Made by a program: the position numbers and the translations under genes. This document shows positions 1 through 64,000 of a stretch of DNA of 64,000 nt, one piece after another (position 1 is the stretch's first letter; the number at the start of each line of letters is the position of its first letter). The stretch is from the NCBI RefSeq assembly GCF_032854445.1, contig NC_088305.1, positions 4,381,152-4,445,151 on the forward strand, given 5' to 3'. The notes under the pieces are model-generated. The model worked only from the letters and a program-made list of their open reading frames with translations. It had not been told where the DNA came from and made no database searches. This DNA comes from Liolophura sinensis (lineage: Eukaryota; Mollusca; Polyplacophora; Chitonida; Chitonidae).

Positions 1-1905
1 CATACACATGATACTGTAACATATACTTCCACTTCATACACATGATACTGTAACACATACTTCTACTTCATACATATGATACTGTAACATATACTTCCAC
101 TTCATACACATGATACTGTAACATATACTTCCACTTCATACACATGATACTGTAGCACATACTTCCACTTCATACACATGATACTGTAACACATACTTTC
201 ACTTCATACACATGATACTGTAACATATACTTCAACTTCATACACATGATACTGTAGCACATACTTCCACTTCATACACATGATACTGTAACATATACTT
301 CTACTTCATACACATGACACTGCAACATATACTTCCACTTCATACACATGACACTGCAACATATACTTCCACTTTATACATATGATACTGTAGCATATAC
401 TTCCACTTCATACATATGATACTGTAGCATATACTTCCACTTCATACACATGATACTGTAACATATACTTCCACTTCATACACATGATACTGTAACACAT
501 ACTTCCACTTCATACACATGACACTGCAACATATACTTCTACTTCATACACATGATACTGTAACATATACTTCCACTTCATACACATGATACTGTAACAC
601 ATACTTCCACTTCATACACATGACACTGCAACATATACTTCTACTTCATACACATGACACTGCAGCATATACTTCCACTTCATACACATGACACTGCAAC
701 ATATACTTCCACTTCATACATATGATACTGTAGCATATACTTCCACTTCATACATATGATACTGTAGCATATACTTCCACTTCATACACATGATACTGTA
801 ACATATACTTCCACTTCATACACATGATACTGTAACACATACTTCCACTTCATACACATGACACTGCAACATATACTTCTACTTCATACACATGACACTG
901 CAACATATACTTCCACTTCATACACATGACACTGCAACATATACTTCCACTTCATACACATGATACTGTAACATATACTTCCACTTCATACACATTATAC
1001 TGTAGCACATACTTCCACTTCATACACATGATACTGTAACATATACTTCCACTTCATACACATGACACTGCAACATATACTTCCACTTCATACATATGAT
1101 ACTGTAGCATATACTTCCACTTCATACATATGATACTGTAACATATACTTCCACTTCATACACATGATACTGTAACACATACTTCCACTTCATACACATG
1201 ACACTGCAACATATACTTCTACTTCATACACATTATACTGTAGCACATACTTTCACTTCATACACATGATACTGTAACATATACTTCCACTTCATACACA
1301 TGATACTGTAGCACATACTTCCACTTCATACACATGATACTGCAACATATACTTCTACTTCATACACATGACACTGCAATATATACTTCCACTTCATACA
1401 CATGACACTGCAACATATACTTCCACTTCATACACATGATACTGTAGCATATACTTCCACTTCATACATATGATACTGTAGCATATACTTCCACTTCATA
1501 CACATGATACTGTAACATATACTTCCACTTCATACACATGATACTGTAACACATACTTCCACTTCATACACATGACACTGTAACATATACTTCCACTTCA
1601 TACACATGATACTGTAACACATACTTCCACTTCATACACATGACACTGCAACATATACTTCTACTTCATACACATTATACTGTAGCACATACTTTCACTT
1701 CATACACATGATACTGTAACATATACTTCCACTTCATACACATGATACTGTAGCACATACTTCCACTTCATACACATGATACTGTAACATATACTTCTAC
1801 TTCATACACATGATATTGTGGCATATACTTCCACTTCATACACATGATACTGTAGCATATACTTCCACTTCATACACATGATACTGTAACATATACTTCC
1901 AGTTC
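1..1905. repeat. 34-bp satellite array (about 56 copies)
   Basis: Head-to-tail copies of a 34-bp unit containing CATACACATGATACTGTAAC followed by ATATACTTCCACTT run from the window edge to about 1905, where the unit decays. Variants recur: GACACTGCA for GATACTGTA, CATATG for CACATG, and GCACAT for ACATAT. The array is probably longer because it is cut by the window edge. It is non-coding satellite DNA. It may lie in a downstream intron of the CERKL-like gene, which reads leftwards out of the window. Confidence 0.95.
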
Positions 1906-2385
1906 AGATGCTGTGACATATATGTTCAGTCTACACACATCACACTGTATAAACATAAAACACATCCTGACCATACACCTGCATCTATACCATATTCCTA
2001 CAGAAGATACTCACTTCTTACAAAGTAATTAGGAATTATTTGTCTACTTTGAAAACTACCATCTCATCAGGGAATATAGTAATGTATATTAAATTGTTAA
2101 CACTGACATAACTACACATGCATCTTGATATTTGTTAAAATACTGGAAATTTGTCTATTTCTTTGGGGCTTTACCCAAGAATATTTCATGGTATAAAGAA
2201 TGTGCACATTTCAGTGCACATTTATCTAATTGTTTCATTTCTGTTTTAGTGCCATACTCAAATGAATAAGCCAATCTATTCCAAAAACACTTACAGCAGT
2301 AAGGACAATTTGTGTTAATGTTTGATCACTTTCCAACTCACCAATCATAATTGCTCAGATCCATGTGTATCATTTCCTGCTTGAT
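1906..2385. other. Unique AT-rich spacer
   Basis: I see no gene, RNA or repeat here. It separates two unrelated satellite arrays. Confidence 0.6.
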
Positions 2386-3715
2386 GTGTTCATTGTACTG
2401 GACTCCTGAAAACACAAACAGTACACCTGCTTGATATGTTCATTATACTGGACTCCTGAAAATACAAAAAATACACCTGCTTGATATGTTCATTGTATTG
2501 GACTCCTGAAAACACAAACAGCACACCTGCTTGATATGTTCATTATACTGGACTCCTGAAAATACAAAAAATACACCTGCTTGATATGTTCATGACTCCT
2601 GAAAACACAAACATCACACTTACTTGACATGTTCATTGTACTGGACTCCTGAAAGCACAAACAGTACACCTGCTTGACATGTTCATTGTACTGGACATCT
2701 CAAAACACACACAGTACACCTGCATGACATGTTCATTGTACTGGACTCCTAAAAACAAAAACAGTACACCTGCATGACATGTTCAATGTACTGGACTCCT
2801 GAAAACACAAACAGCACACCTACCTGACGTGTTCATTGTACTGGCCTCCTAAAAACACAAACAGTACACCTGCATGACATGTTCATTGAACTTGATTGTA
2901 CTGGACTCCTGAAAACACAAACAGTACACCTGCTTGATATGTTCTTTGTACTGGACTCCTGAAAACACAAACATCATGCTTACTTGCCATGTTCATTGTA
3001 CTGGACACCTGAAAACACAGTACACCTGCATGACATGTTCACTGAACTGGATTGTACTGGACTCCTGAAAACACAAAAAGCACACCTACTTGACACGTCC
3101 ATTGTACTAGACTCCCAAAAACACAAATTGTACACCTGCATGACATGTTCATTGTACTGGCCTCCTGAAAACACAAACAGTATACCTGTTTGACATGTCC
3201 ATTGTATTGGACACCTGAAAACACAAACAGTACACCTACGTGTACTTGACTTGTTCATTGTACTAGACTCATGAAAACACAAACAGTACATCTGCTTGAC
3301 ATGTTCATTGCACTGGACTTCTGAAAACACAAACAGTACTCCTGCTTGGCATGTTCACTGTACTGGACTCCTGAAAACACAAACTGTACACCTCCTTGAT
3401 ATGTTCATTGTGCTGGTCTCCTGAAAACATAAACAGTACACCTGCGTGACATGTTCAATGGACTGGATTCATGAAAACACAAACAGTACACCTGCGTGAC
3501 ATGTTCACTGTACTGGACTCCTGAAAACACAAACTGTACACCTGCTGGATATGTTCATTGTGCCGGTTTCCTGAAAACACAAACAGTACACCTGCATGAC
3601 ATGTTCAATGTACTGGATTCATGAAAACACAAACAGTACACGTGTGTGACATGTTCAATGTACTGGACTCCTGACAACACAAACCGTACACCTGCTTGAC
3701 ACATTTACTGTACTC
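2386..3715. repeat. 50-bp satellite array (about 26 copies)
   Basis: Tandem copies of a roughly 50-bp unit containing TTCATTGTACTGGACTCCTG then AAAACACAAACAGTACACCTG. Copies are 85-95% alike by eye, with small deletions. Short open frames on both strands are by-products of the repeat. Confidence 0.93.
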
Positions 3716-3846
3716 ATTTTTGCGTGATTCTGTCTGATTCGTCCACCTTATACAGGGTTAAAAGGATTTTTGTGAAGTTTGATTAAAGTCTTAGCAAAAC
3801 CTTGGAGTTTCTGGAAGTGCATGTTTAAATACCAAACAAAAATACA

Positions 3847-4107
3847 TTTATTTATTTGTTTATTTGATTGGTGTTTTACGCCATACTCAAGAATATTTCA
3901 TTTATACAATGGCGGCCAGCATTGAGGAAACCAGGAAGAGTATGGGGTAAATCCACGACCATCCGCAGGTTGTTGACAGACCTTACCACTTACGGCCAGA
4001 GGAAGCCAGCATGAAATGGACTCGATCTCACAGCGACTGCATTGATGAGAGACTCCTGGGTCATTACACTGTGCCAGTGCACTAACCAACTGAGTCACGG
4101 AGGCCCC
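3847..4107 (-). mobile_element. Full-length tRNA-headed SINE with 12-bp target-site duplication
   Basis: Read on the minus strand, the element starts with GGCCTCCGTGACTCAGTTGG (tRNA-like box A), has a degenerate box B, and ends in the tail that appears on the plus strand as TTTGATTGGTGTTTTACGCC followed upstream by (TTTA)n. The 12-mer AACAAAAATACA flanks it perfectly at 3835-3846 and 4108-4119. This is the signature of LINE-mediated retrotransposition. The family occurs about 20 times in the window. Confidence 0.9.
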
Positions 4108-4119
4108 AACAAAAATACA

Positions 4120-4787
4120 GTATAATATTTAATTTAAAATATACTGGTATATACATGTATAGCCCTATAAAAAAGCAAATGTAACGAATTTGAATAAATA
4201 TTTTTCAAGAAGTTCTGGACAGGAGAAACCTGTATTACATGTGCAATAACTATGAAAACAAGTAACTCAATTTATAGCGACCGAAAAGGTCTCTCTTTGA
4301 ATTGGTACAACATACGTGTAATAGTGTAAGGGTAGGGAAGAATACATGTGTAAACGCTGAACGTGTACAGGTCGCTTGGAACAACATGACAGTTTATACG
4401 CACCACCAACCTACATTCCACACTGAAAATCTACAGGGAATGTTAATTACCATGATGTAATTGACGCATGAAATGAATTATGAAAGGCTTAGTTAACTTT
4501 CTGAAAGTTTATGTGTACTTTTGCAAGTCTTCACATGTACATGCCAGTTTCATGGTACAGGCAGAGACAACAAAATTGTGAACAGAAATGCCAAGTCTAC
4601 GTGAGAACCAACTGTTATTAAAATGACACCTACATGTATAAAGACCTGGGCCTACTTTCACAAAACTTTGCAAATCAGTTTTTTTTTTTTTTGGCTTCTC
4701 TCGTAAATGACGTCACCTTATAACACTGTAACCTAGACGTCTTTTACAAAAAAAGCTTTGCAAAAGTGGGCCCTGGCACAATCCCGG
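4120..4787. other. Unique AT-rich spacer
   Basis: No gene or repeat is recognised. A T-run at about 4680-4692 is the only simple sequence. Confidence 0.5.
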
Positions 4788-5346
4788 CCCATTCATGTGC
4801 ATGTTAATGACACAACCAAGAAGTTCACATACATTCATGTACATGGTAAACGACACAACCAATCATTCACATACATTCATGTACACAGTAAACGACACAA
4901 CCAATCATTCACATACATTCATGTACACGGTAAACGACACAACCAATCATTCACATACATTCATGTACATGGTAAACAACACAACCAATCATTCATATAC
5001 ATTCAGGTACACAGTAAACGACACAACCAATCATTCACATACATTCATGTACACAATAAACGACACAACCAATCATTCACATACATTCATGTACACGGTA
5101 AACGACACCACCAATCATTCACATGTACACGGTGAACGACACAACCAATCATTCACATACATCCATGTACACGGTGAACGACACAACCAATCATTCACAT
5201 ACATTCATGTACATGGTGAACGACACAACCAATCATTCACATACATTCATGTACACGGTGAACGACACAACCAATCATTCACATACATTCATGTACACGG
5301 TGAACGACACAACCAATCTTTCACATACATTCATGTACATGACAAA
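4788..5346. repeat. 42-bp satellite array (about 13 copies)
   Basis: Tandem copies of a 42-bp unit with ACATACATTCATGTACACGG then TAAACGACACAACCAATCATTC. One unit near 5105-5122 is shortened. The unit length is a multiple of three, so several frames stay open; I do not regard them as genes. Left copies read GGTAAACG and right copies GGTGAACG, so the two halves spread separately. Confidence 0.94.
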
Positions 5347-5709
5347 CCCTAATTCTTCTCATTTCCAGAACAGATATTAACAGTACTGAAAGCAAAGAAT
5401 TATCTTTCTCTCACATTTTTTTTTTAAAGTAAAGATCTGTTCATTAGATGGCCGAACCATGTGAAAAAAGAAAGAAACAAACAAATTAAATATTCCTGCT
5501 ACAATTACATGTATACTGATCAGGTCAGGTGTCCCAAAAACTGGAAGAATTAGGGTATATGAGGCACACAGTTAGTAAAAATGAAAGGCTACACCATAAG
5601 TACACCAAGATTAACAAGGACAAAGTGCAAATGTAAAATAAAAATGACACATATAAAGATCTACCACAATCCTTGAGCGTAAATGTGCATCATGTAGAAA
5701 AATTATTAA
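5347..5709. other. Unique spacer
   Basis: AT-rich sequence with no supported feature. Confidence 0.5.
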
Positions 5710-5930
5710 AATTAGGAGCCTCTCACAAATGCAGTCGCTGTGAGTTCAATTCCAGCTCATGCTGGCTTCCTCTCAAGCCATACATGGGAAAGTCTGTCAG
5801 CAACCTGTGGATGGCTGTGAGTTTCCCCCAGGCTATGCCAGGTTTTCTCCCACCCTAATGCTGGCTGCTGTCATATAAGTGAAATATTCTTGAGTGCAGC
5901 GCTAAATGCCAATCAAATAAATAAATAAGT
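5710..5930 (+). mobile_element. SINE copy, 5'-truncated
   Basis: Same family as the element at 3847-4107, plus orientation. It starts inside the head (GGAGCCTCTCACAAATGCAG), keeps box B as GTGAGTTCAATTCC, and ends in CAATCAAATAAATAAATAAG. It lacks the box A end and is clearly diverged (AAATGCCAATC for AAACACCAATC). Confidence 0.88.
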
Positions 5931-6645
5931 TAAAATCATTATAACATGAAAAGTTACGTACATCACATGCAGATCGAGACTTAAAAGGCAGAGTGAACTT
6001 GTACAGAGATAGGATCAAGGGACTAAACATGCAGCACACCAATAGCATACAAAAGTCTGAAGGTGTTACACAAACAAGGTTATGCTAGCAGTGTTGTGGT
6101 AGTACAGATTACAATGAATATTTCCAGAGTTATCTCCCCTTACCTATCCAACCATTGCTTTTTTAAGACTGGACATACCTTCTTTACTATTTGTACTATG
6201 TCCAAATCCTTTCCTCAGATCTGAAGGTTATAATCATATGACACTCCTTAAGTAAGCGCAAAAGTCATAAACTCCAGTGAAAACATTTGCATATTAATTT
6301 GGGTACAAGTCATATATTTTTATAGGTGTTAAATATGTTACATGTACTTTTGAAATTGACAACTACACATGTATGCTTTAATTGGTTACATTTCCTTTGC
6401 CGGAACTAAACACTATATATTTTGACTTTTCTCTATTTCATCTCAAGTTGTGCAGTTGTACATGTATATGTAAATGTACATTTAAACTGACAGACAATAT
6501 CATCCAAACAGAATTTCCATGTTTGTGTACACATTGTATGCAGTTGTATCCAGATGAGAGGATTATTATAGCCAAAAGCTCACACAGACGTTCTTCAAAA
6601 CAGACAAGCAGAAATTATGAAGCATTCAAACATTTTTACCATTAA
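5931..6645. other. Unique AT-rich spacer
   Basis: No gene supported. An 87-codon open frame at 6382-6645 has no recognisable domain and AT-rich, intron-like composition. Confidence 0.5.
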
Positions 6646-6684
6646 TTAATTTATTTATTTATTTGATTGGTGTTTTACGCAGTA
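6646..6684 (-). mobile_element. SINE 3' tail fragment abutting a satellite
   Basis: Only the 3' end of the SINE family remains: TTTATTTATTTATTTGATTGG then TGTTTTACGC. The sequence then passes directly into the 64-bp satellite. Confidence 0.8.
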
Positions 6685-7862
6685 CGCACATGTGTCTAGC
6701 CATCATACTTCACTGTCATCATTCTGTAACAGCCTAGAACTGTCACAATGCACATGTGTCCAGCCATCATACTTCACTGTCATCATTCTGTAAGAGCCTA
6801 AAACTGTCACAATGCACATGTGTCTAGCCATCATACTTCACTGTCATCATTCTGTAACAGCCTAAAACTGTCACAATGCACATGTGTCCAGCCATCATAC
6901 TTCACTATCATCATTCTGTAACAGCCTAAAACTGTCACAATGCACATGTGTCTAGCCATCATACTTCACTGTCATCATTCTGTAACAGCCTAAAACTGTC
7001 ACAACGCACATGTGTCTAGCCATCATACTTCACTATCATCATTCTGTAAGAGCCTAAAACTGTCACAACGCACATGTGTCCAGCCATCATACTTCACTAT
7101 CATCATTCTGTAACAGCCTAAAACTGTCACAATGCACATGTGTCTAGCTATCATACTTCACTGTCATCATTCTGTAACAGCCTAAAACTGTCACAATGCA
7201 CATGTGTCCAGCCATCATACTTCACTGTCATCATTCTGTAACAGCCTAAAACTGTCACAATGCACATGTGTCCAGCCATCATACTTCACTATCATCATTC
7301 TGTAACAGCCTAAAACTGTCACAATGCACATGTGTCTAGCCATCATACTTCACTGTCATCATTCTGTAACAGCCTAAAACTGTCACAATGCACATGTGTC
7401 CAGCCATCATACTTCACTGTCATCATTCTGTAACAGCCTAAAACTGCCACAACGCACACATGTCTAGCCATCATACTTCACTGTCATCATTCTGTAACAG
7501 CCTAAAACTGTCACAATGCACATGTGTCTAGCCATCATACTTCACTATCATCATTCTGTAACAGCCTAAAACTGTCACAATGCACATGTGTCTCGCCATC
7601 ATACTTCACTATCATCATTCTGTAACAGCCTAAAACTGTCACAATGCACATGTGTCTAGCCATCATATTTCACTATCATCATTCTGTAACAGCCTAAAAC
7701 TGTCACAACGCACACGTGTCCAGCCATCATACTTCACTGTCATCATTCTGTAACAGCCTAAAACTGTCACAACGCACATGTGTCTAGCCATCATACTTCA
7801 CTGTCATCATTCTGTAACAGCCTAAAACTGTCACAACGCACATGTGTCTAGCCAACATATTT
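6685..7862. repeat. 64-bp satellite array (about 18 copies)
   Basis: Tandem 64-bp units with TGTGTCTAGCCATCATACTT, CACTGTCATCATTCTGTAAC, AGCCTAAAACTGTCACAATG and CACA. The repeat spacing of 64 bp is directly visible (TGTGTC at 6691 and 6755). Copies are more than 95% alike, differing at a few fixed positions (TCTAG/TCCAG, ACTGTC/ACTATC, AATG/AACG), which indicates recent expansion or homogenisation. Confidence 0.95.
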
Positions 7863-9139
7863 CACTAATACCGTTTTAAGATTACTATATATGTACATGT
7901 ACTACAAAACTAGTCAGTGTGGATACAGGAAGTTTTGTACAAGTCCTTTAACATTTGATTTTTTTAGAAGAAATAATTAGTTAACATATCTGTATGAAAA
8001 ACATGAGCTACTATTTATCCTCAGATCAAATAGATCAACTGAGGCAATAAACACTTTAAGCACTGTATTCCTGCAGATTTTTTTTATGAATGAACACCAT
8101 ACCCATCAAAATATTATCTCCTTCATTACAACTATGTTAAATTTGTAAATTTTGGGCCAATTAACTTTTTGGATGACCAATTTTCCTAATTCTGAAGGAC
8201 ACGACAAGACCAAGATTCCTATCCTGCTGGTGAATGCACTCTAAATTCTATATGAAATCTGACCACTTCTGACAATGATATGTGCACTTTATGTATAGTG
8301 TATCAACAAACGCAAAAATCTTTATAAAAAAAATTAAAAAAGAATGAATATATGAATAAATAAGTGAATAAATATTATGTAAGTAAATAAATAAAAGAAT
8401 GTCAACCTTGCAAAAAACAAAAGCAGCAAACACACTTGTATGTCAGAAGAATATATGTTACACAGGCTTTAATAATTAAGTTTTCATGCCACATGGCATG
8501 CCACTAGCTCACCAACAGCACACTGTTAGCTGACAACACACTAGTAATGTTCTCCTGCCATTAGGATGCAGGTTTACCGCAATGTCTTGTGGATATGTGG
8601 CCGGCTGACTGGCCTGATCTTTCTGCATAGAACCAAAATATGTTAAAGCTTTTTAATTTGGGTGCCATTTAAGTGTCTTAATTTAGGCAAATGTTTTAGT
8701 TTGTCAAGATCTTTCTGTAATCTGGGGAATATCACATCTTCTAGCTTGTTACGATCTTTCTGTAATCTGGAGAATACCTCTATCTCCACAGGTGTACTAA
8801 AACCAAACCCATACGTAAAATACCATATTCCACCTAGATTGATATTTGAAAATGCACTTTCAGAGGCACATACTTTAAGGTATGAAAATAACACTTCTGA
8901 TGCTTAACAATTTAAGTTTATTTGTACCATTACCAGAATTCTGGGCAATTTGTGACAGCTCTATTTTGTGGACCAATGTATGTAATAAAACAGGACTTGT
9001 ACACTGTACATGTATACGAACTGAATCATTCCACAAGATTCACTACAGGCACACTAATGGCACACTACTACAAAGCACCTAGAGATCTTAAAACTTGGCC
9101 TGTATAATAAGGACATCTGACTATAAAAGTATGATTTAC
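7863..9139. other. Intron of the CERKL-like gene
   Basis: This lies downstream of exon 3 of the minus-strand gene. I found no next exon here: the minus strand shows no GGDG-type diacylglycerol-kinase motif. A short imprecise duplication at about 8690-8785 repeats GATCTTTCTGTAATCTGG and leaves an 83-codon open frame (8643-8894 minus) with no recognisable domain. Confidence 0.55.
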
Positions 9140-9271
9140 CCATCAGGTCTCCTTCTATTCCAGCCAGTTTAAATATTGGCATGATATGCGTTTTGTAGAG
9201 ACCTGCTCCCAGTCTTTTTCCTGCATGAGGTTGTAAAATCACCTTCACACGCTTTGGTCTGCTTGTGAAGA
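9140..9271 (-). CDS. CERKL: CERKL-like exon 3 (start of catalytic domain)
   Basis: Acceptor TTTGTTGCAG before TCTTCACAAG, donor GATGG then GTAAAT; 132 nt, phase 1/1. It encodes VFTSRPKRVKVILQPHAG, KRLGAGLYKTHIMPIF and KLAGIEGDLM, the first strand, glycine loop and helix of a diacylglycerol-kinase-type fold. Confidence 0.87.
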
Positions 9272-12200
9272 CTGCAACAAAAACAGAAGAGAATTCTGAT
9301 GGAACAGTACAAAAGAAAGTTAGACATTTGCCATACTGGTTCATTAAACACATGTATAGACAGTCCTTCATGACTTAAACTACAGGTATCTCTCCTCCCA
9401 TGAAACAAGACAAATGTTGCACACTATATGCATAAGCCACGTTGCACCGTTACAAAAAAGGGACCTCGCTGATTGGCATCATGGTGAGGAATGCATTTAA
9501 TACTTATAGCCATGTTAACAATTAGCAGATTATCAGTTTCGAAAACATACTTTATTAAATTATTAATATACACGTACTCCTACCAATGTAAACATGTAGT
9601 TCATACTATTCCTTTAATAACTGTGGGATAATTACAATTTCAGTATAAACCACTTTAAACCCCACCTATTTAAATACCTTCCCCCACCAAACGCTGTAAA
9701 AGCCCACAGCTTTTAATGAGACATGTCAGTGGGGTGTCTCTGTATCTCTGAGATACCCTATTCTGACAAAATTAACATGGAGAAGATAGGGAAAATAGGA
9801 CAAAACTGGAAACGAGATGGCCTGATTTTAAATTCTGGTTAAATCACTGCACGTCCCCCCACCCGGGCACCCTATTTTCCCCTCTACGTGTAACTTCACT
9901 GTATACAAAGTCACCTGGTAATGCATAACTGGGACTCTATCAGGTGCTATAGCATAATCACTTAAACATTCACACTGTCTTCAACATATCTTCTGTTTAA
10001 TACCAGCCAACGCTCAAAAACAGCTCAGGTAAACAATGATTTTCAAGAAGGATAGGGAAATGGATAATTTATATATAGTTGGTGATAATAGTCTAAATGC
10101 ACAGCAACTAAAAGTATAGTTGTTGATTCTTTCTTTTAACTTATCTGCACAGTTCAGCATCTTTACCCAAACACAACACTGGGTGCTATGTTATCAGTGT
10201 AACCTCAACCTTGTTGATAGTAACCCGTGTAACTTACCCTTCAAAGCGCTGGCAATCCGACTGACCCACTGCCTGGACAGTGACTCACTTGGGTGATCTA
10301 AAGACACAGGACAAATTTTCAGTTTGTTTGCATCCTTCTTTACAACAGTGAAGACTGTTAATCCTACACAGATGCCTTCACTGGTACTGGACTGGTTAGG
10401 TGATGGCTTATACTTCACTTTCGCACCATACACATCCTTCAGCCGAATCACCTCATCTCCAGCACTGTTTATATTGAGTGAGCTATTTTTCAGATTTGAC
10501 CGGCTTGAAGATCGAAATAACCCACTGCCTTTGCGTTTATTCTTTCTCCTGCTTCCTACCAAACATAAAATAAAAAAAATAATTAAAAAAAAAAATCAAA
10601 TACAAGTATTTCAAACCATTCATCACTTCAAATTCTCATTATTTAAGTTAGTAACATGTGTTTTGTTTTTTACATCGCATGTTTAGTTCAACGACACATT
10701 TCTTTCATTTTCTGAATTTATATGTATGGTTTTTTTTTCAAGGTATATATGCATACATGTGCACCTATTCACTTTTTCCAGGTACTCTAAACTTACACAC
10801 AGGTTTTACCTGTAGGGTAGACTTGCCAAGGGATGCTCATATCGATAATAAATACACATTTATATACGTGTATTAATATCATAACGTCTAAAGCCTAATC
10901 TCATTGATTATACCTATACATGTATGTGGGTTTAAGGCTTTTTCAATCATTCACTATTAAAGAAAGGCCAAAATGTTTGGTCATTCATTTGATTCGAAGG
11001 TATCAAAACAGAAACAAGAAAGCCAAATTGAGGTCTGATCATGGCTCGGACTACATGTATTTTGGATCACAAAATATTCATAATTTTAGACAAAACTATG
11101 ACAATCCCCAAATCATGCGTTGTTTTGCAATGATTTACACCATGTAAATGAAATCCAATATATATATGCATTTCACACCCTTTTAATTAATCTCAATTTA
11201 GCGAGGTCAGCTGATAATATCCAACATTTTGACCCCTGCATTTACTTTCCCCAACATCCCTTCTCACTGCATTTATAGATTTTGCTTCAGAGAATCTAAA
11301 GAAATTTTTTGTTTTATGAGTGAATGAAAATCACACTCACAGCTCTTGGAGTGGAATAATTAAAAACTTTAGCTGATTTCAAGCAGACATCAAACCAGCA
11401 AGATCTTGTTAGTCATATGTCAATTAGCTGTGGAAAGTAACTAAACAAATTATATGTCCAATATGCACACTTTTGTGCACGAGAGAAATCCATTACTAAT
11501 TTATTTATTGATTGTTACTCAAAGCTTAAAATTAAAGAAATTTTAACATATACATAGCAGTCAGCTATACTGGTGGAGTAAACATAGTGTTAGCCTGGAA
11601 TTGTTAAACTGTGAGTGCAAAAACAATTTTAGGGAGTGCATCTTCTTTGAGTGAGTGTAGCGATAGGTGTCCGCCGAGTGGAGTGCAGGGAGCCTACAGG
11701 CTGGGCTCCAGAGGCCGCCTAGGTTCCTGTAAGCTCTTGGTTTCCAGATTGTCTCTGATGCCTCATAAACAGTGGGAGAATACACAAATTCCCTGCCATA
11801 GGCCAGGATTGAATCCACACCTCATATGTCCAAAAACTGAAAGAAAGGCATCTTAACCACTTAGCCATAACTCCCTCCCTGAAACTGGTGTATGAACATG
11901 TACCTGAACTCATCGGGGACAATGTCAGTTTGGTTGAGGTGAGCCGCACATCAAAGCCCTCCCCATCAATGTCAAACATAGCCTGCAGATCGCCTTCCCA
12001 GTCTTCCCCCACATCTGTGAATTTGTGAGGGCGGAGCTGAGGGCGTCTTTCCACTGGAGGAGGATCACTATGACCCTTTGAGGACCTCTGGCCTCTTTTT
12101 TTACCGGGTCCATTTTCCGGCGGTAAAGTCAAACAAGAAATCTCATCGTCAATGCCATCTTCAAGAGGTCTACTCTGCACAACAGTCTCTGGGGATTCAC

Positions 12201-12555
12201 GCGGCTTTCGCAAAGGTCCGGAATCTATACGAATCGTCTCCACATCGGGTAAAGTACTGGACGATGTATTGAATATATCATTCACGGGTGAATGATCTTG
12301 GTATCGTTTATTTCCGTGTGTCCTTTGTCTGGACTTTGGTTTGGGATTCTGGTCATCGGTATCGCGATCTCTTCGTCGCCCAGTTGAACCTTCTGATTTG
12401 CGGCGACCGTGAGGGTTGTCGTTGTTGTTGTTGTTTGTGGTCAGGACTGACGAAAGACTGTTCCTAGTTCGCGGATTTGCAGGCACTGGCACCGGTAATC
12501 CGTCGTCATCGTAGGTGAAATCCTCTAATTGTAAATCATTGGCACGGTTCGCCAT
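9140..12555 (-). CDS. CERKL: Ceramide kinase-like protein, 5' part of gene (exons 1-3)
   Basis: Three exons on the minus strand join in phase: 12555-11904, 10555-10238 and 9271-9140, each ending in phase 1. They give about 367 N-terminal residues. The first ~185 are charged and low-complexity. Then comes a PH-like segment (AMFDIDGEGFDVRLTSTKL, then GDEVIRLKDVYGAKVKY and GICVGLTVFTVVKK), and then the start of a diacylglycerol-kinase catalytic domain (SRPKRVKVILQPHAGKR, ending FKLAGIEGDLM). This order and spacing match vertebrate CERKL, which belongs to the ceramide/sphingosine kinase superfamily; CERKL has no established lipid-kinase product. The start is ATG in ATCATGG; an upstream in-frame TTG is not needed. 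The glycine-loop region is unusual (QPHAGKR where active ceramide kinase has NPFGGKG). Remaining exons are beyond position 1 or in an unseen intron. Ordinary ceramide kinase (CERK) is the alternative. Confidence 0.85.
10238..10555 (-). CDS. CERKL: CERKL-like exon 2
   Basis: Acceptor GGTAG before GAAGCAGGAG, donor GAAGG then GTAAGT. 318 nt in phase 1/1. It starts with a basic stretch (GSRRKNKRKGSG), then the PH-like body with IRLKDVYGAKV and VGLTVFTVVKKDANKLK, and ends RQWVSRIASALK. The match to the corresponding vertebrate CERKL segment (IELKDIF..., GITLFICLKKEQNKLK) is what identifies the gene. Confidence 0.87.
11640..11880 (-). mobile_element. tRNA-like SINE of a second family, in CERKL-like intron 1
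   Basis: Read on the minus strand it begins GGGAGGGAGTTATGGCTAAG, TGGTTAAGATGCC (box A-like) and about 45 bases later TGGATTCAATCC (box B-like), followed by a body ending in CTGGAGCCCAGCCTG. The head resembles a Leu/Ser-type tRNA. Its body differs from the abundant SINE family. No target-site duplication was seen. Confidence 0.6.
11904..12555 (-). CDS. CERKL: CERKL-like exon 1 (first coding exon)
   Basis: ATG at 12555-12553; 652 nt, ending TCAG before the donor GTACAT (phase 1). It encodes an acidic and Ser/Arg/Pro-rich leader with an Asn run (NNNNND) and the first PH-like strand. The donor is weaker than consensus, but the frame closes soon after it and the join to exon 2 is in phase. Confidence 0.82.
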
Positions 12556-14126
12556 GATCAAACCTTAATATTTAAGAAAATTCACCCACGAAATGTCAAG
12601 TTTTGAGCGTAGGGTATGTGTAAAGCGACGCCAGCCATGATGATTTGCTGTCTCGGACTTCTGATTATCGAGCGTTTGTATTGGTTCAAAATAGAACACG
12701 AGCACGCACATGGCTGGTTGCTAGGATACAGCGTACACATTGCTACAACCATCTGACAGTTGACTCAGTCTGCTGTGAAGGATAAGCATACATACATGCT
12801 ATTGATTGTCACGAGATCAATAATTACAGTAATACACCAAAGCGATCAACACAAAAGAGGAGAAATTTTAAGCGACGTGAACATCAATAAAACTCAGCTA
12901 AAAATTGATTGGGTATTTTGGTGCTCATGCACGACTATAGGTTACATGTAAGCCTAGATGTAGGCTACATGTAGCCTACCGGTACACGTGGGCCTAAATG
13001 CCGACTGAAGTACAGGCATACATGTCTATGTCATAAGAAAATCTGGCCTATTATCCAAGTAAACCTATGAACGTTTACAACATCAACCAGTTCACAATAT
13101 TCACGGTTTTCTGGAGACGAAGTCTGTGCACAGAATCGCTCATTAGCAACAATAAATAACTTGATCTATGTTTTTTTTTTCTTTTTTCTTTTTCTTTCTT
13201 TCTTTTTTCTTTTTTTTTTTTTTTTTTTGGCCTACAAATGTACCTCCATCTTTGCCCAATTTAGAATATTTTCATCATTTACTGTCTCCTGGTTTGAACA
13301 TGTTCTCTCCACGATATTGCTTCTGAATATTGCTAAAGAGTCGTTAAGCCACATAGGCCCTGTGCATTCATTCATTCAAGTGATTGGTGTGCATGTACAC
13401 GTACATTTAAGCCTAGGCCTACATGAGTTCCTAGACTGAGCCTAACTGTTCATGCCGTGGATCTTGATGTATAAATGTAGCCATGTTTCTTACAGTACGC
13501 ACTAATTATATCACATAATGATATCGTGCTCTCAATCAGAATTCAGGTATGACTTTTTTTTACGTATTTTTCTGGTTAATGTCGATCTTCATACTGTAAA
13601 TTAATAACACACTCGTTTGAAAGAAAAATTAGGATCTTTGATCCCGAGAGTATTTTTGGCGAGTTATTACTAAGCAACCATCGCTTTTATGGACATATAA
13701 CTTTTATGGGTGATTTGACCGAGTCTTAAACTTCTGATTTGGAAATTTACAGAACTGTGCTGGGATTTTGAAATTTGTAATTTCTCATCGTGCCTCTCTG
13801 GGGCCGATTCTCCGCCTTACCGTACCTCGTCGTTTGTATTACACTCAGTGGGTACCTATATATTCACATGAACAGACTTTCTGTATGCACTTCCATATTC
13901 CCTACCAGCCACTAACCTTCGAGGAAAATTAGGTATTTGTATATACATGTATACAGCAGTGCTATAATGCACTCCAAGGTCTGTTTATAGCAATCTGGTA
14001 TTTGAAATTCGTAGGATATAATCAGGCCTAACGATCGAACGTATGTATTTCACCTGTAACCCTAGATTATTACACTGCTGACCTTCAGCGCGCCCATGTA
14101 GGTTTGTCCAGTGTGAAACTTTGCAT
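12556..14126. other. Intergenic region upstream of the CERKL-like gene
   Basis: Presumably contains the promoter of the minus-strand gene, but no TATA box is evident. A pyrimidine tract with long T runs lies at 13168-13229. No supported gene; the 92-codon frame across the T tract is simple sequence. Confidence 0.5.
12960..12979. repeat. Perfect 20-bp palindrome
   Basis: The arms GTAGGCTACA and TGTAGCCTAC are exact reverse complements with no spacer. Nearby GTAAGCCTAG and GGGCCTAAATG are similar words. Confidence 0.9.
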
Positions 14127-14215
14127 GTGTTGATTACTTGTAATCCGAGAGTTTACACGTAATCCGAATGTTTACACACAATCCGAAGGTTTACACGTAA
14201 TCCGAGAATCAACAC
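14127..14215. repeat. Short tandem repeat bracketed by a 9-bp inverted repeat
   Basis: GTGTTGATT (14127-14135) and AATCAACAC (14207-14215) are exact reverse complements. Between them the word GTTTACACGTAATCCGA is repeated about four times with an 18-bp period. The whole can fold as a stem with a repetitive loop. Confidence 0.8.
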
Positions 14216-14532
14216 TGTCATTACACGCTATACATGCATACATTTCTAGAACGCCTATCGATTTTTTGCATAATTGTTGTACCCATGGAAAAATAGGCAT
14301 AACTGAAAACAGTATTGTATGTTATTTCAAATGATGTTGACTTGGCGTCGTGGTTTGTCGTTATATAGGTTACGCTGGCGATGGGAAGCAGGTATGATGG
14401 CAACTGCTCTTTGTCTTAGAATCATGATTATTAAAGGGAGAGCTTTAAAGGCAACGTACATGTACACACTGGTACATGTATGTCCAAAATGCACTGGAAA
14501 CATACTGCTGAAGACAGGAAGTCGTTTTACGA

Positions 14533-14610
14533 GTTTAGGATTGAACGTCTTATTCAAGAATATTTCATTTAGTTATACAAAACAGCAGTCAGCATTGCGG
14601 GTGGTGCAAC
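14533..14610 (-). mobile_element. Degenerate SINE relic
   Basis: TCAAGAATATTTCATTTAGT, TATAC and CAGTCAGCATT match the 3' half of the abundant SINE on the minus strand, much diverged and lacking the tail. Confidence 0.55.
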
Positions 14611-15237
14611 CACAATGTCCGCAGCAAACCTCGGTTTCATTTGACAAATAAAAAATGACATCTCTACTCATTTACTCCATATGCGAGGTTTGCAGTGAAC
14701 GAAGAGTAGTTTGTCCATGGCTTGTTGCATAGTGAAGTTGATATATGGCTAGTCCACGGCCTGTTTCCAGGCTGTACAGACCCTTACACTGAGACAGTGG
14801 CCGAGAGGGTTGGTGGTTGTGATGGTGGGGAGTGCATGCACCACCTAAGATCACAGTCTCTCGTGTCAGTTAGTGCCACGGGTAATTGCTACCAGCATAG
14901 GGTATGTAAGATATTTATTAATTCAAAGGAACACTAATCAAGGTTGTAACTCAAACATATAATTTCTCCTGCACGCGCTGTAGATAATACACGCATTTAT
15001 TTGTCCCCATGCAGTCACAACTGACCTTCTCGTGGAAGAATAAATGAATAATAAATGAAATGAATAATCTCAGGTCGCTCACAGATCGGTAATTGTGACT
15101 TGAGCGTTACGTTGTTCAGGTAGATTTTCGGATTTTTGACCTTTCAGTGCACCATATGTCACATTCATGACTTTGACGGTCGAGAAAGGTCATATCGCTG
15201 CTTTTTAACCATGCAGTTGACATTAGCTGATGTGATG
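14611..15237. other. Unique spacer
   Basis: No gene or repeat supported. Confidence 0.5.
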
Positions 15238-16110
15238 ACATTAGCTCTTTATGTAGCGATGGGATGGTGGGATACTCTTTATGTAGCGATGGGATGGTGG
15301 GATACTCTTTATGTAGCGATGGGAGGGTGGGATACTCTTTATGTAGCGATGGGATGGTGGGATACTCTTTATGTAGCGATGGGATGGTGGGATACTCTTT
15401 ATGTAGCGATGGGATGGTGGGATACTCTTTATGTAGCGATGGGAGGGTGGGATACTCTTTATGTAGCGATGGGATGGTGGGATACTCTTTATGTAGTGAT
15501 GGGAGGGTGGGATACTCTTTATGTAGCGATGGGATGGTGGGATACTCTTTATGTAGCGATGGGAGGGTGGGATACTCTTTATGTAGCGATGGGATGGTGG
15601 GATACTCTTTATGTAGCGATGGGAGGGTGGGATACTCTTTATGTAGCGATGGGATGGTGGGATACTCTTTATGTAGCGATGGGAGGGTGGGATACTCTTT
15701 ATGTAGGGATGGGATGGTGGGATACTCTTTATGTAGCAATGGGATGGTGGGATACTCTTTATGTAGCGATGGGATGGTGGGATACTCTTTATGTAGGGAT
15801 GGGAGGGTTGGATACTCTTTATGTAGCGATGGGATGGTGGGATACTCTTTATGTAGCGATGGGATGGTGGGATACTCTTTATGTAGGGATGGGAGGGTTG
15901 GATACTCTTTATGTAGCGATGGGATGGTGGGATACTCTTATGGTAGCGATGGGATGGTGGGATACTTTGCATTTAACCATGGGGTGGTGGTAAACTTCGC
16001 ATGAAGCGATGGGATGGCAGAATGCTCTGCCTATAGCGATGTATAGGATTGTAAGATGGCGGGCTGCTCTGCATGTAGTGATAGGATGGGGGGATCCTCT
16101 GCACGAACGA
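15238..16110. repeat. 30-bp G-rich satellite array
   Basis: About 24 near-perfect 30-bp units (ACTCTTTATGTAGCGATGGG then ATGGTGGGAT) fill 15241-15960, and 5 more decayed units reach about 16110. Units alternate between GGGATGG and GGGAGGG forms over 15421-15720, giving a 60-bp dimer. The plus strand is G-rich. Because 30 is a multiple of three, five or more frames are open on both strands for 200-285 codons; these are not credible genes. Confidence 0.96.
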
Positions 16111-16572
16111 TGGAATGGACCGATTGAGTGATAAATCCCTTAATAAGAACATGAGCCGATAAGGGCATGGGCCATTAAAACAAGCCTTTATTTTTTAGTC
16201 TGAACTAAAAATCCATTTTTCCTGATATTAATATCAGATAAAACATAATAAATATAGCAGTCCTCTTCTAAACAATATTTACAGAATATTATGGCATGAG
16301 ATGTGACGTTAACTCTCTGAAATAAGTTGAAACATGGTTTAGAATATTGCCACTTTTGCGACTAAAGATGTTCACAAGAAAGAAAGAGTTATATTGTTTA
16401 AGATTATATTTTATTTTTTATTGCACGTGCATTTTGCATTATACGGCCTCATTACGGCTGTTCTGCAGCACAATCAATTTATTTAATACTTCTTTAACAC
16501 GTCAAAATAAAACATAAAAGAACAAAAATTGCAGTGAGGTTGGAGTGTAATCGTGGTAAATAAATCTGACTT
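16111..16572. other. Unique AT-rich spacer
   Basis: No gene or repeat supported. Confidence 0.5.
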
Positions 16573-16692
16573 ATACGGTAAGGTTGTGTGTTTTCCTTGC
16601 CCGGTTTCCTCTTACCATCATGCTGGCCACCGTCCTATAAGTGAAATATTCTTGGGAAAAATTAAAGCACCAATTAAATAAATGAAATAAAT
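16573..16692 (+). mobile_element. SINE 3' half
   Basis: TTGCCCGGTTTCCTCTTACC, ATGCTGGCCACCGTCCTATA, AGTGAAATATTCTTGGG and CACCAATTAAATAAATGAA match the abundant SINE's 3' half; the tRNA head is absent. Confidence 0.82.
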
Positions 16693-16703
16693 ATCAGTTC
16701 AGT

Positions 16704-16866
16704 TTTGAAACTCATTTTATATAGGCATGGGTTGAAAACTCATATTACTGCAGGCGAGAGCTGAAAACTCTTATTAGTACAGGCGAGAGTTGAAAACTCT
16801 TATTGGTACAGGCTAGAGTTGAAAAGTCATTTACTACAGACGAGAGTTAAAAACTCATTTACTACA
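16704..16866. repeat. 29-bp tandem repeat (about 5 copies)
   Basis: Units of the form TGAAAACTCTTATTAGTACA then GGCGAGAGT, visibly decayed at both ends. Confidence 0.8.
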
Positions 16867-17196
16867 TGAAAGTGGATCTTTAATCCTTTTAAAATGTGTT
16901 GCTATACTGTGGGCGTGAAAACAACTCAACACTCTCATAAGGAACTGCATATCCATCTATAATTGAGTATACCAACAGTAGACAAATTATGTAATTTGTA
17001 TGAAACATATCCACAATGATCTGTGTCAGTAGTGGACAACTTGTGTGCCACTGGTTCACGTCACTGCGTATGTGCAAAGTTTGTACACTGTTGTAAAGGC
17101 TGTGTTGCAACTCTTAATGAAATAAATTACCCCTATTGAAATAATTGTTTCAATAAGGGCTGCCATTGTAGCTCATAATAAAAAAATAATCGTCTC

Positions 17197-17325
17197 TTAG
17201 CGGATGGTCGGGGGTTTCCCCAGGCTCTGTTTGGTTTCCTCTAACCATAATGCTGGCCGCCGTCCTATTATCAGTGAAATATTCGTGAGTACAGTGTAAA
17301 ACACCAATTAAATAAATAAATAAAC
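17197..17325 (+). mobile_element. SINE 3' half
   Basis: GCGGATGGTCGGGGGTTTCC, then AATGCTGGCCGCCGTCCTAT and CACCAATTAAATAAATAAAT: the abundant family, 5'-truncated. Confidence 0.85.
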
Positions 17326-17519
17326 TGTTGGTTATATAGTCTGTAAAAATATATTGATCAAGTGAGTGATTAGATAGTTTACATATCGTTTTGTGTCTAT
17401 AGTCTATAAAACATACTGCCTGGAAATAACTTTTATTTATAAACCTGTTGGGTGGCTCTTAAGACATCTACATAAAACATGTATGTGTCTTACTCGAGAG
17501 ACACGTGTACAACAACTTA

Positions 17520-17830
17520 TAGACTGTAAGGTCGTGTGGCCCCAGGCTGTAAGGTCGTGTGGCTCCAGGCTGTAGGGTCGTGTGGCTCCAGGCTGTAAGG
17601 TCGTGTGGCTCCAGGCTCTGAGCTGTAAGGTCGTGTGGCACCAGGCTGTAAGGTCGTGTGGCTCCAGGCTGTAAGGTCGTGTGGTTCCAGGCTGTAAGGT
17701 CGTGTGGCACCAGGCTGTACGGTCGTATGGCTTCAGGCTGTAAGGTTGTGTGGCTCCAGGCTGTAAGGTCGTGTGATTTCAGGCTGTAAGGTCGTGTGGC
17801 TCTCGGCTGTAAGGTCGTGTGGCTTGTTCC
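17520..17830. repeat. 23-bp tandem repeat (about 13 copies)
   Basis: Units of GGCTGTAAGGTCGTGTGGCT then CCA, with one 6-bp insertion (CTGAGC, about 17619). Relatively GC-rich against its surroundings. Confidence 0.93.
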
Positions 17831-18640
17831 TCAAGTTTATATAGTGACATACAACCTTGTTAACTTTTGGCTACAATATCTGGTAGCATTTCCTTTCCAC
17901 TTTTCCAGAGAACGCTATTGAAGATATTCAAACGCCAATCTGATATAACAATGTTCTAAGCTGAATACTATGAAAATAAAGAATGAATGCAAAGATTAAA
18001 ACATTCAGTCCTTTGACCAGGATACTGATTTTGATGTAAAAAATTCTATGTAAACCTTGTAAAACGTCTCCTTTTCTGATACATTCCGATAAACCAATGT
18101 GGATTAATTCCCTGTTTTTTTCAAACAACGACGTTGATTAAGTGACATAACTAACACAAACACTGAAGAAAAGGAATCCGTAATATACTAATGCCTTTTA
18201 AGAAGTGTACTCATACTCCTTACAGCGCATGCGCTGCTCTCTACATTGTGTATATCCATTACCACCACCGGCAAACTTGGTTCAGAAATCTTGAACAAGG
18301 TCGAAGTCAGTGTGGTCACGGAGTTGAGGCATGAAGTGATGTCAGAAAACACAAAAACTGTCTCAATCTTGGTTTCTAATATTTTTTTATACACATTCAT
18401 TCTCCCTATCAGAAGCATGCACAACATGATTCTAACCAACACAATTCTGAAACAATTTTATTGATGAATGCGGATTAAATAGTTCCGCAAGAGGACATTG
18501 GCACACATCAGGGGAAATATCCTTTAAGTTCAAAAAATGCTTCATATTGTCAAGGAATCTTTTAGTAAGGAATGTTTAAGAAGAGATCAGGAAAGATTCA
18601 AGAAACAAGGAAACATCCTCAGTTAAACTGTCTAGCTTGA
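17831..18640. other. Non-coding spacer
   Basis: No supported gene. The word ACTCCTTACAGCGCATGCGC at about 18215 and the following 60 bases resemble 25427-25490, so a diverged dispersed element is likely. Confidence 0.45.
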
Positions 18641-18898
18641 GAGTTTAATGAATAATCAAAGTGTAAACAAGGAATAATTCCAAATTCTAGTAAGGTTTAG
18701 TGAATAATCAAAGTGTAAACAAGGAATAATTCCAAATCCTAGTAAGGTTTAATGAATAAACAAAGTGTAAACAAGGAATAATTCCAAACTCTAGTAAAAT
18801 TTAATGAATAATCGAAGTGTAAACAAGGAATAACCCTAAAATTCTAATAAGGTTTAATGAATAAAGAAAGTGTAAACAAGAAATAATTCCCAAAGCAG
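18641..18898. repeat. 52-bp tandem repeat (5 copies)
   Basis: GTTTAATGAATAATCAAAGT, GTAAACAAGGAATAATTCCA and AATTCTAGTAAG repeat with a 52-bp period (GTGTAAAC at 18661 and 18713). The word GGAATAATTCC inside each unit is itself palindromic. Confidence 0.9.
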
Positions 18899-18943
18899 GA
18901 AGACATGTTTTAAGGAATAAAATCTTTTGAATATTAAATTAGT

Positions 18944-18946
18944 CCT

Positions 18947-19005
<59 letters not shown>

Positions 19006-19085
19006 TTTGATTGGTGTTTTACGCCGTACTCAAGAATATTTTCCTTAGGCGATTGTGGCCAGCATTGTTGTGTGGTGGAAGGACA
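18944..19085 (-). mobile_element. SINE 3' end with an expanded (TTTA)n tail
   Basis: About 16 tandem TTTA units precede GATTGGTGTTTTACGCCGTA and CTCAAGAATATTTTCC. The element is 5'-truncated after the GGCCAGCATT region. The long tail suggests microsatellite expansion after insertion. Confidence 0.85.
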
Positions 19086-19093
19086 CCCAGTTC

Positions 19094-19160
19094 AGTTGAT
19101 GATAAGGCATAATTTAGTTGATGATAAGGTATAATTTAGTTGATGATAAGGCATAATTTA
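19094..19160. repeat. 22-bp tandem repeat (3 copies)
   Basis: AGTTGATGATAAGGCATAAT then TT, three times with a 22-bp step (19094, 19116, 19138). Confidence 0.88.
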
Positions 19161-20039
19161 GTTGCTTCAGCTGTGAGGAATTCATCCTGAAAAACAGTAA
19201 CGTTAAACTGAATCAATTTGTTAATATGGGGAATAATTTTGCAAACTGAATAGTTACATGGAGCCAATACTGTCTTTTTTTCCTTGAAAATTCATGAATT
19301 ATAATGCAACAATTCAACTTCTGCAAATAAACATTTCTATCATATTATTGATATTTCATTCACGTTCTCCAGAGAGTATATTAATATTTCGTTTCAATTT
19401 CTACTGCACCTTAAACAGTAAGTTTTTGTCTGTTCCCAGCATATGCAAAATGATCATCAACATTTGGAACATGGGGCTGGCTTTACTTTATGACAAAATC
19501 CAATTCCAAAATAATCAAAATATGTTACATGTTTGTAACATGACATATGACCAATCGTGATTTCAAAGGAACTAAGAAGGAGTTCAATTCATAAGAGTTA
19601 TTTTAAGTACTTTTTAATAGAAACCCGCATAAGGTTGCAAATGGCCAAATTATGAGATCGTGATATCCTTGCGGAACTACGTTCTGGCGCATGTATCTGA
19701 TAGGAATTGCAAAAAAATAGTGTCAGCCAGTACTGTAACCTATACATGAACGCTCCACTAATTGTTGTTTATATAAGTGAAATTTTCTAGCAATGTGACT
19801 TTTGTCTACAGGGTAAATTAATTTGTATAATACGTCTATAATAAGAGCAATTATCTCCATACTCATCTACGTCGTGCTAACAGATAATTCTCGCCAAAAA
19901 AAAAAGAACTCGTAACATAATGCCCTTGAGATATAATTTATTTGTACCATAATGTTGTCATATATGTTTTTAATGTCTTTGTAAAACACTGGTGGTATAT
20001 GCACAGCATTTGCGCAATCCTTGATGGGGATTGACACTT
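19161..20039. other. Non-coding spacer
   Basis: AT-rich; no gene or repeat supported. Confidence 0.5.
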
Positions 20040-20160
20040 CCTGCGCATGGCTTCAAACTGGTACTGGTAGACGTCCACCCGTAATATCAGAAACATCTCT
20101 TCATAGACTGCTACAGAGCACAGCGGGGATACGTATACTACCGGACACAGTACATGCAGG
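20040..20160 (+). other. Candidate 5' untranslated exon of the first discoidin-domain gene
   Basis: The stretch is less AT-rich than its surroundings and ends in a strong donor, GCAGG then GTAAGT (20161). The ATG exon of the gene at 22207 is preceded by a good acceptor (CCTTCCCCAG at 22178-22187), so an upstream non-coding exon is expected. The start is a guess; no TATA box is convincing. Confidence 0.3.
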
Positions 20161-20344
20161 GTAAGTCTGTCCAGCTGGCAAGGTTATCAGTAAGTTTTTG
20201 ACATGTTTTTTTTTATTTTAAATTAAACTACACATTTTGTTTTTGTTTAGGCAAAAGAAAAACTTACCAAATGACCGTAAGTAATGAAACGTTAGCTGAA
20301 ATATCTATGTTGGCATTTAGTCAATTCCTCTTCTTAAATATATG

Positions 20345-22030
20345 TTTGTGCAGGTAGCCACATTGAGAACACCATCTGTGTAGGAAGCCAAATTGAGAAC
20401 ACAATTTGTGTAGGAAGCCACCCTGAGAACACAATCCGTGCAGGAAACCACATTGAGAACACAATCTGTGTAGGAAGCCACTCTCAGAACACCATCTATG
20501 TACGAAGCCACTCTCAGAACACCATCTGTGTACGAAGCCGCATTAAGAACACAGTCTGTGTAGTAAGCCACATTGAACAAACCATCTGTGTAGGAAGCCA
20601 CTCACAGTACACAATGTGTGTAAGAAGCCACTATGAGAACACTATCTGTATAGGAATCCACTCTGAGAACATCATCTGTATAGGAAGCCGCATTGAGAAC
20701 ACAATCTGTGAAGTAAGCCACATTGAGGAAACAGTCTGTGTAGGAGGCCACTCTGAGAACACAACCTGTGTAGGAAGCCACACTGAGCAAACAATCTGTG
20801 CAGGAAGCCACATTTAGAGCATAATCTGTGTGGGAAGCCTCATTAAGAACACAGCCTGTATAAGAACCCACGTTTAGAACACAATCTGTGAGGGAAGCCA
20901 CATTTAGAACACAATCTGTACAGGAAGCCACATTTAGAACACAATCTGTACAGGAACATATATGTGAAGTGAACGACATTGAGAATGCACTTGTGCGGAA
21001 GCTTACATTTAGAACATGTGGAAAATCCAAAAGCTACGCCTGTAACACATCTGTGAGAAGTCACGTTTTGAATACATCCGTACAGGAAACCACATTTACA
21101 ACATATCGATGAAGTGAACGATGTTCGTGCATGGGAAAGTTTTCCAGCAACCTGTCAGGTTTTCTCCCACCTTAATACTGGCCGCCGCCGTATAAGAGAA
21201 ATATTCTTTATAATGGCGTAAAGCACGATTCAAATACACAAACCAAATAAATGAAGTAAACGACATTCAGGATGCATTTGTGTGAAAACATACACTTAAA
21301 ACCGATCTAGGAGGACAGAAAGCCGTCTTTGTTGGAATCCACGTTTTAGAATGCATGTGTGTTGGAAGCTACGTTTAGAACACATCTGTTCGGAGGACAC
21401 GTTTACAATGCATCATAAGGGCATGCAACACGCCAACCGCGGAATACATGCAACTTTGTACGAAGCTACGTTTAGAATACATATGTAGCGCACGTATAAG
21501 TTCCATTTAGAACACCTAAGTACCTGTGTAAAAAGCCACATTTAGAATATATCTTACAACAAGCCAGATTTAAAACATTTCCGTTGAAATACAACAAACA
21601 TCAGCCTGGAGAGTAAAACCAGAGCAGCGACGACAGTATAATTGTAAAATGGACACACGTATAGCCGGTCACACATGGTCTTTTGACAAGTTTCTTAAGT
21701 TTTAATGCAACTGTTCACGCAAACGCTAAACAAGTAATTAATGACACACATCCTATCACCACGGGAGAAACATTTAGAATGCATTTGTGTTGGGAGCCAC
21801 ATCTTCCATATATGTGTAGAAATATAATAGGCCACTGCACAGAAAACAATTCCAGAGTACCAATGACAGAGTGATAATTGGCAAATGGTCAGGCGAAACC
21901 GGATGCAGTTTAGAATACACATATGTAAGAAACTCCAAGTATAAAACACAAATGTAAAAAACCACATTTAGAATACGCATGCCCAGGAAACCACATTTAG
22001 AACGCATTGGCATAAAACACCACATTTACT
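20345..22030. repeat. 30-bp tandem array, decaying rightwards
   Basis: Units of AGGAAGCCACATTGAGAACA then CAATCTGTGT are regular (30 bp) from 20345 to about 20960 (about 21 copies), then become scattered (AGCCACATTTAGAAC-type words) to about 22030, with a SINE fragment inserted. If the untranslated exon at 20040-20160 is real, the array lies in the first intron of the discoidin-domain gene. Confidence 0.88.
21130..21255 (+). mobile_element. Diverged SINE 3' half inside the 30-bp array
   Basis: ATGGGAAAGTTTTCCAGCAA, CAGGTTTTCTCCCACC, CTGGCCGCCGCCGTATAAG and AACCAAATAAATGA match the abundant SINE, with an internal change near the tail. Confidence 0.75.
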
Positions 22031-22206
22031 ATATATAAAAATGTAATATAAAACGAAAATATTTGTGAAAATGACACTAGTTAGTTCCTCACTGCGATCC
22101 TCCCATGAAAACAGAAAAGACGTATAAGGTTTTTTGGCCGTGTAGTCACCGAAAATATATTAATTACTCATGTATGTCCTTCCCCAGGTGAATAACTCAA
22201 GACAAA

Positions 22207-22270
22207 ATGGTTTCCTTGCATCTGACTTTGACCTTGCTGATTAACTTCAGTCTGTTACAGTTGGGAAAGG
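22207..22270 (+). CDS. Discoidin-domain gene 1, exon with signal peptide
   Basis: ATG in CAAAATGG, 21 codons plus one base, donor GTAAGT at 22271. The peptide is strongly hydrophobic. The exon probably begins at 22188, after the CCCCAG acceptor, with 19 untranslated bases. Confidence 0.8.
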
Positions 22271-24123
22271 GTAAGTTCAGATTTTATTGTATTTTATAAC
22301 GTATTAGGCTTCACCTAAAACAGTTTGTTACATAATATTTATATTTTAAAAATTTTGACTGTTGTATAAAGATGCATTCTCTAAAGTCTCGTTTACATCT
22401 GCATGTGAAAAGAAGACACACATTATTAACTGTTCTACCTGTAAGTTGATTACAGTAATTCAACGAGATAGTCTTATGCTAGATAGAAATTTGATTCACC
22501 ACATGGTCCACACAGCCCTTTATAGAGAGCGGCCATTTATTTTAGCAGCCCCTGGATCCATCCCCCACCCCCCGATATTCCCGTATGGAAATCGTTACGC
22601 TCTGGAAGCCGATTAAGAACACCATCGCACCATTATAGTGTCGTCTTTCGCCCGATGGAACAAACCGATGGCTGCAAAATACGAAGACATGGAACGACAG
22701 TGCGAAGCGATGGATCGGTGCCGCGAGCAAAGACACAATAGTACGAAGGGATGGATCGGTGCTACGAGCGAAGTCACGATAGTGCGAAGCCATGGGACGA
22801 TACTCGTGCCACAGCTTCTTTCCACCGTTCGACTGACCGTTCCTATCCTGCTATCGCTTCGTCGCTTCATTGCTAAATATGAACTGTAGTTTTGTCGTCT
22901 TTCAGGATTTGATGATTGCAGCAGATCCAATATCGAGGTGATAAGTGGCATCGAGCCCAGTGCGGATCCCATGACGACCATGACAGCCTCCAGCGAGAGG
23001 GATCCGGACCACGGGGCAGACAAAGGCCTGGCCCTCGGAAAGACAGGATGGTCTCCGAGGACAGCTCAGAGGGGTGAATGGCTTGAGGTAGGACAACCCA
23101 CACCAACTATCATAATCGAAATATGAAACAGACTGAACAATTATATATTTACTTAAGTTAACTACGAAAAGTTGATCAAGGAAATGCGTAAAGGGAAATG
23201 CATCGTTACACATTAAGGGCCCAACACATGCAAAATCTTTACTAGTACACGTTGATAGATGTATATTGGCTTTTCATACTTAATAAGACAAAGACATGTT
23301 TACTGGACTATGTGTCTTTAGTGAAAATATTCACCGCATTACTATGTAAACATTTCGCATGTTTACCAAAATAAACACATCTTCATACTTGCTAAACACT
23401 ATGTCTTTATGAATAAACACTATGGCGGTTTAGAAACTGTAGCAGAAATGTGTTTATACAAGAAAGACTAAGTTTAACGTGGGAGGTACTTCGGCATTAA
23501 TAAAGCTTTCCAAAGCCATGCATTCTTTTGTTTCTGCAAGTAACATCTCGTCCGCGTGCTCATAAAACTACACAAGGTGTCCAACTTTGTAGCAGAAAAT
23601 AAAACTTCTACCGCAATTTGGACTTTTGCCCGATTAGTCTACAAGTCTTGATGGTTGGTGAAACCGCAGAAACGGTGACCTTTTCTATACGTACATGATT
23701 AACTTAAATCCAAAGCGAAATGCGCGAAAGCTGGACTTGAGCATTGGTGTCCCAGCAGTATTGAGAAGGAGTAAACTGAGATTTATCCGTTATAAGGTAA
23801 AATATGATTATTTAAAACTAATCACTAAACAATATCTTACCACTATCTCACCATTGGTAATGCATCATTAAATTGTCTGGTAAATATCGGGTAACGTACG
23901 ACATGAAGTACAGTGCAAATATACGGTACTTTTTTACAGGCTGACATTGGGTCATGGGCATATATAAAACAGGTGAGGATCGTAACACGTACACCGGGAC
24001 TGAGAGTGAAAGTGGAGGCATCCATGGATCTACAGGACTGGACATTGGCCGATAAGGTACGTAGGTACATGTAACCTTTGTGTGTATGTATGTGTTTATG
24101 TATGTGTGTATGTGTGTAGGTGT

Positions 24124-24194
<71 letters not shown>

Positions 24195-27100
24195 TGTATG
24201 TATGTATGTATGTATGTCATTGGTGTATGTATGTATATATATCATTGGTGTTTTACGTCGTGCTCAAAAATATTTCACTTGTACGACGAAGTCCAGTATT
24301 ATGGTGGGAGGAAACCAGGCAGAACCCTGGAGAAACCCACGACCATCCGCAAGTTGCTGGTAGATCTTCCCACGTACTGTTCGAGAGGAAGCCAGCATGA
24401 GCTGGACTTGAAAAAAATAGAGACGGTTTTGGTGGGAGGCTCCTAGGTTGTATGTATGTATGTATGCCTGCTTTGGGTTGTACGTCGTACTCTACGATTT
24501 TTGAGTAATATTAGGATTTGAAGTGATTTATTTGATTGAATTTTCACGCCGTGCTCAAGAATGTTTCACTTATACAAAGGTGGCCAGGGGGGCAAAGCTT
24601 GGGGAAATCCGCAGGTAGCTGGCATTCCTCCCCACAGACGACCCGAGTGGAAGTCAACATCAGCTGGACTTGAATCTGCGCATCGAAACAGACATTCGTG
24701 AACCAAGATGAGCGTTCCGGGTCAATAGTCGCAAGGCCAATTCCCAAAACGAGGTTTGACACAAGCTACCAAAGAAATAAGAAAGTATACCAATTTCGAA
24801 ATTAGGCGGCGATTGAGTGAAATCAGTATTCAGATCGTGTGCCGTGCTAGTGTACAAGTTGTCGACCGCATTGGTGAGAGGCTCCTAGGTCATTGGGCCG
24901 CACAAGCACGCTAACCATTTAGCCACGGAGGCCCCGAGGCAGCAACAAGTACCATTAACCGCTGGCCGAAGAGGTCACAGGATCGAATCCAGATACCGGT
25001 GATTCACTGAATATATGTATGTATTAATGTATGTATGCTTGGGGTTTTACTGAACAACTCTGGGGTTCTTTAGGTACCTGAAAGGAGCAGTGGCTTTTAC
25101 ATGCCTCCTTCCGGTTACTCACACTCATATAAGGCGACACCAATTTCATGTTGTGTTTGATGGGCGAGCAGACACTAAAAAATCCAAAACTTAAATAAAA
25201 TTAAATTGAAGATCCACCTTTCCACCATTTTAAAGGCCTAGACCTTTTCGTGATTTTCCTGGTTTTTCTATCATGTAAACATTTAAAAAAAAACTGATGG
25301 AAGTGTCCACATTTCTCACATATTAGATGATTTTTCAGTTTTTTGTTATACCCTCCTTGGACATTGGAAAAAGGTTTATTCTGCACGTTAAACAAAAATA
25401 TGAATTGGTGTGGTCTGAGCCATACTCTCTACAGCGCACGCGTCGCTGTCTACGCTCGTTTTACGTCATATCCACCTGCAACTGACAAGTTTGACAGAGG
25501 TTATCTCACCTAGGTTTAACCTCAGCAGTAATGCCCCGCGCGACAAACATTCATCAATAAAACCCTGTAACTGTCAGACTAATCGTATTGTGCACTTTAT
25601 GCCAAATTTAAATGAATACACATAACAGGCATGATTTGAAAAGAAGCTTGATTTTTTTTTTCGGACACCACTTTTGGCCTTATTTGACCCCATTGACCTT
25701 GGCAATGTTCAAGATTTCTGTACAAAATTAGCAGGTGTGGCAGTTCTGTAAAGCGAGCAAAAAGAGGAAAGCATGCGCTCTAAGGATTGCGTGGGCCCTA
25801 TGCTAATGATCATTGTCGTTATTGTCGTTATAAAACACAGAAGAATTAAATACGTTGAATAAATCAAACATTTACAGATGATCTCTAAAGGAGAATACAT
25901 CAAGGCGGAGTTCAGTCGACCCGTTATGGCGCAATTCGTCCGCGTGACCGTCACCAAGGTGACTCGTGACGTCGAATTGGAAATGATTGTGATTGGCTGT
26001 AAACGACGGCGGGGAGTCGCCGTAGAGCGTAAGTATAAGATGACCTTGGGCATCATCGCGTTTTACCGCTCTTTCCGTTCTGTGCGGAAAGAAGTACGCG
26101 TGGTATGGAAGTGAGTAGTGAGCTAATCACCACGAGTGTAATACCGCAGATCTTAATCTGGCGCCACTTCCACGTAACTTTGTATAAGGACACGTCCAAC
26201 ACGGATTTAGTACACTACATGAGAAACTAATATTAATTACTATGGTACTATAGGGAGCAAGTCCAGAGCAGTGACGAGTGTGATAGTTGGCAAATGATCC
26301 AACGTAACTGGGGGAAATACGGCCCGGGGCCTCAGTGGCTCAGTTGGTTAGCGCGCTAGTGCAGCGCAATGACCCAGGTGCCTATCACCAATGCGCTCGC
26401 TGTGAGTTCAAGTCCAGGTCATGCTGGCTTCCTCTCCGGCCATACGTTGGAAGGCCAGCAACCTGCGGATGGTCGTGGGTTTCCCCCGGTCTCTACCGGG
26501 TTTCCTCTCACCATAATGCTGGCCGTTGTCGTATCAGTGAAATATTCTTCAGAACGGTGTAAAACACAAATCAAATAAATAAATAAAAAAATAAAGAAAT
26601 ACGGCCCCTTGTCAGTTTACCTTAGTTGGGGTTTTATTCTAACTGTTCATGTAAATGCACACATAGTAGCTAATTACACGCCCCCTAGCATCATGTCTTA
26701 AGCAGAATCAGGTAAAAAACAGCAGTGATGTTAAATGCAATTTATTTGACATCACCTTTCCAGAATCCCTCAGAATACTGTGTAGTCACCACATTTAATA
26801 TATTTATTTACTTATTTGATTGGTGCTTTACGCCGTACTCAAACATATTTCACTTATACGATGGCGGCACGCATTATGGTGGGAGGAAACAGGGCAGAGC
26901 CCGGGGGAAACCCACGACCATCCGCATGTTGCTGACAGACCCATTTAATATACAATAACATTAAATCATTGAAATTCTGCATATCAGTTAACTGGTAAAT
27001 ATAATTAACGTGTGATGACAGTGACTTCTGGTAAATGGTCACACGTAACTGATGAAATACATTCTCTAGTGAACTCGCCTCATTTAGGGTTTTATTCTAA

Positions 27101-27826
27101 CCGTTCATGTAATTGCTTAAATAGTAGCCAATTACACTCATCTAGCACCATGGCTTAAGCACAATTAGTTTTTCAAAAATGCGGTGATCTGATCGCAATT
27201 TATTAGACGAAAAGTGTAGAATTAGCTGTGTTATCACATTTAACATACAATCACATTAAACATCGCAAAGTCCTGCAGATGCGGGAATACAATATAGTTA
27301 AAGACTTACATGTACATGTATACAGCATAGAGGGTAAAGCCAGAGCAGTGACCACACTGTGATAACTGACAAATGGTCACTCGTAACGGGTGAAATACAG
27401 CGTAAAAAATGAAATACAGTCAATTTACCTCAGTTGGGTATTTCTTCATGTATGGCTGGCGACTTGGTGACCGACTCAGGTCGCTGGTTCGGAACCCGCA
27501 GTGGTCTCAGTCAATATTCGGCAGTTATAACGATAATATTGTTACGTATACTTCCATCGGCGCGTTTCACTAAACGTCCAAAATACAGCAAATTTCTTAA
27601 GTCTCTGAATTGTTTTTTGCCTAAATCTAACATGGAATATCTTAAAAACCAGAAGCTGAAGTCAAACACCACTCAAGTATGATAAAAATGTACCTCAAGC
27701 AAACCACATTTGCTTAGAAAGTTTTGTGAAACCGGGATGTGGTTTTAAAATTCAGTTTATTTCTTTGTTATACCTTTTACTTGTATTTCAGATCGGCTGT
27801 TTTCCGAGTACAGCGGTGGTCGCTAA
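22207..27826 (+). CDS. Secreted single F5/8 type C (discoidin) domain protein, copy 1
   Basis: Five exons join in phase: 22207-22270, 22906-23087, 23940-24056, 25878-26028 and 27792-27826, encoding about 182 residues. Residues 1-20 (MVSLHLTLTLLINFSLLQLG) form a signal peptide. One F5/8 type C domain spans about 26-162: bracketing Cys at 26 and 162, the core TASSERDPDHGADKG, the WSP...GEWLE signature, ADIGSW and VRIVTR strands, and FVRVTV...ELEMIVIGC at the end. The family binds glycans or anionic lipids outside the cell. Nothing else follows but a basic tail (KRRR) and a short C-terminus. Exon number, phases (1,0,0,1) and the sizes of exons 3 (117 nt) and 4 (151 nt) equal those of the neighbour at 29610-35563, so the two are tandem duplicates. 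The last exon is the least certain. Confidence 0.85.
22700..22803. repeat. 41-bp tandem repeat (2.5 copies) in an intron
   Basis: TGCGAAGCGATGGATCGGTG then CCGCGAGCAAAGACACAATAG repeats with CpG-rich variants; lies 100 bases before domain exon A of gene 1. Confidence 0.7.
22906..23087 (+). CDS. Discoidin-domain gene 1, domain exon A
   Basis: Acceptor GTCTTTCAG, donor GAG then GTAGGA. It holds the first Cys and the MTASSERDPDHGADKG and GKTGWSP...GEWLE motifs typical of the N-terminal half of F5/8 type C domains. Confidence 0.88.
23940..24056 (+). CDS. Discoidin-domain gene 1, domain exon B
   Basis: Acceptor TTTTTACAG, donor AAG then GTACGT; 39 codons in phase 0/0: ADIGSWAYIKQVRIVTR, then VKVEASMDLQDWTLADK. 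This is the DLG..V..V strand and the S.D...W motif of the family. Confidence 0.88.
24075..24238. repeat. (TG)n and (TATG)n microsatellites
   Basis: A TG run (about 24120-24160) is followed by about 13 TATG units (to 24217), directly after domain exon B of gene 1. Confidence 0.9.
24239..24415 (-). mobile_element. SINE, 5'-truncated, next to a (TATG)n microsatellite
   Basis: CATTGGTGTTTTACGTCGTG, TATTATGGTGGGAGGAAACC, CCACGACCATCCGCAAGTTG and AGGAAGCCAGCATGAGCTGG match the abundant family. The usual (TTTA)n tail is replaced by the TATG microsatellite. Confidence 0.87.
24533..24938 (-). mobile_element. Diverged SINE with an internal insertion
   Basis: The tail side (TTTTCACGCCGTGCTCAAGA), body and tRNA-like head (GGTGAGAGGCTCCTAGGTCA ... 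AGCCACGGAGGCCCC) are present, but about 170 unrelated bases (about 24680-24850) separate head and body. An old element. Confidence 0.75.
25878..26028 (+). CDS. Discoidin-domain gene 1, domain exon C
   Basis: Acceptor TTTACAG, donor GAGC then GTAAGT. It encodes GEYIKAEFSRPVMAQFVRVT ... ELEMIVIGC, the C-terminal strands and final Cys, followed by KRRRGVAVE. Confidence 0.88.
26326..26595 (+). mobile_element. Full-length SINE with perfect 12-bp target-site duplication, nested
   Basis: Starts GGGGCCTCAGTGGCTCAGTT, with GGTTAGCGCGC (box A region), GTGAGTTCAAGTCC (box B), the body, and AATCAAATAAATAAATAAAA. GAAATACGGCCC is repeated exactly at 26314-26325 and 26596-26607. It interrupts the tandem dispersed element in intron 4 of gene 1. 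Confidence 0.93.
26803..26941 (-). mobile_element. 5'-truncated SINE with 11-bp target-site duplication, nested
   Basis: (TTTA)n, TTTGATTGGTGCTTTACGCC and TGGTGGGAGGAAACAGGGCA, ending at GCTGACAGACC. CATTTAATATA flanks it (26792-26802 and 26942-26952). The neighbouring copy of the host element has this site uninterrupted, as CACATTTAACATACAATCAC. Confidence 0.9.
27447..27530 (+). mobile_element. Fragment of a tRNA-like SINE
   Basis: GACCGACTCAGGTCGCTGGT, TCGGAACCCGCAGTGGTCTC (box B-like GGTTCGGAACCC) matches the reversed element at 45290-45425. Confidence 0.5.
27792..27826 (+). CDS. Discoidin-domain gene 1, candidate last exon
   Basis: Acceptor CTTGTATTTCAG with a good pyrimidine tract. In the required phase it reads HRLFSEYSGGR then TAA. 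Gene 2 likewise ends with a very short coding piece, which supports the choice. No clear AATAAA was found close downstream. Confidence 0.5.
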
Positions 27827-29480
27827 TCAAGGATTGTCATTACGCCGCATATTACATTATTGTTTGCACATATTCTGAAATACAAAGTACACTTTTGCCT
27901 CCTCTGATTACCTTTATTAGCTTTATTGTCTCTAACCCAGTCTGACAGTAACCAAACATGAGCAGCTCCGCAGGGCCTGCCCTATCGGGTACATGTAGTA
28001 AAGAAAGAATAAGCCAGTTTGGACTTATCTCATATCAGAAATATGATATCAGCGCTAATGTTTCGACGAAAGATGCTAAAATTGGGAACGTTTATAGCAA
28101 GTCTGTTTCTGAGATAAATGTGTCAAATTTTAACTTTGGATATTAGATTTGATATTTTTACGTCGCTTTGTGGAATGCGACCAGCTACGTGCATGTGTGG
28201 TTTCTTCCTCTACCCGGTTTCCTCTGCCTAGTTTCCTCCATCCAAAAAAGAAAGAAAAACAATACAGCTTGACTGAGCTGTAGCATGCGTGAGTAATGTT
28301 ATTCCTGCAACTACAGTTAACTGTAATGTCCGACTGACAAAACTTCCTGAAACACGGGCGAATTCTGCGTGGGCTAAAAACCACCATGTGTCGCCTGGGA
28401 TCGTGTTTTATGAAAAAAGCTAAACATAATGCTCATGGATATCTCGCTCCTGCAGTTATTGTTTTAATTAAAGTTGGGTCCAGCTGGACTGATTAACAAT
28501 CGCAATATGTTATTGTTTTAATATTCACACCTCAATCTTTAGATTTTACACTGCATATTCACTTTACTTCCCTTTGTGTATGTAGTCGATCGAAAAAGAT
28601 TCAAGTGTTCTGAAACATCCGCAGTATTAAATGTGGGAATGGACTTGCTATCCCTAAGCTATGTTTTTAAATATGTTAAGTTCTGTGTTAAATTCTTTAG
28701 CACCTTGGTACTTCTCAATGTACTAGTGGATGTATGAGGTTCAGCACGCGTGTCCACCACCTTTATTTCCGGAGACACTTCCTTGTATATGGACATATAT
28801 CATTTTGAGGTTACACACTACTGATGACGTCTCTAAGTTTTCTGTACGAGTCAGCCTTGCAGGCTCGGCATATCCCCCGCTTCACACGTGGAATAGGAGA
28901 ATGCCCAGCATTTTAGGGGTCACTGGGGTCATTCTCACTCGCTCATTCATCCCGACTTCCATCTTCATCTGGGCTCTTCCCAGCTGAGCTCATCACCACA
29001 GCATTCCGGGTATGATGATGATTAATTAAATATTCAAGGTGAAAAAAAATAATGCTGTGACATTTAAGCGACAAATTACGGGATTTCTGTGAGTGAGTTT
29101 TTATTAAGATATACAAGGGAGTGCTCAAGCTTAATGAACATGTCGGACAACATACCCCCAGGCTATAGTTGTTGTTTTACACTGTGACGTAACTGGATTT
29201 GCTAAAAAAAAAAAACAGAAAAAAACTGTAAAACATAAAAAAAATATATATATATATTTGTTAAAATGCGCTAGATCGCGAGGGCGTAGTTCATTGTTAC
29301 AGAAGACGAAGCTGGTTGATTGGGATTGTTTCTACACCTTCTAGAATCTTGATAGGAGAGGCTTCTGTTGTAATACCTCCAGTAAAGTGTCAGAGAGCAA
29401 AGGTCAAACGTCATCGCATCGTCTATGCGGCGAGCCAATAAGGTCTCTCCTAGCTTGATTCACGCGAACACACACTTGAC
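27827..29480. other. Intergenic region between the two discoidin-domain genes
   Basis: Contains the presumed 3' UTR of gene 1 at its left end. No further gene is supported; short open frames at 27958-28146 and 28730-28987 have no recognisable domain. An AT microsatellite lies at about 29240-29260. Confidence 0.5.
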
Positions 29481-29502
29481 CTGCTTCCGGTCAGAGTTTG
29501 CG

Positions 29503-29508
29503 TATAAG
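29503..29508 (+). promoter_or_regulatory. Candidate TATA box of discoidin-domain gene 2
   Basis: TATAAG in GCGTATAAGTATGG, 102 bases upstream of the start codon; a transcript start near 29533 (CACTGAG) would give a 5' UTR of about 75 bases. Prediction only. Confidence 0.35.
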
Positions 29509-29609
29509 TATGGATGGAGCTGATACCTTTCACTGAGAAAACGTATAATTTGTATGTGTCTGGTAACGCGGTATTTCAACTTTTGAAGCACGTCATCCTT
29601 GATATCAGC

Positions 29610-29676
29610 ATGAATCTTGCATCCATGAGTATGTTTGTCCTAATGACTCTGGCGTGTTCGCTACACTCTGTTTTAG
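29610..29676 (+). CDS. Discoidin-domain gene 2, exon with signal peptide
   Basis: ATG in CAGCATGA, 22 codons plus one base, donor TTAG then GTAAGT. Met codons at 6 and 8 are alternatives, but the first gives the better signal peptide. Confidence 0.8.
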
Positions 29677-30167
29677 GTAAGTAAAATTCCGTATCTTAAT
29701 CGCTGATCACTGTTTAATCCATAATTGCATATGTTTAAGAATAATAATTTGAATAAAGAGAATTCGATTAAGTTTATAAGATTAAATTGTGCAACTTGCT
29801 CAAGGTCAGTGGTTACCCTGATCACCCTCATTCCCTCCATCAACAAAGCTGGAAACCAGTCGACAATTAGATGTGAAGTTGCAATATATTTTTCCGATGC
29901 TAGATCTAGGCATTGGGCCGATCTGTGTTTCCATGACAGTCTTGATGACATTTATGACACATTTTTGTGTAGGATTTATTTATTTATTAATTTGATTGGT
30001 GTTTTACGCTGTACTCACGAATATTTCCCTATACGACGGCAGCCAGCATTATGGTGGGAGGAAATCGGGGAGAGACCATCTGCAGGCTGCTGACAGACCT
30101 TCCCACTTACGGCCTGAGAGAAAGTGTGAGTAGGAAATTCTAGTCTTGTTAAGCCGTTCATGTAGAT

Positions 30168-30206
<39 letters not shown>

Positions 30207-33200
30207 TTTGATTGGTGTTTTACGCCGTACTTAAGAATATTTCACTAATACCACAGCGACCAGAATTATGGTGGGCGTGTTCATGTAGATTTCTTTTGAT
30301 TCATACGTCATGAACCTCTGAAAATTTTAGTTTAGCAAGGTACGGGAGAACGAGGGAACTCAGCTATGAAGGGAAAATGAGAACGTCTATTTCCAAACAT
30401 TTTTTGCTGGTATCTGACCAATCAGAAACGACATTGGGCAATTCAATCTTGAAATCATAGAGCGTGCACAAGACGTGATCTTTCACCGGTATTGTAAGCG
30501 TTTGAGAAAAAAAGACGGACGTGTAAAATGTCAGGGTCACTCAACTCAGCATAGGTAGGTACAAGTTTTATGAATTAAACGTTCCGTCCTATTACAGCGA
30601 ACACAGATAAATGTCGGCGGTCGGAACTAAAGATCCTGAACGGCATGGAGACGTTACCAGACCCTGGCACCCTGATGCTGGCATCCAGCGAGAGGGACAG
30701 GCGTCACTCCGCGACGCACGGTCTGGCTTTCGGGAATACCGGCTGGTCACCCAGGCAGTGGAGACGAGGGGAGTGGCTGGAGGTAGGTGATCAATCGCGG
30801 CACTGGTGGGATTGGGGTGTGTGTGTGAGGGGGGGTGGGGGGGTGGGGGGGGGCGGTGGTTAGTGAAGCGGTGGTATGTGACAAACGTGGACCAGAACGG
30901 AAATCAGGCATTTTTACATTCTGAAAACTAAAATGTTATGTATGCCTTTAATAATGTTAAATCAAACGGCGTGACACTGATGGCGGAGGAAACTCATTCA
31001 ATATTCTTAAAAGTCTTAGATATCTACAACTTTGCAACATGCTCACACAAAAAGCAATCATTAATTCTATATTCATGTAATATTAACACTTCTAGATGAC
31101 GATATCAAGAAACATTAATCTATTTTGTTTTTCTAAAGTGGAATTATACTTTATTTGAGTGTTTTTTAAATATATTTGATTGATAGTTAACACGATACGA
31201 AAGAATTTTTCAGTTATACGAGGGCATCACGTTTTTATGGGTTGAGGCAACTGGAGTGCCCGGCGTAAACCACCGACCTTTGACAGGTTACTGACAAACT
31301 TTTCCATGTGGGACATACTAATTTGCTCACCGTATTGGTGGAAGACAAATAGTCTTCAACGAACATTGGACTGCGCAAAGCGATCTCGTGCGAGGACGTC
31401 ATCCACCGTTTATTGTCACCGCGACCCCGCAAGCATTAAGGGCGTGTGTCTTACTTAATGTAATAACTTGTCTTCACAAAGGCATTCACATTAGTTGAAT
31501 AAACAGCGCTTATTTATTATTAGATTTAAAACCAGAATACGAAAAATGTATTGGTCCTTGAAAATTTAAGTTTCCTTTGCCTTAGATGGACATTTCTTTT
31601 GAAACATTGAGCCGAATTAACAACTATGCACTCAACAGATACTGTGGCTCGTTGTAGTATAACCACGTATTTTTGTGGTTGTAAATACAAATCTGCAGTT
31701 TTTTTGAAAGTCTTCTCTTAAACATAATGTATTATAATGTGGCCTTTTCGGACTATATTGTGACCAATAACGCTGCATCAGGTTTCTGCCACTTCTAATT
31801 CACATGATATATATACATAAACAGATATGAATGCTTTCCCTGAAGGAACGATAAAAGGAGCGGTTACCAGCAAAAATATAGTTGGTATCCTATTTATATC
31901 TGCTTGGTCCCATTCGATCACCGTTGTATCCGTTGTTTAAAGCATTTTAATCGGTTGAAAAAATTCTAAAAGAAATAACTGGAACAAAAAAATAACTGGA
32001 ACTACTTTCATTTCTTTCAACTAACACTAGCATATAGCTAACTGAGGGGTATTAATCTCTCACATTTTCACACACAAAAAAAAATCACGTAATCAAGGGA
32101 GACAACTCCTTCGCGACACGAACCAATGTCATTATTGCTCGCCATGGCCTCCTCTGCCAACAATACAGTTCACCTCCTGGCTATCTTTTACGTAGAGACT
32201 TAAACTGAACATCGGTTTGAACTGGTTCACTTAACACCTATACTGAGACATGCCTGGACATGTTGCCACAATCTCCTCTAAATATTTCACTATATGCTGT
32301 TATTGCTTTCTTCTAAATCGCTCCAGTTCACTCTATCTGAAGATGACTTACAATTCCCCTGAGATCTCTTCGGTTTTCTTCACACTTGTAGAATTAGAGA
32401 TTATGTTGAAAATAATGAGTAATCACCATTGGAATGATTTTGTGCCCTTTGTATGTCATCGGCATAATATGCCAGAGGGCTGTCGCTAGGCTGTCTGCCC
32501 GTCGGTCCGTCCGTCAAGATGACATTTTCCCAGTAAAAGCGACAGCACATGGGATAGGAATATCAAGTGTGGTTTGTGTACATGTGTATGTTCAGATTAG
32601 GATGAAATAGATTCCATATTAAACCGGAGGGACTACCGTGGCTCAGTTGGTTAGCGCGCTAGCGCAGCGTAATGACCCAGGAGCTTCTCACCAATGCCGT
32701 CGCTGTGAGTTCACGTCCAGGTCAGGCTAGTGTCCTCTCCAGCCGTATGTGGGGAAGGTCTGTCAGCAACCTACGGGCTCAGCCCGGTTTCCTCCCACCA
32801 TAATGCTGGGCGCCGTCGTATAAGTGAAATATTCTTGAGTACGGGATAAAACACCAATCAAATAAATAAATAAATATTAAACCGGTGTCATTTCGATTAA
32901 GCCAAACCACATTAGCAACAAGTAGAAACTTCAAATCTAATTTGTATGTTCACTTTGGATTAAGCTAGATTTCTCTTTCAACTGATGTCGTTTCGATTGA
33001 GTTTCTGGTTTCCATGACAACCAACCTTAATATGGCACAGAAATATGGCGTCATGCCGTGCTACATAAAGTAGGGAGTCACTTATATGTTTAGCCAGGGG
33101 TAAATTAAATTTCCTCTCGAACTGGGTCATTTCGACAAAATGTGTGGTTGCCAAGGCCACCAAGTCTAAAATGATATGCATCGCATGATGAAGCCCTAAC

Positions 33201-35563
33201 GTATGAGGTAACAACTACAGGGTCGGTTTATGTTGTCCTTTCGTGCTGGAGTACATTTTTTCTCTGTATAATATCCCGTTCTAAACCAACTGAGGGCCGA
33301 AGTTCATTGCTTTCATGTTAGTATTTGAACCACATCTTTAGTCATGCCAAGCTCACTGGCAAAGTGACTTTGTATAACACATTTTGCCTCTGTTGTAAAG
33401 CAAGAATTAAATGAACTTTACATCCCAGACGAAAAAACAGTTTATACAAAAGAATTCTGTACAGACATAAAGATATATTTAGTGTTAGATGCCCATGTAA
33501 ACCCATTTCTTGTTAACAATCAAGGCAGAAAAGAAAAACATTTTTTTATTGAGGCTGAATTTACCTCCAATGATTAAGTATGCAAATATATACACTGCAG
33601 TTGAATGGCGTTTAGCAAGCACTTGATTGATGAAATTGGTTTTTAAAGTTGAGAACGGAACAAGAGCGCTAATATACTGGATCAGATGAATTCTTTTAAT
33701 TATATAAACATAAAATCTTGACTTATAAATGTGGAATTGTTATTATGTCATGGCGAACAATTACGAACTATATCCCAAAAAATATTTTTTTTTTATTTTC
33801 ACGACCAGATCTTGATAACGAACAGCCAGTCGTGATGTGGCTCGTCTGGTATGATCATGTGCTCTTCTTGATTTGTGGCCTACATATCGTAATACAGACA
33901 CGTTTAGTGGGGCGTGTACTATTAATAACACGTCGCTATAGATGTCTCTGTATAACAAGCAGACTTTTTGTTTACTTTGAATAGGCATAAGTATAAAGCA
34001 ACACACGTCTATGAAGAAAGTATTGTGTTTCAGGCAGACCTCGGTTCATGGGCCCTTGTGAGTCAGGTGAGGGTGTACCTGCTAACCCCAGGTGTCAAGG
34101 TCAAGGTTGAAGCTGGTCTTGACCCTGCTACATGGGAAGAGTCTTCTATGGTAAGGAGCAATTACAAATGTTACTATTTTGTATTTTATAAGATTTTAGG
34201 TTTTAATGGATTTTATGCTTTTATGTCACTGCGAGGTGCAGGAAGAGATGTCCTCACCCAGGTTCAAGACACATACCCACCCATGCACAAGTACATGTAA
34301 AAGTACATATGTGCGCGATGAGTGACATGTTTCCAAAATCTAGGTTAACTTTTTACGGTTAACGCCCACTTCTTTGAAATATATGCAAAAATTAGGTCAA
34401 AAATTACAGCTGTGGCACAGGTATCAGTTTATGACTCAGACTTCCTGGTCTACTGATTGACACCTGTTCAAAAAGCTCACAATACGTAGCCACTGAATTG
34501 CGAGAAATCTTATAAAATGCAAGTAGTACGATTGTAATTATGTAAATTTTTGGAAACTTTCGTGGTTCATTTGACATGATTTAAATTCGTCGCGTCGGTT
34601 GACAAAATTTAATGTAGTGGCAATATAACAGTTTAGGAAACAAACAGAAAAATCAGTCCATCAATTAATTTCTCAATCAATCGAAAACAGGTGTACCGTC
34701 AGGGTCGTGTGATAAAGGCTGAGTTCGACCCACCGGTGTTGTCCCAGTACGTCAGGGTGACGGTCACAGACTTCTACGACGACGTCGAGCTGGAAATGAT
34801 GGCTATAGGATGTCCCAGGCGACGGACGGTGGCTGAAGAAAGTAAGACACATATTGCTTCCTACAAATTCTAATCGTTTGTGGAAACCCCACAACCATTG
34901 GATATGACAACGACGTGATACGTCTTAGATGAATCGTAATGGTTGCTAATAACGTTATGGAATGCGTTTTACGGCCAGGATGCAGGTTTCTGTAAGATTA
35001 AATATTTATTCATGTATTTTACTCAATTGGTGTTTTACGCCGTACTCAAGAATATTTCACTTATACAACGGTCATCAGAATTATGGTGGAAAGAAACCGG
35101 ACAGAGCCCAGGAGAAACGTACGACAATCCGCAGGTTGCTGAGAGACCTTCCCACGGATGACCGGAGAGGAAGCCAGCATGAGCTGCACTTGAACTCATG
35201 TCAACCGCATGTGTGGGAGGCCCCTGCATGATTGCGCCGCGCTGGCACGCTGATCACTCGGCCACGGAGGCTCGTGGTCAATTTAAAGGAAACTTTAAAA
35301 TAGATGAATGCGACGATTGCTGTGAAATACTTAATTTTCGCGTGGAACTAATTTTCGCGGATTTCGCGGTGAGTAATTTACCGCGAAAAATAATTCCAGC
35401 GCAAAAAATATAAGATATAAAAATATAAAATATAGTAATGTGTATTTCTTAAGAGTGAATTGTAGGAGATCTACATAATACTGCTAAGATACTCGTACAG
35501 TTGTGAGGATTTCAATACTAAGGTGTTGTTTCTGTTTCTTCTGTTTCAGACTTGCTGTATTAG
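29610..35563 (+). CDS. Secreted single F5/8 type C (discoidin) domain protein, copy 2
   Basis: Five exons join in phase: 29610-29676, 30598-30782, 34034-34150, 34691-34841 and 35550-35563, encoding about 177 residues. A signal peptide (MNLASMSMFVLMTLACSLHS) is followed by one F5/8 type C domain, about residues 28-164. It has Cys 28, the core MLASSERDRRHSATHG, NTGWSP...GEWLE, ADLGSW, VKVEAGLDPATW, YVRVTV and ELEMMAIGC. The protein ends RRRTVAEENLLY. The domain fills the mature protein, so it is a small soluble discoidin-like lectin or adhesion factor; its ligand cannot be inferred. Shared architecture and motifs with the gene 1.8 kb upstream show tandem duplication. Most residues of the GLA...TGWSP and GEWLE blocks are shared, while the signal peptides and C-termini differ completely. 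Confidence 0.9.
29975..30118 (-). mobile_element. 5'-truncated SINE
   Basis: TTTGATTGGTGTTTTACGCT, CAGCATTATGGTGGGAGG and TTCCCACTTACGGCC match the abundant family. Imperfect flanking repeats (TGTGTAGGA and TGTGAGTAGGA) may be the target-site duplication. Confidence 0.85.
30170..30278 (-). mobile_element. 5'-truncated SINE with 14-bp target-site duplication
   Basis: (TTTA)n, then TTGATTGGTGTTTTACGCCG through GAATTATGGTGGGC. GTTCATGTAGATTT occurs exactly at 30156-30169 and 30279-30292. Confidence 0.9.
30598..30782 (+). CDS. Discoidin-domain gene 2, domain exon A
   Basis: Acceptor CTATTACAG, donor GAG then GTAGGT. It encodes NTDKCRRSELKILNG, LPDPGTLMLASSERD and GLAFGNTGWSPRQWRRGEWL. Confidence 0.9.
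30808..30860 (+). repeat. G-rich tract
   Basis: Runs of G (up to 8) separated by single T or C: GAGGGGGGGTGGGGGGGTGG and on. It lies 25 bases after the donor of domain exon A of gene 2 and meets the G-quadruplex pattern on the coding strand. Confidence 0.85.
31160..31330 (-). mobile_element. Old, diverged SINE copy
   Basis: TATTTGATTGATAGTTAACA, GAAAGAATTTTTCAGTTATA and TGCCCGGCGTAAACCACCG align with the abundant family at low identity. Confidence 0.6.
32628..32873 (+). mobile_element. Near full-length SINE with 12-bp target-site duplication
   Basis: CCGTGGCTCAGTTGGTTAGC, GTGAGTTCACGTCC (box B), CATAATGCTGGGCGCCGTCG and CAATCAAATAAATAAATAA. ATATTAAACCGG flanks it at 32616-32627 and 32874-32885. 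In intron 2 of discoidin-domain gene 2. Confidence 0.93.
34034..34150 (+). CDS. Discoidin-domain gene 2, domain exon B
   Basis: Acceptor TGTGTTTCAG, donor ATG then GTAAGG; 39 codons, phase 0/0: ADLGSWALVSQVRVYLL and VKVEAGLDPATWEESSM. Same length as its counterpart in gene 1. Confidence 0.9.
34691..34841 (+). CDS. Discoidin-domain gene 2, domain exon C
   Basis: Acceptor GAAAACAG (weak pyrimidine tract), donor GAAA then GTAAGA; 151 nt as in gene 1. It encodes VIKAEFDPPVLSQYVRVTVT and VELEMMAIGC. Confidence 0.9.
35008..35278 (-). mobile_element. Full-length SINE (minus strand)
   Basis: CAATTGGTGTTTTACGCCGT through CTCGGCCACGGAGGC, with body and tRNA-like head present. It lies in the last intron of discoidin-domain gene 2. 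No clear target-site duplication. Confidence 0.88.
35550..35563 (+). CDS. Discoidin-domain gene 2, last coding exon
   Basis: Acceptor TTCTTCTGTTTCAG with a strong pyrimidine tract; in phase it reads NLLY then TAG. A poly(A) signal lies 160 bases downstream. Confidence 0.72.
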
Positions 35564-35722
35564 CTCTCCGGGCCCCGGTTATTCAATCGATGCTAAATGA
35601 CAGATTTCCTCAAGAAACTTTGATGCTGATTTCGATATACCTGAATATATAAACTATGTATTTCACCATGGGGTCATGCACTTGAATGCTTTTAGATGGT
35701 GACTATTTATATGTCTGTGATA

Positions 35723-35728
35723 AATAAA
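35723..35728 (+). terminator. Poly(A) signal of discoidin-domain gene 2
   Basis: AATAAA in GATAAATAAAGTTT, 160 bases after the stop codon, within plausible 3' UTR distance. Confidence 0.6.
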
Positions 35729-35750
35729 GTTTAAAGTTCCATAGTTGGCT

Positions 35751-37299
35751 TCTGTAAATTTATCCAAACCATTACAAAATTGTGTGAGGCAATCTGCAAG
35801 AAATATGTTATGCCGTGGATTTGACGGGCAAAAGGTAAGTGGGGTGCATATCCGGGCTGTAGTTTGTTCTTCACCACAACAGCTAACGGCGGAATCTCTG
35901 ACTAGAGGTTGAGTAGCCATGAATATGGCGTTTCCTAATATTTCCAAACCTACTAGTTTTGCATAGTAAATTACTAACGAACTCACCAAGGTAACGCAAT
36001 CAATTCATAAAGCACTCGATCAGGCAATCATCGAAAAGGGCTGAGAGTACATCACAAACAAATTAAGCAATCAAGTCTACTCCTAAGCCTTCTCTCACAG
36101 CAAACCATTTCGCCTTGTGAACAACGCTTTTGCAACATCTGTAATCGAACAAATTTCGTTGAAATCAGCAACATTTACAGAGAATTGAAAACTGATATAA
36201 AAAGATTTTATTGGTGACATACATGAAGTAACGAACGTGAGCTATATTTACATGTCTTTCCTTCAGTTCAAACCGATTGGATATACAATCGACAAAAATA
36301 ACCCGATTTCACAAAACAGTTATGGTGTTAACCAAAATACACGATTTAACCAGAGAAAGGACTTTCCAAATTAAGTACAAATCAAGTTAGAGGAGATTTT
36401 TTTTAGCTCTATGTTTCTGATATTTGTTAAGATCACAAGATAGAAAGAAATAGAACACGCAGATCCAACACTGGGGAAAAGCAACCAGTTGAGATTCCGT
36501 AAAAGTTGTTAGAAAGCGGTATGTAGATCGACTCTAGAGTGACTGATAGTGTAAGGCAGATGTTTATAGAAAACATTAAAATCTTGAATTTGTTTCTTTG
36601 TTCAGTTTTTGTTATGCAAGTCACATGCGGTTTTAAAGGTCATATACTGTTACCTCTAGGATGAGATGTGCAAACTGATCGCATATTGGATAAGGAGTGA
36701 ATGTCACCAACAGATGTGAAATTCAAAATGTTGTACTGACAAAAAAACACGTTCAACCTAAGCATGTGACACGTTGGCTTCGCTGGTTAAAAGCTCACCC
36801 TAGAGTTTACCTACTAAATCTGTCTGGTCATTCTATATCATGTCCCGTGTCACATGTTTACATGCACAGACCGATGAGTAACTCAACACCTGGAGTTTTG
36901 GTTAACACAGCCCTTTTAGCTGTAAACATATACTATATTTACCCGGTGTACGCTGGTGCACAAAATAGTAATATACACTGCAAGGAAAAGAGAAAGAGAA
37001 AGAAAAAGACTTAAAAGACCTTACCGTGAATAACATGACTCATAATACAAATCAGTCATAAATACTATTCTGATATTGCAACAGAATTTAACAACAGAAC
37101 GAAAGAAATTCTTATTAATAATGATACATTATTTGTCAACTCTGAATGAACGAAATTGAACTCACAGGGAGATTTTTACAAAACAAGTATCACCGGGAAC
37201 AAATGGAGGGCAGGTCTGACCTGTTCAATCTTAGAAATAGACAATGATGCAATCAAAACACATGCTGATTTGAATATTTCCATATAGGTTGCAAAAAGG
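35751..37299. other. Intergenic spacer
   Basis: No gene supported. A 105-codon frame at 36697-37014 ends in a Lys/Arg run and shows no domain. Confidence 0.5.
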
Positions 37300-38625
37300 T
37301 CAACCACAAAGAGTGAATCCAAAGTTATAAAACGCCGAAGGGGTGGAGAGAAGACGACAAAACCACATACTGTACCAGTACTTTACAAGTTTTCTACCAC
37401 AAACACCTGAAGCCTTTTAGGCATAAAATAGTCGAAAGTTAAAAAGGCGGAAGGAGTGGATAAAGGGTGCCAAAACAGCGTACTGTACCAGTACTTTAGA
37501 ATTTTTCTACCACAAACACCTGGAGCCTTTTAAGCATAAAATAGTCGAAAGTTAAAAAGGCCGAAAGAGTGGATAAAGAGTGCCAAAACAGCGTACTGTG
37601 CCAGTACTTTACAATTTTTCTACCACAAACACCTGAAGCCTTTCAAGCATAAAATAATCGAAAGTTATAAAAGGCGGAAGGAGTGGATAAAGGGTGCCAA
37701 GACAGCGTACTGTACCAGTACTTTACAAGTTTTCTACCACAAACACATGAAGCCTTTCAAGCATAAAATAATCGAAAGTTATAAAAGGCGGAAGGAGTGG
37801 ATAAAGGGTGCCAAGACAGCGTACTGTACCAGTACTTTACAATTTTTCTACCACAAACACCTGGAGCCTTTCAAGCATAAAATAATCGAAAGTTATAAAA
37901 GGCGGAAGGAGTGGATAAAGGGTGCCAAAACAGCGTACTGTACCAGTACTTTACAAGTTTTCTACTACAAACACCTGAAGCCTTTCAAGCATAAAATAAT
38001 CGAAAGTTATAAAAGGCGGAAGGAGTGGATAAAGGGTGCCAAAACAGCGTACTGTACCAGTACTTTACAAGTTTTCTACCACAAACACTTGAAGCCTTTC
38101 AAGCATAAAATAATCGAAAGTTATAAAAGGCGGAAGGAGTGGATAAAGGGTGCCAAAACAGCGTACTGTACCAGTACTTTACAAGTTTTCTACCACAAAC
38201 ACATGAAGCCTTTCAAGCATAAAATAATCGAAAGTTATAAAAGGCGGAAGGAGTGGATAAAGGGTGCCAAGACAGCGTACTGTACCAGTGCTTTACAATT
38301 TTTCTACCACAAACACCTGGAGCCTTTCAAGCATAAAATAATCGAAAGTTATAAAAGGCGGAAGGAGTGGATAAAGGGTGCCAAGACAGCGTACTGTACC
38401 AGTACTTTACAAGTTTTCTACCACAAACACCTGAAGCCTTTCAAGCATAAAATAATCGAAAGTTATAAAAGGCGGAAGGAGTGGATAAAGGGTGCCAAGA
38501 CAGCGTACTGTACCAGTACTTTACAATTTTTCTACCACAAACACCTGGAGCCCTTTTACAGCAAAAAATAATCGAAAGTTATAAAAGGCGGAAGGAGTGG
38601 ATAAAGGATGACAAAACATCATACA
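37300..38625 (+). repeat. 114-bp tandem array (about 11 copies) with an open 274-codon frame
   Basis: The unit is 114 bp (starts at 37747, 37861, 37975 and on). Earlier copies at 37407, 37520 and 37633 are spaced 113 bp and carry frame breaks. From 37747 to 38571 every unit reads in one frame as 38 residues: CCTTTCAAGCATAAAATAAT gives PFKHKIIESY, then KRRKEWIKGAKTAYCTS and TLQVFYHKHLK. Differences between copies are few and mostly at five fixed sites, both silent and replacing. The frame begins with an ATG that is itself a Leu-to-Met variant of the unit. No signal peptide or known domain is seen, and there are no splice or promoter signs, so I treat it as a satellite. A repeat protein is not excluded. 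Confidence 0.9.
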
Positions 38626-40394
38626 CATTTAACTTAAGGCAAAAGTTGTAGGTTGATTTTGCAAACGATGTCATACAATTAACTTGCAGGTTAAATTGGT
38701 ACGATACAAAGGAACAGTGACTGGTTTCGGTATTTTTGTGATTTCATGTCTTTTTTGCTGAATAAAGGCAATAATAAACAAAGACAGTAACAGACAAAGG
38801 CAATAATAGACAAAGTCAATAAAATACAAAGCCAGTAATACACAACGGCAAGAAAAAAATGTACGTGTCACTTAGCCAATAAGCGCAGTCTTAAAGCCTA
38901 CAGAATGACATTGTTCGATGGATTTCCCCTCATTTAAAGTCTTGAAACGTCGTTACTCAGATTAACATTGTACAGTATTGCATGATGACGATAGGCACCA
39001 AAATTTCTGTCACATGATTGCATAGATAACAATGGAAACATAGCCAATGTGCGTTAAAATAGTTGTGAGAAAGCCTACAATAATAACTATTAAAATAAGA
39101 AAAAGAGAAAAGGTCGAATGTTTGTGAATGATAAGATCGATAACATATAAATACATAAGTATTGGCGCTGAAGATATTTTTTCGGGATTCTTTTCGTTTT
39201 TCCGGCAAGAAGTGTCGGTACCTTCGTGTAGGGGACCGACATTTTTTTAAAACCACTGAGACAGATCTATTGATGAATTTTCATGTATGTCAAATACTGT
39301 CTGAAAAAATAAATCCATGACTGACTTATCGTAGTAACTTGTAATTTTACTGGCATTTTTACACAAAAATGCATTATAAAAAGTGTTGTGTTTGAAATGT
39401 GTGCTTACAAATGACTATTTGCATGTTGTTATTATGTAATGGAAGAACTAACTAAGTATTAAAGGGAGGTTTTGTAACGTTTACTTAAATTATAAAAATA
39501 ATCAACAATGTAAACGATTATTACAGAAAAATAAACCAACGAATATTAACAGGTAAGAAAGTTCGTTGGCTCTTAAAACATAGATAAAAGTTAAGATCTC
39601 AAATGCCAATTTTTCTGTCCCAAGAAAGCCTCAGAGCAATTACCTTCACTTTTATGAATTGTATATATTAAGGTTGACAGATTGAAGGAAAATGCAGCAC
39701 TATAGGTCTTATATGAAAAAAAACACAAAAAAAACCACAAAAAAAAAACGTAACCAACGTGTCGACGGAAGCACGGATCAAGCAAAATCTTCACTTATTG
39801 GCCAGCATGAAAAGACTATGCCGACGAAATCTGTTGTCTTGGTAATTACACCTGGGTTTCCTTGTGGAGAGCCAGGGAGGAGGACTCAAAGCTGGAGTCC
39901 TGAGTACAACTGACTGGATTCCCAGCGGCCTGTATGGGATAGTTCAAGGTCTGTATTGGGTACTCTGTCTGCGTCTCTGGGGACAAGAAAAAACAACAAC
40001 AAAACACATCCAGAGATTACCATTTGATAACTGGAACTGGAACAAATCAAAGAATGACCTAAATGTCAGCGACAAGACCCGTAGGATACAGTTCTTTCAT
40101 AACATATTTTAAAAGAAATTTTTAGAATGATTTAAATTTACTATTTAAATCTATTCTTTACTTCTTTAGACCCAAAGTCGTACGTGGTCCAATGATGATA
40201 AAGCATCGTCACGTAAATGTAAAACGTTACAAAAGTGTTTGATCCCTTGGCGGGCATCTTTGTCGAAAACTTGTGTAATCTTTTACAGTTTTGTCGCAAT
40301 GCTATGAATTCTTTATTTTGAGGGCTTAAGTGCAGTATCGGATTTAAAGGTAGGCTACATTCATAGTGTTTTTGGTGTCCATGCTGTTCTGCGG
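38626..40394. other. Intergenic spacer
   Basis: AT-rich, no gene supported. A small ACAAAGNCAATAATA-type repeat lies at 38765-38850. The end of the membrane-protein gene may lie in this stretch, but I could not identify a terminal exon. Confidence 0.45.
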
Positions 40395-40409
40395 CCGACG
40401 TGGTGAGCA

Positions 40410-40640
40410 CACCAACGGGGCGTAATGACCCAGAAGCCCCTCACCAATGCGGTCGCTGTGAGTACAAGTTCAACTCATACTGGCTTCCTCTCCGGCTGTA
40501 CGTATCAAGTCTGCCAGCAATTGGCGGAAGGTCGTGGGTTTCTCCCGGGCTCTGCCCGTTTTTCTCTCGCCATAAAGTTGGCCGAAATAATTGAAATATT
40601 CTTTGCTGCGGTGTAAAACACCAATTAAATAAAGAAATAT
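40410..40640 (+). mobile_element. SINE lacking the first part of the head
   Basis: GGCGTAATGACCCAGAAGCC, GTGAGTACAAGTTC (box B), GCGGAAGGTCGTGGGTTTCT and AACACCAATTAAATAAAG match the abundant family. Confidence 0.85.
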
Positions 40641-40939
40641 ATAAATTTATAATGCCAATTTAACAAATACAGTAGTTCGTATTAATGTCTGAGCTCACAT
40701 TACGAGTGTAAACTTCTCAACAGCGTAAGCCGTAGGTCACGTGTACTAAAATTACGAAATCCGGAAGGCATTATACTAACATGCATATTACAGACGATAA
40801 TTTCACACATACAGTTTACAACGAACTTTCTGCTGACACGTAGATCTATTTTATTTTTGTTTTTCACTTCAAGCTATATGTACCTGATTGTTGAGTATAT
40901 TTAACTGTTCGTCCAGACAACGAGCTAGTCGTAAATACA

Positions 40940-41100
40940 TACATTGGTTCAGGTAGAAATAAGTGATGCACTTAATGTTAACAGCAGTTTATTATATAGA
41001 CGTAACTGATCTAGAATTACTCCAAATCCTGTATTGTCGCCACATATAACGTACAATCACATGAAAACAATGACAGGGTTAATGTTATAGGAATAATGCT
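40940..41100 (+). repeat. Fragment of the dispersed element
   Basis: CGCCACATATAACGTACAAT then CACATGAAA resembles the CACATTTAACATACAATCAC segment of the element in gene 1 intron 4; diverged. Confidence 0.4.
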
Positions 41101-41133
41101 TAAGCTAATTGTCAAGAAATATCTTATATTCAC

Positions 41134-41229
41134 CTTTATTGGCAACAGCGACGTTGAGGGCAAATGTTTGGTCGAAGAAATCCCGCAAACGTTTGATCAG
41201 CCAAAGGAAGACAATCCAAGCCATGAAAC
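41134..41229 (-). CDS. Membrane-protein gene, second hydrophobic exon
   Basis: Acceptor CTCCTTACAG, donor AAAG then GTGAAT; 96 nt, phase 1/1. FMAWIVFLWLIKRLRDFFDQ then TFALNVAVANK: a short helix with a basic cytosolic edge, continuing into an unseen exon. Confidence 0.72.
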
Positions 41230-44200
41230 CTGTAAGGAGTAACCATGAAATGACTCTACGACAATACAGAATTGGGACTCGAACCGAAGTTCAAAGGATA
41301 CTATAAAAGGAAGGCAGGGTTTTAAGGAAATGGAAGAAAAATATGCCAACAAATGAGAAATGACATCACTGAACTGGTAACGCAGGTCCAGCTTGTCAGT
41401 CCCCAATTCGGTCTCTCGTCACAGCAAACTACCTCATTTCGGAGTACCAATAGATCCTGATGAAACTCATGTCTCATGAAGAACGCTGAAAAGCTTTGTG
41501 TAATATAGACCCTGAACTCAGTATTAATATGTAAAACCAAGTGTTTTATGAATTTGGGTTTTTCGGATGTAATATGTTGATTATAAGTCTTTATTTATTT
41601 ATTTATTTTGATTGGTGTTTTACGCCGTACTCAAGAATATTTCACTTATACGACGGCGGCCAGCATTATGGTGGGAGGAAACCGGGCAGAGCCCGGAGAA
41701 AACCCACGACCATCCGCAGGCTGCTGGGAGACCTCCCCACGTATAAGTTTTTAAAACAACATAATTAAAACAACAATGAATGGTTATGGCTTAACGCCAT
41801 TTAAAAGGATACAGAATCGACGCTGAATGACTAACAGTGGAGATATATCTTCCTGGGTTAAATCTTGCAACCTTGGTCACGCTTGGATAAATGTACCATA
41901 CTTAAAATTCTGCTTAGGCAAAGTATAACCTGTGCTTGTCCATCTCTTACTTCAGCCAATGAGAATCTATATTGTACGCCTTAAGCACTGTTTTAGCCAT
42001 TTCAAGGCCCGAACATGCTTAAATATGTAAACATTAAATACTTTGTTCGATGTGATAATGAGAACATTCAAAATTAAACAAAATTAGACTGGCATTTTTT
42101 ACAATATAACAACAATATTGAGATAAAGTCTGAAAGTAACTGCTGTCACCTGAGTAAATTCCTGATTGCATATCTGTCTATACGCTGCAAGTTTGTAAAA
42201 TAATACTTAAATTATACAGGGGAAACTTACAATCATGTCACCTATAGTATAGAAGACGAACGACTGTGTGATAATAGATTTTCAGTGACATTTAATCGGT
42301 CAACTTGAAATGTCTGTCTGGTTCAAGCCACGTGTGGTAAACTGAATCAAAATGATAGCAGTGTTACTGATAGCCGTTAACACACGACATCTCGACACTA
42401 TTGGCCCAATCAGTGTTTTGTAGGGATCGTTCGTGTCAAAGTTTAAACCGTCTCACTCAACTGGGCATTGTTAAGCCAAATGAGCTAAGTCTACATAGAT
42501 AAACTCTCTTAAAACATAAGTGTTAACACTGTATACTTATAGAGCACTTATTAGAGTTCCATATATCTGACCACTTTTATTGAGTGTTAATATTTTAACA
42601 CTCTTCACAGGTGTTCATTTTCCAACTCCATTGAAAATATTAATTTTTTTTTTAACTCGGTCAGATAATGCGTATAATTGCGGTCACTCCTTTGATCTCT
42701 TTACATTGTTAAATGCAACACTTTAGTCTTTAGAGTGAATGAACGTTGTTACAATGCAACTTGAAACAAGACATTGTAATGACTGAATGAAATGTTCCAA
42801 TAATGTATTGAGGTAAGGTACGGTATGTGTGAATGCTATTTTCCAGCAATGTCTTTTTTTAAACGAATTCCTTATAACAACATGTCACTCTTTGCAAACG
42901 GGACCAGTTATCATAAATTATTACTCTTTTAGAGTTGCAATCTGTGATAATTTATTGCACCCACCCCCAAACTCTGAGAGGGACTTGTCTGATATAATTA
43001 TTCACACAAGTTGTGTGTTTATTAAACGAATAACACCGGAGAGAAATTGGCAGTTCTTTAACGGTTCTGTGGTGTAGATATTACCCGATGGTGAGACGTT
43101 GAATGTGACAGGGAGCACATTGTAGGTGGTGATGATGGTTCGCGCGGCGTTAGCCAAATACAGCACCAGGGACATCAGCAAGACAACCACGGGAACCACG
43201 GAGGGTACTGACACTTCCCAATCAGTCGAGTCACATCTGTAAGATAAACTAAAACTAGGTATATATTTCATGTAATGCGAAATCCCCCTACCCAGGCAAC
43301 GTAAATTTAATTCAAAATGATGGGAATGACACATGACCAAGAGTCTATACGATAACCCGCAAATCTCGCTCTAAATCGTGATTTCACCTTACATGACTGA
43401 TACGACAAAAACGCGAACTGTGTATATAAAATCGGCCGCTAAACAGTTTTACATATACGATAAGGCTGCTGCTTGTATAATGCTTATTTGGAACTATATC
43501 CTCCAGAACAAATCGACATGTCCACAGACAATATAATGGTAGGCTATATTTCTGACGATCGGTTAGGTTCTTCCAATAACTGAGATGCAAGGAATTATGT
43601 TGAAATGAATTCCCAAAAGCATGCATTTCGGGGTTATTACCATCTATAAATCACTGCTTGTGAATTTGCACACCGGCAAGGACATGCGTATAAGCAGTTG
43701 GAATTTTTTTAATTTTGAATTTTTGTGTAGAAATTGCGTACATTGTGGATATGTAACACAAACGCCATAGTCTCTAAACTGCTGGGTGTACATGGCTATG
43801 AACATTTGCCACGATACTGTGTACCACTCGTATTATCCAAGAGCGAGGCGTAATCGGCGGTTATAGGCTAATCGTTTAAACTTATCAGCAAATAGGCCCA
43901 CTACGGGAGGTAGAGATCACTCTCTCCTAAAAACCCGAAGAAGACTTACATAACCGTAGAAGATGTGCTATGCTGCAAATAGGCTTTAGGGTTAAGCTTG
44001 TTTTATAGGTAATTTATCGTCAGTTTAAACAATACTTCGATCATGTCATCGTGGTGCCTCTTTGAAGCAGGCCAGGCTTCGAAGACAATGGACTATTAAC
44101 CTACCTATTTTAGTTTAGTAGCGAAAAAGGAAGCAGGTTAACAGAACCTAGGCGCCGAAAAAAGTTTTGTTCTGTATCACAGAATAGCTTTGCTGAAATT

Positions 44201-47196
44201 GAGCTGAATTTAATTTTCTTGACAAGCCACATGTCACTAAACGTCGGAAAAAAAATTTTTTTTTTCTGAAACACAGCAGTGCCTACCTGTCCGCATCGTT
44301 GGTAGAACGAAGAGACGCCTTGCTCACTTGTCTAGGAGTGTCTGCGGAGAAAGTGGTTCGTCGGTGTCTTTTGACGGAGGCCTGTGTAAGAGGCTCAAAA
44401 CTTGCGCGATAGACGTTTCCAGTAATGGTGTACTCTTTGGGAAAGGTCATACTGTTGTCTCCTCCACCTCTATTAGTTAAATAAGCAAAATAAATAAATA
44501 AAAAACCAAGTGTTTTGGTGAAGTGATTTTTCACCTAAGTTGGAGTGTATAATATTCATATCTGTGCGTAATAAAGGCATTTCAGCTAATTACAGTTCAT
44601 CAGTGTACAGCTTGACTGTGGCGACTTTGCTCCTGCACAAGATTCCTTTTATCACTTGAGCTCTCTTTCAGAACTTTTCAATTCTTATAAAGTGATACTA
44701 TTTTTGATTTTCTCTCTACCATTGGTATGGCAAGAAAGCTGTGATATTAAACTACCGTCTGTGTTCGTTATGTGACTTCTGATATCCTTTATTGACTGAA
44801 TAGTAAATGAATTATCCGTAGTAGATAGACTACTTGACGTTTTATTGTCGCGATAAAACTGAAATATTGTTGAAAGCGACGTTAAAACTTTCACTCACTC
44901 ACTCACTTATCAATGTACAGAAAATTGGCTTAAACGAATTCCACAGGTGAAACGTTGAATTCAAGATTTTATTCATCTTTAGTGATCAAATGTCATAAAT
45001 GAGTAAAGGGAATTATCAAAAGAACACGTTTATTAAAGCAGCTATCTAGTAAGGAAAGAATGTATCCTCATAACTCACATATTAACTAGAGGTTTAAAGA
45101 ATGTGTAATGGTTAATGACGGAAGAAAATACTAAAATACAAATAAGAACTTGGTTACCGTAGCAACCGGGTGAAGTCAGGACATGAATCATACAATCTAC
45201 ACAGGCCTAACCAATAGGTATAGATGTCATTTAGAAAGTGGATTAAGTAACAGTATTATCGTTAATAGGGATTACACTTTCTGAATATAGCACAGATTCT
45301 AGTGCTGAAATTTGGCTGAGACCATTGCGGGTTTCGAGCCAGCGACCTCAGAGTCAGGCACCTAACCGCCAGCAATACATGTCAACATGTCTAGACCACT
45401 CGACCAACAGGCCTTCCACAAAAATGGAAGGTAGTTGACCGGTAGACTTTACAGCGAACATGTATTACCCCTCTGATGATCACAAACGACGTCACTCCCT
45501 TAGATAAATATATCAGATAGGTATAGATGTCATTTAGAAAGTGGATTAAGTAACAGTATTAAGAGAAACCGGATAGAGATCGGAAAAAAATATGTATAAG
45601 TTATTTTGTCTCGTTACACAAAAAGATTTCCTGATTTCGAATTTGAATTAATTTGTTTGATCTTATCAATACCATACCATCCATATTAAAACCGTATCGC
45701 CACCCCCACCCAGCGATATAATAATGACAGCCGAAGGTCTGGACACACCACTTTTGCCAAAAGTATCTACCAGCCTAAAATTAAAAACACGTATAGCTCA
45801 AAGTCTCTGATTGTAATAGCACTGAGATAAAGATATGCGGGTTTACACGTGCTTATAATCACTGAGATTGGTTACTGGTTGGTTGTTATGTAAACCACAG
45901 AATTAGACACACACACATATAGGGACTGATCGCCGTATGCATGAAGATTTCATAAATTCACGAGAGGCCATATTTGATCGGTTACTTGTGACCATTTGTC
46001 AAATATCCCACTGTTGTCACTGCTCTTCATTCGATGGGTTACTTGTGACCATTTGTCAACTATCCCACTGTTGTCACTGCTCTTCATTCGATGGGTTACT
46101 TGTGACCATTTGTCAATTATCCCACTGTTGTAACGGCTCTTCATTCGATGGGTAACTTGTGACCATTTGTCAATTATCCCACTGTTGTCACTGCTCTTCA
46201 TTCGATGGGTTACTTGTGACCATTTGTCAATTATCCGACTGTTGTCACTGCTCTTCATTCGATGGGTTAGTTGTGACCATTTGTCAATTATCCCACTGTT
46301 GTCACTGCTCTTCATTCGATGGGTTAGTTGTGACCATTTGTCAATTATCCCACTGTTGTCCCTGCTCTTCATTCGATGGGTTACTTGTTACCATTTGTCA
46401 ATTATCCCACTGTCTTCACAGCTCTTGATTTGATCGGTTACTTGTGACCAATTGTCAATTATCCCACTGTTTTCACTGCTCTTCATTCGATGGGTTACTT
46501 GGGACCATTTGTCAATTATCCCACTGTTGTAACAGCTCTTCATTCGATGGGTAACTTGTGACCATTTGTCAATTATCCGACTGTTGTCACTGCTCTTCAT
46601 TCGATGGGTTACTTGTTACCATTTGTCAATTATCCGACTGTTGTCACTGCTCTTCATTCGATGGGTTACTTGTGACCATTTGTCAATTATCCCACTGTTG
46701 TCACAACTCTGGATTTGATCGGTTACTTGTGACCATTTGTTAATTACCCCACTGTTGTCACTGCACTTCATTCGATGGGTTACTTGGGACCATTTGTCAA
46801 TTATCCCACTGTTGTAACGGCTCCTCATTCGATGGGTTACTTGTGACCAATTATCAATTATCCCACTGTTGTCACAGCTCTTGATTTGATCGGTTACTTG
46901 TGACCATTTGTCAATTATCCCACTGTTGTCACTGCTCTTGATTTGATCGGTTAGTTGTCACGATTTGCCAATTACCCGACTGTTGTCACAGCTCTTGATT
47001 TACTACCCATCATGTATTTTTATTATCTCATAGGACTTGGATGTCTTACTTGCTTTTGTTTCTCAATTTAATACCTGTACTTGCACACGGAGAGAAACGT
47101 TTATTTCAACAAATTCAATTAAGTTAACCAAAGTGTATTCCCTCAGTGTATATGCCTAACGCTTCTATATATCCATTTGAGGGCCTTTAATAATTC

Positions 47197-47227
<31 letters not shown>

Positions 47228-50200
47228 GCTCCATCAGTCCCAAAATGACAATCTTAATTGGGTGGCAAATGTTATACATGGATATTGCTAAACCAAACAT
47301 ATAAACATGGCAAATACATACTGGACAAGATTTGTGCAATACACAGTCAAAATAATTAACTTACTTTAAAGGTGGTTTTCGTTTTCGTATGTGAGTCTTC
47401 TCATAGTCGGTGATCATCTTTTTCACCGTCACACGGCCGGCCTTCATTGTTAGCTGTATTATGTACCTGGGAAAATAATAACACAATTTAAACACTTAAA
47501 CTGTGAGTCATTTTTAGATCTATTTATAATGCTAACATACTCTATGAATACATACCTGTAACTCTTACCAATTATCTGTTACTAGTATTGGATGTTTCTC
47601 AATTTAATACCTGTACTTGCACACGGAGAGACACTGAACATATGCAACTTAAGCCTTCTAACCAGCGAGGCAAATCTAGTAAAAAGTAGGCCACAATATA
47701 ACCCAAGTAGCGAACACTCAGGGGTAAAGGTGTAAAAAGAAATATGCATCTTGATCATTAACATAGCGATAATATGAAGTCGTTTCTGAAGCGAGATACA
47801 TGTAATTCCTCCTAAATACGTTAAGGTCCGTAGAAAGACCCTCAAAAACTAGATTCCAAGTGTTTTGAACCATTTTATTTTTGTGTGTGTATGATCAGAC
47901 ATAACATTTGTAAACACCACAATAATGTTGTCCAAAGATGAAAATAGAAGTACAGTTCAAGTCCATATCATTGGTATTCATTATTATATGGTTCATAAAG
48001 CCCACAATATACAATTCAAGAAAACACATGCAATTTAAATGGATCTAAACACAATAAATCAAGGTAGTTTTGAATGTACATTTTGAATAATCTTTCGATT
48101 TAATTAAATTTGCTTAGGCGTTTTTATACAACCTCCATGTTTCCTTCTCTAACGGCTCAGTGCCGGGCGCCTAGCTACGAGAACAACGTTATATATAAAT
48201 AGCCTAGGCCGGCAACTAAGAGATTAAACACGTACATAAATCATTTGACCTTCAGAAATCAATCTGATAATATGGAGAATAATAGAGAGATCTTCCTGAA
48301 CAAGGCGTGTGAAATCGATCACATACAAACAAAAACAATATTACAACATCGATCAGGGCCCACTTCTAGCCAAACTTTCTAAACAAATTTATGGTGAATT
48401 CCCTTAAATAACGGTTCCTTACGGCGTTAAAACCTAACGACCACGTCATTTACGTAAAACGTTATGCATTTTATGAAAGTCAGCCGCGCTCTTTAATTAG
48501 GAATTGTATGTCTTTATCTATCGGGATTTTTCTGTAGTGTACAAATTAGGCATGTGACGCACCAGACAGGTATTGTCAGATAAAGACAAGTTAAAGGCTA
48601 GGGGGCTCTTTATGTAGGTTACATAATATCCCCTAAATAACTGAGGAAAATATTTTCCTGGGACAATTATGTGTGGAGGAGATCAGCACAAAGACCATCA
48701 ACAGCTCAAATCTGCTAAGGAATGTTATAAAAAATGTTGGTATTCAATAGGCATCATTTCAGCCCCACACAATCACCTACAGTCGACGAAATATGACACC
48801 TGTTGACCTCATGAAACGGCTACGCTGACTGATCATGTGATGGTACTATAATGATGCCGGTATGTCCGGCATGCAGGACAGAGATATTCAGATTGGTCTG
48901 AACATATCTTTTGATAAGCAACATAATACACAATATATACACGTTACATTGCACCATATTTATTTATTTGATTGGTGTTTTACGCCGTGCTCAAGAATAT
49001 TTCACTTATACGACGGCGGCCAGCATTATGGTGGGTGGAAACCGGGCACAGCCCGGGGGAAACCCACGACCATCCGCAGGTTGCTGTCAGGCCTTCCCAC
49101 GTACGGCCGCAGAGGAGGCACCATATTTAATACCTGCGTTGGGCACATACTTTGTTCTGGGCCTAGGTATTTTTCTGGGGGAAGTTATGATGATAATTCT
49201 CCTTTAATAATGAACTGATTTCAGTTCAGTATTTTTAAAACGCAGTAAAATGTTATGAATAATCGTTTGCCCACCAGTACATCACTGCACAATTACGTCA
49301 TAATAAATGTTAAATGCTGTTACCCAAGTCTGTGCTATCTTACGTCTACGTGCTGACTTACCTAAAGGACATTCGCCGTCATCCCCATGGCATAATCTAA
49401 GATTTTAGAAAGCAATTTTCTTAGATAAATTTGCATCCACAATATAGTTCCTTATGGAAGAAAAGCCCCTTTTTGGATACACAGTTTTCTTCCCCGTATT
49501 TATATTACAGTTAAAAGTCACAATATTAAGCCCTTTCTAGCTTTCGAATGCTCCTGCTGAACTAAGTGTACATTGACGATGTTCAGTTCATTGGTGACTC
49601 GGTAATATTAGAGTTAAATGTGTCTGGTACAACATTAATATTCCACATATTCCATAACATTAGCCTGTCTGATAAAGTGTTATATGAATACGCTACATAA
49701 TAAAATTAAAAAAAGTCTTCGTGAATGAATTGTATGGTACGCTACCACAAAGGAAAACATTATCCACATTACATGATATTCATTTTCTTTCAGTTTTGTT
49801 CAATAGATGAAAAGACGGGAAAACGGCCCTATGCAGCGTAATAAGGCGTGTGGTAGATGTATTAAATAGCCTAAATTCCTGTCGCGTATAGAGGCAATTG
49901 CGCAGCAGTCGTCCCAGACCTTGATATAATCCTCTGTCTGTAAGCTTCACGGTCGCCACAGAAGTGAAAAGAGTGTTCTTCAGTACAGCATTAAATGATC
50001 GACTGATCGATTCGTTTTTAACACCACACGCAAAACATGTCTTATTCCATGGTGGTCAGTATCACTGGATAAACCCTGAAGTAAACCACTGGTCTTTGGC
50101 AATTTACTGACAGCTATTCCCACGTGTGACGAGCACACCATATTAGGAAAAAAGAAAAGATAAGGTTAGACTACGCATACGTTCTTATGAGACTGGTAGA

Positions 50201-53200
50201 TCGCTTCTCCCAGTGGCGGCTCTCCATCCAATAACTGATAATAAGGTATTATGACAACATCACCGTATTTTGAGTATTTCTAGAGCAGTGACGTCTATTA
50301 AATTGCAGTTAACATCACTGCTTATTTATTTTTACCTAATTCTGCTAAGGGGCGCGTTGCTACTATTTACTATGTATGCATTTACATGCAGAGTTAGAAT
50401 AAAACCCCGACTCAGGCAAATTGACAAGTAGCTGTATTTCAACGCATACGTGTGCTATCATACTGTATGTGCTATTCTGGTTTTACCCGCTATTCTGTAC
50501 GCTATATATACGTATTAAAAATTTTTTTATGACATCCATAAACACGCTGTTCCAACCACATAAGTTTTATAGGGTTTAGATTGTAAACCTAGGCGTACAC
50601 TGTAAAATGGACTTATAACAGACTAAACTTGTCAGCAGCATGTGTGCCCTGCTCGAACACTTATATACTTGGGTTTCATCGTCGTATACATACAGGTATG
50701 AAAAGGATGGTTTACCCCATATTTTTTTCTATTTTATACCACGTTATATAGACATCAACAAAAGAACCCATTGCGGTTTTGAAAAGAATGATAAACTATC
50801 CGGGTACATCACACTACTGCACATAAGCTGTACAGTGTAACCTCATGGTGGGGTGTTCATTTTAAAATTCTATTCACAAAAGCAAGATATAGTCCACGTG
50901 GCAAGATACGGCCTCAAGAGCACAAACTGTTATTATGTGCTCAATTTCAGTCATATAATCATGCCGTCATTCGAAACGGGCTTTCACTGGGTGGTTAAAA
51001 CCAGGCCTATAAAACAAAGTTTGCACATATACATAGCCTTACGTGTATTTCACTAATCGTGGTGTTTAGGTGACAATAATCGCACGACAACGTTTTACCT
51101 CAACGGCAACGGGTTTCGTAAATTTTCAGTTCATTCAAAATGTGGTTTAAACTTAGCAATCTGCGAGGAATTCTGAATCTTCCTTTTTATCTTTCACTTA
51201 AAGATGAATACCATCTTTGAACAATAGATTTATTTATATTTATTTATTTATTTATTTATTTTATTGGTGTTTCACGCCGTACTCAAGAATATTTCACTTA
51301 TATGACGGCAGCCAGCATTACGGTGGGAGGAAACCGGGCACAGCCCGGGGGAAGCCCACGACCATCGTACTATAGAACCACGTCAGATCTGGTTTGTTAG
51401 CTGCCTCAATGAATGGACATGTCTCAACTTAATGTTTATTGCTCCTTCTACACAGCTGCGTATAAGATGAACATCCCTGCTTGTACACAACATAAAATCA
51501 AGTCTCCGTGTCATCAAGGTGGTGATTTATCAACTTATTTAAGCAGGTTTGCTTAGATCTCAAGACGAAACCACCACAAAACATTTTTAAACATTAACAT
51601 AAGTAGTTTGATCTAATAATATTTTAAATGGAAGCGGAAGAATTTCTGGCCCTTGTTAACATTTAATCGAGTTAATGAGAAATGGTGTCACACAGGAGAT
51701 CCCTGATGGCCAGTGTTGCTCCTTTTCTCCTTTTTCTTTTCATTGTCTTCTATTTGCCAGGCAACCCTGGTGAAATACATATATATCCACTTGTCGCTTA
51801 TTTCTCAACATAATGCTTTAAACTTTGCACACGTAAATAAAAAACGATCCCACAAATTTTACTGTCTTTTCTCATTTTAAATATTAAACCTACTAAAGCG
51901 TTTGGCGCAAATGACACCGATGTTCTTTGCAAGACATACACTTCCATGGTTTGTGAAATGTATTTCTGTCTCGATTTCGAAGCTAACTTTCTAATAAAAG
52001 TTAGAGTAACTGCCTTTCTGCTCCATTCTGGGTCAAATTCTATTTCTAATTTATGTCAATGATGTACATGTAATTTTTTCTTCGTCTCTATTGAACTTCG
52101 TGTTCTTTGCTGATTGTACCAGATCTACATATTTGTTAGGAAATATTAATGAAGCTATAAGTGCTATGACACAAGAGCGTACAAAAGTGCAAGACTGGTT
52201 AGGTGATAATGAGCTCTCGATAAACACTGGAAAAATAAAAGTAATGATAATTACACCTTATTGAAAAGCGCTTTCATCCGATCTTCCCAACATAGCTTTA
52301 ATGGGGAAACAACTGAAGTAGTATCTAACGTTAAATAAGACCTCCATGGCTAGTGCAGCACAATGACGCAGAGGCCTCTCACCAAGGAGGTCGTTGTGAG
52401 TTGAAGTCATGCTGGCTTCCATTCCACTCGTACCCTCGTACCAGCCGATGGTCGTGGGTCGTGATAAACTTTCATGCGTACATAAACCCCATATGTATGA
52501 TTTTAAAAAATACGATTTCCTGATTTAAAATAAAATTTTTTAGATGTAAGGAGCTTGATAGAAATGGGGTAATGGTTCACTGTATAATGATTAAATTCTA
52601 ACTCAGGAATGGATCGTTTCACATCTGTAACTTCCATCCTTTCATCTCTCCATTAGTGAGAACGAATAGGGTTCTTAATTACACTATTATAACATTCTTT
52701 GTTTTCTATCCGACTCTGACATATTCGATATGCATGTGTAAATTGATTCTACAATTCCTTAACTCTGGTAACCTGGAATATTCAAAATACATTTATCTGT
52801 GGGCTGTAGACAGTTTAAATATAGCTACAACAATCAAAGCTGTCTGTTTTTGCCTTCACCTCTAGAAATAAATGGCTCAAATTGGTCAGTCAAACGATTC
52901 GTGAATTCGTGAACATACAAGTACACTTAAACGCATTCTGTTCAATACGGGCAAAAGGCTGGCGATAGCAGGCAGGCATGGTTTGTAAGATCATTGATTA
53001 AATGACCGATTAAACATATTCAACATTTTCATGTTGTCATAACAATGAATCTGTATTGTTTTCACCTAAAATTTCGTTCATGACTATTAAAGATACTCAT
53101 TTTGCTTGAATCAGAGTTACATTAATCTTTCAAAGTTGTTTTAAAGGAACCCTTTGGAATGTAGGGTGATAAAAAGTAATATTTTATGATGTTTATTTGC

Positions 53201-55255
53201 CTGTGACAATGTTTGTCATATAGTGAGTATTACTAAGCCTATAATCCTAACACTCTAACTCAATAAAGGTAAGCAACACACCAATAGTGCGGGTTGGGGG
53301 GGGGGGGGTGTTGTATTGCATCATCTTTTTATTTACCACTAAATCTATATTAGTGAACATTTTACCTGTACCATGTGATATATCAATAATGTGCCATTGC
53401 GTCAGTCAAAGTGCATTTGACATTTTCCTGAAGGGAACTAAACTTGAACAGAAAGTAAACCTTCCCAGAACCTGCTGGCTATACGCAAGGCTTGTAGGTT
53501 GAACTGAGAACATCGTCTAATACACAAAGTGCGTCAGTCAAAGTGCACTTGACATTTTCCTGAAGGGAACTAAACTTGAACAGAAAGTAAACCTTCCCAG
53601 AACCTGCTGGCTATACGCAAGGCTTGTAGGTTGAATTGAGAACGTCGTCTAATACACAAAATGTGTACGAGGTCAGGTAAATTCTTAATTTACCTGTCTT
53701 TTGTATAGGAACACATGCCTAGGTAGATCATGGTTGGTCGATTTTCTCTTTATGATATTTTAGAGGGGAAAATAAAGTGCCCTAAATGCGATTTCACTAA
53801 CAAGGGACAGGCGGTGTGTAAGCTGATCCACCTGTCCAGTGTACGGTCATAGTCTAGTGACACTCACCCGAAAGACAAGAATCTGGTGACACTCACCCGA
53901 AAGACAAGACGGCGTTCTAACTTAATACGTTAACTCTCTGTTCGGAGTCCATATAGGTTCACAATGACAAATACATGTCGTTAAGTAGATCATATAAAAC
54001 AGCCATTCATCGGGTTACTACAGACACATCTATGGTGAACCTAGGCGTTGAAACTACACATTCATATGCAAGCCGTTAATCCAAACAATCCTGGTCAAAG
54101 AACTAAAGAGTTAAGGAAGTATATAACGTAAACTGTTAAAATCGATTCTTCCAAAGAGGAGAAGTCAACAGAAAATGACCGACGGACTCGCAGAATGTTC
54201 TATGCGAATGAATCAACTGAAAACCCAAATATTCGCTACTTTATAATATGTCGTTAATCAAAATAAGTAATTAATTCAACACAATAAATATACAGCTCTA
54301 CCCCTGGAGGCAAATTTATCACATGTTTTTTGTTTTTTTCTGCCCTCGATTGCTGATAACCTACCTTGAAGGATTGGTAAAACAACTCACAAATTCAGCC
54401 GCTATTCCGTGCGAACGCTTAAACAGTCTAAGACCACCTAGGATAGCCTTCTTAAATATATCAGATTGTCAAGGCCATAGCCTCGTCTTAGAAATGGGAG
54501 GGGCAAGCAATTTGGTTGGCTGGTGTCAACCACCTGATGTTCAAATTTTGAAATGGAAACCCCCTAATCTTCAGGTGGATATCATTATCTGAAGCAAAAA
54601 CTTTAGAAAGAAACGAGAGACCTCAGTTAGGGCTCTCAGTTAGGAGTTTACCTCAGTTAGGGTTTTATTCTACCTGTTCACGTAAATGCTTAAATGGTAA
54701 CAGCGTACATAACATCTGGCACCATGGCCTAAGAATTAGATAAACAAAATATGCAATAATGTTAACTTTATTAAACGTCATTGTATAGTTTACTCAGTGC
54801 TTCAACAGATATAATTTTTACCCTTTTTTGATTTATAGCAGGGTATTGAGCGTACAACAAATTAGGATATACAGGCACTATTCCAGGTAACTAATTTTCG
54901 TCAAGTGATTCGAATGCTAATTTTTATCAGTGAATATGATTTTGGGGATTAGTCTACGTGTATCATTTTAACGGTTGACGATCTGAACTGTTTCTTTTTT
55001 ATATGTCACGTAATATCCAGAAGTTTTCTCTTACGTCCGCGAGTGGTGGATTCCAAAGAGCTGGGCGGCCTTATTTTCTGAGCGTATTAATTTCCGAGTG
55101 TATGAATATCGTTTAACTAGCTTGGTGCTCCACATTTAGAACAAAGAGTTTTGTGATGACTTACCGGTGAACAATCAGTGGTGAGCCAAATAACCAGGAA
55201 GTAGCCCCTGTTTTGTTATCTAACTCTGTCCAAGTGCTAGGGAGCGTGTACGTTT
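41134..55255 (-). CDS. Unrecognised membrane protein, partial (five internal exons)
   Basis: Five minus-strand segments have GT/AG borders and matching phases: 55255-55165, 47466-47365, 44469-44287, 43236-43085 and 41229-41134. They give about 208 residues. In order: a probable extracellular piece (TYTLPSTWTELDNKTGA, TSWLFGSPLIVHRY); a basic stretch (KKMITDYEKTHIRKRKPPLK); a region with RASFEPLTQASVKRHRRTTF, possibly a kinase site; a hydrophobic helix (SVVPVVVLLMSLVLYL); and a second one (FMAWIVFLWLI) followed by KRLRDFFDQTFALNVAVANK. Both ends are missing. I do not recognise the family. Four junctions agreeing in phase make chance unlikely, and the exon sequences are much less AT-rich than the flanks. 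The first segment's acceptor is uncertain. Introns hold satellites, SINEs and a LINE fragment. Confidence 0.68.
41590..41745 (-). mobile_element. 5'-truncated SINE
   Basis: (TTTA)n, TTTTGATTGGTGTTTTACGC, CATTATGGTGGGAGGAAACC and CCCACGACCATCCGCAGGCT. TATAAGT on both sides may be a short target-site duplication. In the tract to the left of the second hydrophobic exon's upstream neighbour (an intron of the membrane-protein gene). Confidence 0.88.
41746..43084. other. Intron of the membrane-protein gene
   Basis: Apart from the SINE to its left, no repeat or exon is supported. Confidence 0.5.
43085..43236 (-). CDS. Membrane-protein gene, first hydrophobic exon
   Basis: Acceptor TTATCTTACAG, donor TCGG then GTAATA; 152 nt. 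CDSTDWEVSVPSVVPVVVLL, MSLVLYLANAARTIITTYN: one transmembrane helix. Confidence 0.75.
44287..44469 (-). CDS. Membrane-protein gene, loop exon
   Basis: Acceptor TTAACTAATAG, donor GACAG then GTAGGC; 183 nt, phase 2/2. It encodes GGGDNSMTFPKEYTITGNVY, a hydrophilic stretch with KRHRRTTFSAD, and KASLRSTNDAD. Confidence 0.72.
45214..45561. repeat. Pair of perfect 45-bp direct repeats, 303 bp apart
   Basis: ATAGGTATAGATGTCATTTA then GAAAGTGGATTAAGTAACAG then TATTA occurs at 45214-45258 and 45517-45561 without mismatch, enclosing a tRNA-like SINE. Confidence 0.93.
45290..45425 (-). mobile_element. tRNA-like SINE of a third family
   Basis: On the minus strand: GCCTGTTGGTCGAGTGGTCT (box A region), a long variable-arm-like stretch, and GCTGGCTCGAAACCCGCAAT (box B). 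The head is most like a Leu/Ser tRNA but box spacing and extra bases rule out an intact tRNA gene. Related to 27447-27530. Confidence 0.65.
45985..47010. repeat. 57-bp satellite array (about 18 copies) in an intron
   Basis: Units GTTACTTGTGACCATTTGTC, AATTATCCCACTGTTGTCAC, TGCTCTTCATTCGATGG repeat every 57 bp (GTTACT at 46038 and 46095). A variant with TTGATTTGATCGG recurs every few units. The unit is a multiple of three, so open frames on both strands are by-products. Confidence 0.95.
47195..47227. repeat. (TTA)n microsatellite
   Basis: About ten uninterrupted TTA units. Confidence 0.95.
47365..47466 (-). CDS. Membrane-protein gene, basic exon
   Basis: Acceptor TTATTTTCCCAG, donor TTTAAA then GTAAGT; 102 nt, phase 2/2. 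It encodes YIIQLTMKAGRVTVKKMITD then YEKTHIRKRKPPLK. Confidence 0.72.
48961..49117 (-). mobile_element. 5'-truncated SINE with 12-bp target-site duplication
   Basis: TTTGATTGGTGTTTTACGCC through CGTACGGCCGCAGAGGA, close to the family consensus. GCACCATATTTA occurs at 48951-48962 and 49118-49129. Likely a young copy, in the long intron of the membrane-protein gene. Confidence 0.92.
49130..50264. other. Intron sequence
   Basis: No supported exon. A very diverged SINE relic may lie at 50005-50135 (CTGAAGTAAACCACTGG, CAATTTACTGACAGC). Confidence 0.4.
50265..50440 (-). repeat. Dispersed element fragment, minus orientation
   Basis: AGAATAAAACCCCGACTCAG then GCAAATTGACAAGTAGCTG is the reverse complement of the TCAATTTACCTCAGTTGGGG..TTTTATTC segment of the element in gene 1 intron 4. 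Confidence 0.6.
51230..51370 (-). mobile_element. 5'-truncated SINE
   Basis: (TTTA)n, ATTGGTGTTTCACGCCGTAC, CGGTGGGAGGAAACCGGGCA, ending at CCACGACCATC. Confidence 0.9.
51371..52018. other. Intron sequence left of a LINE relic
   Basis: No supported feature; further decayed LINE sequence may be present but is not recognisable by eye. Confidence 0.4.
52019..52336 (+). pseudogene. Non-LTR retrotransposon reverse transcriptase fragment
   Basis: The frame from 52019 to the TGA at 52262 reads SILGQILFLIYVNDVHV, FVFFADCTRS and KVQDWLGDNELSINTGK, which match RT motifs 4-6 of jockey/CR1-like LINEs (GSILGPLLFLIYINDL, FADDT, WL..N.LS.N..K). The catalytic FADD is altered to FADC. A frameshift follows, after which HSFNGETTEVVSNVK continues the family pattern before a stop. 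An inactive 5'- and 3'-truncated copy, antisense to the surrounding gene. Confidence 0.82.
52338..52465 (+). mobile_element. SINE head fragment
   Basis: CCTCCATGGCTAGTGCAGCA, CAATGACGCAGAGGCCTCTC and GGTCGTTGTGAGTTGAAGTC belong to the tRNA-like head of the abundant family; the body stops at GATGGTCGTGGGT. It directly follows the LINE fragment. Confidence 0.75.
52466..53398. other. Intron sequence
   Basis: No feature supported except a G run at 53289-53308. Confidence 0.5.
53399..53661. repeat. 132-bp tandem duplication
   Basis: GCGTCAGTCAAAGTGCATTT starts at 53399 and again (with CACTT) at 53531. The two copies differ at only about five sites over some 130 bases. Confidence 0.93.
54640..54760 (+). 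repeat. Dispersed element fragment
   Basis: ACCTCAGTTAGGGTTTTATT, CTACCTGTTCACGTAAATGC and CTGGCACCATGGCCTAAG match the element in gene 1 intron 4. Confidence 0.65.
55165..55255 (-). CDS. Membrane-protein gene, most upstream exon seen
   Basis: Strong donor CACCG then GTAAGT. The reading frame gives TYTLPSTWTELDNKTGATSW and LFGSPLIVH. The split codon CG|G joins in phase to the exon at 47466. The acceptor could be AAGCAG at 55256, CCCTAG near 55233 or GGACAG near 55226; all keep the frame. Confidence 0.55.
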
Positions 55256-55517
55256 CTGCTTTTTAAGCTCATGTATGAATAGTTGGAATACTTCCCTTAC
55301 TACTTACATTTGACTTACATTGTACCGCGCCCAGAGGGCAGGGTTATACTTAAATTTTTGTTTGTGCAGGTGTGCCTGACACTAACCTGGATACTGTGTT
55401 AAAACCAGCAAGGGATCCTAACGAAGTTTTTCAATCTTTAGCCAATTTTGTACAAAATGTCGTAAATTGTAACAAGTCATTCACTAGTACCTGCATATTG
55501 ATTTCATATCCATCTGA

Positions 55518-55725
55518 ATGTATACAGAAATGATAACTGACATAGGCTGAATCCAGCTGAGTACATACAGAAATGATAACTGTCAGACTGAATCCAGCTG
55601 AATATATACAGAAATGATAACTGATATAGGCTGAATGCATACAGAAATGATAACTGACATAGGCTGAGTCCAGCTGAATACATACAGAAATGATAACTGA
55701 TATAGGCTGAATCCAGCTGAATAGA
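55518..55725. repeat. About 43-bp tandem repeat (5 copies, some shortened)
   Basis: ATACAGAAATGATAACTGAC, ATAGGCTGAATCCAGCTGAA with internal deletions in two copies. It lies just upstream of the first membrane-protein exon seen. Confidence 0.85.
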
Positions 55726-56029
55726 TGGTTGGGACAGGCCATGAGATTTTTCATTAGTGTCCGCCCGTTACTGCAGAACAGTGCCCTTTATTTATTCTAT
55801 CGCTGGAATTACAACGGTCATTATTCTACTTCAAAACTCTAAATACGCCCGCTTCGGTCATAATAAAGTCGTAATATGTCAACAGAAGTCATAATAAAAT
55901 GTTAAAAAAGACACTGGGGCAAATCTCATTGTCTCAAAGACAAGTTAGATGTAGAAAATGAACATACGCATGTTATATGAATAGGTCAAGTCTATAGTAC
56001 AGTCAATATGGTGTGACTCATGGATGTTA

Positions 56030-56250
56030 GGCAACTTTCTGGAAAACAGTAGTATTAAGGAAACGTAAGGAATTCATGAACATCTCAACACGTGCCACTC
56101 CCACTTCATTCAGCCCAACACCACAATAACAATGTGAACCGGAGAGTCCGGTAATTTCCTTACAAATGCCAGGGATTGAAGTTACACTTAGCGTGTCCCA
56201 ACAACTGAGAGTCCGCACGTCCACTAAGCCACAATATGACCGCTTCAATG
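56030..56250 (-). mobile_element. Probable tRNA-like SINE
   Basis: Minus strand: CATATTGTGGCTTAGTGGAC, GTGCGGACT (box A-like), then GTAACTTCAATCCCTGG (box B-like) and a body with GCTGAATGAAGTGGGAG. Similar overall layout to 11640-11880; no target-site duplication seen. Confidence 0.45.
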
Positions 56251-56261
56251 GCTTAAAGCGT

Positions 56262-57478
56262 ATATCTAAAGTGACGATTTAATTCAAAACGATGAATATA
56301 CCCCCCCCCCCCCCCCCCCCCCAACCTCCAGCCCCGGGTTAAGTGTAATTAGACACAGCCATGAAGTTCATTACCTCATATTCGGGACCTTCTCTCCATG
56401 TTTACTTATACCACAATTCTGCACGTTCTGTCCATGTTTACTTATACCACATATTCTGGACGATCCGTCCATGTTTACTTATACCACATATTCTGGACGA
56501 TCCGTCCATGTTTACTTATACCACATATTCTGCACGTTTTGTCCATGTTTACTTATACCACATATTCTGGACGATCCGTCCATGTTTACTTATAAAACAC
56601 TATACTCATTGTAAAACTCGTGAGGCCGACTTTCATCAGTTACTTGTGACATGTTTCGTCTTTTACAATCAGTCTAGCCGCTGCGCTAGTTTTACTCTGT
56701 ATGCTATAGTAGTTTGTTGATCGCGCAAACAAAACAAAGACCTGATATTATGTGTTATCGAGAGAGAGTCTTGCTGTCCTGGCATATTATATTATCCATC
56801 ATTCATACAGTGCCAACTCCTGTAACACCGATCATCGTGATTACAACTGTTGTTTCACCAAAGGCTTTTGAATGAAACAGCAGCGCAATGGAATACCAAA
56901 ATACAACTAAGCCATTAATCTCATGTAAATATAATGCTTTATCACTGTAGCACGTATTATGTAAATCTAACTTTCCTGTTTATTTAAAATGAAAATTAAG
57001 TAACTACACACTAGCACATTTTCTTAACAATTATTAAAGATATACTAGTACCCGTGCTAAACGGTGACAGCTGAAGTATGGCAGATGCTGTGGGCAGTCA
57101 TTTTTCAGGCCGTCACTCTGTCACTTATCCTTGCCCACAGTGGTTATTGGCCTGAGTTACTCAAAAGGGAAACTACTTCCATTTCGTTAATATCCTCGTG
57201 ATTCAGATGGTTGTTTCCATGGTAACAGAACGGAAATGTCTCCAAATTTAGGCAAGTATACTTTGTGATTGGAAAAATCGAACTGATTTTATCTTCACCC
57301 ACAGAGCCTCGTTACCCTTATAAGGGCTTCCCCTTACCATAAGCAATGCCACCACCCCCAATCGCACCCTCAGAGCTTGAGCTGTTTTTGACCATAATAT
57401 CCAATTAATGAGCTAGATTTTCTTTGGATACAAAATCTCTACACGGTGTAACTATTGGATTTTTGTTTCACCACATGT
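56262..57478 (+). repeat. Duplicated segment, copy 1
   Basis: Shares ATCTAAAGTG..GAT, CAAAACGATGAATATACC, GCCCCGGGTTAAGTG, a 37-bp minisatellite, TCATTGTAAAACTCGTGAGG, CAGGCCGTCACTCTG, GTAACAGAACGGAAATGTCT, CCCTTATAAGGGCTTC and GAGCTAGATTT, in the same order, with 58951-60288. A C run (56301-56322) sits where copy 2 has CACCCTTA. Copy 1 has about 170 extra bases near 56875-57045. Confidence 0.9.
56385..56595. repeat. 37-bp minisatellite in duplicated segment copy 1 (about 6 copies)
   Basis: TCCATGTTTACTTATACCAC then ATATTCTGGACGATCCG repeats every 37 bp. Confidence 0.92.
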
Positions 57479-57699
57479 GTTTCGTTAACATTCATGAACA
57501 GGCCACGCCTACCTGAAGAAACGGATCTGAATCCTACCGCCACCGATAGGAAACACGCCCACGATGGTTCAGTATGTGTATGTATGGAATTAGCCAGATT
57601 CTTAGTCCTTTTTCTCGAGGCGCTTTACGTGGTCTCACATGAAAGTCTGTAATCGCTAACGTTCCTACTAGCATCATGTCACACGTATTGTGCTTACAT

Positions 57700-57805
57700 G
57701 AACGTCTCCTCCCGGGCTCTGTCCGGTTTCTTCCCACCATAAATGCTGTAAGTGAAATATCCTTGAGTGCGGCGTCAAACATCAGTAAAATAAATATACA
57801 AATAA
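57700..57805 (+). mobile_element. SINE 3' end
   Basis: CTCCCGGGCTCTGTCCGGTT, TCTTCCCACCATAAATGCTG, GTGAAATATCCTTGAGTGCG, CATCAGTAAAATAAATA: the abundant family's 3' end with a small deletion. Confidence 0.85.
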
Positions 57806-58484
57806 TAAACGTAAGTCATGTGTGGAAAACTTCACTGGTTTGATGTTGCCATGCATAAATTACCGGTACACCCTTTTTTCTTGAACATTCCCGTTTCCAT
57901 GACAATGATATCCAGGCGCGCAACTCTATTATTCTATACAGATTATGGCGTTTAAAACACCTGATACAGGTATAATACGTGAACTGTTGAACTCAAACTC
58001 TTATCATACGCTTAATCCAATCAGCAGTATATTCGTGTTCGTGGTGTGAAGTACAGCATACTGCGCATAAGCCTAACTGACCTCACGATATCGTTCATAC
58101 ACTTCTTGCACATCAGATATTCCGGAGGGGAAATGAATTTAAAGCCTTTTCATTTGTGGCCCTTCTATTCTTTCATTCCAGAATATTTCTTTTACAAATG
58201 AATAAAAACGATATTGAGAGTTTGCCTACAATGACTCCGCTCCTTTCATTATAAGCACAGGTCTGGCCAGATTTTATTTTTCCCCTCTATACATCTATAC
58301 CTCTCACATCGGTACACAAAAAAGGGATAGAAACTCTAAAACCCTGGCAACTGAGTCGTCTGAACCTTATCCTGTTGAACTCTCTCAGTTGGTACCATTC
58401 CTGAGGCCTGCACCCTATTATTCTGACATGACATGATGCGGGTATGTTTTAAGTGTTACACCTGGACTAGTAATCGGCTGTTCC
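57806..58484. other. Spacer between the duplicated segments
   Basis: No gene or repeat supported. Confidence 0.5.
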
Positions 58485-58590
58485 AGGTTTGTAAAGTTTT
58501 ACAAAGTGTAAAATTCTCTTGTAAATACAGCGATCAAGGTTTGTAAAGTTTTACAAAGTGTAAAATTCTCTTGTAAATACGGCAATCAGA
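58485..58590. repeat. 52-bp tandem duplication with internal inverted repeat
   Basis: AGGTTTGTAAAGTTTTACAA then AGTGTAAAATTCTCTTG starts at 58485 and 58537. TTGTAAAGTTTTACAA inside each copy is nearly palindromic. Confidence 0.9.
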
Positions 58591-58950
58591 ATCTCTCACC
58601 ACTCTTCTTGTTGACTGTGTCTAATTCCACTATACCTGGAACAAGGGGATGTTGATCTGAGATCACCACGTTCCAACTAAAGTACAGCTGAGACACATAT
58701 TTTAGTACTGACAACTAATATATAGCACCATCTCAATACTGGTCGCACTCATTCAACTAGAACATTCATTGCATATTTCCAACATCACTGAAAACTGTTG
58801 ACTGCCTCTCTTTGCATGATTTCGTCCTAATTACGTTCTTAATATACTCTATTAGTGCTTTGGTGGTTTGTGTGAAACGCCTTTTTGGGGGGATTGACCG
58901 TGATTGACTTGGAACGTCCCATAGTGACTGAAGGCTTTACAAGTGTTCAT

Positions 58951-60288
58951 ATATCTAAAGTGGCGATCTAAATCAAAACGATGAATATACCACCCTTAGC
59001 CCCGGGTTAAGTGTTATTAAGCACAAACATGTGGTGATTATCACATATTCTGGATGTTCTATCCATGTTTACTTATACCACATATTCTGGATGTTCTGTC
59101 CATGTTTACTTATACCACCTATTCATGGATGTTCTGTCCATGTTTACTTATACCACCTATTCTGCACGTTCTGTCCATGTTTACTTATACCACATATTCC
59201 TGCACGTTCTGTCCATGTTTACTTATACCACATATTCTGCACGTTCTGTCCATGTTTACTTATATCACATATTCTGGACGTTATGTCCATGTTTACTTAT
59301 ACCACATATTCTGCATTATACCACATATTCTGCACGTCCTGTCCATGTTTACTTATACCACATATTCTGCACGTTCTGTCCATGTTTACTTATACCACAT
59401 ATTCTTGACGTTCGGTCCATGTTTACTTATACCCCATATTCTTTAAGTTCTGTCCATGTTTACTTATACCACATATTCTACACGTTCTGTTTACTTACAA
59501 CAAAATTATACTCATTGTAAAACTCGTGAGGGCGTTTTTCATCAGTTACGGTGACCTGTTTTGTCGTTTACAATGAGTCTAGCCGCTGCTCTCGTCGTTT
59601 ACAATGAGTCTAGCCGCTGTTCTCGTTTTACTCTATATCCTTTAGTGTCATTCTTGATCTCGTTTTTTGGTTTGAGCAACACAACAAAACCGGATATGAT
59701 ATGTTATCCCAAGAGAGTCTTGCTGTTCTGGCATATTATATCTACGTCTTCCTTTATCCAGTGCCAACTGCCTGTTACACCGACACGTTTTCATGATCAA
59801 CGTGAGTATAAACTGCTGTTTGATCAAAGGCGTTTGAACATATACTAGTACCCATGATAGACGATGCCGGCTGATGTATGGTAGATGTTGTGGACAGCCA
59901 TTGTTCAGGCCGTCACTCTGCCGCTCATCCTTGCCACAGCGGTTATTGGTCACGGAGTAGTTTATTCAAAAATGAAACTACCCGGTTTTCGTTAATCTCC
60001 CCATGATTTCAGGATGGTAGTCTCTATGGTAACAGAACGGAAATGTCTCCAAATTTAGCAAGTATAGCTTGTGACTGGAAAGATCGAGTTATTTCATCTG
60101 CCTCCACCGAGCCACGTTACCCTTATAAGGGCTTCTCTTTACCCATAAACAATTCCATCAACACCCAACCCCACCCTCACAGGTCGATGACCTGTTTTTG
60201 ACCATGATTCCAATTGCTGAGCTAGATTTCTTTGAGCACAAACTCTCTACATGGTGTAACTCTAGGATTTTCTGTTTCACCGCATCTG
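58951..60288 (+). repeat. Duplicated segment, copy 2
   Basis: Counterpart of 56262-57478, direct orientation, about 2.7 kb away. It has a longer minisatellite and an extra near-repeat of GTCGTTTACAATGAGTCTAG (59563 and 59593). The rest aligns with scattered small differences, so the duplication is not recent. No gene is evident in either copy. Confidence 0.9.
59035..59492. repeat. 37-bp minisatellite in duplicated segment copy 2 (about 12 copies)
   Basis: TTCTGTCCATGTTTACTTAT then ACCACATATTCTGCACG. Same unit as in copy 1, but twice the length. Three overlapping open frames of 125-151 codons reflect only the repeat. Confidence 0.93.
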
Positions 60289-61424
60289 AATATTAAACTG
60301 ACAGATGCTGAAACATTTCAAACATGTATACACTGAACTAATTTGTCGTTCTGTTTAAAATGTGATTTTGACTGCAAGAATATTACCCCACGCAGTGCCG
60401 TGTCACACGAACACAAGTCCTGATTCCCCTTTCATTTAGAAAGGAATGAAAACAGTAAAAATATAATATATATTTCTTTCAATGGCGTCTTTGAAGAATA
60501 TTTCGCTTTTATTTTTAGATGATTTATGTATATGAGTTTACAAATCCATGCGCGTCCATGTTAGACGTTATTTTATGGAAGGATTTAGTGACCGCTACAA
60601 CTGTATAGCCTCTAACTACAGCACTACACTTAATTGTAATACTTATCACTGTGTATTTGTTTCCTATCTGTTATAGCCTGCACTGTTGACACATCTCCAT
60701 GAAGTTAAAATAATACCCCTGAATGAGGTAAATTGACTTGATGTAAGATTTCACTGGTTATATGTTTGCATCCCAACTTAGGAGCGAAGGAGCACTGACT
60801 GGATAATGCTTCCACACAGACATTTTAGACAGAAAATATCAGAATTTTGTATATGTTGGATAGAACTGAAACTTTTTGCCCAGTGATACTTCCCACCCTG
60901 TTTGGTGTTCATCAAGGTAACAAAATGGTATCACTTCACTTCCATCAACCACATCACAAAAAAATGGTCGTCATGCTGGGTTGACCTGGTGGTATGTTGT
61001 AGAGAAAAGTGCAAGGTAGAGAAATAAAAATAAAATAAAATAAATAAATCAATAAATAAATCAAATAAAGAAAAAAATAGTAACCTGATATATTATTATA
61101 TTAGCCTGTTGTGTTTTTCACATAATGCATTTTATTTGCAAAAAAACATATTTTGTCCGGTATATGAAACTATACAGAGGCATTCTGATTTAAAATCTCA
61201 ACTCTCAAACGCACATTCAATTTCATTTAACTTTGGGTTTATGCAAATTTGAGATACGTTTAATAACGGGAAATAAAAACACCATTATATACACTATAGC
61301 ATTATGTCTGATTATTGTGACACGAAACATACTGCTAAATGGTTATGATTATATGTGCATATGTATTTTTCTTGTTAATATAAGAGCTATCACTAACCCA
61401 GATATTTTGTTCTGGTTCGTTGCG
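60289..61424. other. Intergenic spacer
   Basis: AT-rich; an AAATA-type run lies at 61020-61070, and a small dispersed element fragment in minus orientation at about 60708-60760. Confidence 0.5.
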
Positions 61425-61600
61425 ACTGAGACATGAGGTCGCGAGTTTGAATCTAGCTTTTGCTGTGAGGTTAATTCAATAGGTTTGTCAGTTACTCCAG
61501 CGAAGGGCAGTGGTTAACTTCCATTATCCCAGTTTTATCCATTCCTAAATGTGACCACCGTCAAATACGTGACAAATTCGTGCGATCCCCACGAATAGTC
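61425..61600 (+). mobile_element. Possible tRNA-derived repeat
   Basis: GTCGCGAGTTTGAATCTAGC resembles a tRNA B box, followed by TCAGTTACTCCAGCGAAGGG and GTGACCACCGTCAAATACG, as in known SINE bodies. Only one copy is visible here, so the call is weak. Confidence 0.35.
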
Positions 61601-62702
61601 TCCAATCAAATAATTATGTAAATGGTGGTTGTAGCTTTTATATTGACAACGCAACAATGGCTCTTTCACTGACATCAGAGTTCAACTCTCAGCAGGTTAA
61701 GGTGACGAAACAAAAAAATTAGACGAAGTTGAGATGAAAGAGTTTGAAAAGTTAGTTACAAATATGGTCAGAAAATATTTTTTTCGATTCTTCTTTAATG
61801 GGAAAACAAACACTTGAAAATAATTTTATAGGATGGACATTTGGGTATATATGGGTATATATTGTCTGTGCATAAAACTGTTGTAAATGAGGATGTAACG
61901 CATGTATAATAAATATACTGGTTTTTAAGCAAACAATATATTTTTTAATATATTTGTAACATATTATCATTATTAAGATGAAAATGTGTGTGTTTGGTTA
62001 GAAACAACACATTTTCATAGAAAGTTATTAGACATGCATCACATCTATAGTTAGAACATTATACCAAGAAACGGGCCCGAAATACCCAGCATACAAAAAC
62101 ATTTTTAAATACCCGTCTCACGAATGAAAAAAATACCATATTAAAGGACAACCAAAAACAAGTATTAAAGGGCATATATTTGCAAATAACTTTTATGCTC
62201 TGTCATGTGTCATTTTTTATGTTTATTTCCTGTTTTAAGAAATAAACAGACAAACAGAGTCAGAGGTAAACCAACTCGCGTCGTTTTGTTCGCCACTGGT
62301 CGTTCGAAACAAGTCAGCTACGGTATCAACAGAAGCGGAAGTCGAATATGCGAGCTTGTGACACAGAATGCAACAATAGCGAGTATCAGATCTAGGATAT
62401 AATATTTTATAAGTCAAAGCGAATGGAAAAGAGATCAACCATATTAATGGTAACCATCTCTTTTTGTATACAGAAACCATTAACATGTTTTTTAGAAAAA
62501 AATTTTTGGATGGTTTAACTAATACATTCCTATTCAAAATAACAAAGAATCTAGGAATTCATTCCTGTGTGAACAGTTACGTACAAATGTCGTTCTAAAC
62601 TTGATTTACGGATATAAATGATAAATAAACATAAATAACTATACTGGATGCAAATACATACACACATAGGCTTAAATATACCTAAGCATATAGATATTAT
62701 AA
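61601..62702. other. AT-rich spacer
   Basis: No confirmed gene. One exon-like open frame (62235-62402, plus) is described under findings. Confidence 0.45.
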
Positions 62703-62820
62703 GTTATCCACGTGTGGAGAAGGGTATATGGGGATTAAACTCTGGGTGTGAAAATGTCTAAACCTGTGTGTGCGGCTCAGCGATAACATTTCACACCCAG
62801 GGTTTTAAATCGTGGATAAC
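62703..62820. repeat. Long imperfect inverted repeat (fold-back)
   Basis: GTTATCCACG (62703-62712) pairs with CGTGGATAAC (62811-62820). Inside, CTGGGTGTGAAAATGT (62742-62757) pairs with ACATTTCACACCCAG (62786-62800) with one unpaired base, and ATTAAAC pairs with GTTTTAAAT. The left arm has about 20 extra bases. Confidence 0.88.
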
Positions 62821-62894
62821 GGTTTTGTTCCTACAATATTTACCATACAGAAAGCCAGTTTCGTATAAGTAAAACTAAGAAAAAATCGTACTAG

Positions 62895-63265
62895 CTACAC
62901 TGTAACAAATTACACTGTAATTTACAGTGAAAAGTGTCCGCAATTTTGTGACCAGTCCTTTTCACTGTAGATTACAAGATGTGCTGTTCAATATGTATGT
63001 CCAAAATAGTAGCATATTTTCACATATACCATTGTAAATAATCTCCATTGTAAATTCACAAAATCTACATATCTACAAGAAAACCAGTGTATATTACAGC
63101 AAAGCGTAAAGTAAGTGGTCAAACCGCTACGGTGTTACAGACAATGCTGTAAGTACCCTCCCACTAGAGTAAAATTGCACCACATCGGTGCGGAATTGCG
63201 CTGGCAAATGATGTAAAATATTTACAACGTGATTTACTGTAACAACACACAGTGCTGTAAATTTG
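62895..63265. repeat. CACTGTAA-rich inverted-repeat region
   Basis: CACTGTAA and TTACAGTG flank a single T at 62913-62929. TACAGTGAAAAG (62923-62934) pairs with CTTTTCACTGTA (62958-62969). TTACTGTAAC and CAGTGCTGTAAAT recur at the right end. Could be a miniature inverted-repeat element. Confidence 0.6.
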
Positions 63266-64000
63266 CATTCAATTCTCAATTTGCAGACAGTCCATGAATA
63301 TATATTATATACATAATATTAATTATGATTAATATGCTTTTCAATATATATATATAATATTGAGTTACCGCATATAATTGTTTTCCTAAAAACCTGAAAA
63401 AGAAATAAAAGTGTCCTTTACGCATAATTTAAGTCGTCTACGTAGTGATGTTTACTTTCATTTTTAGGGTATTTTCCTTTAAAGGAGCTTTAAACCTCGC
63501 GTAGCGTTTCATGTGCTCAGATAGGGTTTGTGTCCCACTTCCGGTGGGCAATTACCAGATTTGTTAGCATAAAGGAATACAAAATCCCACTTTCAAAAGA
63601 ATTCTATTATAGCTAAGTCTTTCGTTTTTGTTGGGAGCAAAGGACAAAGTTGCGACTGAAATGGAAAAATCACCTCATTAATACAGGATTTGTCGTCACG
63701 CAGAACTACAGATAGAAGGGTCCATATTTTGCACCTTCGGAATTTGATGCATTTTCCTAGGATATGTTTGTACGCCCACTTATGATTCGTAGCCTTTGTG
63801 AGGGACAGTATTTATAGGTGGCGGCACGACTGTTTACATGCGAAGCCTAACTGTTTCTCTACCTCCACAAAGACCCTGTTGGTGTACTTGTTATCCGTTG
63901 GCGGAAATGTCTAAGCAAACACTTCAGTGTTGTTAGTAGGGAATATTCCTTCTATGTTCTCTGGATTCACGCGCGAAGACGACTACATTTGAAGGATACG
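63266..64000. other. AT-rich spacer to the window end
   Basis: No supported gene. An AT repeat lies at 63300-63360. Confidence 0.45.

Follow-up and report, generated by a model that had tools for sequence, protein, structure and literature searches.

Secreted proteins that consist mainly of a single discoidin (F5/8 type C) domain are already known, namely retinoschisin and the salivary proteins of leeches. In the matched passages on retinoschisin (RS1), the protein is secreted and has a leader, one discoidin domain closed by a cysteine pair, and a short C-terminal piece. The leech salivary F5/8C proteins are invertebrate, secreted and carry one or several discoidin domains, according to the passage available from that study, and its authors note that proteins of this kind seem to function as lectins that bind galactose. 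A passage on a mussel transcriptome counts 42 sequences with this domain, and its authors did not consider the evidence sufficient to class these as lectins. A passage on the Manila clam reports that expression of a gene called Discoidin-2 decreased in response to two microbial stimuli. The proteins described here are likened to the leech proteins by description and to the clam gene by name, in neither case by sequence. Among the publications listed on these subjects, none was seen to describe a gene pair like the one reported below.

The likeness to RS1 extends to all the features named above, with secretion and the closing of the cysteine pair predicted for the proteins reported here. RS1 also has an Rs1 domain, which is absent from the pair. 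In the same passages, C110 and W112 of RS1 lie in spike 2, and C142 and W147 lie in spike 3. The pair has none of the cysteines that hold the RS1 octamer or form the C110–C142 bond between spikes 2 and 3. The closing pair spans 157 residues in RS1 (C63–C219) and 137 residues in both proteins here.

The window, that is, the whole stretch of 64,000 nucleotides that was analysed, contains two five-exon genes on the plus strand, gene 1 at 22207–27826 and gene 2 at 29610–35563. At a probability of about 70%, we read them as old tandem duplicates of one gene, each copy giving an extracellular one-domain discoidin protein with a predicted role in adhesion or recognition. The exon borders were predicted from the splice-site consensus, the phase and the comparison of the two genes. 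All eight introns are GT-AG, with phases 1,0,0,1 in both genes, and the predicted spliced products have 182 residues (gene 1) and 177 residues (gene 2). The preliminary description had proposed a tandem pair within exactly these outer coordinates, and its five coding exons per gene with identical phases were recovered. The inner exons of equal length that it had called B (117 nt) and C (151 nt) correspond to coding exons 3 and 4, which we name C and D.

Exon A of gene 1 (22207–22270, 64 nt) was assigned by splicing and hydropathy and contains the start codon and the hydrophobic leader. It is followed by exon B (22906–23087, 182 nt; splicing and Pfam) with the first part of the F5/8 type C domain and the first bracketing cysteine, exon C (23940–24056, 117 nt; splicing and comparison with gene 2) with the middle of the domain, and exon D (25878–26028, 151 nt; splicing and comparison) with the end of the domain, the last cysteine and RRR. 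Exon E (27792–27826, 35 nt) encodes a short tail and the stop codon. In gene 2, the start codon and the leader are in exon A (29610–29676, 67 nt; splicing and hydropathy). The first part of the domain is encoded by exon B (30598–30782, 185 nt), supported by splicing, Pfam, tblastn and shuffled controls. Splicing, tblastn and shuffles also identify exon C (34034–34150, 117 nt) with the middle of the domain and exon D (34691–34841, 151 nt) with its end, the last cysteine and RRR. Exon E (35550–35563, 14 nt) again holds a short tail and the stop codon. The last exons are the weakest part of both models, as they are placed by acceptor and phase only.

Gene 1 has an in-frame stop codon, TGA at 22189, six codons ahead of its start. 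The nearest upstream in-frame stop of gene 2 is at 29505, and an additional in-frame ATG lies at 29514, 32 codons before the chosen start, with no stop in between. The start of gene 2 is therefore less certain than that of gene 1. It is possible that gene 2 has a longer N-terminus beginning at 29514, which would bury the leader. By eye, a TATAAG is present at about 29503, just before this ATG.

The preliminary description had called for a profile search with the F5/8 type C model. It turned out that both proteins score above the Pfam gathering score of PF00754, which is 28.2 bits: gene 1 reaches 44 bits (E 3e-11) and gene 2 reaches 32 bits (E 1.5e-7). PF00754 is the only Pfam family above the cut-off in either protein. 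The family F5_F8_type_C_2 stays below its cut-off of 27.8 bits, with 23.5 and 22.9 bits, and NCBIfam gave no match near any cut-off for these proteins. A profile made from the two sequences found 25 sequences in the PDB at E ≤ 0.01, 18 of neuropilin-1 and 7 of neuropilin-2, with a best E of 4.4e-5. The best match is the b1 domain of neuropilin-1 (PDB 1kex and others), and the first part, through GW[ST]P...EW, aligns with it with a one-residue difference. Neuropilin is a multi-domain receptor. Its b1 domain has TQG and an Arg near the last cysteine, and both are missing in the proteins of gene 1 and gene 2. Searched alone against solved structures, gene 2 was weakly matched; its best single-sequence match was to the C domains of factor V (E 0.0011 for the whole sequence and E 1.8 for the best single stretch), mostly across the final 34 residues, FDPP..QYVRV...GC. 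The last motif is LRLEL.GC in factor V and LEM..IGC here, and factor V is a large protein, unlike these small ones.

The domain is bracketed by the cysteines C26 and C162 in gene 1 and C28 and C164 in gene 2, at a distance of 137 residues in each case, both cysteines counted. According to a passage on RS1, such a pair closes its discoidin domain. The two cysteines sit where other discoidin domains have their closing pair, and a disulphide bond between them is predicted from the sequence.

The two proteins are 50% identical (87 of 175 residues). Identity is 34/60, 19/39 and 30/50 in the three domain exons and 3/22 in the leader exons, which agrees with the divergence of the signal peptides noted in the preliminary description. 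Searched by tblastn against the gene 2 region, the gene 1 peptides of these domain exons gave 73.2, 47.4 and 61.6 bits. In 200 dinucleotide-preserving shuffles, the best scores were 21.2, 20.4 and 21.6 bits, and any match at all was obtained in 190, 194 and 192 of the shuffles, respectively. The similarity of the exons is thus far beyond chance. Of the 143 mature-part codons compared between the genes, 57 have a difference at the first position, 38 at the second and 96 at the third, as is typical of coding sequence that has been preserved. The NG86 dN is 0.43. Synonymous change is saturated, so no dS is given, and the coding constraint therefore rests on the codon positions. At the nucleotide level (blastn, E 1e-3), the gene regions share 19 pieces, of which 18 are intronic in both genes and one is part of exon B; there is no other nucleotide similarity between them. 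Since this similarity is limited to repeats and part of exon B, the duplication is old. A recent duplication was set aside, as the blastn pieces are part of exon B and what looks by eye like copies of an intronic repeat. Tandem duplication is the simple reading because the order, direction and intron phases of the exons are the same in both genes.

A third copy was not found in the 64-kb window, where the best tblastn match outside the exons of the two genes had an E of 0.32 or more. In a collection of bacterial and archaeal genomes, 150 stretches fitted the search pattern and none was confirmed as a relative; in viral contigs, the numbers were 147 and none. Neither collection is meant for animal genomes.

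The most hydrophobic 11-residue stretch lies at residues 2–12 in gene 1 and 8–18 in gene 2. After residue 30, the 19-residue hydropathy means are at most 0.88 and 0.99, respectively, and because they stay this low there appears to be no further membrane span. Secretion of both proteins is likely, judging from hydropathy. Splicing, Pfam, alignment and hydropathy together support well the description of the locus as a tandem pair of one-domain F5/8C genes with N-terminal hydrophobic leaders. With assumed cleavage points, the mature chain has 158 residues and a pI of 8.62 in gene 1, and 154 residues and a pI of 5.76 in gene 2. No N-glycosylation motif is present in either assumed mature chain, and past the leader each protein contains only two cysteines. 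The last cysteine is followed by xRRR in both copies. A proprotein-convertase site at this place was considered and rejected, as RxxR was not found there in either protein. Elsewhere, RxxR occurs in gene 2 as RDRR at residues 55–58 and at two other places inside the domain, and it does not occur in gene 1.

These features suggest the following scheme. Each gene consists of a leader exon resembling a signal peptide, a three-exon F5/8 type C module between phase-1 introns, and a tiny tail exon. If expressed as predicted, the product would be extracellular, have a mass of about 17.5 kDa and fold into a single beta-barrel closed by a disulphide. The loops at one end of the barrel would most likely bind a glycan, matrix or membrane ligand, and the protein would thereby act in recognition or adhesion. 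Since removal of the leader leaves no cysteines other than the bracketing pair, the protein is probably monovalent. The copies probably differ in ligand, because their leaders, tails and net charge have diverged. Most likely, they are paralogous soluble adhesion or recognition proteins. The preliminary description had suggested, as an inference, lectins of immunity, gamete recognition or shell matrix; an immune role may be considered in view of the leech and clam studies, and the sequences favour none of these three roles over the others.

It is also conceivable, and in our estimate unlikely, that the proteins have a role in shell or another secreted matrix or adhesive and not in immunity or gamete recognition. 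A passage on a sea-star footprint protein reports an F5/8 type C domain in it, and the basic RRR patch after the last cysteine of both copies could hold acidic polymers. Against this, no matching protein was seen among the shell-related publications listed.

A further alternative is that the exons belong to a larger transcript, in particular one in which exon D of gene 1 (phase 1) is spliced to exon B of gene 2, skipping exon E of gene 1 and exon A of gene 2. This would give a two-domain protein. The genes are on the same strand, 1,783 bases apart, the phases fit, and the frame is kept at the junction of 26028 to 30598. In both genes, the trio of domain exons (B–D) is flanked on both sides by phase-1 introns, and a class 1-1 module is a unit of exon shuffling in animals according to the matched part of PMC8001218, a text without the word discoidin. 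However, both genes begin with an ATG and a hydrophobic leader of their own and end in a separate stop-bearing exon, and gene 2 has an AATAAA on the plus strand at 35723–35728, a candidate polyadenylation signal. From the stop codon of gene 1 to 29600, AATAAA is absent and only ATTAAA is present, at 28467, 28626 and 29025. On balance, we regard this larger transcript as rather improbable, and two separate genes with separate products remain our preferred reading.

The two proteins could also be F-type (fucose-binding) lectins, like oyster sperm bindin, since the general fold is the same and, in the matched passages, some authors use PF00754 for both groups. The F-type motif is given as H-X24-R-X-D-X4-(R/K) in the matched part of PMC5712786, with the remark that some members depart from it. 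Both the complete motif and its half R-X-D-X4-(R/K) are absent from both proteins, so this assignment was set aside as very improbable. Equally improbable is that one copy is a decaying pseudogene, more likely gene 2 with its lower Pfam score (32 against 44 bits), as frames, splice sites and the cysteine pair are intact in both genes and the differences between them are, despite saturated third positions, mainly of the coding type.

The surroundings of the pair were also surveyed. On the minus strand, two ORFs (9054–9374 and 10194–10595) look by eye like parts of a lipid kinase of the ceramide or sphingosine kinase type; neither passed a Pfam cut-off, and the PDB search with the first gave four weak matches, to sphingosine kinase 1 only (E 0.083–0.14). 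An ORF of 281 residues from stop to stop (11719–12564, minus strand) looks like an animal coding exon and matched no Pfam family at E ≤ 1. Of the 50 neighbouring ORFs listed, 10 were scanned against Pfam, and none was above the cut-off. Rfam at its gathering scores and ARAGORN found nothing over the window. The window is rich in minisatellites (53 Tandem Repeats Finder rows), for example at 1–1906, 2376–3701, 6686–7866, 15245–16017, 37316–38618 and 45972–47000, and the 114-base array at 37316–38618 holds an open frame of 343 residues. A dispersed repeat is present in both orientations at about 24230, 26340, 26830, 29990, 30200, 32640, 35020 and 48900. Some copies have ATTT tails, and it is probably a SINE. 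By eye, the 18 intronic blastn pieces look like one dispersed repeat, and the similarity between the introns of the two genes is due to it.

The domain itself is short. In the alignment with neuropilin-1, 128 profile positions face 146 residues, i.e., 18 fewer than in b1. Eight of the missing residues (three gaps) fall after the VRI/VRV strand, nine (three gaps) between the next Trp and the KAEF strand, and one earlier. By analogy with RS1, we tentatively place the first group of gaps at spike 3 and the second in the hairpin after it. Two PROSITE-like signature patterns of the F5/8 type C domain match the neuropilin-1 control and neither of the two proteins; such patterns are no requirement for membership in Pfam PF00754. 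Where neuropilin-1 and factor V have an Arg in the last motif, both copies have Glu. As this Glu and the short domain occur in both copies, they are not an error of one gene model. The short loops and the Glu may change ligand binding.

Taken together, these features allow a tentative and rather doubtful proposal, namely that the pair represents a subfamily, so far undescribed, of secreted discoidin proteins with a single domain and short loops. In its members, spike 3 and the next hairpin would be reduced, and Glu would take the place of the usual Arg close to the last cysteine. Binding would be expected through the first two spikes and the fixed RRR patch, not through a classical three-spike pocket, and the phase 1-1 module may be spliced between the genes to give one- and two-domain forms. 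The short loops and the altered signature could make a new subfamily if relatives share them. In other respects, the pair is an unremarkable case of tandem duplication, of a gene for a probably secreted recognition protein whose domain, judging from the passage cited above, occurs in large numbers in at least one mussel. Should relatives also have the short-loop form, it would represent a minimal discoidin domain of natural origin and would help to test which loops ligand binding requires.
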